From: Lachnospiraceae bacterium
Lineage (GTDB): Bacteria; Bacillota; Clostridia; Lachnospirales; Lachnospiraceae
Length of the DNA: 39,232 bases
Direction: 5' to 3'
NCBI GenBank assembly: GCA_017479285.1
Contig: JAFVCL010000033.1
Span: 1-39,232 of the forward strand
Of this stretch, positions 1-39,232 are shown piece after piece. The notes beneath the pieces were generated by a model. That model saw only the letters and a list, made by a program, of their open reading frames with translations. It was not told where the DNA came from and did not search any database. The translations under genes and the position numbers were made by a program. Within the stretch, counting starts at the first letter, position 1, and every line of letters begins with the position of its first letter.

Positions 1-751
1 CAGAGTGCAGCTTTTCCTCTATAATACGGGCGTTTTCTCCTGATTGAATGGAGAGAACGCCCTCTATGCATATCTCAAGAAGGAGTTGTTCATCCTCATT
101 GTTTTTTTCAAGCTTCCTTGCGGTGGGGATACATATCTAGTTGGCGAGTATGGAACCGTAGAGGGTTGTGAGAAGCGCAAGGGACATGGCGCTTCCGACA
201 GCCGAGGTATCCCCGCCCATATTTCTCATCATATCTATAAGTCCCAAAAGGGTTCCTATCATCCCCCACGCAGGACCGTAGGAACCGAGGTTTTCCCAGA
301 ATTTTACATGTCTTTTGTTCCGGTCATAGGTGTGGATCATTTCGGATTCCAGGATGTCTTTGATAAGCTCCGGATCGCTTCCGTCAGCCACCAGCATTAT
401 TCCCTTTTTCAGGTATTCAAAGGAAATCGTGTCACTGTGCTCCTCCAATACAAGAAGCCCTTCCTTGCGCGCAAGCCCCGACATTTCGAGTATCTTTGAC
501 ATAAGCTCGTCCGGAGTTATCCGGTGGTTGTGGAAAGCATCCTTAAAGCTTCCTAGGCAGTCTATGAAATCCGCAAAGGAATCCGAGGTCATAAGCACGG
601 CAAAGAATGCGCCGCCAAAGGTGACTACCGCGCTTGGGAGATGGAGAAGAGACAGTACGCTTCCCACTCCGCCATTTGTTACTATTCCGAAAAAAATGGC
701 ACACAGGCAAAGCATAAAGCCTGTTATCGCCGCAGGGTTAATTCTTTTCAT
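1..751 (-). pseudogene. motA: motA-like flagellar stator gene, interrupted by an in-frame TAG and cut by the window edge
   Basis: MotA and MotB form the ion channel that drives flagellar rotation. The open frame from 751 to 137 encodes 204 residues with MotA hallmarks: two N-terminal membrane segments (about 8-27 and 37-56), a cytoplasmic loop, then GPAWGMIGTLLGLI (conserved Pro160) as the third membrane segment and LALLTTLYGS in the fourth. The frame stops at a TAG at 137-139, inside the fourth segment. Reading on in the same frame to base 2 gives about 45 more residues that match the MotA tail, including ICIPTARKLEK, IEGVLSIQSGENAR and IIEEKL. No frame change is needed, so one base (TTG to TAG) explains the break. 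The start has a good GGAGG site 7 bases upstream. motB would be expected further left, outside the window. It may be a pseudogene, a sequencing error or a read-through gene. Confidence 0.85.
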
Positions 752-878
752 ACAGGTTACCTCCGCCCTGAATTATATAAAAGGCAATCGGGCGAAAGAA
801 ACCTACTTCGGGTTGAGTGTGGTAGAATCAATTATGATATTAATCAAGAAATTTCTTTTTTAAGTAGAAAAGATATGG

Positions 879-884
879 TATACT
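879..884 (+). promoter_or_regulatory. Possible -10 box of the trpS promoter
   Basis: TATACT sits 72 bases before the trpS start. A T-rich stretch (TTTTTT) lies 17 bases upstream in the -35 position, a poor match to TTGACA. The predicted leader of about 65 bases contains a small hairpin with arms GGCTTT (896-901) and AAAGCC (914-919). I see no T-box, which would need a much longer leader. The 205-base gap between motA and trpS holds no gene. Confidence 0.35.
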
Positions 885-956
885 TCATAAATATAGGCTT
901 TAAAGCAATTCGCAAAGCCGGGTATACGGACATTTACTATAAAGGAGATATACATA

Positions 957-1958
957 ATGGAAACAGAAAAGAAGATCATGCTGTCGGGAATTCAGCCAAG
1001 CGGAGACCTGCACCTTGGAAATTATCTCGGAGCCATTAAAAACTGGGCTGACCGCGTAAATGAATTCGAGTGCTATTACTTTATGGCGGATCTTCATACG
1101 ATAACCGTAAGACAGGAGCCAGCTGACTTAAGGCGCCGCTCGATAGAGATGCTTGCGCTTTATATCGCCTGCGGACTCGATCCGGAAAAGAACACTCTTT
1201 TCCTCCAGTCCCATGTTCCCGCCCATGCGCAGCTGGGCTGGGTGCTCGACTGCTATACCATGTTCGGCGAGCTTACGAGAATGACACAGTTCAAGGATAA
1301 GTCCGAAAAGCACAAGGACAATATAAATGCAGGCCTCTTTACATATCCTTCCCTTATGGCGGCGGACATCCTTCTCTACCAGCCCCATTATGTCCCTGTC
1401 GGGGAGGACCAGAAGCAGCATGTGGAGCTTTGCAGAAATCTTGCGATCCGCTTTAACAATATATACGGCGATGTATTCCGCGTTCCCGAGCCCTATATAA
1501 GCAAGGTCGGAGCGAGGATATACGGACTTACCACCCCGGGCTCAAAAATGTCAAAATCAGATCCAAACGGCTGCGTATTTCTTATGGACAGCCCGGACGA
1601 CATCCGCAGAAAGTTCAAGCGTGCGGTGACGGATTCCGATATGGAAAGATGTGTGCATTTCGACAAGGAGAACAAGCCCGGGGTTGCCAACCTTATGAAC
1701 ATCTACTCCACCATAACCGGTAAGAGCTATGAGGAGATCGAGAAGGAATTTGAGGGACAGGGCTACGGAGTGTTCAAGCCCGCTGTCGGAGACGCGGTGG
1801 TGGAGTGCCTTACCCCCATAAGGGAGGAGGCAAAGCGCCTTATCGCCGACAAGGCGTACCTTGAGGATGTCTACAGGAAGGGTGCCGAGAAGGCTTCCTA
1901 TATTGCGAACAAGACTCTTCGCAAGGTATACAAGAAGGTAGGCTTTTACCAGTTATAG
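957..1958 (+). CDS. trpS: Tryptophanyl-tRNA synthetase
   Basis: Class I aminoacyl-tRNA synthetase that charges tRNA-Trp with tryptophan using ATP in the cytoplasm. The 333-residue length is normal for bacterial TrpS. The N-terminal SGIQPSGDLHLGNYLGAI contains the HIGH-like motif (LHLGN, residues 18-22), and GSKMSKSDPNG contains KMSKS (197-201). Other TrpS-typical blocks are ADLHTITV and MAADILLYQ. The ATG is preceded by AAAGGAG at good spacing. Its stop TAG (1956-1958) touches the stop of the converging acetyltransferase gene, so no space is left for a separate terminator between them. Confidence 0.97.
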   Translation: METEKKIMLSGIQPSGDLHLGNYLGAIKNWADRVNEFECYYFMADLHTITVRQEPADLRRRSIEMLALYIACGLDPEKNTLFLQSHVPAHAQLGWVLDCYTMFGELTRMTQFKDKSEKHKDNINAGLFTYPSLMAADILLYQPHYVPVGEDQKQHVELCRNLAIRFNNIYGDVFRVPEPYISKVGARIYGLTTPGSKMSKSDPNGCVFLMDSPDDIRRKFKRAVTDSDMERCVHFDKENKPGVANLMNIYSTITGKSYEEIEKEFEGQGYGVFKPAVGDAVVECLTPIREEAKRLIADKAYLEDVYRKGAEKASYIANKTLRKVYKKVGFYQL

Positions 1959-2429
1959 GATATACTCCATATTGGTCTCCTTGGGCTTAAAGCCTATATT
2001 ATCATAAAAACTGCGGGCGGAATCGTTCCCCTCCCACACATTAAGAGTCAGTTCATAGCAGCCGTTTTCACGGGCCTGTTCCTTTACATACTCGAAGAGA
2101 AGCCTCCCTATGTGCCGGCCTCTTGAGGCTTCGTCGACACAAAGGTCGTCTATGTAAAGGGATTTAAAGGGCACCATATTTGTGGAAAACGGCTGCTCTT
2201 TATATATGCAGAAGGCGTATCCGAGAACCTTATCCTCCTCGTCAATCGCCACAAATATGGGCTTTTCATTGTCCTTTATCTTTTCGGAAAGCTCCGCGGG
2301 GGTGTATTTGGTGGTTCCGGATATGAATATATCGGGTCTTATTGCCGCGTGGATCTCAAGAACCTGTGAGAGAAGGGCGATTATCCGGTCTATATCCTTT
2401 TCTTTTGCGCGTCTTACTGAAACAGCCAT
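1953..2429 (-). CDS. GNAT-family N-acetyltransferase
   Basis: Predicted acetyl-CoA-dependent N-acetyltransferase of about 158 residues with one complete GNAT fold; the substrate is unknown. The acetyl-CoA loop is visible as RGRHIGRLLFEYV, after the strand SLYIDDLCVDEA, and the C-terminal block LNVWEGNDSARSFYDNIGF is typical of motif B. I chose the ATG at 2429-2427 because GGAG (2439-2436) lies 6 bases before it. A longer frame can begin at a TTG at 2441, but that would place the ribosome-binding site inside the gene. The 3' end overlaps the trpS stop codon on the other strand. Confidence 0.88.
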   Translation of the reverse strand: MAVSVRRAKEKDIDRIIALLSQVLEIHAAIRPDIFISGTTKYTPAELSEKIKDNEKPIFVAIDEEDKVLGYAFCIYKEQPFSTNMVPFKSLYIDDLCVDEASRGRHIGRLLFEYVKEQARENGCYELTLNVWEGNDSARSFYDNIGFKPKETNMEYIL

Positions 2430-2540
2430 TTTTTTCTCCAAAATTATAAACAGATATGGTATAATTAATCATCGGGCAAAGCGGCAGGCTTTGTTCGGGG
2501 ACTTACTGTTATAATATTATACATTTATTTTCTCTTCAAA

Positions 2541-2568
2541 TAAAGCCGTATATTATTATATCCGAAAA
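2541..2568 (+). promoter_or_regulatory. Sigma28 (SigD/FliA)-like promoter of the chemoreceptor gene
   Basis: TAAA (2541-2544) is followed after 16 bases by TCCGAAAA (2561-2568), resembling the flagellar sigma factor pattern TAAA, 15-16 bases, GCCGATAA. The start of transcription would fall near 2575, about 17 bases before the ATG, leaving just room for the AGAGG ribosome-binding site. The match is imperfect (6 of 8 in the -10). It fits biologically because chemoreceptor genes are usual members of this regulon. Confidence 0.5.
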
Positions 2569-2591
2569 AATACGAAAAGAGGAAAACAGCT

Positions 2592-3401
2592 ATGAATGAA
2601 GTACTTAAGTCCTACATTGAGATTGTTCCCGTGATCAAGGATGCATTCGGAATGGATATCATGATGAGTGTAACCGATGGTTATAACTTCCTGGCGTACT
2701 GGAGAGGAGATAAGATGGTGGCGGATATCCATGTAGGAGATCCGGTTCCGAAGAGCGATCCGATGTGGACCAGTTTTACCACAGGGAAAAAACTCCAGCA
2801 GATATGCCCTGCCGATGCTTACGGCTTTGAATTTAAGGCGATTACCATCGCGATAAAGGATGGAAAAGATATAGTCGGGACTATGGGTATAGCGATAAGC
2901 CTCGAATCGGAGACATACACGAAGGAGGCATCCGAAAAGCTTCTTGCTGCCGTTGACAGAGTACAGAGCGATATCGCCGAGACAAAGAAAAACAGTGACG
3001 ATATAAAGAGCAGCAGTGCATCCCTCGGAGAGTCCACCGAAAAGATAATCGCAAGCGTCTCCGATATTCAGTCCTTTGTTAAGGATATACAGTCCATATC
3101 CGGAAAGACAAATATACTTTCACTCAACGCGTCCATAGAGGCGGCAAGAACCGGTGAAGCCGGAAAGGGCTTTGCGGTGGTTGCCACGGAAATGCAGAAG
3201 CTTGCGGGGGACATTAAGGCTGCCTCGGATAAGATACTTGATATAATTGCGCATTTTTCCGGAGATATCGAGCATATGAAGAAAAACCTCGAGATCCAGT
3301 CCAAAGCGCAGGAGAGTCAGTTTGAGATAGCTGACAGACTGCTGGTTGAAGCGGCTGCCATTGAGGATACCGCTAAAAATGTAATAGAGAAGATACAGTA
3401 A
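2592..3401 (+). CDS. Soluble methyl-accepting chemotaxis protein (short cytoplasmic chemoreceptor)
   Basis: A 269-residue receptor that likely signals to CheA/CheW. There is no membrane segment. Residues 1 to about 105 form a small alpha/beta sensor domain (strands such as [15 protein letters not shown] and [21 protein letters not shown]), reminiscent of PAS/Cache folds; the ligand is unknown. Residues 110-269 are a shortened MCP signalling hairpin. The tip matches the family well: [20 protein letters not shown] and [16 protein letters not shown] (about 170-205). The C-terminal arm is short and no CheR-binding pentapeptide is seen. The size is close to small soluble receptors such as B. subtilis YfmS. 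An AGAGG site precedes the ATG. Confidence 0.9.
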
Positions 3402-3415
3402 TCATGTGTGTACAT

Positions 3416-3446
3416 CGGGATTTCGCGGATTGCCTGCGGAATCCCG
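3416..3446 (+). terminator. Strong hairpin between the chemoreceptor and GNAT-giant genes (probable partial terminator)
   Basis: The 31-base element folds into a 13-bp stem (two G-T pairs) with a 5-base loop ATTGC. It is followed by TGTTTGTT, an interrupted T tract. It starts 14 bases after the chemoreceptor stop and ends 21 bases before the next ATG, so it separates the two genes while leaving no room for a promoter after it. It may terminate some transcripts, stabilise the upstream 3' end or act as a processing site. Confidence 0.65.
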
Positions 3447-3467
3447 TGTTTGTTACAGGAGAGAATT

Positions 3468-4307
3468 ATGAAAGGATACACCATCGTAAGACTCCCTAAA
3501 GAGGAGGAAAATACCGAGCGGTTCGGAGTGGAAAAGGGAGAAAAGGGAATTGTTGCGGAGCTTGATATTAGAAAAGAGGACTTCGCGCTTACCATCCCTT
3601 TTTTGTTTGTAAGTGAAAAGGAGAGGAGAAAGGGTATCGGAACAATGCTCCTGCAGGAGGTCATAAGACCTCTGGCGGGGAAGGATATCTTTATCCCTGT
3701 GGAGATGAGCTTTACGGATGAGGACAGCGGATTAAGGGAATTCATGGAGGCGCAGCCAAACTTTACGCTTACAAGGGATAAAGACCTTTTCCGTATCCCG
3801 GCGGATGCTTTGAAGAACAACGAGAAGCTTCAAAAGCTCAAAGAGGCCGCCGGCGGAACAAAGAAATTTTTCTCACTTAACAAAAAGCAGAGGTTTATCT
3901 TCTTTGAAGAACTTCAGAGAGCCGGCTTTGAGGGCTATGTGGAGGATGACAAGGAAAGCTATGAGAAGGAGCTTTCCCTGGCCGTGCTTGAGGACGACAG
4001 GGTTACGGGTGCGATATTTGTAACGGCACACTCGGAAAAGGAACTTGAACTCAGCTTTATCTATGTTGTCGCAAATCATCCAAAGACTGCAATCGCCCTT
4101 CTCGGAACCGCACTAAAAAAGGCGGAAAAGCTTTATCCGGATGCGGAGGTCTGGTTTAACGCGATAACCCCGGAATCCGTGGGTGCTGCCGATGGTATCT
4201 TCAAGGGCGAGGCGGAGCCGGAGACCATATACACCGCAAGGTGGAACGGATGGTCCGATGAGGAGCCCGGCGAGGCAGCAGGGCTGGCGGATGCTGATAC
4301 AGAGTAA
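3468..4307 (+). CDS. Two-lobed GNAT-like acetyltransferase encoded directly before the giant protein
   Basis: A 279-residue protein that looks like two GNAT lobes in tandem. The N-terminal lobe has a recognisable acetyl-CoA loop, FLFVSEKERRKGIGTMLLQEV (RRKGIG about residues 49-54). The C-terminal lobe (about 160-265) has similar strand order (LAVLEDDRVTGAIFV, LELSFIYVVANHP) but no clear R-x-x-G-x-G loop, so it is probably non-catalytic. The start at 3468 is preceded by AGGAGAG; an upstream GTG in frame at 3408 lacks a site and would run through the hairpin. Only 13 bp separate the stop from the next ATG, so the two genes are almost surely co-transcribed. The substrate is unknown. Confidence 0.75.
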   Translation: MKGYTIVRLPKEEENTERFGVEKGEKGIVAELDIRKEDFALTIPFLFVSEKERRKGIGTMLLQEVIRPLAGKDIFIPVEMSFTDEDSGLREFMEAQPNFTLTRDKDLFRIPADALKNNEKLQKLKEAAGGTKKFFSLNKKQRFIFFEELQRAGFEGYVEDDKESYEKELSLAVLEDDRVTGAIFVTAHSEKELELSFIYVVANHPKTAIALLGTALKKAEKLYPDAEVWFNAITPESVGAADGIFKGEAEPETIYTARWNGWSDEEPGEAAGLADADTE

Positions 4308-4320
4308 GCGAGGGTAAGAT

Positions 4321-7300
4321 ATGGATTTCAAAGAGAAGAATAAAATAAAGATCGAAGAGATAACGACAGAGGCACAGGGGGATTATGAGGTTATAGAAAA
4401 AAAGACCGAAACCTATAATTTCATTACCGGCGAGGATGTAATGTCCTTTAAGAACTGGGCATATCACGACCTCTGGGACGAAGATCACAGGCTTGTCAGC
4501 GAGGAAGAAAACGCCGAGTGGAATGACAAAAAGGCAGAATGGCTCGAAAAAAAGAACGGAAAATTCAGCAAAAAAGACCGTAATAAGAGCATGAAAAAAT
4601 GCAAAAAAATCCGCAAGGAAAAGATGGGCTCCCTCAGCTTTAAGGCACTTATGACAAAGCTTACGGACAATAAAAAGCAGCTTGAGCTTTCAAAGAAATT
4701 CCTTGACCTTCAGACCGAGGCGAGGGAAGAGTATATAAAAGCGACCATGACCGACAATTCGAACTACAAGCTTGATCTTGCGATGAACCGTATGCGTAAG
4801 CAGTACAGACTTACAAGGCTTTATCTCTCGCTCCAAAGAGACGAAAAAGACAAAAAACAGCTCTCAAAGCTTGAGGCGGGCTATAAGGAAGCGAGAGCAA
4901 AGCTTGAAAACGAGATAAAAGAAGCGAAAAAACTTCCGGGCTTTGACAAGAGATTCAAATGGGAAAGAGTAACCGGGAGAAAGGAGCTTTCCGAGGAGAC
5001 AAGGGAGAAAAACCGCATAATCGAGGAACAGCACAGAGAAGAAGTAAGGCAGGAGCGTGAAAGAAAGAGAATAGAAAGGCTTGAAAGGATAGAAAGAACC
5101 AAGGCGATGATCGATTCCGGCGAATGGACAAAGACAGAGCAGGGAAAGCAGACCGTCGTAAAGATAGATGAAGAGTGGCACCTTTCGGAATATAAGGAGG
5201 AGCTTGTAAAGGTCTTTACGGATGAAAATAACAAGCTTATGGAGATGCACGATTCCATAATCGCCGGTGAACTCTTTACGCTCAATAAAAATGTAAAATC
5301 CAATCTGAACTATATAAGGCAGCACGCCGCAAACGGGCTGACCGGAAGCTATGCCTCAAAAAAGGGCAAACAGAACAGGGAAATCGCGGAATATGTCGGA
5401 AAGGGCTTTGGCTGGATAAACAGGCTGTGTGTAGATAAATACACCGAAAAGCTCAAGAAGGCGATGATCGCGGATCCGGAGATCGCGAAGAATTATATCG
5501 CGAAGAATCCGCCGGAGCTCTCGGAGGAGGAGCTTAAGTCAATAGAGGAGGGGGCAAGGCGCTGGAAGGAGATAAGGGATCTCGACTTTAAGGAGATGGG
5601 AATCGATATCTACAACAGCGAATTTATAAAGATACTTCTCACGGATAAGAATATAAAGATTGATGATCTTAAGGGGCTCAAGAGACAGACGGAAGGGGTG
5701 GCAAGGCTCCTTAAGAGGATGGTCAGGGATAAGTTCGGATATTTAAATGACGAAGAGATATATAAGGGGCTGAGGAAATTTATCGGTGACAAGGCTCTCC
5801 TTGTAAGCAACCGTAAGCTGACCGACCTTGCCGAGCGGTATCTTCTCGGACTCTCATATACCGACAGGACGACGGCTTTAATACAGAAGGACTACGAGGA
5901 TTCCTATGCCGAGAACGTCACCGCACCCTTTGCGGGAATGTTCAAGGTAAGCGTGGAAAAATATCTTGGACACACGAAAAAGGACTGGGGTGAAAACAGG
6001 AAGAGCAGACGCGGGGAGTTTGACAACAGGCTGAAGCTTATAAATAAAGTGTTCACTGTTCTTACTGAAAAGAGCAGTGGAGTTATGATGTCAAAGGACG
6101 GCTGGAACGACGCCTTTGCCCAGGTTAAAAAGCTTATCACCGGTACTCTCTGGAAGTACAGTGCCTTCCTTACGGCGGAGGATGAGAAGGCGTTAAACAG
6201 GATCATCCTTAAGATCGTAAAGGACAGTGAGACGAAGGACAAGGGACAAGAGAAGATTTCCTTTGAGTCCTTTACGGAGACTGAGCAGAAAGAGAAGAAA
6301 AAGGAGGAGGAAAAGACAGAGAATGTCAGCGAGTACAGCTTTGCGCATATGCTTAGGGAAGCCTTTGACAGCGAGCTCTTTAAGGAGATAATCGCCGATG
6401 ATACGCTGCGGGCTTTTCTTGCCGACAATATGAGCGTATTCCTCTTCAGAAATCCCAAGCTTATCGAGAAATACCCGTTTATGAAGGACATAAAGGGGAT
6501 AGATGAGCTTGAGGAGCTTACCTTTGACCAGTTCGAGGCTGTTACGCAGTATCTGTACGATTCCCTCTCAAAGGACGGGGTCGGGGAGAGCATAAAAAAG
6601 ATGCTTGAGGGAACCGAGACCGAGACGGAGACCTATAAGAGGGTTCTTCTCAAGGTGCTTTCCGATAAGACTGACGGAGAGGGCGTTAATGCACTTTTAA
6701 AGGAGGAGCTTGACAAGAAGGAAAGGCAGAAAAAGCTTAACAGACAAAAGCTTCTCATAACCATTGGCACCAATAAGGGAAAACGGGACGGGAAGATACA
6801 TTACCGTTACGAGGACTTAAGAGACCGTGACAAGTCCATCCTCCAGACTTATTTCGGAAAGAATTCCGACTGGCTCCAAAAGAGGATAAGAAAATTCGAC
6901 CGCGCCGAGTCCGTATGGAAAAGGATAGAACAGCTGGGCCCCGAACAGACGGCTTTTGTAAAGGGAATCTTTGCAAGCGCGTACCGGGAGGAAAACCCGG
7001 GAAAGACGCTAAAATTGATCGCGGAATGCTTCTCGAAGGATGATATAAAGGCGAATCTTGAAAAATATGTTACCCTTGATGATATCTACACCGGGAATGA
7101 TCTGAGGGGGGACCTTGAGGTGATAGCTGCGGCATTTAAGATGAGCGACCAGTCTGCCGAGAAGGAACTGCTTGAAATCGCAAATAAAAGTAAGATCGAA
7201 AAAAATACAGCTCCAGAAAAAGGAAAAGCTGCCAAGCCCATGGGTATCGGGGAGTTCATAATTGAGATGAGTCTTTGCGGTACACAGGATATACTTCTCG

Positions 7301-10300
7301 GACACAAAGGAAAGTTCCAGAAGGTCCTCTTTATGTACGAGGATATGGATAATTATGACAGCGAGCTTATGAAGGTGGCAAAATTTGCCATCGGAAGGCT
7401 CGATGTGCTCGACAAGGCGCTTGAAGGGTATGATCCGAAGGTCAGGACCGAGCTTCGAAATAAGCTGACGAGAACCTGTCTTGAGCTTGAGAGCGAAAAG
7501 TATGAGCAAAAGCTTAAATTTGATGAACAGCTCACGGCGCAGACAATGGCTCTCGATGCCAATCAAAGCTTTACAAAGACTGCCCGTGATGCAGTGAATA
7601 ACGAAGTTTTAAGATATAATGAGATAGGTGTGAAGCTTGAGGACTTAAGGAGCGAGCTTAAGTCCGCGGAGAATGACAGAGACATTTCCGCAAGCACCAG
7701 GGAAAGATGTGTAAAGGAATCCGGGGAAAACAAGAAGGCTCTTAAGGAAGCGCTTAATGCAAAAAATGACGCTGAGAAAAAGAGAGATTCGGCTCAAAAG
7801 ACTTCTGCGAAGATGACGGAGGAATTTACAAAGAAATACGGAAAGAAAGGATTTGAGGCAAAGGGCTATGCGGACGCACAGACCAAACTGTCAAAGGCTG
7901 TGACCCTTTATATGGATGCGGAAGCGGCTCTTAAAAGTGCAGAAGAGGAATATGAAAGACTCCTGAAAAGGAGCAGTTCTCTGACTTCGCAGATCAATAA
8001 TCTTGCCGAAAAAACAGATGGTCTTAATAAACATATAAAAGGTCTTAAGGATGAGATAAAGAAAAACAACGATGAGCTCCAGACCATTTACGCAGCGATA
8101 CAGGATAAGAGAACCAAGGTAGTAAAGAATAACGACAAGATCCAGTCTATTGAGCACGAGACAAGTAAACTCGATGTAAATACAGTTCGGGAGGAATATC
8201 TTAAGGAAAACGCCGAGAATATCAAAAAATACGGAATAGACAACCTTAAGGAGCTTGGGGGACTGATAGAGCTTACTGTCGAAAAAGACGGGGTTATGAA
8301 GGATGAGCTCAGGGAGACTCTGGAGCTGTACGAGGAGAGGAAGAAAAAGCTCGAGGAATACAAGGACGGAAAGCTTGCCGGTATTTCTGATATCCTTATG
8401 GATAACAGCGAGATATTAAGCTATCTCTTGGATCCTGCGGACAGTGTGGCGGAGGCAAAGATAGATGAGCTCTATGATTTCTTTGCCCCTTTTGCAGAGG
8501 CGGTTGAGAATCAGGCGTCTCCTTTTCTGGGTGAGTATTATCTTGAGGATAACCTTGATATGCTCCTCTCCAAAAAGGGAAAGGTATACCACGGTATCGT
8601 CGGTTCGCTTAAGGATAAGGACCACAAGGAAAAGGTGGATTTCTGGAGAAATGAGCTTCTCGAATTCGGAGACAGATATTTTACCCAGCAAAAGAAGGGG
8701 AGCAAATCGATCCTTGAGAATCTTGAGGTCAGCGGGGGCGATCTTTTAAAGAAGCTTACGATCTATTATCAGGACAGCGGAAAGACAAAGGATGAAAAGA
8801 AGCTCCAGAAGGCGCAGTTTAGAAAATACTGGTTTATAGATTCAAAGAACTACGGAGTGGAGCTTGCGGCGCAAAAAGGGGGTCAGAGCAATTTCCAGAT
8901 TGCCACCCACAAAGCCCAGGCTATGCTCAAGCAGATAAACGCATATATAACGACGGATGAGTACTGTATACAGCAGGCTTGTATTAAAGGCACCCTTACG
9001 GATCTTTACAGTGAATATTCGGACAACTATATCGCCAATGATGAATATATGGAGAGTTATTTTGTCCAGTATGTCCTTGAAAACCAATACGGCGATAAAC
9101 GGATATCAAGGGCGATGCTTACGGACAACTACACTACGGGGGAGAAAAAACTGCTCGAGAGCTTAAACGACCGCTCGGTGGATGAATTAAAGGATATCAA
9201 GATCCGTCTCGAGGATTTCAGGAATTATATCAAGGATGCGGCATTTAAGGAAAAACCGGAGGAATTCGCCAAAAATATCGGCAAGTATGTAAAGGATTAT
9301 CTCGGAAAGGTAGAGAAAGCCATAAAAGAGGATTCCTCGCTTACAAAGGAGAACAGGGAGGCCTATCTTACCCGTATTGAATCCGAACGAAAAGCCCGTG
9401 AAAAGGTTCTTACGGTTAAGTCCGAGGGAAGAAATCTTTACGACAGGGAGCTCTTTGGCGGAAGGCTTCAGGAGCTTAAGGAATTCGGCGAGCAGAAGCA
9501 GTCGCTCATATATATAACCGGAAGCGGAAGGAAGAACAAGTCCATAAGATCGGCGGGAGCCGGGGAGGACAAGGAGCTTCTCGAAAAGGCAAAGGAGTAT
9601 TTTAAAGACGAGGAGATAGACGTGGTAAAGTATGTTTATCCGGATTTCCTTGCGGAGTGCCTTGACGAATATATGCGCCAGAATCAGAAATGGACCGAAA
9701 AGGCGGACAGAGCTGCGGACTGGGTGCTGAGATTCGACAATATTTTCAAGGCAGAGGCACAGCGTCTTAAGAGCATTTACAGGTTCAGAAAGTCCGTATC
9801 GGAGGGTGAATCCGACAGTGATCTCGAGGCATTTGTCGTCTATGCCGCGAGACATTCCGAGAGCAGACCGGAGGGGGATGTGCCTGCCGGTATTCCTGCC
9901 GGGGAGGAGCTGCGAAAGCTTGGTAAAAAGTTCAATATGCTCATGAACCCCATAAAGGAGCTTGAGCAGATTGAGCTTACGGACAAAGCGCTTATACTTG
10001 CGCACAGGGATGCCTGTGAAAAAACAAGGGCTCTCATATATTACCACAGGGATATTGCGCCAAAGGACTTAAACCTGCAGGTTGCAAAGCAGATAAAGTA
10101 TTTTGTATTTGCGGATAAGGCATACCGGGTAATGAAGGACGAGGTTGATAAGCATCCATACCTCTCGGGCCTTGGAGATGTGTACAAGAACCGTTACTTG
10201 AACGGACTTAGGGAGTATTTTACCCGGGATATAATCAAGGACAGTCTTGCGGATAAAGCGCTTGACGAAGGGGAATTAAGGAGACGCATCGGAAGGCGGG

Positions 10301-13300
10301 TTGTGGACGGATGCGCCCGTGAAGCCCTTATTGCAAGAAACGCAGGCTCGGTTTCAAATCTTGATCTTGAGCCGGAAAATATTTATCCCGGCGCTATGTC
10401 CGTTAAGGATTTCGAGCATGTGCTCGTCGCCACAAGGAAGAAGGAGATAATAAAGAGCTATAATGAGCTCGGTGCCACCCAAAGAAAGCTCTTTGCAATC
10501 TCGCTTTACTCATCAAAGCTTGAACAGCACGGGACCCAGAAGGTGGTCTACGGTATCTCGGATACCGGACTCCGCGATACAAGAGCGCAGATCATGCGCT
10601 ATATGAAGGGTGAGGATGTAAACTTTGAGGTTGATTACGCGAGAAGTATACGCGCGGTTTCCACAAAGAACAAAAACTTTAAGATTTCCGGGGATACGAA
10701 GCTGTTCGAGGAAGCGCTTGAATTTGTAAAGAAAGTGGATATGCGCAGGGAACAGCTAAGGCCCAAGGATTACGCGCGTATGTCCGACAGCCTTACCGTT
10801 ATAAAGGAGGCGGAGCTGTTCAGGGGAGAGGCGCAGGCAGGTGCGACAAATGTTGTTTCCCAGAAGAAGGAGTACGAAAAGCAGTCAGTCACATCCGCAA
10901 AGAAGTTCGAGAACCTTCTCTCCGATTATGCGATGGAGGACAGGGAAAGGATACAGAGCCAGGGGCTTATCGGAAGGAATGTGGATAAGGCGGACAGAAT
11001 GGTGGAGGGTTATGATCCGCAAACGGTTATGAAGAGGGTTAATAAGCTCTCAAATGCCCAGAAGAGCCTTATGATGTTTGTCCTCAGAGACAGGACCGTG
11101 CTGGATTTCTCATCTGCCGGCAAGAACAAAGAGGATGGTATCGTGCCCCATGTGAATGCGGAAAAGCGCTTTAAGCTTTTTGAACAGCTTGTTGATGAGA
11201 AGGGGCGTTATGAGGCGCTGAAGGAAGCAGGCAATGCGGAAAATATCGAGCAGGCCTTCGCATCTGCCCTTTCCTTCCAGCTGCGGGACGACAGGCAGCT
11301 CACGGAGGGTAAGCTTACAAAGGATGATTTTGTCAGCGATTCCATCGGCCGTGTTACTGTAGTTGACTGGAAGCTTATAGAGTATGCGGTGGACTTTATC
11401 GAGGAGGTAGAGCGGGAGAGAAGAAGACTCTTTGTTGTTCGTCAGGCAAAGAATATCCTTGAAAACGAGAAAAGCGAGCGTACACCCGCGCTTAAATTCT
11501 ACCATCAGCACAAGAGCATGGTTGAAAGCGGAAATACGGCGGATGCGATGCAGAGTTTTGAAAACACCCTCGATATCGCCTACAAGGAGGATACTCTTTA
11601 TAACGACAAATCCATTAAGGATGAGGCGGATGACCTTATGGGAGCGTATTACGGCCTTAATATGCGCGAGAAGGCTCTGTTCATAAGGGCTCTCGAAAAC
11701 AGGGACATACTCGATGTCTCACAGAAGAACCTCTACAAGAACTTTATCGGTCTTGCGGACAGAAATTTCGTAAACGAGAAGGACAGAGACAGTCTGGCGG
11801 ATGAGTTCATTGAGAATAACTGCAGCGTGGAGCTTAAGGGCAACGCTTACAGGGAAGCCTTTAAGTCCCTGTTCTCTACCCAGATAAACGACGATATGTC
11901 CTTTGAGAAGATAAAGGGAATAAACTGGGCGGATAAGAATCTTAATGTGGACAATCAGTTTTTTGTCACAAAGAGAAAGTCTGCGGTAGACTGGAAGCTG
12001 TTTAAGCGCGCGCTCCAGTTTGTAAAGAGAACGGTCAATGAGAGAAAGCAGACCGTGGGAAATGAGGAGATATACGAGGCTCTCGGCGACAAGCAGGCAA
12101 ACGGTGAGCTCAAAATAGATACAAAATACCTGCGTATGAACCTCCACAATACCGGCTCGAGATTTATGCGCTTCCTTGCGAAGGAGGGCTATGCGCAGAT
12201 AGAGGATGACCTCTCCGTCTTTGAGAAGGTGGGGGACTACGCGGGCTATGTCCTTTCGACAAAGACCAACAACTTTATAAAGGGAGAGCTTAATACCTTT
12301 ATAAGCAAGAAGGAAGAGGAGGCTGAGGCAAAGGAGGAAGAAAAGGAGGAGAACGAAGAGAACCAGGAGGAGGAAGAAAAGAAGCCCCTTGGCTTTATGG
12401 AGGTTCTTAAGGGACTCGCCGATAACTTTACCGAGCAGAAAGCCACCCTCGATGAAATGTTTGAGTCCGCGAAGCAGATGTATGAGGACACCAGAGAACT
12501 TATGAGCGATGAGGAGAAGGAGGTTGAGAGAACCGATGAGCTCCAGGAGGAACTTAAGGATATCAAGCTCCCCGAGGTGGTTGATAATTCGATCACGGGC
12601 TATAAGTATGTGGATCTTGTGATCAACGGAGGCATCAAGGCTGCGGCAATCAAGTCAAAGATAGATGAGGTAGCTCAGGATACGGAGACCCTCGAGAAGA
12701 TCGACAAGTATATCGAGGATTACCTCGGCGGATTTATGAGCACCAAAAAGCTCGGCGACTGGTACAGTGAGAAGATGGGTCTGAAGGACAAGGAGGATGA
12801 CAAAGAGGACGATAAAAAGGATGAGAATGCAAAGGAGGCGGAGGACAAGGAAAAACTCGGCTTCATAGATTCCCACATCCCCGAGGGGCTTAGAAAGGAG
12901 CTTGTGGGATACCTGGAGGCTGCCGAAAAATCCGGGGAGATGTTAAAGTGGGTTAAGGAATCCGTCTTTGATCCCGGTATGGAAATGCTCTCGGATATGA
13001 AGGATATGTACGAATCCTACAGGAATATATCGAAGCTTTCTGAGTCCCGGGAGAAGGCAAAGGAAAAGCATGATGAGGACTCCGAAAAGATCAATGGCGC
13101 AGGGCTTTCCGAGGAAAAGAGAAAGGCTGTCGAGAAGGCAAGGCAGAACAATCTCGATCTTCTTAAGGGCAGCAGCGATATGACCAAGAATATCGAGAGC
13201 AGAAAGATACTCCTTAAGACGGGAGACCTCGCGCAAAAGATACTGTCGGCAGTGGGAGAGGGTGAGTTTAACAGCTTTATCGACAAGGCGTTTAAATTTG

Positions 13301-13725
13301 CCGGCTTTATCTGGCACTGTATGTCCGACAGAAAGGCTGTCACCGCTTATTACAGCGCATCCGGAAAGGAAGACCTTGAAAAGATACTGGACGGCAAGGA
13401 CAGATTTAAGCAGAAGTTCCGGTATGACAACGATGTAAAGATAAAGAATGAGCGCAATCTTGCTCCGGACGGAAACCTTATCGTAGGATCAAAGGAGATG
13501 GAGACTTTGACAAACGGTATGGGATTCGAGGAGGAGGAAGAGCTTGTAAAGTTCTTAAGACTTAATATGGTCAATGCGCTTTTGTTCTCCGCAAGTAAAT
13601 TCAATCCCCTTAAGGAGCCGAAGATACTCGCAGAATGCACTCTTACGGTTTTAGGTCTGGAAAAAGCGGTCGGAAAGACGGATAACGAGACCGCGATGAA
13701 TGTATTTAACAAGCTGAGTGCGTAA
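4321..13725 (+). CDS. Giant 3134-residue charged, helical cytoplasmic protein of unknown function
   Basis: I do not recognise this protein. It has no signal peptide, membrane segment or cell-wall signal, so it is predicted cytoplasmic. It is very rich in Lys and Glu and poor in Cys and Pro. Visible parts: charged helices (about 1-270); mixed helical region with an acidic/basic linker near 655-670; long heptad-like coiled coil (about 1075-1360); further helical region; at least three degenerate repeats of about 200 residues (about 2047-2580), each opening with a pattern like L-x-x-x-x-K-x-L and closing with a DWKLF-like helix then an Arg/Glu-rich helix; two acidic linkers (about 2662-2690 and 2821-2848); and a C-terminal helical region. 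No convincing P-loop, nuclease or protease motif is seen. GAGGG precedes the ATG. It forms a pair with the upstream GNAT gene and ends at a bidirectional terminator. Confidence 0.93.
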   Translation: MDFKEKNKIKIEEITTEAQGDYEVIEKKTETYNFITGEDVMSFKNWAYHDLWDEDHRLVSEEENAEWNDKKAEWLEKKNGKFSKKDRNKSMKKCKKIRKEKMGSLSFKALMTKLTDNKKQLELSKKFLDLQTEAREEYIKATMTDNSNYKLDLAMNRMRKQYRLTRLYLSLQRDEKDKKQLSKLEAGYKEARAKLENEIKEAKKLPGFDKRFKWERVTGRKELSEETREKNRIIEEQHREEVRQERERKRIERLERIERTKAMIDSGEWTKTEQGKQTVVKIDEEWHLSEYKEELVKVFTDENNKLMEMHDSIIAGELFTLNKNVKSNLNYIRQHAANGLTGSYASKKGKQNREIAEYVGKGFGWINRLCVDKYTEKLKKAMIADPEIAKNYIAKNPPELSEEELKSIEEGARRWKEIRDLDFKEMGIDIYNSEFIKILLTDKNIKIDDLKGLKRQTEGVARLLKRMVRDKFGYLNDEEIYKGLRKFIGDKALLVSNRKLTDLAERYLLGLSYTDRTTALIQKDYEDSYAENVTAPFAGMFKVSVEKYLGHTKKDWGENRKSRRGEFDNRLKLINKVFTVLTEKSSGVMMSKDGWNDAFAQVKKLITGTLWKYSAFLTAEDEKALNRIILKIVKDSETKDKGQEKISFESFTETEQKEKKKEEEKTENVSEYSFAHMLREAFDSELFKEIIADDTLRAFLADNMSVFLFRNPKLIEKYPFMKDIKGIDELEELTFDQFEAVTQYLYDSLSKDGVGESIKKMLEGTETETETYKRVLLKVLSDKTDGEGVNALLKEELDKKERQKKLNRQKLLITIGTNKGKRDGKIHYRYEDLRDRDKSILQTYFGKNSDWLQKRIRKFDRAESVWKRIEQLGPEQTAFVKGIFASAYREENPGKTLKLIAECFSKDDIKANLEKYVTLDDIYTGNDLRGDLEVIAAAFKMSDQSAEKELLEIANKSKIEKNTAPEKGKAAKPMGIGEFIIEMSLCGTQDILLGHKGKFQKVLFMYEDMDNYDSELMKVAKFAIGRLDVLDKALEGYDPKVRTELRNKLTRTCLELESEKYEQKLKFDEQLTAQTMALDANQSFTKTARDAVNNEVLRYNEIGVKLEDLRSELKSAENDRDISASTRERCVKESGENKKALKEALNAKNDAEKKRDSAQKTSAKMTEEFTKKYGKKGFEAKGYADAQTKLSKAVTLYMDAEAALKSAEEEYERLLKRSSSLTSQINNLAEKTDGLNKHIKGLKDEIKKNNDELQTIYAAIQDKRTKVVKNNDKIQSIEHETSKLDVNTVREEYLKENAENIKKYGIDNLKELGGLIELTVEKDGVMKDELRETLELYEERKKKLEEYKDGKLAGISDILMDNSEILSYLLDPADSVAEAKIDELYDFFAPFAEAVENQASPFLGEYYLEDNLDMLLSKKGKVYHGIVGSLKDKDHKEKVDFWRNELLEFGDRYFTQQKKGSKSILENLEVSGGDLLKKLTIYYQDSGKTKDEKKLQKAQFRKYWFIDSKNYGVELAAQKGGQSNFQIATHKAQAMLKQINAYITTDEYCIQQACIKGTLTDLYSEYSDNYIANDEYMESYFVQYVLENQYGDKRISRAMLTDNYTTGEKKLLESLNDRSVDELKDIKIRLEDFRNYIKDAAFKEKPEEFAKNIGKYVKDYLGKVEKAIKEDSSLTKENREAYLTRIESERKAREKVLTVKSEGRNLYDRELFGGRLQELKEFGEQKQSLIYITGSGRKNKSIRSAGAGEDKELLEKAKEYFKDEEIDVVKYVYPDFLAECLDEYMRQNQKWTEKADRAADWVLRFDNIFKAEAQRLKSIYRFRKSVSEGESDSDLEAFVVYAARHSESRPEGDVPAGIPAGEELRKLGKKFNMLMNPIKELEQIELTDKALILAHRDACEKTRALIYYHRDIAPKDLNLQVAKQIKYFVFADKAYRVMKDEVDKHPYLSGLGDVYKNRYLNGLREYFTRDIIKDSLADKALDEGELRRRIGRRVVDGCAREALIARNAGSVSNLDLEPENIYPGAMSVKDFEHVLVATRKKEIIKSYNELGATQRKLFAISLYSSKLEQHGTQKVVYGISDTGLRDTRAQIMRYMKGEDVNFEVDYARSIRAVSTKNKNFKISGDTKLFEEALEFVKKVDMRREQLRPKDYARMSDSLTVIKEAELFRGEAQAGATNVVSQKKEYEKQSVTSAKKFENLLSDYAMEDRERIQSQGLIGRNVDKADRMVEGYDPQTVMKRVNKLSNAQKSLMMFVLRDRTVLDFSSAGKNKEDGIVPHVNAEKRFKLFEQLVDEKGRYEALKEAGNAENIEQAFASALSFQLRDDRQLTEGKLTKDDFVSDSIGRVTVVDWKLIEYAVDFIEEVERERRRLFVVRQAKNILENEKSERTPALKFYHQHKSMVESGNTADAMQSFENTLDIAYKEDTLYNDKSIKDEADDLMGAYYGLNMREKALFIRALENRDILDVSQKNLYKNFIGLADRNFVNEKDRDSLADEFIENNCSVELKGNAYREAFKSLFSTQINDDMSFEKIKGINWADKNLNVDNQFFVTKRKSAVDWKLFKRALQFVKRTVNERKQTVGNEEIYEALGDKQANGELKIDTKYLRMNLHNTGSRFMRFLAKEGYAQIEDDLSVFEKVGDYAGYVLSTKTNNFIKGELNTFISKKEEEAEAKEEEKEENEENQEEEEKKPLGFMEVLKGLADNFTEQKATLDEMFESAKQMYEDTRELMSDEEKEVERTDELQEELKDIKLPEVVDNSITGYKYVDLVINGGIKAAAIKSKIDEVAQDTETLEKIDKYIEDYLGGFMSTKKLGDWYSEKMGLKDKEDDKEDDKKDENAKEAEDKEKLGFIDSHIPEGLRKELVGYLEAAEKSGEMLKWVKESVFDPGMEMLSDMKDMYESYRNISKLSESREKAKEKHDEDSEKINGAGLSEEKRKAVEKARQNNLDLLKGSSDMTKNIESRKILLKTGDLAQKILSAVGEGEFNSFIDKAFKFAGFIWHCMSDRKAVTAYYSASGKEDLEKILDGKDRFKQKFRYDNDVKIKNERNLAPDGNLIVGSKEMETLTNGMGFEEEEELVKFLRLNMVNALLFSASKFNPLKEPKILAECTLTVLGLEKAVGKTDNETAMNVFNKLSA
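10459..12060 (+). repeat. Three degenerate protein-level repeats of about 200 residues inside the giant protein
   Basis: Repeat openings align as LGATQRKLFAISLYSSK (near residue 2050), LSNAQKSLMMFVLRDRTVLD (near 2243) and LNMREKALFIRALENRDILD (near 2446). Repeat ends align as DTKLFEEALEFVKKV (near 2122), VDWKLIEYAVDFIEEV (near 2347) and VDWKLFKRALQFVKRT (near 2556). Spacing is about 195-210 residues. A weaker copy may precede them (SVKDFEHVLVATRKKEI near 2030). The DNA is not repetitive, so the duplications are old. Alignment was by eye. Confidence 0.6.
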
Positions 13726-13763
13726 ATCCGCAGAAGTAATGTAAAGAGCAAAATGTAAAATGC

Positions 13764-13801
13764 AAAAAAAGCAGGGCACCGGGGTTCCGGCGTCCTGTTT
13801 T
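13764..13801. terminator. Bidirectional intrinsic terminator between the giant gene and the histidine kinase gene
   Basis: The stem CAGGGCACCGG / CCGGCGTCCTG (13772-13797) has 11 positions with one mismatch and a 4-base loop. It is followed by TTTT on the plus strand and preceded by seven A residues (13764-13770), which give a T tract for minus-strand transcription. It serves two convergent genes: the giant gene ending at 13725 and the kinase gene ending at 13806. Confidence 0.88.
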
Positions 13802-13805
13802 AAGT

Positions 13806-14990
13806 TTAGTTTCCGCCGCTCATGCGGAAGGTCTTTGTATAGCCATCCTTTTTAAGCCTTCCTCCGATGCGGTCGCCCTGGTATAGCTCAAGCTTAAAGC
13901 CGTGCATTTCCGCGACCTTTTTTGCGATGGAAAGACCGAGACCGGAGCCGCCCTTTGAGACCCTTGATTCATCACCCGTGGCGAAGGGCTCAAAGAGCTT
14001 TTCCGCAATAACGCTTTCAATCTCCGGACCGCTGTCTGCTATATCAAGCACCCAGGACCCAGGAGTGCCCTCGAGATATAGACCTATCCTTGTACCCTCC
14101 GGATTATGCTTTATGGCATTTGTAATAAGATTGTTTATTACTCTTGAAAGCTGCACTCTGTCGGCGCTTATGTTCAATACCTCTTCCGGGATTTCCGCCT
14201 CCAGCTCCATTCCCGCGTCCGTTACATCCTGGTACAAAAATGCGCCGGACTGCCTTAAGGTCTCGGCAAGGTCTGTCGTTTCTTTATGCAGCCCAAAGCC
14301 CTCGCTGTCTATCTTTACATAGTCGAAGAGGAGACCTATCAGCTCATCCACCTTTTTTGATTTCATGCAGATAAGCTTTAAATACTCATCCCTCTCTTCT
14401 GGCTTTCCTTTCCCTTCAAGTATCGCCTGTGAGTATCCGTATATGGTCGTTATGGGAGTTCTAAGGTCGTGGGCGATATCCGACAGCATAAGATTTCTCC
14501 GTCTGTCAAAGTATTTCTTTTTCTCCTCTTCCTCCTGCTCAAGCTTTCTGAATTTTGCGATAACGATGCCTGTAAACACCACGCCTGCTGCCAGAAGAGG
14601 TGTGAGAATAAGTACGACCGCCATGATAAGCACCAGGATTATAAGCAGCTTTATGAGAAAATTCAGGGACTCATAGTTATCGATAAGGACATTGCCTTCA
14701 AAGATGTTTATGCTGTCTATCAGTCTGTCATCAAGATTGCCAACGGTTATCGGAACAAATCTTGATATAAACAGCATAAAGGATCTCAAAACAAAATAAA
14801 GGATAAAGGCGAGAAGTGTCAGAACATCATACCTGCCGATGTTACTGCCCCTGAATATGAAGTCACCGATACGCGGAAATACAAGATTGTTAAGGACAAG
14901 CAGTATCGTTGTCTCGACCGCAAAGACAATGCCGAGTATGAGAAAGAAATTTTTGATTATATATTTTCTTAGGGCTCTTATCTTATCCAA
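13806..14990 (-). CDS. Membrane sensor histidine kinase
   Basis: A 394-residue two-component kinase. The N-terminal half has hydrophobic segments at about 14-36, 56-78 and 111-146, with a short loop rather than a large sensor domain. The HisKA site is SDIAHDLRTPI with phospho-acceptor His174. The ATPase domain shows the N box NNLITNAIKHNP, a G1-like DIADSGPEI, and the F/G2 region FEPFATGDE plus KGGSGLGLSIAKKVAEMHG. It resembles VanS-like kinases of Firmicutes. Its ATG overlaps the 3' end of the response regulator gene by 8 bp, so the pair is translationally coupled. The signal is unknown; membrane or envelope stress is a guess from the DUF975 partner. Confidence 0.93.
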   Translation of the reverse strand: MDKIRALRKYIIKNFFLILGIVFAVETTILLVLNNLVFPRIGDFIFRGSNIGRYDVLTLLAFILYFVLRSFMLFISRFVPITVGNLDDRLIDSINIFEGNVLIDNYESLNFLIKLLIILVLIMAVVLILTPLLAAGVVFTGIVIAKFRKLEQEEEEKKKYFDRRRNLMLSDIAHDLRTPITTIYGYSQAILEGKGKPEERDEYLKLICMKSKKVDELIGLLFDYVKIDSEGFGLHKETTDLAETLRQSGAFLYQDVTDAGMELEAEIPEEVLNISADRVQLSRVINNLITNAIKHNPEGTRIGLYLEGTPGSWVLDIADSGPEIESVIAEKLFEPFATGDESRVSKGGSGLGLSIAKKVAEMHGFKLELYQGDRIGGRLKKDGYTKTFRMSGGN

Positions 14991-15663
14991 GCTTGTAACC
15001 TAATCCTCTCAGGGTTTTTATATACTCGTTCGTGTCCTCGGAAAGCTTTGTGCGAAGCTTGCTTATGGATACCATTATATTATTGTCGGAGACGATATAC
15101 TCCTCATCCCAGGCGTATTCGTATATCTGCTGTTTGGTGTATACCTTGCCGGGGTGTGACATCAAAAGCTCCATGATCCTGAACTCCGTGGTGGTAAGCT
15201 CAACAGGAGTGCCCGCCTTTTCAAGGCTGCACCCGTCAACATCGAGAGTAAGATCCCTGAAGGAGAGCTTTTCACTTTTTTTCTCCCCCGCCCCAAGCTT
15301 GTAATATCTTCGAAGCTGGGAACCGACACGGGCCGTTATCTCGAGGGGGTTAAAGGGCTTGGAAAGGTAATCGTCCGCGCCGAGATTGAGACCCAAAATC
15401 TTCTCGGAGTACTCATCCTTGGCGGAGAGTATGAGCACGGGGATGTTGCTCTTTTTCCGTATCTCCTTTAAAACCTCATATCCGTCCTTCCCCGGCATCA
15501 TGATATCGAGTATGCACATATCCGGAGAGTTCTTTTCAAAGGAGGACAAAGCCTCGAGACCGTTTCCGGCCTCGAGTACTTCGTAACTTTCATTTTCGAG
15601 ATAGAGCTTTATAAGGCTTCTTATCTCTGCTTCGTCATCTGCGATCAAAATCTTATATGACAT
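14983..15663 (-). CDS. OmpR/PhoB-family response regulator
   Basis: A 226-residue DNA-binding regulator, the partner of the downstream kinase. The receiver domain shows the acidic pair DD (9-10), phospho-acceptor Asp53 in CILDIMMPG and Lys102 in DYLSKPF. The winged-helix output domain (about 130-226) ends with NIMVSISKLRTKLSED and IKTLRGLGYKL, typical of OmpR/PhoB and VanR-like proteins. This class usually binds direct repeats with an 11-bp period. Just such a repeat (TTAACA twice, 17019-17035) lies upstream of the operon, suggesting autoregulation. The gene begins 30 bases after the DUF975 stop. Confidence 0.95.
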   Translation of the reverse strand: MSYKILIADDEAEIRSLIKLYLENESYEVLEAGNGLEALSSFEKNSPDMCILDIMMPGKDGYEVLKEIRKKSNIPVLILSAKDEYSEKILGLNLGADDYLSKPFNPLEITARVGSQLRRYYKLGAGEKKSEKLSFRDLTLDVDGCSLEKAGTPVELTTTEFRIMELLMSHPGKVYTKQQIYEYAWDEEYIVSDNNIMVSISKLRTKLSEDTNEYIKTLRGLGYKLG

Positions 15664-15693
15664 ATTTTTTCCTTTTACCAGACAGGTATTTAT

Positions 15694-16875
15694 TTACTCG
15701 GCAGCGATTGCAGGAGTATCTTCACCGGGAGTGCTTCCGCCGACAGGAAATCCGTCGGGATCCTCTTCCTTAAGTGCAAGATAGAGTGCTGCGTTTGTAG
15801 CCTGCTGATAAGGTTTTACATAGAATATTCCGAGTATGTCCATTGTAAGAGCGGAGAGGATGTGCCATCCGATAAAGGAAAGGTCGAGTACAAAGGCTTT
15901 CCACTTATTGCCCTTCATCATTCTGCTGCTGAGCTTTGTAGCCTCATCCTTGGACATTTTCGGGTTCTCGGAAAGCAGATAGGGAACCATACGGTACTCA
16001 TAGCTCTTAACAATACCGGGGATTATGAAGAGCAGACTCCAGAGGAAGATGAAGAGATCTCTGAAAAACAGTACCTTTACAATGTTCATATATCCGTCGG
16101 TAAAGCCGGAGAAGATAAGGGAGAGACGGGGATTTCCGCTGTGTGCCTCCTTGAAGAACTTTCTGCAGCCATACTCGATGGGTTTGAATACAAAGAGATC
16201 CAGTGCGATGGAAAATACTCCCACGATAAGGGCTATGACACCTACCACTATGGCAATCGCTATGGCTACACCGGCTATGGCGAAGCCTGCAGCCTTATCT
16301 ATATTCACATTGTTCCCGTTTACGCTGATGTTATTGCCGTTAATGACTATCGAGTTATCTCCGTCGTTTTCGATCACGATACCGTCGGAATCCGCAGCTA
16401 TCCTGCCGTCAACAAAGATGCCGTCCTTATTTATTACAACCTTGTCTTCACCAATGGTTATGCCATCCCTGTTTATACGGATCTCGTCGTCATCGGAGAT
16501 CATGATCTCATCATCGGATACGGCAACTCCATTCTTGAGACTATCCTTAAGCTCGTCGCGGATGCTGTCCATTACCTCCTCGGGAAGGTTGTTGATACGG
16601 ATGTCGATATCCGAATCGAATTCATCCTCAAGCTCATCCCGCAGATCTTCGAGGCTCTCAAGTCCGTCATCCAGATTGAGGCTGAAGTCTGACGCCCCTA
16701 TATTGTTTATGGAGTTTATAACTCCGGTCATTGAGGAACTGATTCCGCCGGATGAGCCTCCGGAGGCTGCTCCCGCGACCACAACGGAGGTTATGATAGC
16801 CACAAGGACATGCTTCCAATAGCTTCCGTAGAACGCTTTCTTACCTTTCGCTTTAAGTTCCTTTCTTGTCCACAT
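15694..16875 (-). CDS. DUF975-family membrane protein with a large polar beta-repeat insertion
   Basis: A 393-residue integral membrane protein of unknown function. The start MWTRKELKAKGKKAF and the later RDLFIFLWSLLFIIPGIVK and KGNKWKAFVLDLSFIGWHIL blocks are typical of DUF975. Membrane segments are near 22-40, 196-230, 265-290 and 325-350. Between segments 1 and 2 is an unusual insert (about 62-194). It has an acidic helix (ESLEDLRDELEDEF), then short strands alternating with Asp/Gly/Asn turns (EIRINRDGITIG, KVVINKDGIFVDG, DGIVIEND, SIVINGNNISVNGNNVNI), suggesting a small beta-helix or sheet. It is first in an operon with the regulator and kinase, so it may be their target or an accessory sensor; that is inference. 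AGAGGA precedes the ATG. Confidence 0.85.
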   Translation of the reverse strand: MWTRKELKAKGKKAFYGSYWKHVLVAIITSVVVAGAASGGSSGGISSSMTGVINSINNIGASDFSLNLDDGLESLEDLRDELEDEFDSDIDIRINNLPEEVMDSIRDELKDSLKNGVAVSDDEIMISDDDEIRINRDGITIGEDKVVINKDGIFVDGRIAADSDGIVIENDGDNSIVINGNNISVNGNNVNIDKAAGFAIAGVAIAIAIVVGVIALIVGVFSIALDLFVFKPIEYGCRKFFKEAHSGNPRLSLIFSGFTDGYMNIVKVLFFRDLFIFLWSLLFIIPGIVKSYEYRMVPYLLSENPKMSKDEATKLSSRMMKGNKWKAFVLDLSFIGWHILSALTMDILGIFYVKPYQQATNAALYLALKEEDPDGFPVGGSTPGEDTPAIAAE

Positions 16876-16979
16876 TTTTTAAATCCTCTCTTTCTCATTT
16901 AAAAATCGGGCATTTCTCCGTTACAGGCATATCAGGTATCCCGCCTGCGGGTGCCGCGAAATATTTATGTTATGATCGG

Positions 16980-17008
16980 ATTATAAAATACGAACCTTTC
17001 CGGTAAAA
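16980..17008 (-). promoter_or_regulatory. Predicted promoter of the DUF975-regulator-kinase operon
   Basis: On the minus strand a perfect TATAAT (16985-16980) is preceded, after 17 bases, by TTTTAC (17008-17003), a weak -35. Transcription would begin near 16973, about 97 bases before the DUF975 ATG. A good -10 with a poor -35 is common for activator-dependent promoters. Confidence 0.6.
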
Positions 17009-17016
17009 ACGAAAAA

Positions 17017-17038
17017 CCTTAACATTACCTTAACAGTT
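17017..17038. promoter_or_regulatory. 11-bp tandem repeat resembling a PhoP/OmpR-type binding box
   Basis: Two direct copies of CCTTAACA lie exactly 11 bp apart (starting at 17017 and 17028), giving TTAACA, 5 bases, TTAACA. B. subtilis PhoP binds TTAACA-like direct repeats with about 5-bp spacing. The box falls about 46-62 bases upstream of the predicted transcription start of the DUF975 operon, a classic activator position, and that operon encodes an OmpR/PhoB-type regulator. Confidence 0.6.
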
Positions 17039-17060
17039 TATAAAACAGGGAATATAGGGT

Positions 17061-18641
17061 TTATTTTTCCTCAATGAGCGCCCTTACAAATTCGTAAACG
17101 CGTCTTGAGGACTCAATATAAAGCTTTTCCTCTGTTGTATGTATATCCTTCATGTCGGGACCTATGGAAACACAGTCAAGATCCTTTATCTTGCTTCCGA
17201 GAATACCGCATTCAAGTCCGGCGTGTATAGCCTTAAGGACGGGTTCGCTTCCGTACATCTTTTTATAAAGAGCGGTCATTTTATCCCGGAGAGGAGAGTC
17301 TGCGCGGTATGCCCATCCGGGATAATTACCCGAAAGAACTGCCCTTCCTCCAAAGCTTTCCGCGAGGCAGCACACTCTCGCCGTAAGCTCATCCTTTGCG
17401 CTCTCAATACTGCTTCGCACGGAGAAGGTGGCGTGGAGAAGGCTCCCTCCGGTCAGGTCCGCACCGGATAAAGGATTGTCACCTGTAATCTCTTCGCTCC
17501 TTACGATACCTAAGTTAAGTGATGTCTGGACAAGACCCTCCACATCGGCGCTCATCGCCTGAACACCGTTTGGAACGGTAAACAGGAATTTAACGGCTTC
17601 GCCGGCGTCAAATGCAAAAGAGTCTGCGCCGGAAGCACTGCCGTTATCACAGAGAGGCTTTGAGGAGAGTATGCGGCAATAGATATCCGGATCCACGCTT
17701 CCGTATTCATCCTTAATATCTTTGTTAAAGCTCTTTACTTTTTCTTCAAAGCTTTTTACATCGGAAACAACAAGTCCGAATTTTGTAACTCTCGGAATGG
17801 CGTTGTCTGCAAGACCACCGTCTATATAAGTTATGTAAACCTTACCTCCGGCTTTGCCTGCCACCCTGTCCTGCTCCGCCTTTTTATATGAACCCGAGGC
17901 ATATTCGTACATAAGCCTTGCGGAGAGCTTATTTGAGTTTGCCCTTCCCTTTATTATCTCCTCGCCGGAGTGACCGCCCAGAAGACCGCCGATCTCCACA
18001 TCACAGACAAAGGACTCCTCCCCGTACTCTTTCTTTATATCCTCACAGGAAACCCCGTTCATGGGAAAATATACATTTGCCCTAAGGCCTCCGGCGCAGC
18101 TTGTAAGGAAGATGCCCTCGTCCTCGGAGTCGAGATTGAGGAGTCTGTTTCCCTTCAGCATCGAAAGGTCGATCCCGTTTGCGCCCTCCATCCCTGTTTC
18201 CTCGTTTGTCGTAAATACGACCTCCAGCCTCGGATGCTTTAAGCTCTCATCGTCAAGAAGCGCAAGGCAGTACGCAACGGCAACACCGTCGTCCCCTCCC
18301 AGGGAGGTCCCTTTCGCGTAGATATAGTCGCCATTTTCGCTGACCGCCACCTTAAGAGGCTCCTTTTTCATATCGATATCAAGCTCCGGGGTGTGAACCG
18401 CCACCATATCCATGTGTCCCTGGAGAATAAGGGGCGGAAGATCCTCATAACCCTCTGTCGCCTCTTTTATGATGATCACATTTTTATATTCATCCTGAAT
18501 TGTCTGCAGTCCGTGGTTTTTTCCGAAATCGGCGAGATAGTCGCTTATTTTGTCAACATTGTAGGAGCCGTGCGGTATTTTCGTAAGCTCCTCAAAATAA
18601 TAAAATACTTTCTTTGGTTCTAAATCCTCTAAAACTCCCAT
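17061..18641 (-). CDS. pepD: Aminoacyl-histidine dipeptidase (PepD, M20 family)
   Basis: Zinc-dependent cytoplasmic dipeptidase expected to hydrolyse Xaa-His and other dipeptides. The 526 residues are somewhat longer than E. coli PepD. Expected metal ligands and catalytic residues are visible: His76 in LQGHMDMV, the Asp pair in TSLGGDDG (117-118), Glu147-148 in TTNEETGMEG, Asp171 in LNLDSEDEG, and a late His in KAIHAGLECGILGSK. The order and spacing match PepD. The gene is monocistronic on the minus strand, with its own promoter facing the hydrolase-hydrogenase operon. No clear terminator is seen after its stop, so transcripts may run into the DUF975 regulatory region. Confidence 0.95.
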   Translation of the reverse strand: MGVLEDLEPKKVFYYFEELTKIPHGSYNVDKISDYLADFGKNHGLQTIQDEYKNVIIIKEATEGYEDLPPLILQGHMDMVAVHTPELDIDMKKEPLKVAVSENGDYIYAKGTSLGGDDGVAVAYCLALLDDESLKHPRLEVVFTTNEETGMEGANGIDLSMLKGNRLLNLDSEDEGIFLTSCAGGLRANVYFPMNGVSCEDIKKEYGEESFVCDVEIGGLLGGHSGEEIIKGRANSNKLSARLMYEYASGSYKKAEQDRVAGKAGGKVYITYIDGGLADNAIPRVTKFGLVVSDVKSFEEKVKSFNKDIKDEYGSVDPDIYCRILSSKPLCDNGSASGADSFAFDAGEAVKFLFTVPNGVQAMSADVEGLVQTSLNLGIVRSEEITGDNPLSGADLTGGSLLHATFSVRSSIESAKDELTARVCCLAESFGGRAVLSGNYPGWAYRADSPLRDKMTALYKKMYGSEPVLKAIHAGLECGILGSKIKDLDCVSIGPDMKDIHTTEEKLYIESSRRVYEFVRALIEEK

Positions 18642-18660
18642 GTTACTTCTTTTACTCCTT

Positions 18661-18690
18661 TTGGTACTTTTATATGCTTTGTGCTATAAT
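18661..18690 (+). promoter_or_regulatory. Predicted promoter of the hydrolase-hydrogenase operon
   Basis: TTGGTA (18661-18666) and a perfect TATAAT (18685-18690) are 18 bases apart. Transcription would start near 18697, leaving a leader of about 110 bases before the GTG start at 18807. It overlaps the pepD promoter almost completely on the opposite strand. Confidence 0.65.
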
Positions 18691-18697
18691 ATACCAA
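18669..18697 (-). promoter_or_regulatory. Predicted pepD promoter
   Basis: On the minus strand, TTGGTA (18697-18692) and TATAAA (18674-18669) are 17 bases apart. Transcription would start near 18662, about 20 bases before the pepD ATG. AAGGAG and AAGAAG lie between them and the start codon. Confidence 0.65.
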
Positions 18698-18699
18698 TA

Positions 18700-18800
18700 A
18701 AATACACCAAAAGCCGGTTGCCCGCAAGTGCGCGGAGAAAGCCGGAAAGGTTTTAAACCCGCGAAGCAGACAGGTTAAGACCGCGGCCGGGTAAGAAAGG
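18700..18800 (+). promoter_or_regulatory. GC-rich, potentially structured leader of unknown type
   Basis: The leader before the hydrolase gene is more GC-rich than its surroundings. It holds several possible short stems: CCGC / GCGG near 18722-18734, GGTTT / AAACC near 18749-18759, and CCGCG / CGCGG near 18759-18785. GCCGG occurs twice as a direct repeat. I could not match it to a riboswitch class by eye. Confidence 0.3.
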
Positions 18801-18806
18801 ACAAAT

Positions 18807-19715
18807 GTGAAAACAGCCCTGATAATAATCGCGATAATCATAGCAATTGTTTTAATACTTCTTGTTGCAGCCTCCGTGATCCTTGCAAGAACGGTCGCAT
18901 GGCCCAACAGGATATCCATTCCCGATGAGATAAAGTACGAAAAAGAAAAGGGAATGTGGAAAAATTATGATGAGCTTCCCAAGGAGGAATACAGGATAAA
19001 AACCTATGACGGGTATGAGCTCAATACCGTATTTGTCCCGGGGGAGGATTCAAAAAAATTTGTTATAATATCCCACGGCTACAGCGGATGCAGGCTCGGG
19101 AGCGTAAAATATCTCCACATGTTCCACGACCTGGGCTTTAATGCGGTAATGTATGATGACAGGGGACACGGGGACAATGTCCGTGTGGCCTGTACCATGG
19201 GATATAACGAGAGCCGGGATCTTATGTGTGTAATAAAGCATGTATACGAGAGGTTCGGAGACGATATAATACTGGGACTTCACGGGGAGTCGATGGGCTC
19301 GGGACTTACGACCAATGCGCTTCAGTACTCTCCGAGGGTAAGGTTTATAGTTAGCGACTGCGGCTACTGCGATCTTCCGATGCTCCTTAAATATCTTATC
19401 AGGAACAGTATGCATCTTCCGGCATTTCTTGTGGCAACCTCCGGCTGGGCGAGCAGGATAATGTACGGATACAGCTATAAGCAGGTAAGACCCATTGAAT
19501 ATATAAAGAAAAACGAGATCCCGATATGCTTCTTCCACGGGGAGGATGATGATTTCATTCCCTGTGAACACGCTAAACTTATGCATGAGGCAAACAGGGG
19601 ATACAGCGAGCTTCATCTTGTGCCCGGCGCGGGGCATTCCATGAGCATTATAACGGATGAAGCCGCTTATCGTGAAAATGTAAGACATTTTCTTGAAAAG
19701 GCCGGAATCATATAA
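18807..19715 (+). CDS. Membrane-anchored alpha/beta hydrolase
   Basis: A 302-residue serine hydrolase of the BAAT/DUF1100-like or dienelactone-hydrolase-like type, common in Firmicutes. Residues 3-25 are one hydrophobic segment, probably an uncleaved anchor, which suggests the catalytic domain faces outside. The oxyanion region is ISHGYSG, the nucleophile Ser162 lies in LHGESMGSG, the acid is probably Asp248 in HGEDDDFIP and the His is His277 in GAGHSMS. The substrate is unknown. It starts with GTG; AAAGGA is 6 bases upstream, and the overlapping ATG at 18805 is followed at once by a stop. The hydrogenase gene follows after 16 bp. Confidence 0.9.
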   Translation: MKTALIIIAIIIAIVLILLVAASVILARTVAWPNRISIPDEIKYEKEKGMWKNYDELPKEEYRIKTYDGYELNTVFVPGEDSKKFVIISHGYSGCRLGSVKYLHMFHDLGFNAVMYDDRGHGDNVRVACTMGYNESRDLMCVIKHVYERFGDDIILGLHGESMGSGLTTNALQYSPRVRFIVSDCGYCDLPMLLKYLIRNSMHLPAFLVATSGWASRIMYGYSYKQVRPIEYIKKNEIPICFFHGEDDDFIPCEHAKLMHEANRGYSELHLVPGAGHSMSIITDEAAYRENVRHFLEKAGII

Positions 19716-19731
19716 ATAACAGGGGGACGAT

Positions 19732-21180
19732 ATGTTTGCAGACGAAAACGTGATAAAAGTAAAGCACGAGATACTGTACGAGGTGGCAAAGCTGGCTTTT
19801 GCGGGGGAGCTGGAAGAAAAAAAGGGAGACCTTCCCTATAAGCTCCACAAGGGGCCGAAGCCCCAGTACAGATGCTGTATTTACAGGGAGAGGGAAATCG
19901 CGAGGGAGAGGATAGAACTTGCCATAGGACGGACCCTTACGGGGAACTCCGACAATATAATACAGGTCATAAGATCGGCCTGTGAGGACTGTCCGATCTC
20001 CAGCTACACCGTAACCGAGAACTGCCAGAACTGTATGGGTAAAGCTTGCGTAAGCGCCTGCAGATTCGGAGCTGTGGAGCCGGGAAGGGACCGCTCCCAC
20101 ATAGATGCCCAGAAGTGTAAGGAATGCGGCAGATGCGCGGAAAGCTGTCCCTACAACGCGATAGCGCACCTTGTAAGACCCTGCAAAAATTCCTGCCCGG
20201 TGGGAGCCATAAGCTATGACGAGGACGGTATCTCCGTTATCGACGAGAGCAAATGTATACGGTGCGGAAAATGTATCCACAGCTGTCCCTTCGGCGCGAT
20301 AGGTTCAAAGACCTTTATCGTTCCGGTAATAGAGGCGCTTAAGTCGGATAAAAAGGTGTTTGCCATCGCTGCGCCCGCCTCGGAGGGAATGTTCGGGCCG
20401 GACAGAGGCTACGCGAGCTGGGTGAAGGCAATGAAGGCTATCGGCTTCGACGGCTTTTACGAGGTCGGTCTCGGCGCGGATATGACGGCTTATGCGGAGG
20501 CAAAGGAGTGGATGGAGGCTCTTGAAAAGGGCGAGAAGAAGGTTACGAGCTGCTGTCCCGCATTCGTTAATTTCATAAAGAGACACTTCCCGGAGCTTAA
20601 GGAGCTTATATCCGAGACGGTAAGCCCCATGTGCGCAATGTCGAGAATGATAAAAAGAGACAATCCCGGAGCGGTGGTTGTGTTTATCGGACCCTGCATA
20701 GCGAAAAAATCCGAGATTGTGGATGAGCATATCGAGGGAAATGCGGATTATGTACTTACCTACAGCGAAATCCGCGCGATACTCCGGGCAAAGGAGGTAA
20801 GGCTTGAGCCCTGTGATGATGAGTTTAAGCAGCAGGCATCCGTCTTCGGAAAGCGCTTCGGAAACGCGGGAGGGGTTTCTGCCGCGGTTTTGGAGAGCAT
20901 GAAGGAGCAAGGCTGCAGCGAGCTCCCCGAAGTTTATAAGGCCGACGGGGTCCTTGAGTGTAAGAAGGCGCTCCTTCTTATGAGGGCAGGTAAGCTTCCC
21001 GAGAATTTCATAGAGGGAATGATCTGCGAGGGAGGATGTGTCGGAGGTCCCAGCGCGTACAGCAAGGAGACCGCCGCGAAAAAATGCAGGGATGAGCTTA
21101 TAGCCAGGGCGGATAACCGAAGCATAAATGAGAATTTATGCGGATTTAAAGCGGATACTGTTGAAATGGGGAGAAAGTAA
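19732..21180 (+). CDS. Monomeric [FeFe] hydrogenase with N-terminal iron-sulfur domains (group B-like)
   Basis: Predicted ferredoxin-linked hydrogenase that makes or takes up H2, 482 residues. The H-cluster motifs are complete: TSCCPAF (272-278), GPCIAKKSE (320-328) and EGMICEGGCVGGP (428-440), giving ligands Cys275, Cys322, Cys432 and Cys436. Two ferredoxin motifs are clear (Cys129/132/135/139 and Cys175/178/181/185). Additional cysteines upstream (98/101/106/110) and between them (151/155) may hold another cluster. The GPCIAKK form and MCAMSR suggest group B rather than the classic group A enzymes. An AGGGGGA site precedes the ATG. Maturation genes hydE, hydF and hydG are not in the window. 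Confidence 0.93.
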   Translation: MFADENVIKVKHEILYEVAKLAFAGELEEKKGDLPYKLHKGPKPQYRCCIYREREIARERIELAIGRTLTGNSDNIIQVIRSACEDCPISSYTVTENCQNCMGKACVSACRFGAVEPGRDRSHIDAQKCKECGRCAESCPYNAIAHLVRPCKNSCPVGAISYDEDGISVIDESKCIRCGKCIHSCPFGAIGSKTFIVPVIEALKSDKKVFAIAAPASEGMFGPDRGYASWVKAMKAIGFDGFYEVGLGADMTAYAEAKEWMEALEKGEKKVTSCCPAFVNFIKRHFPELKELISETVSPMCAMSRMIKRDNPGAVVVFIGPCIAKKSEIVDEHIEGNADYVLTYSEIRAILRAKEVRLEPCDDEFKQQASVFGKRFGNAGGVSAAVLESMKEQGCSELPEVYKADGVLECKKALLLMRAGKLPENFIEGMICEGGCVGGPSAYSKETAAKKCRDELIARADNRSINENLCGFKADTVEMGRK

Positions 21181-21246
21181 GTGGTCATTACTCGCAAGAG
21201 CTTTGATATACGGCACTTGGCCGACTGTAAAGATTTGGAGGTTTCA

Positions 21247-21255
21247 ATGTTTTAA
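21247..21255 (+). other. Two-codon upstream mini-ORF (ATG TTT TAA) before the binding-protein gene
   Basis: GGAGG (21237-21241) is 5 bases before an ATG that is followed by one codon and a stop. The start of the lipoprotein gene lies 1 base after that stop, and is itself 15 bases from GGAGG, too far for ideal initiation. This arrangement suggests termination and re-initiation. Confidence 0.5.
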
Positions 21256-21256
21256 A

Positions 21257-22249
21257 ATGAAAAGATCTTTTGTTTCAAAGGTAACTGCCTGTCTGGGAAT
21301 AGTCCTTACAGGTGCGATGCTCCTTGGAGGATGCGGCAGCGCTAAGGACGATACCGCGGTAAGAGTAGGGGCAATGTCAGGTCCCACCGCAATGAGCATG
21401 GTCAAGATAATGGAGGATTCCGCAGCCGGGAACGCAAGCTGCAATTATGAGTTTTCCGAGCTTGCAACCGATGCTTCCGCCTTCGTGGCTCCTCTTACGA
21501 AGGGAGAGCTTGATATAGCCTGCATCCCCTCGAACCTTGCTTCGGTTATCTATAACAAGACCGGGGGCGCGATAGAGGTTCTCGCAAGCTGCAACTTCGG
21601 TGTTCTCAATGTGGTTGAAAAGGGAGAGAGCATTTCCGCTCTTTCGGATCTTGCGGGAAAGACCGTTTATATGACAGGTCAGGGCGCGGTTCCGGAGTAT
21701 ACCGTAAGATACCTTGTTTCCCTTGTGGGACTTGATCTTGATAACGATATAAATGTTGTCTGGTGTGCCGATACCACGGAGGCGCTTTCATACATAAAGT
21801 CGGATGAAGCTGCAGTGGCGATACTTCCCCAGCCCTTTGTTACCGCAGCCTGCGCGCAGGTAGAGGGACTTAGGGTAGCGATCGACCTTAACGCCGAGTG
21901 GGATTCAAATGTTGAGGGCTGCAGCATCATTACCGGAGTTGTTGTGGCAAGAAAAGAATTTGCTGAGGCTCATCCACAGGTTATAAAGGATTTCCTCAAG
22001 GAATATGAGAACTCGGTAATCTATGTAAATTCCAATCCCGAGGAGGCTTCAGCGCTTATAGAAAAGTACGGTATCGTTGCCAAGGCCGCCATCGCACAGA
22101 AGGCGCTTCCGGGCTGTAACCTTGCCTACAGAACAGGCTCTGAGTTAAAGGAGCTTTTAAGCGGATATCTTGGAATCCTTTACGGGCAGAACCCCGCAAG
22201 CGTAGGAGGAAATCTCCCCGGGGAGGATTTCTATTACGACGCGGATTAA
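21257..22249 (+). CDS. Solute-binding lipoprotein of a NitT/TauT-like ABC transporter
   Basis: A 330-residue extracellular binding protein. The signal peptide ends in a lipobox, MLLGGC, with Cys26 as the lipidation site. The mature protein has the two-lobe pattern of SsuA/TauA/ThiY-like proteins: RVGAMSGPTAMSMVK near the start, LTKGELDIACIPSNLA, then LAGKTVYMTGQGAVPEYTVR and EAHPQVIKDFLKEYENS. The ligand cannot be told from sequence. A longer frame extends upstream to 21128 but would overlap the hydrogenase gene and bury the signal peptide, so I start at 21257. It lies 76 bp after the hydrogenase and ends before a strong terminator. Confidence 0.88.
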   Translation: MKRSFVSKVTACLGIVLTGAMLLGGCGSAKDDTAVRVGAMSGPTAMSMVKIMEDSAAGNASCNYEFSELATDASAFVAPLTKGELDIACIPSNLASVIYNKTGGAIEVLASCNFGVLNVVEKGESISALSDLAGKTVYMTGQGAVPEYTVRYLVSLVGLDLDNDINVVWCADTTEALSYIKSDEAAVAILPQPFVTAACAQVEGLRVAIDLNAEWDSNVEGCSIITGVVVARKEFAEAHPQVIKDFLKEYENSVIYVNSNPEEASALIEKYGIVAKAAIAQKALPGCNLAYRTGSELKELLSGYLGILYGQNPASVGGNLPGEDFYYDAD

Positions 22250-22270
22250 CAAAATATGTAACACGGATAG

Positions 22271-22297
22271 GCGTACAGGTGACTGTACGCTTTTTTT
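22271..22297 (+). terminator. Intrinsic terminator after the binding-protein gene
   Basis: A perfect 8-bp stem GCGTACAG / CTGTACGC with loop GTGA is followed by seven T residues. It ends the hydrolase-hydrogenase-lipoprotein transcript 22 bases after the lipoprotein stop. The next 93 bases up to the permease gene are AT-rich and may hold a promoter, but I see no clear pair of boxes. Confidence 0.92.
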
Positions 22298-22390
22298 GTC
22301 GATATTATCGGTGATATGTGTTAAAATAAAATATGTATGCGCTGTTAAATATACGCGTATGGATACGGATATCGATAAAGGGGATACGGA

Positions 22391-23143
22391 TTGCAAAAAA
22401 AGAGCGTGAAAAATAAAGAGCTTTTCCTCAGGATCATCGCCGTTTTGGCCGCGCTTATCGTGTGGGAGCTGGTCTCGTTTATAATTGACAGTCCGATACT
22501 TATCGTAGGACCGTCAAGAGTCCTTCTAAGGTTGTTTACGCTCATCCCCACGGCGGTTTTCTGGAAGTCGGTCGGTTTTACTCTGGTACACATTTTCGGA
22601 GGGTATCTTTCGGGGCTGGCTTTGGGAATCCTTCTGGCGGTACTTGCATACAGGATAGGGGTGGTAAAGCTTCTTCTCATGCCCTGGATGGCTACGGTAA
22701 AATCCGTTCCGGTGGCATCCTTCGTGGTGATATGTCTTATATGGCTTTCCCCCGCGAATCTTTCGATCTTTATTTCTTTTTTGATAGTACTGCCGATCTG
22801 CTACCAGAACACACTTAACGCGATGGAGGGGATAGATTCCTCGCTTACGGACCTTGCGGAGCTGGAGAATCTGTCCTATTTCGGAAGGCTGCGGAACATT
22901 TTTTTCCCGAATATTTCCGATAAGCTTATTTCGACGGCATCGCTGTCCGCGGGGATTGCGTGGAAGGCCGGAGTCGCCGCCGAGGTTATAGGAACCCCCT
23001 CGGGGTCCATAGGCAGACAGCTTTATCTTGCGAAAACATTCCTTGCCACAGACGATCTTCTTGCGTGGACGGTGGTTATAGTTCTTTTGAGCGTGGGATT
23101 TGAAAAGTTGTTTGTGTTAGTCTTGCGCAGGCTGATCTGCTGA
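22391..23143 (+). CDS. ABC transporter permease (NitT/TauT, SsuC/TauC-like)
   Basis: A 250-residue inner-membrane permease with about six hydrophobic segments. The EAA loop that contacts the ATPase is visible as LTDLAELENLSYFGRLRNI followed by FFPN, and the end FLATDDLLAWTVVIVLLSVGFEKLF is typical of the SsuC/TauC type. It is the likely partner of the preceding lipoprotein, although a terminator separates them. No ATP-binding subunit gene is present, so the ATPase must come from elsewhere. I take the TTG at 22391 as the start because AAAGGGG lies 7 bases before it; a GTG at 22406 is the alternative. Confidence 0.88.
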   Translation: MQKKSVKNKELFLRIIAVLAALIVWELVSFIIDSPILIVGPSRVLLRLFTLIPTAVFWKSVGFTLVHIFGGYLSGLALGILLAVLAYRIGVVKLLLMPWMATVKSVPVASFVVICLIWLSPANLSIFISFLIVLPICYQNTLNAMEGIDSSLTDLAELENLSYFGRLRNIFFPNISDKLISTASLSAGIAWKAGVAAEVIGTPSGSIGRQLYLAKTFLATDDLLAWTVVIVLLSVGFEKLFVLVLRRLIC

Positions 23144-23249
23144 CCATAAACGGGCTTCCCGGGAGCGCAGGCTTTACGGAATAAAGAATGATAATAAAAC
23201 AAAGAGTAAAAAGATAAAATAAAAAGATATAATGAAAGAGGTTTGAAAA

Positions 23250-24533
23250 ATGAAGAATTATTCAATCGGAACAAATTGTGTGCAGGCAGGCTATACGCCG
23301 AAAAACGGAGAGCCGAGACAGATTCCCATAATCCAGTCTACCACCTTTAAATATGACACCAGCGAGGCCATGGGAAAGCTTTTCGATCTTGAGGAGAGCG
23401 GATACTTCTATACAAGACTCCAGAACCCCACCAACGATCATGTGGCCGCAAAAATCGCAGCTCTCGAGGGCGGAAGCGCCGCAATGCTCACATCCTCCGG
23501 ACAGGCCGCAAACTTCTTTGCACTCTTTAATATCTGCGAGTGCGGAAGCCATATAGTTGCCTCCTCGTCCATATACGGCGGAACCTTCAATCTCATCGCC
23601 GTAACAATGGCAAAGATGGGGATCGAGGTTACCTTTGTAAGCCCCACCGCATCCGAGGATGAGCTTAACGCCGCTTTTAAGGACAATACCCGTGCAATGT
23701 TCGGCGAGACCATCGCAAACCCCGCACTTACTGTTCTTGATATAGAGAAATTCGCGAAGGTGGCCCATGCCCACGGAGTACCGCTTATCGTTGACAATAC
23801 CTTCCCCACACCCGTCAACTGCAGACCTATTGAGTGGGGCGCGGATATAGTGACCCATTCGACAACAAAATATATGGACGGCCACGGAGCAGCAGTGGGC
23901 GGTGCGATAGTAGATTCCGGCAAATTCGACTGGATGGCGTATGCGGATAAATTCCCCGGACTTACAACTCCCGATGAATCCTATCACGGGATTGTATACG
24001 CGGAGAAATTCGGCAGGGAGGGAGCCTTCATAACAAAGGCAACCTCACAGCTTATGAGAGATTTCGGCTGCATACAGTCCCCCCAGAATGCCTTTATTTT
24101 AAATCTCGGGCTTGAGTCCCTTCATGTCCGTATGCCTAAGCATGTGGAGAACGGACAGGCAGTTGCGGAGTTTCTTGAGAAGCACCCGAAGGTTACGAAG
24201 GTCAGCTATCCCGGACTTAAATCCGACCCTTATTATGAGATCGCAAGGAAGTATATGCCAAACGGCGGATGCGGAGTTGTATCCTTCGAGGTGGAGGGCG
24301 GAAGAGCCGGAGCCGAGAAGTTTATGAAGGAGCTTAAGCTTGCGGCTATCGAGACCCATGTGGCCGACGCGAGAACCTGCTGTTTAAATCCCGCCACATC
24401 CACCCACAGACAGATGACCGACGAGCAGCTCGAGGCAGCCGGAATCCCTGCGGGTCTTATAAGGATTTCCTGCGGACTTGAGGACAAAAATGACCTTATC
24501 GCAGACCTTGAGAATGCTCTTTCCAAAATCTGA
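23250..24533 (+). CDS. metY: O-acetylhomoserine sulfhydrylase (MetY/CysD-type, PLP-dependent)
   Basis: Cytoplasmic PLP enzyme of the Cys/Met metabolism family, expected to make homocysteine from O-acetylhomoserine and sulfide. The 427-residue length fits the sulfhydrylase branch rather than shorter cystathionine gamma-synthases. The PLP lysine is Lys207 in THSTTKYMDGHG; YTRLQNPTNDH, ALEGGSAAMLTSSGQAA and the C-terminal GLIRISCGLEDKNDLIADL are family signatures. AGAGG precedes the ATG. The 106-base gap upstream has no clear terminator or promoter. Its neighbourhood with an SsuC/TauC-like permease hints at a link to sulfur supply, but that is only inference. Confidence 0.95.
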   Translation: MKNYSIGTNCVQAGYTPKNGEPRQIPIIQSTTFKYDTSEAMGKLFDLEESGYFYTRLQNPTNDHVAAKIAALEGGSAAMLTSSGQAANFFALFNICECGSHIVASSSIYGGTFNLIAVTMAKMGIEVTFVSPTASEDELNAAFKDNTRAMFGETIANPALTVLDIEKFAKVAHAHGVPLIVDNTFPTPVNCRPIEWGADIVTHSTTKYMDGHGAAVGGAIVDSGKFDWMAYADKFPGLTTPDESYHGIVYAEKFGREGAFITKATSQLMRDFGCIQSPQNAFILNLGLESLHVRMPKHVENGQAVAEFLEKHPKVTKVSYPGLKSDPYYEIARKYMPNGGCGVVSFEVEGGRAGAEKFMKELKLAAIETHVADARTCCLNPATSTHRQMTDEQLEAAGIPAGLIRISCGLEDKNDLIADLENALSKI

Positions 24534-24553
24534 ACAACGCACAGTCGCCTGAA

Positions 24554-24582
24554 CCGTCCGGAGACCGATACAAACCGGACGG
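24554..24582. other. Inverted repeat between metY and lacZ
   Basis: CCGTCCGG and CCGGACGG form a perfect 8-bp stem with a 13-base loop. There is no T tract after it and the lacZ ribosome-binding site follows closely, so it is not a typical terminator. It may tune expression between the two genes or be an operator. Confidence 0.45.
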
Positions 24583-24601
24583 TAAGCGGAAAGGATATCA
24601 A

Positions 24602-27600
24602 ATGATAGATTTTAATAAACTGGCCGATCCTGAGTTTTTCGAGGAGAACAAGCTTCCTGCCCACTCCGACCACAGCTTTCTTTTTGACGGAAAAAAGGCG
24701 GAAAAGAAGAATCTTAACGGTCTCTGGAAATTTAAATACGCAAGGAATCTTGATGAGGTTTCCGGGGGCTTTTATGCCGACGATTACGATTGCAGCTCAT
24801 GGGAGGATATAAGAGTCCCCGCCCATATCCAGATGGAGGGGTATGACAAGCCACAGTATGTAAATGTCCAGTATCCATGGGACGGTCACGAGGAGTGTGA
24901 CCCCGGCGAGCTTCCGAAGCAGTTTAATCCGGTTGGAAGCTATGCAAAAAATATCGAGATAGATAAGGTAACCGATGGTGATACCTTTATACTTTCCTTC
25001 AAGGGAGTTGAAAGCGCATTTGCTCTCTGGGTAAACGGAGAATACGCCGGGTACAGCGAGGGGTCCTTTTTGCCCGCGGAATTTGACATATCGGGCTTTG
25101 TAAGAGAGGGAGTAAACAAGATTGCGCTCGCGGTATTTAAGTGGAGCGCGTCAAGCTGGGCCGAGGACCAGGACTTTTTCCGTTTTTCCGGAATATTCAG
25201 AGATGTTGAGCTGTACAGGTATTCCGCTCCCTTCATAGAAGATATAAAGGTGGTATGCGGGCTTTCGGAGGATCTTAAAACCGGAAAGATACATATTACC
25301 GTAACCTCCAGCGGACCGCAGAAGGCCGCTTTAGAGCTTGTAAGGATCGGAAGAAGCGATATCGGAATGCCGGCTGAGGATTATCCCGCATACTGGGGAG
25401 CCGATGAAAAGGGAACGGTTGAAAATATTATAGATGCGCAGCTAAAGGAGGGTGAGAACTCCTTTGAAATAGATGTGGAGGAGCCGCTTCTTTGGAGCGC
25501 TGAGGCTCCCAATCTCTATAAGATTAAGGTGGCAGGCGCGGAGACCCTCTTCGGATTCAGGAGATTTGAGATAAAGGACGGAATAATGCTCCTTAACGGA
25601 AAGCGAATCGTATTCAAGGGCGTAAACCGTCATGAGTTTTCCGGAAAGCAGGGAAGGGTTCCCGACCTGTCCGAGCTCTGGACGGATATAGTTACGATGA
25701 AGCGCCATAATATAAACGCGATAAGGACATGCCACTATCCGGACAATTCGCCGATTTACGAGCTCTGTGACAGACTCGGACTGTATATGATCGCAGAGAC
25801 CGATCTTGAGACCCACGGAATCTGGACTCCGATACTCTACGGAGGAAGGGACAGAGATTACGCGGTTCCCGGAAATAACCCGAGATGGAAAAACATGGTG
25901 CTTGACCGCGCAAGGAGAATGTACGAGAGGGATAAAAATCATCCGGCGATACTTCTCTGGTCCTGCGGAAACGAGTCCTTCGGCGGAACCAATATAAAGG
26001 CGATGGCGGATCTTTTCAGAACCCTTGATAAGACGAGAGCGGTTCATTACGAGGGCGTGTTTAACGACAGAAGCGTCGAGGGAATAAGCGATGTCGAGAG
26101 CCAGATGTACACCTCGGTGGAGGGCATAAAGGAGTTTCTTGAAAAGGACAGAAGCAAGCCCTTTATCATGTGCGAGTACACCCACGCCATGGGAAATTCC
26201 TGCGGAGCGATGCACAAGTATACCGACCTTACCGAGACCGAGATGCAGTACCAGGGCGGTTTTATCTGGGATTATATCGACCAGTCCATAAATGCGGAAG
26301 ACCGCTACGGCGTTAAGTATCAAAAGTATGGCGGGGATTTTGACGACAGACCCTCGGATTACAATTTCAGCGGAAACGGTATCGTATACGGCGGCAGCAG
26401 GCTTCCCTCGCCAAAGATGCAGGAGGTCAAGTTCAACTACCGCAATTTCAAGCTTGATTTTGATTTTACGGACAAGGTTCAGATGGCCGCAGGTGGGGGA
26501 CAGTCTTCGGGAAAAGAAAGTTATGTAAACCTGATAATAAAAAACAATTCACTCTTTACCGATGCCTCGGAGTACGAATGTGTTTTAACATTTAGCTGTG
26601 ACGGGGTAAGGATTGCAGATAAGATCCTTGAGATCAGCTGTGCTCCCGGAGAGACAAAACGCTTCGAGGAGGTCTGCCGGGTTCCAAAGGCGGAGGGTGA
26701 AATAACGGTCAGCGCCTCACTCTACACAAAGGTCTGCCATGTATGGGGAGAGAGGGGTCATGAGGTTTCATACGGATGGGCTGTATATCCCTCGGCTAAG
26801 GGCAGGGCATATATAGCCTGCAATACAAGTGAGGTGATATCCGGCAAGAACGCGGTTATAAAGCGTCCCGATACGCTGCAGATCGTGTACAGCCAGTATA
26901 ACCTCGGAGTTAAGGGAGAGAATTTCTCGGCGATCTTTAATTACGGAGATGCCGGAATGCAGTCCTATACATACGGCGGAAAAGAGCTGTTTAAGGCGGC
27001 TCCGGTTCCGAATTTCTGGCGCGCGCCGGTGGACAACGACAACGGAAGCAGGATGCCACTTCGCTATGCCCAGTGGAAGATAGCAAGCCTTTACAGGAAA
27101 AGGTCGGACCGTCTCGGTGCAGCAAATCCCAAGGTGGAGGAATTTGCCGACAGAGTGGAGATCACCTATGATTACGAGTTCGCCACGACTCCGGTAAGCT
27201 ACGCGGTCCTTAAATATACCGTATACGGAAACGGAGCGGTAAAAACCTCTCTTTCCTACGATCCGGTAAAGGAGCTGGGAGACTGTCCCGAGTTCGGGAT
27301 CATGTTTAAGCTCTCCGCGGATCATGACCGTATTAAATGGTACGGAGAGGGTCCCGAGGAGACCTACAGCGACAGGCACGAGGGAGCAAAGCTTGGAATT
27401 TATGAAGGCGCTGTAAAGGATATGATGGCCGCGTATATGGTGCCGCAGGAATGCGGAAACCACACCGGAGTAAGATATGCCGATATCGTGGATGAGAGAG
27501 GAAGAGGAATCCGTTTTGCGAAGGTAAGCGGAAACAAAGACGGAGCAGGTTCTGCGGAAAACGGTGGGGATACCTTAAGCTTAAGCGCACTTCCCTACAC

Positions 27601-27787
27601 GCCCCACGAGATGGAAAACGCCACGCACCCGAACGAGCTTCCTCCCGTACATTACACCTATGTAAGAGTGGCAAAAGCCCAGATGGGCGTGGGCGGAGAC
27701 AACAGCTGGGGAGCCTGTGTACACCCCGAATATCTCATTGATGTCAGCAAAAAACTGGAATTTGAGTTCATATTCAAGGGAATTTGA
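24602..27787 (+). CDS. lacZ: Beta-galactosidase (glycoside hydrolase family 2, LacZ-type)
   Basis: Cytoplasmic beta-galactosidase of 1061 residues, near E. coli LacZ in length, without a signal peptide. Domains in order: sugar-binding beta-sandwich (about 40-215), Ig-like domain (215-325), TIM barrel (about 326-620), a further sandwich, and the Bgal small-chain domain (about 772-1055). The acid/base Glu458 lies in WSCGNESFGG and the nucleophile Glu525 in IMCEYTHAMGNS, matching E. coli E461 and E537. Substrate may be lactose or galactosides from plant or host glycans. AAAGGAT precedes the ATG. Only 3 bp separate its stop from the next gene, so it leads an operon with signalling genes. Confidence 0.96.
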   Translation: MIDFNKLADPEFFEENKLPAHSDHSFLFDGKKAEKKNLNGLWKFKYARNLDEVSGGFYADDYDCSSWEDIRVPAHIQMEGYDKPQYVNVQYPWDGHEECDPGELPKQFNPVGSYAKNIEIDKVTDGDTFILSFKGVESAFALWVNGEYAGYSEGSFLPAEFDISGFVREGVNKIALAVFKWSASSWAEDQDFFRFSGIFRDVELYRYSAPFIEDIKVVCGLSEDLKTGKIHITVTSSGPQKAALELVRIGRSDIGMPAEDYPAYWGADEKGTVENIIDAQLKEGENSFEIDVEEPLLWSAEAPNLYKIKVAGAETLFGFRRFEIKDGIMLLNGKRIVFKGVNRHEFSGKQGRVPDLSELWTDIVTMKRHNINAIRTCHYPDNSPIYELCDRLGLYMIAETDLETHGIWTPILYGGRDRDYAVPGNNPRWKNMVLDRARRMYERDKNHPAILLWSCGNESFGGTNIKAMADLFRTLDKTRAVHYEGVFNDRSVEGISDVESQMYTSVEGIKEFLEKDRSKPFIMCEYTHAMGNSCGAMHKYTDLTETEMQYQGGFIWDYIDQSINAEDRYGVKYQKYGGDFDDRPSDYNFSGNGIVYGGSRLPSPKMQEVKFNYRNFKLDFDFTDKVQMAAGGGQSSGKESYVNLIIKNNSLFTDASEYECVLTFSCDGVRIADKILEISCAPGETKRFEEVCRVPKAEGEITVSASLYTKVCHVWGERGHEVSYGWAVYPSAKGRAYIACNTSEVISGKNAVIKRPDTLQIVYSQYNLGVKGENFSAIFNYGDAGMQSYTYGGKELFKAAPVPNFWRAPVDNDNGSRMPLRYAQWKIASLYRKRSDRLGAANPKVEEFADRVEITYDYEFATTPVSYAVLKYTVYGNGAVKTSLSYDPVKELGDCPEFGIMFKLSADHDRIKWYGEGPEETYSDRHEGAKLGIYEGAVKDMMAAYMVPQECGNHTGVRYADIVDERGRGIRFAKVSGNKDGAGSAENGGDTLSLSALPYTPHEMENATHPNELPPVHYTYVRVAKAQMGVGGDNSWGACVHPEYLIDVSKKLEFEFIFKGI

Positions 27788-27790
27788 TGA

Positions 27791-29938
27791 ATGAGAAGAT
27801 TTTCTTTAAAAAATGAAAAACACCGCCGTTTTTTTTACGCGTTTCTTATCAGTTTCGGAGGCGTACTGGTAAATCTTATTCTGGGATATTTTATGACCTT
27901 TTTCGATATCCCGCTTTATCTTGATACCATAGGAAGCATGATAGTCGCCGCCATGGGAGGTTTTTTACCCGGCGTGTTGGTGGGATTTGTCACAAACCTT
28001 CTTAAGCTGACATACGATCCGACGGCTATGTATTACGGCGTACTTAATGTCCTTATCGCCTTTTTTACGGCTTTCTTCGCGCGAAGGGGCTGGTTTAAAA
28101 AGGCGTGGGGCGTTATAGGGATGATATTTATCTTTACCTTTATCGGAGGCGGCATTGGTTCACTGATCCCGTGGTTTATGGATGGACTTTCCTTTGACAG
28201 CGAATCCCTCGCCGGAGTCCTTTACGGAACGGGCTTTTTTAACGCGGTATGGGCCCATATAGTATCGAGCCTGGTCACTGATCTGCCGGACAAGGCGCTG
28301 TCGGTGCTTGTGGCATTTACGGTCTTAAGAGCCATACCGCAAAAGTATCACAGGCTTGCAAGGTACGAGGATCATCCGCAGTCCGATGTATCCGCCCGGG
28401 AAGAGGAGGAGCCGGATTATCGGGCAAAGGGAAGAAAGACCAACAGGATAATGTCCCTCAAGACAAAGATACTGCTTGTCATGAGCTTTTCACTTGCCAC
28501 GGTCGCCATCGTTTCGATAGTCATCGGTATGGTAGTGTACCGGAAGACAATGATCCGGGAGCACACAAGGATAGCTCAGGGAACCGCGGATACCGTGGCA
28601 AGGATCCTCAATGCGGACATGATAGATTCATATCTTGTGATGGGCAGTGAAACCGGAAGCTACGCGGTGGAAAAGAAAATGCTGGAGGATATACTGTACG
28701 GCTCCACGGACATTACATATCTCTATGTCTACAAGATAATGGAGGATGGCTGTCATGTGGTGTTTGATATTTCAACGGAGGATACCGAAGCGGAGGAGCT
28801 GGGTACGGTAATACCCTTTGACGAGGGCTTTAAGGACGATCTGCCGGATCTTCTTGCGGGTCGCCCCATCGATCCGGTCATAACCAACGATAAATACGGA
28901 TACCTTCTGACGGCATATTCGCCGGTGTACAACTCCGCGGGGAGATGTGTCTGCTATGTTGGGGCGGATGTTGATATGGGGATACTTGCCCAGATGCAGA
29001 GAAGCTATCTTGTGGAGATGATCTCGGTATTTTTGGGATTCTTTATACTTGTATGTGTATTTGTTGTCTGGCTTAGCGAAACCCAGCTTATAATCCCCGT
29101 AAATTCCATATCCCGGTACATCAACGGCCTTGCGGGAACGGAAGATATTCAGGACATAATCGATGAGAATATCAGGAATTTCAGGAAGCTGGATATCCGC
29201 ACAGGTGACGAGGTGGAAAAGCTCTATGATTCCATCGGACGGATGATGGTCAACCAGTCCGAACAGCTGAGGAGTATCCGGAGGCTTTCGGATTCCACCG
29301 CAAAGATGCAGGACGGACTGATCATAACCATGGCGGATATGGTCGAGAACCGGGACTCCGATACGGGAGCCCATATCCAGAAAACCGCGGCCTATGTAAA
29401 GATAATAGTTGAGGGACTGAAGAAAAAGGGATATTACGCGGAAAAGATAACTCCGAAATTTATGTCCGATGTGGTGCGTTCGGCGCCGCTTCATGATGTG
29501 GGAAAGATAAATATTCCCGACTGGGTACTCAACAAGCCCGGAAAGCTTTCGGACGAGGAGTATGAGATCATGAAAACCCATACCACTGCCGGAAAGGATA
29601 TCCTTGATAAGGCGATAAAGACCGTAAAGGGCGGAAATTATCTCAAGGAGGCAAGGAATATGGCTGCCTACCATCATGAGAGATGGGATGGCAGGGGCTA
29701 TCCGGAGGGACTCCACGGCGAGGTTATCCCTCTTTCCGCGCGTATAATGGCGGTGGCTGATGTATTTGACGCGCTTACATCGCCCCGGGTCTACAAGCCG
29801 GCGTTCTCCCTTGAGGAGGCCTTAAGGCTGATAAATGAGGGACGGGGAACCCAGTTTGATCCGAAATGTGTGGAAGCATTGATGGATTCTCTTCCGGAGG
29901 TTCAGGTAATACTCAGAAAGTATTCCAAGAGCGTGTAG
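27791..29938 (+). CDS. HD-GYP protein with an ECF-S-like membrane domain and an extracytoplasmic sensor
   Basis: Predicted cyclic-di-GMP phosphodiesterase, 715 residues. Residues 10-195 are about five or six membrane helices resembling the substrate-binding (S) component of ECF vitamin transporters (DIPLYLDTIGSMIVAAMGG, PGVLVGFVTNLLK). A second membrane-bounded part follows: helix near 230, an extracytoplasmic Cache-like domain (about 255-405), helix near 415, HAMP-like linker, then HD-GYP (about 510-710). Catalytic residues are complete: His568-Asp569 in LHDVGK, the KTHTTAG His, His628-His629 in YHHERWDGRGYP, and AVADVFDAL. It is the second gene of the lacZ operon. The GYP motif supports c-di-GMP hydrolysis, but the substrate is untested. 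Confidence 0.88.
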   Translation: MRRFSLKNEKHRRFFYAFLISFGGVLVNLILGYFMTFFDIPLYLDTIGSMIVAAMGGFLPGVLVGFVTNLLKLTYDPTAMYYGVLNVLIAFFTAFFARRGWFKKAWGVIGMIFIFTFIGGGIGSLIPWFMDGLSFDSESLAGVLYGTGFFNAVWAHIVSSLVTDLPDKALSVLVAFTVLRAIPQKYHRLARYEDHPQSDVSAREEEEPDYRAKGRKTNRIMSLKTKILLVMSFSLATVAIVSIVIGMVVYRKTMIREHTRIAQGTADTVARILNADMIDSYLVMGSETGSYAVEKKMLEDILYGSTDITYLYVYKIMEDGCHVVFDISTEDTEAEELGTVIPFDEGFKDDLPDLLAGRPIDPVITNDKYGYLLTAYSPVYNSAGRCVCYVGADVDMGILAQMQRSYLVEMISVFLGFFILVCVFVVWLSETQLIIPVNSISRYINGLAGTEDIQDIIDENIRNFRKLDIRTGDEVEKLYDSIGRMMVNQSEQLRSIRRLSDSTAKMQDGLIITMADMVENRDSDTGAHIQKTAAYVKIIVEGLKKKGYYAEKITPKFMSDVVRSAPLHDVGKINIPDWVLNKPGKLSDEEYEIMKTHTTAGKDILDKAIKTVKGGNYLKEARNMAAYHHERWDGRGYPEGLHGEVIPLSARIMAVADVFDALTSPRVYKPAFSLEEALRLINEGRGTQFDPKCVEALMDSLPEVQVILRKYSKSV

Positions 29939-29987
29939 GAAAGAGAAAGGTAATTTGACCGAACAAAAACAGTTGGAGAGATAACCA

Positions 29988-32900
29988 ATGGTTAATACTT
30001 TCAAAAAGATAAGATCAGCAGGCGTAATATGTATGGCGGTCTGTATGGTTTTCGCAGCCTTTGCGGGGACGACGGGAAGCCTTAATGCGGCAGAGTCGGA
30101 CACCGGTTCCGAGAATACCGCAGACAATACGGCGCTTGAGCAGGCAAAGCTTGTGGGCGGCGGTTACGCCGCAACCGGCCAGCTTGGGGATGTGGGTTAT
30201 ACGACCCAGATCTATGATGCCACAAACGGTCTGCCCACCTCCGATGCCAATTTTATCCTCGGTTCAAGTGACGGATATGTTTGGATCGGCGGCTACAGCG
30301 GGATCATAAGATACGACGGAAGCATCTTTGAGAGACTGGATACCGACAAGGGACTTACAAGCGGAAGAGGTCTTTTCGAGGACAGCAGGGGCAGGATCTG
30401 GGTCGCCACGAATGATAACGGCGTTGTAATGATAAACGGAAGCGAGGTCGTCCATTTAACATACAAGGATGGGCTTCCTTCCTCCTCCATAAGGGTATTT
30501 TCGGAGGATGATGAGGGCAATATTTTTGTCGGGACCACCGCCGGCGTCTGCTATATAGACTCCTATCTTCATGTAACCCTGTTAAGCCACTCAAAGATAA
30601 ATGAGGAGAGGATACTCAGGCTGGATTCCGACAGCAACGGGGTGGTGTACGGACAGACCGCGGACGGAATAGTTTTTTCCATCGAGGACTGCAAGCTGAA
30701 GGAGATATATGAGAGCAGTGATCTCGGGATAAACAAGGTAACAACCATCCTATGCGATCCCAACAATCCGGGAAAGCTGTATTTCGGAACCGACGGAAGA
30801 TATGTTTACTACGGAAATCTTGGCACAAGGGCTACCTCCATGAGGAAGATATCCGTGGATCCCATAAAGGATGTCCACTGGATGTCCTACGACTGCGGAA
30901 GAGTATGGATATCCTCCACCAGCCGTGTAGGTTATCTCGACAAAAAATTCGAGATAAAGCTTCTTGACAATCTGCCCTTTAGCAGCGCCATCGAGATGAC
31001 AGCCTCGGACTACCAGGGGAATCTCTGGGTGGCCTCATCCACACAGGGAGTTTTGAAAGTCATCTCAAATTCCTTTTCCAATGTGACAGAGAAGGCGTCG
31101 CTTTCGAAGGAGGTTACAAACGCAACCTGTTGTGTCGGGGGAAAGCTGTATATAGGAACGGACAACGGGCTTCGGATAATTGATGAAAACGGTGTCGCCA
31201 TCGAGGATAAGCTGACCCAATATATCGGTAATTCAAGGATCAGATGTATCACAACGGATAACGATGAAAATATATGGATAGCCACATTTACGGGGGATCT
31301 CGGTCTGGTCTGCAAAAAGAAGGACGGATCGGTAAAGTCGTATACGACTGCGGAAGGATTGCCCGGAAATAAGGTAAGGTGCTGTATCAATTCCCGGGAC
31401 GGATCCCTTATTGTGGGTACAAACGACGGTATCGCCATAATCCGGGACGTGGAGGTTACCGGGACCATCGGCGCCGGGGACGGCATAAAGAACACGGTCA
31501 TGCTGACTGTCTGTGAGGGGGACAATGGAGAGATCTACGCGGGCAGCGACGGTGACGGATTATATGTGATAAGTGACGGAAGAGTTGCAAGAATTTCCAG
31601 AGATGACGGACTGACAAGCGATGTCATCATGAGAATAAAGAAGGACGAGGAAAGGGGAGTATACTGGATCGTAACATCAAACTCCATCGAATATATGAAG
31701 GAGGGGGTAATAAAGCAGGTCGCTTCCTTCCCCTATAACAACAATTACGATCTTTATTTTGACGATAACAGCAATATCTGGATAATCTCATCCTACGGAA
31801 TATACTGTGTAAAGGCGCAGGATATGGTGGATGACAGAGTTTCGGATTACAGGATATACACGATCTCAAACGGACTTACAAGCACGCCCACGTCAAACTC
31901 CTACAGCGGGCTTGACGAGAAGGGTAATCTTTATATTTCCTGCAGGGACGGGGTGTGCAGGGTCAATATAAACGGTTTCTCGGACGAGAGTATAGTCGCG
32001 AGAACGGCGATAAGCTCGGTCTACTGCGGCGACGAAAGGATAGAGCCGGATGCAAACGGAACATATACCCTTCCCCCTGCGGACTCCCGTATAAGGATAA
32101 CGGCATCGGTGCTGGATTATACGCTGGCAAATCCGACTGTCCGTGTGTTTATTGAAAACAGGGAGGATGAGGGACTTACGACCACAAGGGACAAGCTGAT
32201 ACCTCTTGAATATACCGGACTTAAATACGGAGATTACACGCTCCATGTCCAGGTGCTCGACAACATGGGAAGCGTGGTTTTGGATGATCCCTACAGGATA
32301 GTCAAGCAGCCCAGGATCACCGAGCTTTTGATATTCAGGATATTGCTGTTCATAATAGTTGCCTTTCTTGCGGCGTTTATAGTCTGGCGTATCATGAAGA
32401 GCACCGTTGTCTCAAAGCAGTATGATGCCATAAGGCAGGCAAAGGAGGACGCGGAGAGGGCAAACAAGGCTAAATCCACCTTCCTTGCGAATATGTCCCA
32501 TGAGATACGAACCCCCATCAATACGATAATGGGTATGAACGAACTTGCACTGCGTGAGGATGCGACAGGTGTTCCCAAGGGATATTTCATGTCGATGATG
32601 AATTATTCCTTCGACATAAGGAACGCGTCCGAAACTCTTCTCGGACTTATCAACGACCTTCTTGATATGTCGAAGATAGAGTCCGGAAAAATGCATATCG
32701 TGGAGCAGGAATACGATACCGTGGATATGTTAAGATCCATAGTGTCGATGATAAGGGGAAGGAGCAACGAAAAGGAGCTGGTCTTTGATGTCGTGATCGA
32801 CGAGATCTTGCCGAAGCGCCTCTACGGTGATGCCGGAAAGATCAAGCAGGTGGTTTTGAATCTCCTTACCAACGCCGTTAAATATACCGAGCGCGGCGGC

Positions 32901-34265
32901 TTCTGCCTTAGCGTGTATATGGAGGAGCGGGAGAACGACAGGGCGGTTATAAAGTTCTCGGTTAAGGACACCGGAATAGGTGTCAGGCCCGAGGACATGG
33001 ACAAGCTTTTCACCGCTTATGAGAGGCTTGACGAAAAGAAAAACAGCGGTATCCAGGGAACCGGTCTCGGACTTGATATATCCCGGAGATTCGCCGAGCT
33101 TATGGGAGGTACTCTTATCTGCGAGAGCGAGTATGGCAAGGGATCGGAATTCATACTTACCGTTGCGCAGAAGATCGCGGACAAGACCCCTATCGGGCTG
33201 TTTGCGGAGCACGATGAAACCACGGCAAAGGGACCCTATGTTCCCAAATTTATCGCTCCCGACGCGGATATCCTTGTTGTTGACGATACACCGATGAATC
33301 TTAATGTAATAAAGGGACTCTTAAAGGCTACAAAGGTGTTCGTTACCACGGTTACCAGCGGAGAGGAATGTCTCGAAGCGATAAAGGAGACCAAATTCAA
33401 TGTTGTATTTCTCGACCATATGATGCCGGGGATGGACGGAATAGAGACCATAGAAAAAATCAGGTTAACCCAGCCCGATCTTCCCGTTTACGCCCTTACC
33501 GCAAATACGGCCGTGGGTGAGGATTTCTATATTTCGAAGGGATTTAACGGTTATCTGACGAAGCCGGTAGACGGAGAGCTTATTGAAAAGACAATCCTCA
33601 AACATCTTCCCGAAGAGATCGTGGAAAAGCCCACATCGGCGGATGCCGTGCAGGAGCTCGAGGAAATCCCGGAGGAGATGAACTGGATATATGATATACC
33701 CGAGATAAATGTGGAGGAGGGTATTAAGAATTCCGGTGGAGTAAGCAGCTATCTTTTCGCGCTTAGTCTTTTCTTTGATACGATTGACGAAAATTCAAAG
33801 GTGATAAGCGATTCCTACGAGAGCGGAGATATAAGGCTCTATACGATAAAGGTACATGCGCTTAAGAGCTCCGCAAGGATAATCGGAGCGGAAGAACTTT
33901 CACGGCTCTGCGCGGAGCTTGAGAGCGCGGGAAACAAAGAGGATATGGATTTCATCGATGCCAACACCGAAAAGCTTCTTACGGATTACGCAGCCTTTAA
34001 GAAGAAACTCGAAAGGATAGAAAAAGAGAGCGGGGATGATGAGAAGGAACCGGTTCCGGAGGATACCCTTAAGGATGCGTACGAGGCATTGGGAGATATC
34101 ATTTCGCAGATGGATTACGATTCGGTTGAGATGATCCTGGGAGAACTTAAGGAGTACAGACTCCCGGATGAGGACGGGGAATTCTTTAAAGAGCTTGAAA
34201 AGAAACTGAAGTCCTTTGACTGGGACGGAATGGAAGAAATGATTCGGGAGAAACGCAATGTATGA
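29988..34265 (+). CDS. Hybrid sensor histidine kinase with Reg_prop beta-propellers, REC and HPt domains
   Basis: A 1425-residue membrane sensor. A signal peptide (about 1-35) precedes an extracytoplasmic region of repeated propeller blades (about 60-690; examples [20 protein letters not shown] and [20 protein letters not shown]), then a Y_Y_Y-like Ig domain (about 690-770) and a membrane helix (780-803). Inside the cell are HisKA with His838 in [11 protein letters not shown], HATPase ([28 protein letters not shown]), a receiver with Asp1143 in [11 protein letters not shown], and an HPt domain with His1290 in [10 protein letters not shown]. The build resembles the glycan-sensing hybrid two-component systems of Bacteroidetes, but it ends in HPt rather than an AraC DNA-binding domain. 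Its location after lacZ suggests sugar sensing. It overlaps the next gene by 8 bp. Confidence 0.92.
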
Positions 34266-36609
34266 ATTTTTAAAGGCGAACCAACTGGATATCATGCTTA
34301 TCCTGGACGGAGCGTGTCTTGTTATGACCATACTCCTGTTCAATACGAAGTTTCTCAGGAAGGAACGAAGAGCGATACTCATACTGATGGAGCTTATCGC
34401 CTTCTTTCTGCTGTGGTTTGACAGGGAGGCGTATATATATTCCGGAAATACCACAGAGCTGGGATATATCATGGTAAGGCTTAGCAATTTCTCTGTGTTT
34501 TTCCTGACCTCGGGGGTCGTTTTCGGGTTTAATCTGTACCTGCGGGATCTTATTAAAAACGAGGGGGGAAGGGACAAGCTTCCGGTGAGGCTTATCGCTG
34601 TACAGTATATCTCCGTGGCAGGTATGCTCCTGGCGGTCATATCGGCGTTGACCGGGCTGTATTATTATTTCGATGAAAACAATGTCTACCACAGGGGGGC
34701 TGGTTTTCTTATAGCCTATGTTATCCCGATAGTATGTCCGATAGTCCAGTATACGGTCATAAGAGAGCTAAAAAAAGCTGTCAGCAGACTTATATACATA
34801 TCCCTCGTGCTTTATATATTCGTGCCGATAGCCTGCGGCATACTCCAGATATTTGCGTACGGTATCTCGATAGTAAACATGGCGATGGTGCTTGTATCGA
34901 TATTCCTTTATATATACGCGTATCTGGACATTAACGAGACGGTGGAGCATGCCCATAAGATCGAAATGGAAGGGCTGTATGAAGAGAAAAAGAGCATGAA
35001 AAGGCTGTTCGACCAGACAGCCACCGCCTTCGTCAGCGCGGTGGAGAGAAGAGACAGCTATTCACAGGGACATTCCCTTAAGGCGGCGGAGTACGCAAGA
35101 AGGATTGCGGAGCTTAGCGGAAAGTCTGCCGATGAGTGTGACCGGGCGTATTATGCCGCGCTTCTCCACGATGTAGGCATGGCTGCGCTCCCGGATGATG
35201 TGATTCAAAGCGACAGGGATGATACCGAAGAGTTTATTGAAAATATGCGCAAAAAGCCGGAGATATCCGGAGATATACTTATGAATATCACGGAATATCC
35301 CTATCTTGCCACGGGTGCGTACTACAGCCACGAAAAATATGACGGAAGCGGCTATCCCGAAGGGCTTAAGGCAGGGGCGATACCCGAGATATCAAGGATC
35401 GTCGCCGTTGCTGACGCCTATGTTTCGATGACCTCGGACAAGCGCTATAGGGATGCAATGCCGGGCTTTATGGCAAGGGAGGCCTTTATAAAGGGCGCGG
35501 GTACGGATTATGATCCCGTATTTGCGGAAAATATGGTAAAGATCATCGATATGGACAGTAACGGTGTCGAGGACAAGCTGGAGAGCAGCCTTGAGTGCGG
35601 AGAGTACCGCGAGCAGGTTTCAAACGGCGTAAGGATAGAGAGAAACTGTTTAAGGATAACCTTTGACTGTTACGCCGCTGAAGGGGGAAAGGATACATTC
35701 CACGCGCCCTCGGTCATATTGTACGATTCGTATGACAGGCATGTACACCGCGACGAAAAAACCATAGAAGAATACAGATATCTTGAGTATGGGGAGGTAT
35801 GGTTTGACTCCCACAGCGTAGGCACCGAGGCAAGAGAGCTGAAGGAGATCCGTCTGGATATCCCCGAGGCAGCCTTCGTGGGCAATAAATACGAGGTCAC
35901 TGCGGGAAGGTATGAGGACCATTTAAAGCTTACCATGAGAAGCCCCGAGTACGCCAAGGAGGTCATCGTGGCACTGCCGGGCGGCTCAAAGAGCGCGTTC
36001 CTCGCGCTTACGGGGGAGCACTGCAGGCTTGAGAACATAACAGTAAATCCCACGGGAGAAAGGCTCGGAGAGGGGGATATCCAGAGAATCGCGGAAGAGA
36101 TCAGCTATACGGACCGGATGGAATCTGACATAAAGAATATACAGATAGACAGGCCCAGATCCTCCTCAACGGAAGGAATCGAGCTGAAGGACAGGCTTCA
36201 TCTCACATTCCATACCTTAAGCCTCCCCGGAGCAAATCTGGTATGGCACTGTCCCTATGTGGTGTTATTTACCTCCGGGGACGGAAAAGTGATGGGAGAG
36301 GGATACCGGGAGTATGTCCTTGTTAAGTTAAACGGCGAGAATGAGGAGGGCAGCGACGGTACGGTAAACAGATTCACAATGAAAAGAACTCCGGAATTTC
36401 CCGGCTGGGAAGAGTGGAAGGGCAAAAACCGGCAGGGAATGGAGTGTGAGGTTCTTGTGGAAAAGAGGGGAAGAAAGGTTATAATAACCGCGGAGAATCT
36501 CGGAATCCGCCTCGAGAATATCACGGAGCTTCCCGATGATAACGCTCCGGTATATGTGGCGCTTACGGGGGATGAATGTGCGCTGACGGATATAAGAGTA
36601 AGACATTAG
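34258..36609 (+). CDS. Degenerate HD-GYP protein with 7TM-like sensor and a duplicated C-terminal beta domain
   Basis: A 783-residue protein translationally coupled to the kinase gene (ATGTATGA overlap). Residues 8-225 are about seven membrane helices, like the 7TM sensor modules of signalling proteins. HD-GYP follows (about 255-430). The motif LLHDVG (His304-Asp305) and DGSGYP (362-367) are kept. However, the His of the KTHP motif is Lys333 ([11 protein letters not shown]), the first His of HHE is Ser357 (YSHEKYDG), and ADAFDAM reads ADAYVSM, so catalysis is doubtful. The C-terminal 330 residues hold two similar beta-rich modules (about 457-605 and 641-783), ending in [17 protein letters not shown] and [18 protein letters not shown] do not recognise them. 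Partner of the neighbouring kinase and HD-GYP in one signalling unit. Confidence 0.85.
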
Positions 36610-36636
36610 TTATCCAAAGCCGCATGAAATTAGGTG

Positions 36637-36665
36637 TTTACATTTTAATGAACTTATGTTACACT
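36637..36665 (+). promoter_or_regulatory. Predicted rpsO promoter
   Basis: TTTACA (36637-36642) and TACACT (36660-36665) are 17 bases apart. Transcription would begin near 36672, giving a leader of about 115 bases before rpsO. Confidence 0.65.
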
Positions 36666-36671
36666 ATCGTT

Positions 36672-36786
36672 CGTATGTGTAAAGCCCTTACTCAGATGAC
36701 GGACACTCCGACCTTATCCCGGTAAGCGGCGTTTAACGCGGAGGCAAAGGAAATCTTTGCACCGCAGATTTAATGGAGGAATCAAA
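36672..36786 (+). promoter_or_regulatory. Structured leader of rpsO (probable S15 autoregulatory site)
   Basis: The leader has consecutive hairpins: CTTA / TAAG near 36712-36725, GCG-TTTAA-CGC (36729-36739) and GCAAAG-GAAAT-CTTTGC (36744-36760), just before the GGAGGA ribosome-binding site. In many bacteria S15 binds its own leader to control translation, and this layout is compatible. The exact recognition motif was not verified. Confidence 0.5.
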
Positions 36787-37053
36787 ATGATTACCAAAGA
36801 GAAAAAGACAGCAATCATGAACGAGTATGCAAGAACTCCCGGCGATACCGGTTCACCTGAGGTACAGGTAGCAGTTCTTACAGCAAGAATCCAGGAGCTT
36901 ACAGAGCATCTTAAGGAGAACCCCAAGGATCATCATTCCCGCCGCGGAATGCTTAAGATGATCGGTCAGAGGCGTGGTCTTCTTAAGTATCTCCAGGAGA
37001 AGGATATCGAGAGATATCGTGCTCTTATCGAGAAGCTTGGACTTCGTAAATAA
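36787..37053 (+). CDS. rpsO: 30S ribosomal protein S15
   Basis: An 88-residue S15, the usual length, which binds the 16S rRNA central domain early in 30S assembly. The sequence is canonical: [34 protein letters not shown] and [17 protein letters not shown] precedes the ATG. It is followed by pnp, the same order as in many bacteria. Confidence 0.98.
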
Positions 37054-37073
37054 TCTTTTTTTCAAAACAAATC

Positions 37074-37102
37074 AGCGGGGCCATCCGGAAGGGTGCTCCG
37101 CT
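37074..37102 (+). terminator. Hairpin after rpsO (terminator or processing site)
   Basis: A stem of 7 plus 5 bp with a single bulged C and a GGAA tetraloop lies 20 bases after the rpsO stop. The following ATTGTTG is only a weak T tract, so some read-through into pnp is likely. A second small hairpin (GCAAAA / TTTTGC, 37136-37153) lies just before the pnp promoter. Confidence 0.6.
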
Positions 37103-37153
37103 ATTGTTGCGTAAATAGGACACGGGTTTATAGAGGCAAAATGCAAGTTTTGC

Positions 37154-37182
37154 TTGTTATTAAAGCCGATTTATGAGATAAT
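37154..37182 (+). promoter_or_regulatory. Predicted pnp promoter
   Basis: TTGTTA (37154-37159) and GATAAT (37177-37182) are 17 bases apart. Transcription would start near 37189, leaving a leader of about 145 bases. Confidence 0.65.
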
Positions 37183-37195
37183 TTTAGGTAACTTT

Positions 37196-37320
37196 GGGGC
37201 GGAGGGCTTTTCCGAGACCGCTGAAAAGTCCGGGAGGATATTCCCTGTTTTTTCAGTAGTTTCGGTAGCGCATGCCCCGGTAATATAAGCTGTCATTATG
37301 ACAGAGCCGCATTCAGCGGC
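37196..37320 (+). promoter_or_regulatory. Highly structured pnp leader with a long double-stranded stem
   Basis: GGGGC (37196-37200) can close on GCCCC (37274-37278). Inside, 37212-37227 pairs with 37250-37265 over 16 positions with one mismatch and G-T pairs, enclosing a small GGGA / TCCC stem. Two more hairpins follow: CTGTCA-TTA-TGACAG (37290-37304) and GCCGC-ATTCA-GCGGC (37306-37320), the last next to the AAAGGAG site. In enterobacteria the pnp leader is cut by RNase III in such a stem and used for autoregulation by PNPase; the same role here is inferred. Confidence 0.55.
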
Positions 37321-37333
37321 AGAAAGGAGCAGT

Positions 37334-39232
37334 ATGGCTTACAAGACATACGAAATGGAGCTTGCGGGCAGAACACTTAAGGTCGATATTGACCGTGTGG
37401 GCAAGCAGGCAAACGGCTGTGCTTTTATGCATTACGGTGACACCACCGTTCTGTGTACCGCAACAGCATCAGAAAAGCCCCGTGAGGGCATTGATTTCTT
37501 CCCTCTCTCTGTAGAGTACGAGGAGAAGATGTACGCAGTTGGAAAGATTCCCGGAGGTTTTAACAAGCGTGAGGGTAAGGCAAGCGAGAACGCCATCCTT
37601 ACAAGCCGTGTCATCGACCGCCCCATTCGTCCTCTCTTCCCCAAGGATTACCGCAATGATGTTACCCTTAACACTATGGTAATGAGCGTTGATCCCGCAA
37701 ACCGTCCCGAGCTTGTGGCAATGCTCGGTGCGTCCATCGCAACCTGCATTTCTGACATTCCCTTCGACGGACCGGCGGCAATGACCCAGATCGGCATGAT
37801 CGACGGCGAATTTATCGTAAACCCCTCCCAGGAGCAGTGGGCAAGCGGAGACCTTAAGCTTACCGTTGCTTCCACAAAGCAGAAGGTTATCATGATCGAG
37901 GCCGGAGCAAACGAGATCCCTGAGGCAAAGATGCTCGAGGCTATCTACATGGCTCATGATGTCAACCAGACCATTATCGCCTTCATCGAAAAGATCGTAG
38001 CGGAGTGCGGCAAGAAGAAGCACGAGTACACCAGCTGCGCAGTACCCGAGGAGCTCTTTGCGGCAATGAAGGAGATCGTTCCTCCCGCTGAGATGGAGAC
38101 TGCTGTATTTACCGATGAGAAGCAGACCCGTGAGGAGAACATCCGCAATATCACAGCTAAGTTTGAAGAGGCATTTGCAGACAACGAAGAGTGGCTTGCA
38201 GTTCTCGGCGAGGCTGTTTACCAGTACGAAAAGAAGACCGTCCGCAAGATGATCCTTAAGGACCATAAGCGTCCCGACGGCCGTGAGATAACCCAGATCC
38301 GTCCTCTCGCAGCAGAGGTAGACATCATCCCCAGAGTACACGGCTCATCCATGTTTACCCGTGGACAGACCCAGATCTGTGATGTTGTTACCCTCGCTCC
38401 TCTTTCCGAGATGCAGAAGGTTGACGGACTTGACGACAATGTTACCGAGAAGAGATATATCCATCATTACAACTTCCCTTCATACTCCGTAGGCGAGACA
38501 AAGCCCAGCAGAGGACCGGGACGCCGTGAGATCGGACACGGAGCTCTTGCAGAGCGTGCTCTCATCCCCGTACTTCCCAGTGTAGAGGAGTTCCCTTATG
38601 CTATCCGTGCCGTATCCGAGACCTTTGAGTCCAACGGCTCGACTTCGATGGCTTCGACGTGTGCATCCTGCATGTCGCTTATGGCAGCAGGAGTTCCCAT
38701 AAAGAGAATGGTAGCAGGTATTTCCTGCGGACTCGTTACCGGCGAGACCGATGACGATTTCGTACTTCTTACCGATATCCAGGGTCTTGAGGATTTCTTC
38801 GGAGATATGGACTTTAAGGTTACCGGTACCACCGAGGGTATTACCGCTATCCAGATGGATATCAAGATCCACGGACTTACAAGACCTATCGTTGAGGGTG
38901 CTATCGCAAGATGCCGCGAGGCGAGACTCTTCATCATGGACAACTGCATGAAGCCCGCTATCGCAGCTCCCAGACCTACCGTTAACGAGTGGGCTCCCAA
39001 GATCATCTCCATACAGATCGATCCCGAGAAGATCGGTGATGTTGTGGGACAGCGCGGAAAGACCATCAACGAGATCATCGCCCGCACAGGTGTTAAGATT
39101 GATATCGATGATGACGGACGCGTATCTGTTTGCGGTACCGACAAGAAGGGCATGGATGATGCAATCGAGATGATCAAGATGATCGTTACCGACTTCGAAG
39201 AGGGTCAGGTATTCAAGGGTAAGGTTGTATCA
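37334..39232 (+). CDS. pnp: Polyribonucleotide nucleotidyltransferase (PNPase), cut by the window edge
   Basis: Phosphorolytic 3'-5' exoribonuclease of RNA turnover. The first 633 codons are present; the frame is open to the last base, so the end of the protein, including most or all of the S1 domain, lies outside. Two RNase PH-like domains are seen (about 1-230 and 310-540). The second has the active-site blocks IPRVHGSSMFTRGQTQ, PSRGPGRREIGHGALAERAL, FESNGSTSMASTCA and DIQGLEDFFGDMDFKV. The KH domain starts near IDPEKIGDVVGQRGKTINEI. AAAGGAG precedes the ATG. Confidence 0.97.
   Translation, partial: MAYKTYEMELAGRTLKVDIDRVGKQANGCAFMHYGDTTVLCTATASEKPREGIDFFPLSVEYEEKMYAVGKIPGGFNKREGKASENAILTSRVIDRPIRPLFPKDYRNDVTLNTMVMSVDPANRPELVAMLGASIATCISDIPFDGPAAMTQIGMIDGEFIVNPSQEQWASGDLKLTVASTKQKVIMIEAGANEIPEAKMLEAIYMAHDVNQTIIAFIEKIVAECGKKKHEYTSCAVPEELFAAMKEIVPPAEMETAVFTDEKQTREENIRNITAKFEEAFADNEEWLAVLGEAVYQYEKKTVRKMILKDHKRPDGREITQIRPLAAEVDIIPRVHGSSMFTRGQTQICDVVTLAPLSEMQKVDGLDDNVTEKRYIHHYNFPSYSVGETKPSRGPGRREIGHGALAERALIPVLPSVEEFPYAIRAVSETFESNGSTSMASTCASCMSLMAAGVPIKRMVAGISCGLVTGETDDDFVLLTDIQGLEDFFGDMDFKVTGTTEGITAIQMDIKIHGLTRPIVEGAIARCREARLFIMDNCMKPAIAAPRPTVNEWAPKIISIQIDPEKIGDVVGQRGKTINEIIARTGVKIDIDDDGRVSVCGTDKKGMDDAIEMIKMIVTDFEEGQVFKGKVVS

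Follow-up and report, generated by a model that had tools for sequence, protein, structure and literature searches.

Giant helical proteins of Lachnospiraceae linked to a contractile injection system and to a tandem-GNAT partner gene

Very large effectors are known among extracellular contractile injection systems (eCISs), Afp18 being one, and the domain DUF4157 is not present in every effector of a contractile injection system (CIS). The polar N-terminal signal of CIS effectors has about 20-50 residues. One paper describes the loading signals of eCIS effectors as polar and N-terminal, with no conserved or fixed sequence detected (PMC11297309), and another describes a disordered N-terminus for effectors of lineage Ia eCISs and the involvement of the AAA ATPase Pvc15 in loading (PMC11495950). 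CIS effectors of gut Firmicutes are almost unexplored. A word search of the main text of two broad CIS surveys (PMC12210884, PMC8213781) returned none of the terms Lachnospir-, rumen and acetyltransferase, and a full-text literature search, for which other wordings are possible, yielded no paper joining extracellular contractile injection with Butyrivibrio or Lachnospiraceae. A search of the literature on giant proteins of rumen bacteria likewise found nothing relevant among the papers listed.

The protein considered here is encoded in a stretch of 39,232 nucleotides (the window) from a Lachnospiraceae bacterium. Judged from its sequence, it is a member of an undescribed family of giant proteins that are predicted to be helical. 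The link between this family and a CIS is strong, and the giant is probably a cargo (effector) of a Lachnospiraceae CIS that has a dedicated GNAT partner, its status as cargo being what we infer from that link and from its gene neighbors.

A giant frame under selection and its anatomy

The giant ORF (P0001; 4321..13725, + strand) is one uninterrupted frame that starts with ATG and runs for 3134 codons, and the encoded protein has a mass of 363 kDa and a pI of 5.9. A genus-wide search for homologues and their gene neighbors, which had been proposed along with the original prediction, found full-length homologues in two of 30 other genomes of the genus (G005 and G012), both with a GNAT partner gene beside them. 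The two frames, of 3156 and 3092 aa, align end to end with the window giant at 52% and 39% identity, respectively. Substitutions relative to these congeners amount to 34.9, 26.5 and 59.3% at codon positions 1, 2 and 3 in the first comparison and to 45.3, 35.7 and 63.2% in the second, and the excess at third positions indicates purifying selection on the protein. The original prediction of a single intact 9.4-kb frame kept open by selection is thus well founded. That the gene is untranslated or decaying is almost certainly wrong, since three intact frames of 9.3-9.5 kb with a third-position excess contradict it and nothing was found in its favor.

The protein had been described as highly charged and as lacking recognizable enzyme or membrane signals, and both descriptions agree with what was found: blocks of 200 aa contain 14-26% acidic and 14-24% basic residues, and no 19-residue Kyte-Doolittle window exceeds 1.6 (maximum 1.05). 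Profile matches to a known family, which would have spoken against a protein of unknown function, were sought along its whole length, and no family in Pfam, NCBIfam or PHROG matched at the cut-off or at an E value of 0.001. Toxin, enzyme and DUF4157 domains were all absent from the Pfam search. Nor did any PDB sequence match at an E value of 0.001, and PADLOC profiles gave nothing useful. The LmuB (Lamassu) profile matched weakly (E 2.9e-4) and only over aa 1041-1345, a coiled-coil-like stretch.

An alignment of 44 long homologues served to define the anatomy of the giant. Conservation in the family is highest over aa ~2030-2660 and in the final ~75 residues. Comparison of profiles resolves the former into module 1 (aa ~2030-2150; 10408..10770, + strand), module 2 (aa ~2230-2375; 11008..11445, + strand) and module 3 (aa ~2436-2580; 11626..12060, + strand), the last being where conservation in the family peaks. 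In single comparisons, modules 2 and 3 match at E 1e-22 and modules 1 and 3 at 5.6e-6, with only 0.004 for modules 1 and 2. When the family profile is compared with itself, aa 2028-2368 align with aa 2221-2576 at E 1.6e-18. The repeated C-terminal module of the original prediction is therefore recovered by profiles, as three modules, although BLAST of the giant against itself makes no repeat visible. The long coiled coil that had been read from the sequence is consistent with aa ~1060-1290 (7498..8190, + strand), the least conserved stretch of the giant, which has weak coiled-coil-type profile matches. One of the acidic linkers could be placed, at aa ~2665-2690 (12313..12390, + strand). In the 11 genomes searched, the conserved C-terminal domain (aa 3059-3134; 13495..13722, + strand) was found on no proteins other than the giants. 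A role for this domain as a general secretion tag was accordingly rejected, all other matches having E values of at least 0.02. Its likeness by eye to the end of a 966-aa neighbor at locus L044 received no support from the profile.

AlphaFold2 models of aa 1-1060 (mean pLDDT 80.4, pTM 0.47) and aa 2001-3134 (mean pLDDT 71.1, pTM 0.63) are nearly all helix, with a few short strands besides an N-terminal hairpin, in keeping with the helical protein that had been proposed. The structural comparison suggested at the same time was made with these two models, and no fold among PDB structures stood out.

One scan of genome contigs located relatives of the giant at 53 further loci, which are related to each other, so that counts over them are not independent. 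By title, 51 of these loci are from Lachnospiraceae or Butyrivibrio, one is from Clostridiales and one from Gracilibacteraceae, and a ruminant gut or host is named in 10. Giant frames with both ends closed are mostly ~2200-3700 aa long; at L070 the giant is split and its C-terminal domain lies in the next ORF. Matches to the giant were present in 10 of 397 sampled genomes of the family, including one of 68 residues (E 3.9e-4) in G155 that is probably not a giant, and two genomes (G411 and G425) have two giants of the family each. An order-wide sample had matches in five of 392 genomes; besides the genome of the window itself, three of these are of one genus and one is outside the family (E 6.4e-4). 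Viral contigs yielded 16 pattern stretches and no relative of the giant.

The tandem-GNAT partner and the N-terminus of the giant

Directly upstream of the giant, and ending 13 bp before its start, is a gene on the same strand (3408..4307, +) that encodes 299 aa from a GTG codon, the conserved start probably being the ATG at 3468. The product matches Pfam Acetyltransf_1 with 29.2 bits (cut-off 20.7) and retains the acetyl-CoA motif R-x-x-G-x-G in its first half, as RRKGIG; by profile and motif it is a GNAT and a predicted acetyltransferase. The alignment and the length of the protein suggest a second GNAT-like half. Orthologues with 51% and 46% identity adjoin the two congeneric giants, and among 31 genomes of the genus matches with E <1e-150 occur only in the three that have a giant, the best match in a genome lacking one being 1.5e-8. 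Weaker matches lead to other large proteins beside tandem GNATs, including one of 883 aa in G005 and an array on another contig of the window's own genome (L107, G000:C4). The latter comprises proteins of 1584, 1122 and 649 aa (10337-15091, 16533-19901 and 3699-5648, all on the - strand), which are likely further cargo genes. The 1584-aa protein has an ABC1 kinase match, and the 1122-aa protein is one that we take, by eye, to resemble a papain-like enzyme.

A GNAT-family gene lies on the same strand within 120 bp of the giant at 20 of the 34 loci with more than 1 kb of sequence on both sides, and somewhere in the fetched stretch at 27 of them; with any flank longer than 1 kb, the GNAT gene is adjacent at 28 of 48 loci. 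These adjacency counts are descriptive, as the iterated profile was trained on the same, related loci. An MCP-signalling-domain gene (269 aa; 2592-3401), which ends 6 bp before the GNAT ORF, was considered as a further partner and rejected, since the giants of the two congeners have a GGDEF and an EF-G gene in this position. Elsewhere in the window are a 1425-aa hybrid sensor with Reg_prop propeller, kinase, receiver and Hpt domains (29988-34265), beside two HD_5 proteins, and a 482-aa Fe-only hydrogenase-like protein (19732-21180), beside an NMT1-type ABC transporter.

Of 60 GNAT neighbors, a set in which some proteins appear under two locus names, 28 have the acetyl-CoA motif, which hints that the GNAT may act as an escort in part of the family. 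Toxins can be inactivated by GNAT enzymes, and the window partner retains the motif. One might then suppose that the giant travels by another route, as cargo or adhesin, for example as a toxin released by cell lysis, and that the GNAT confers immunity or self-protection. Such an arrangement is very unlikely, given how many GNAT neighbors lack the motif and that two GNATs may go with one cargo type; moreover, it leaves the link to the CIS unexplained.

The giant begins with MDFKEK (4321..4338, + strand), a hexapeptide common to three other large proteins behind tandem GNATs. The pattern MDFK[EQ]K occurs at four places in 24 genomes (one for the backward control), and all four are the starts of large ORFs (3134, 883, 3483 and 1926 aa) that follow a tandem-GNAT gene at a distance of 12-15 bp. 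No homology of the window giant to the other three proteins is detectable; those three share internal domains among themselves, and several unrelated proteins of the arrays begin with MDFK. A relaxed form of the motif starts seven of 165 ORFs of at least 600 aa and none of 456 shorter ones. In 44 giants, polarity is 0.65 over the first 35 residues, compared with 0.54 for the remainder of these proteins and 0.47 for 251 other ORFs, a polar start of the kind described for eCIS signals (PMC11297309). AlphaFold2 predicts for the N-terminus of the window giant a helix at aa 2-6 and a beta hairpin at aa 8-33, with pLDDT of about 70-80, and this predicted structure counts against a simple transfer of the published eCIS loading model.

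Association with a contractile injection system

A GNAT neighbor in G019 and a gene downstream of the giant at L044 prompted a test for a CIS, with the tube family PF06841 as the marker. The tube was found in all 13 of the giant-bearing genomes tested and in one of 13 congeners without a giant (of 28 such congeners); the exception is G019, where a CIS gene has tandem GNATs next to it. Among the 397 genomes of the family, 43 have PF06841, with a tube in eight of 10 giant carriers and 35 of 387 others (Fisher p 3.9e-7). The two giant calls without a tube are those in G084, which is 60% complete, and the doubtful one in G155. Of the 397 genomes, 41 encode a 617-aa protein whose gene heads the CIS operon. 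A close subtype of this protein, cut at E 1e-120 after inspection of the list and thus post hoc, is found in 19 genomes, among them eight of the 10 with a giant (p 2.3e-10).

In the genome of the window itself, sheath, tube and Pvc16_N exceed the Pfam cut-offs on contig C57, which ends at 30,193, so that only other genomes showed baseplate genes. As this contig is not that of the window, the CIS was invisible to the author of the original prediction. Giant and tube are on separate contigs in nine of the 13 giant genomes, that of the window included, and in Su6 they are 409 kb apart on one contig. The giant is 34 kb before the tube in G141 and 23 kb before it in the metagenome-assembled Butyrivibrio RGIG9232, where an AAA gene and the CIS head gene lie between. 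Both in RGIG9232 and in the well-assembled genome of the isolate XBB2008, the giant is on the same strand as the CIS operon, upstream of it and within 45 kb of the tube.

In XBB2008 (L088), a stretch of 100 kb has 54 ORFs, of which 52 share one strand, and the gaps between ORFs have a median of 15 bp. The array encodes proteins of 2020+, 1378, 3483, 2450 (the giant), 1162, 1008 and 1926 aa together with seven tandem-GNAT genes, and it runs into CIS genes (DUF4280, sheath-like, tube, gp25, baseplate J and AAA ATPase). The 1378-aa protein, beside tandem GNATs, is a calpain-family protease (L123 10091-14224; E 1.6e-27). Small genes of 161-216 aa bear a likeness, by eye, to those of secretion chaperones. 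Among them, genes of 172-216 aa directly precede proteins of 0.9-1.2k aa at L068 (14453-15103) and L120 (11817-12332), and at L044 (16476-17000) a small gene lies behind the large protein rather than before it; where tested, these small genes had no Pfam match.

It is possible, though unlikely, that the giant acts inside the cell that makes it, as a cytoplasmic scaffold or regulator, and is merely co-inherited with CIS islands. The giant has no secretion signal, the giant-GNAT pair of the window stands alone beside housekeeping genes, and the motif and the polar N-terminus are weak evidence of export. On the other hand, the giant and the CIS co-occur over several genera and at different loci, and the giant-GNAT pair is found inside the CIS-linked arrays of XBB2008 and RGIG9232.

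That the giant belongs to the structure of the CIS or serves in its assembly, for instance as an extremely long protein of tape-measure type or as a scaffold for long tubes, is rather unlikely. Such a role would suit a protein that is long, helical, strictly CIS-linked and equipped with a coiled-coil region, and a study on Streptomyces indicates that proteins related to tape measures can serve as CIS effectors (PMC13277306). The giant, however, lies outside the structural operon, is missing from 11 of the 19 genomes with the CIS subtype and is present twice in G411 and G425. It also has no hydrophobic segment. The CIS operon includes a gene of variable length behind the tube genes (819 aa at L119, 7271-9727, and 630 aa at L122, 928-2817), which is a candidate for the tape measure.

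The cargo reading and known systems

The original prediction had left a choice among a scaffold, a cytoskeletal or compartment-organizing protein and a very large effector. The last of these is the best supported, since the family goes with the CIS and the GNAT family is also found beside other large CIS-linked array proteins; the other options gained no support. Against the cargo reading are the presence of the relaxed motif in only four of 44 intact giants, the lack of an enzyme or toxin domain, the absence of a giant from 11 of the 19 genomes of the CIS subtype and the frequent location of giant and CIS on separate contigs. If the giant is indeed cargo, it would be made in the cytoplasm and then threaded or docked into the CIS tube. 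The GNAT may help with loading, either as an escort or by modifying the N-terminus, and the CIS-linked AAA ATPase may assist. Contraction would then deliver the giant into a neighboring cell, with rumen ciliates, fungi or bacteria as possible targets. The calpain-like and kinase-like neighbors raise the idea that eukaryotic neighbors, for example ciliates, may receive proteins injected by rumen bacteria.

A more tentative extension, which we regard as possible but doubtful, is that rumen-type Lachnospiraceae have CIS islands of ~100 kb with a dedicated class of giant cargo of ~250-430 kDa, and that every cargo type has a tandem-GNAT of its own as escort, which recognizes or modifies a short N-terminal code (MDFKxK in one group). 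Were the GNAT to act as such an escort, it would be a form of cargo-partner loading undescribed for CISs, in which GNAT folds have become loading factors. Giants of 2200-3700 residues, if loaded into the tube, would mark an extreme in the size and loading of cargo, and the GNAT partner together with the N-terminal hexapeptide would offer a direct, testable handle on cargo recognition.

Among described systems, the effectors of eCISs such as PVC and Afp are among the closest. Like the giants, they are made in the cytoplasm, are encoded near CIS genes with an AAA ATPase in the cluster, and have a polar N-terminus, and like the array proteins they have diverse, non-homologous bodies. In contrast to them, the giant family is larger and all-helical, is without a recognized toxin domain or DUF4157, is accompanied by a tandem-GNAT gene and has a predicted N-terminus that is not disordered. 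The partner resembles GNAT acetyltransferases in its Acetyltransf_1 match and in the motif of its first half; it differs from them in having two GNAT-like halves, in its genetic tie to large CIS-linked proteins and in the loss of the motif in about half of the partner set. Sle1 and Sle2 of the Streptomyces CIS, as described in the study cited above (PMC13277306), are an effector and its dedicated partner that are CIS-associated and include no classical toxin, which parallels the giant-GNAT pair. Compared by description, the two systems differ in that Sle1 has relatives among phage tape-measure proteins and a CIS effector core domain is found in Sle2, whereas the partner of the giant is GNAT-like.
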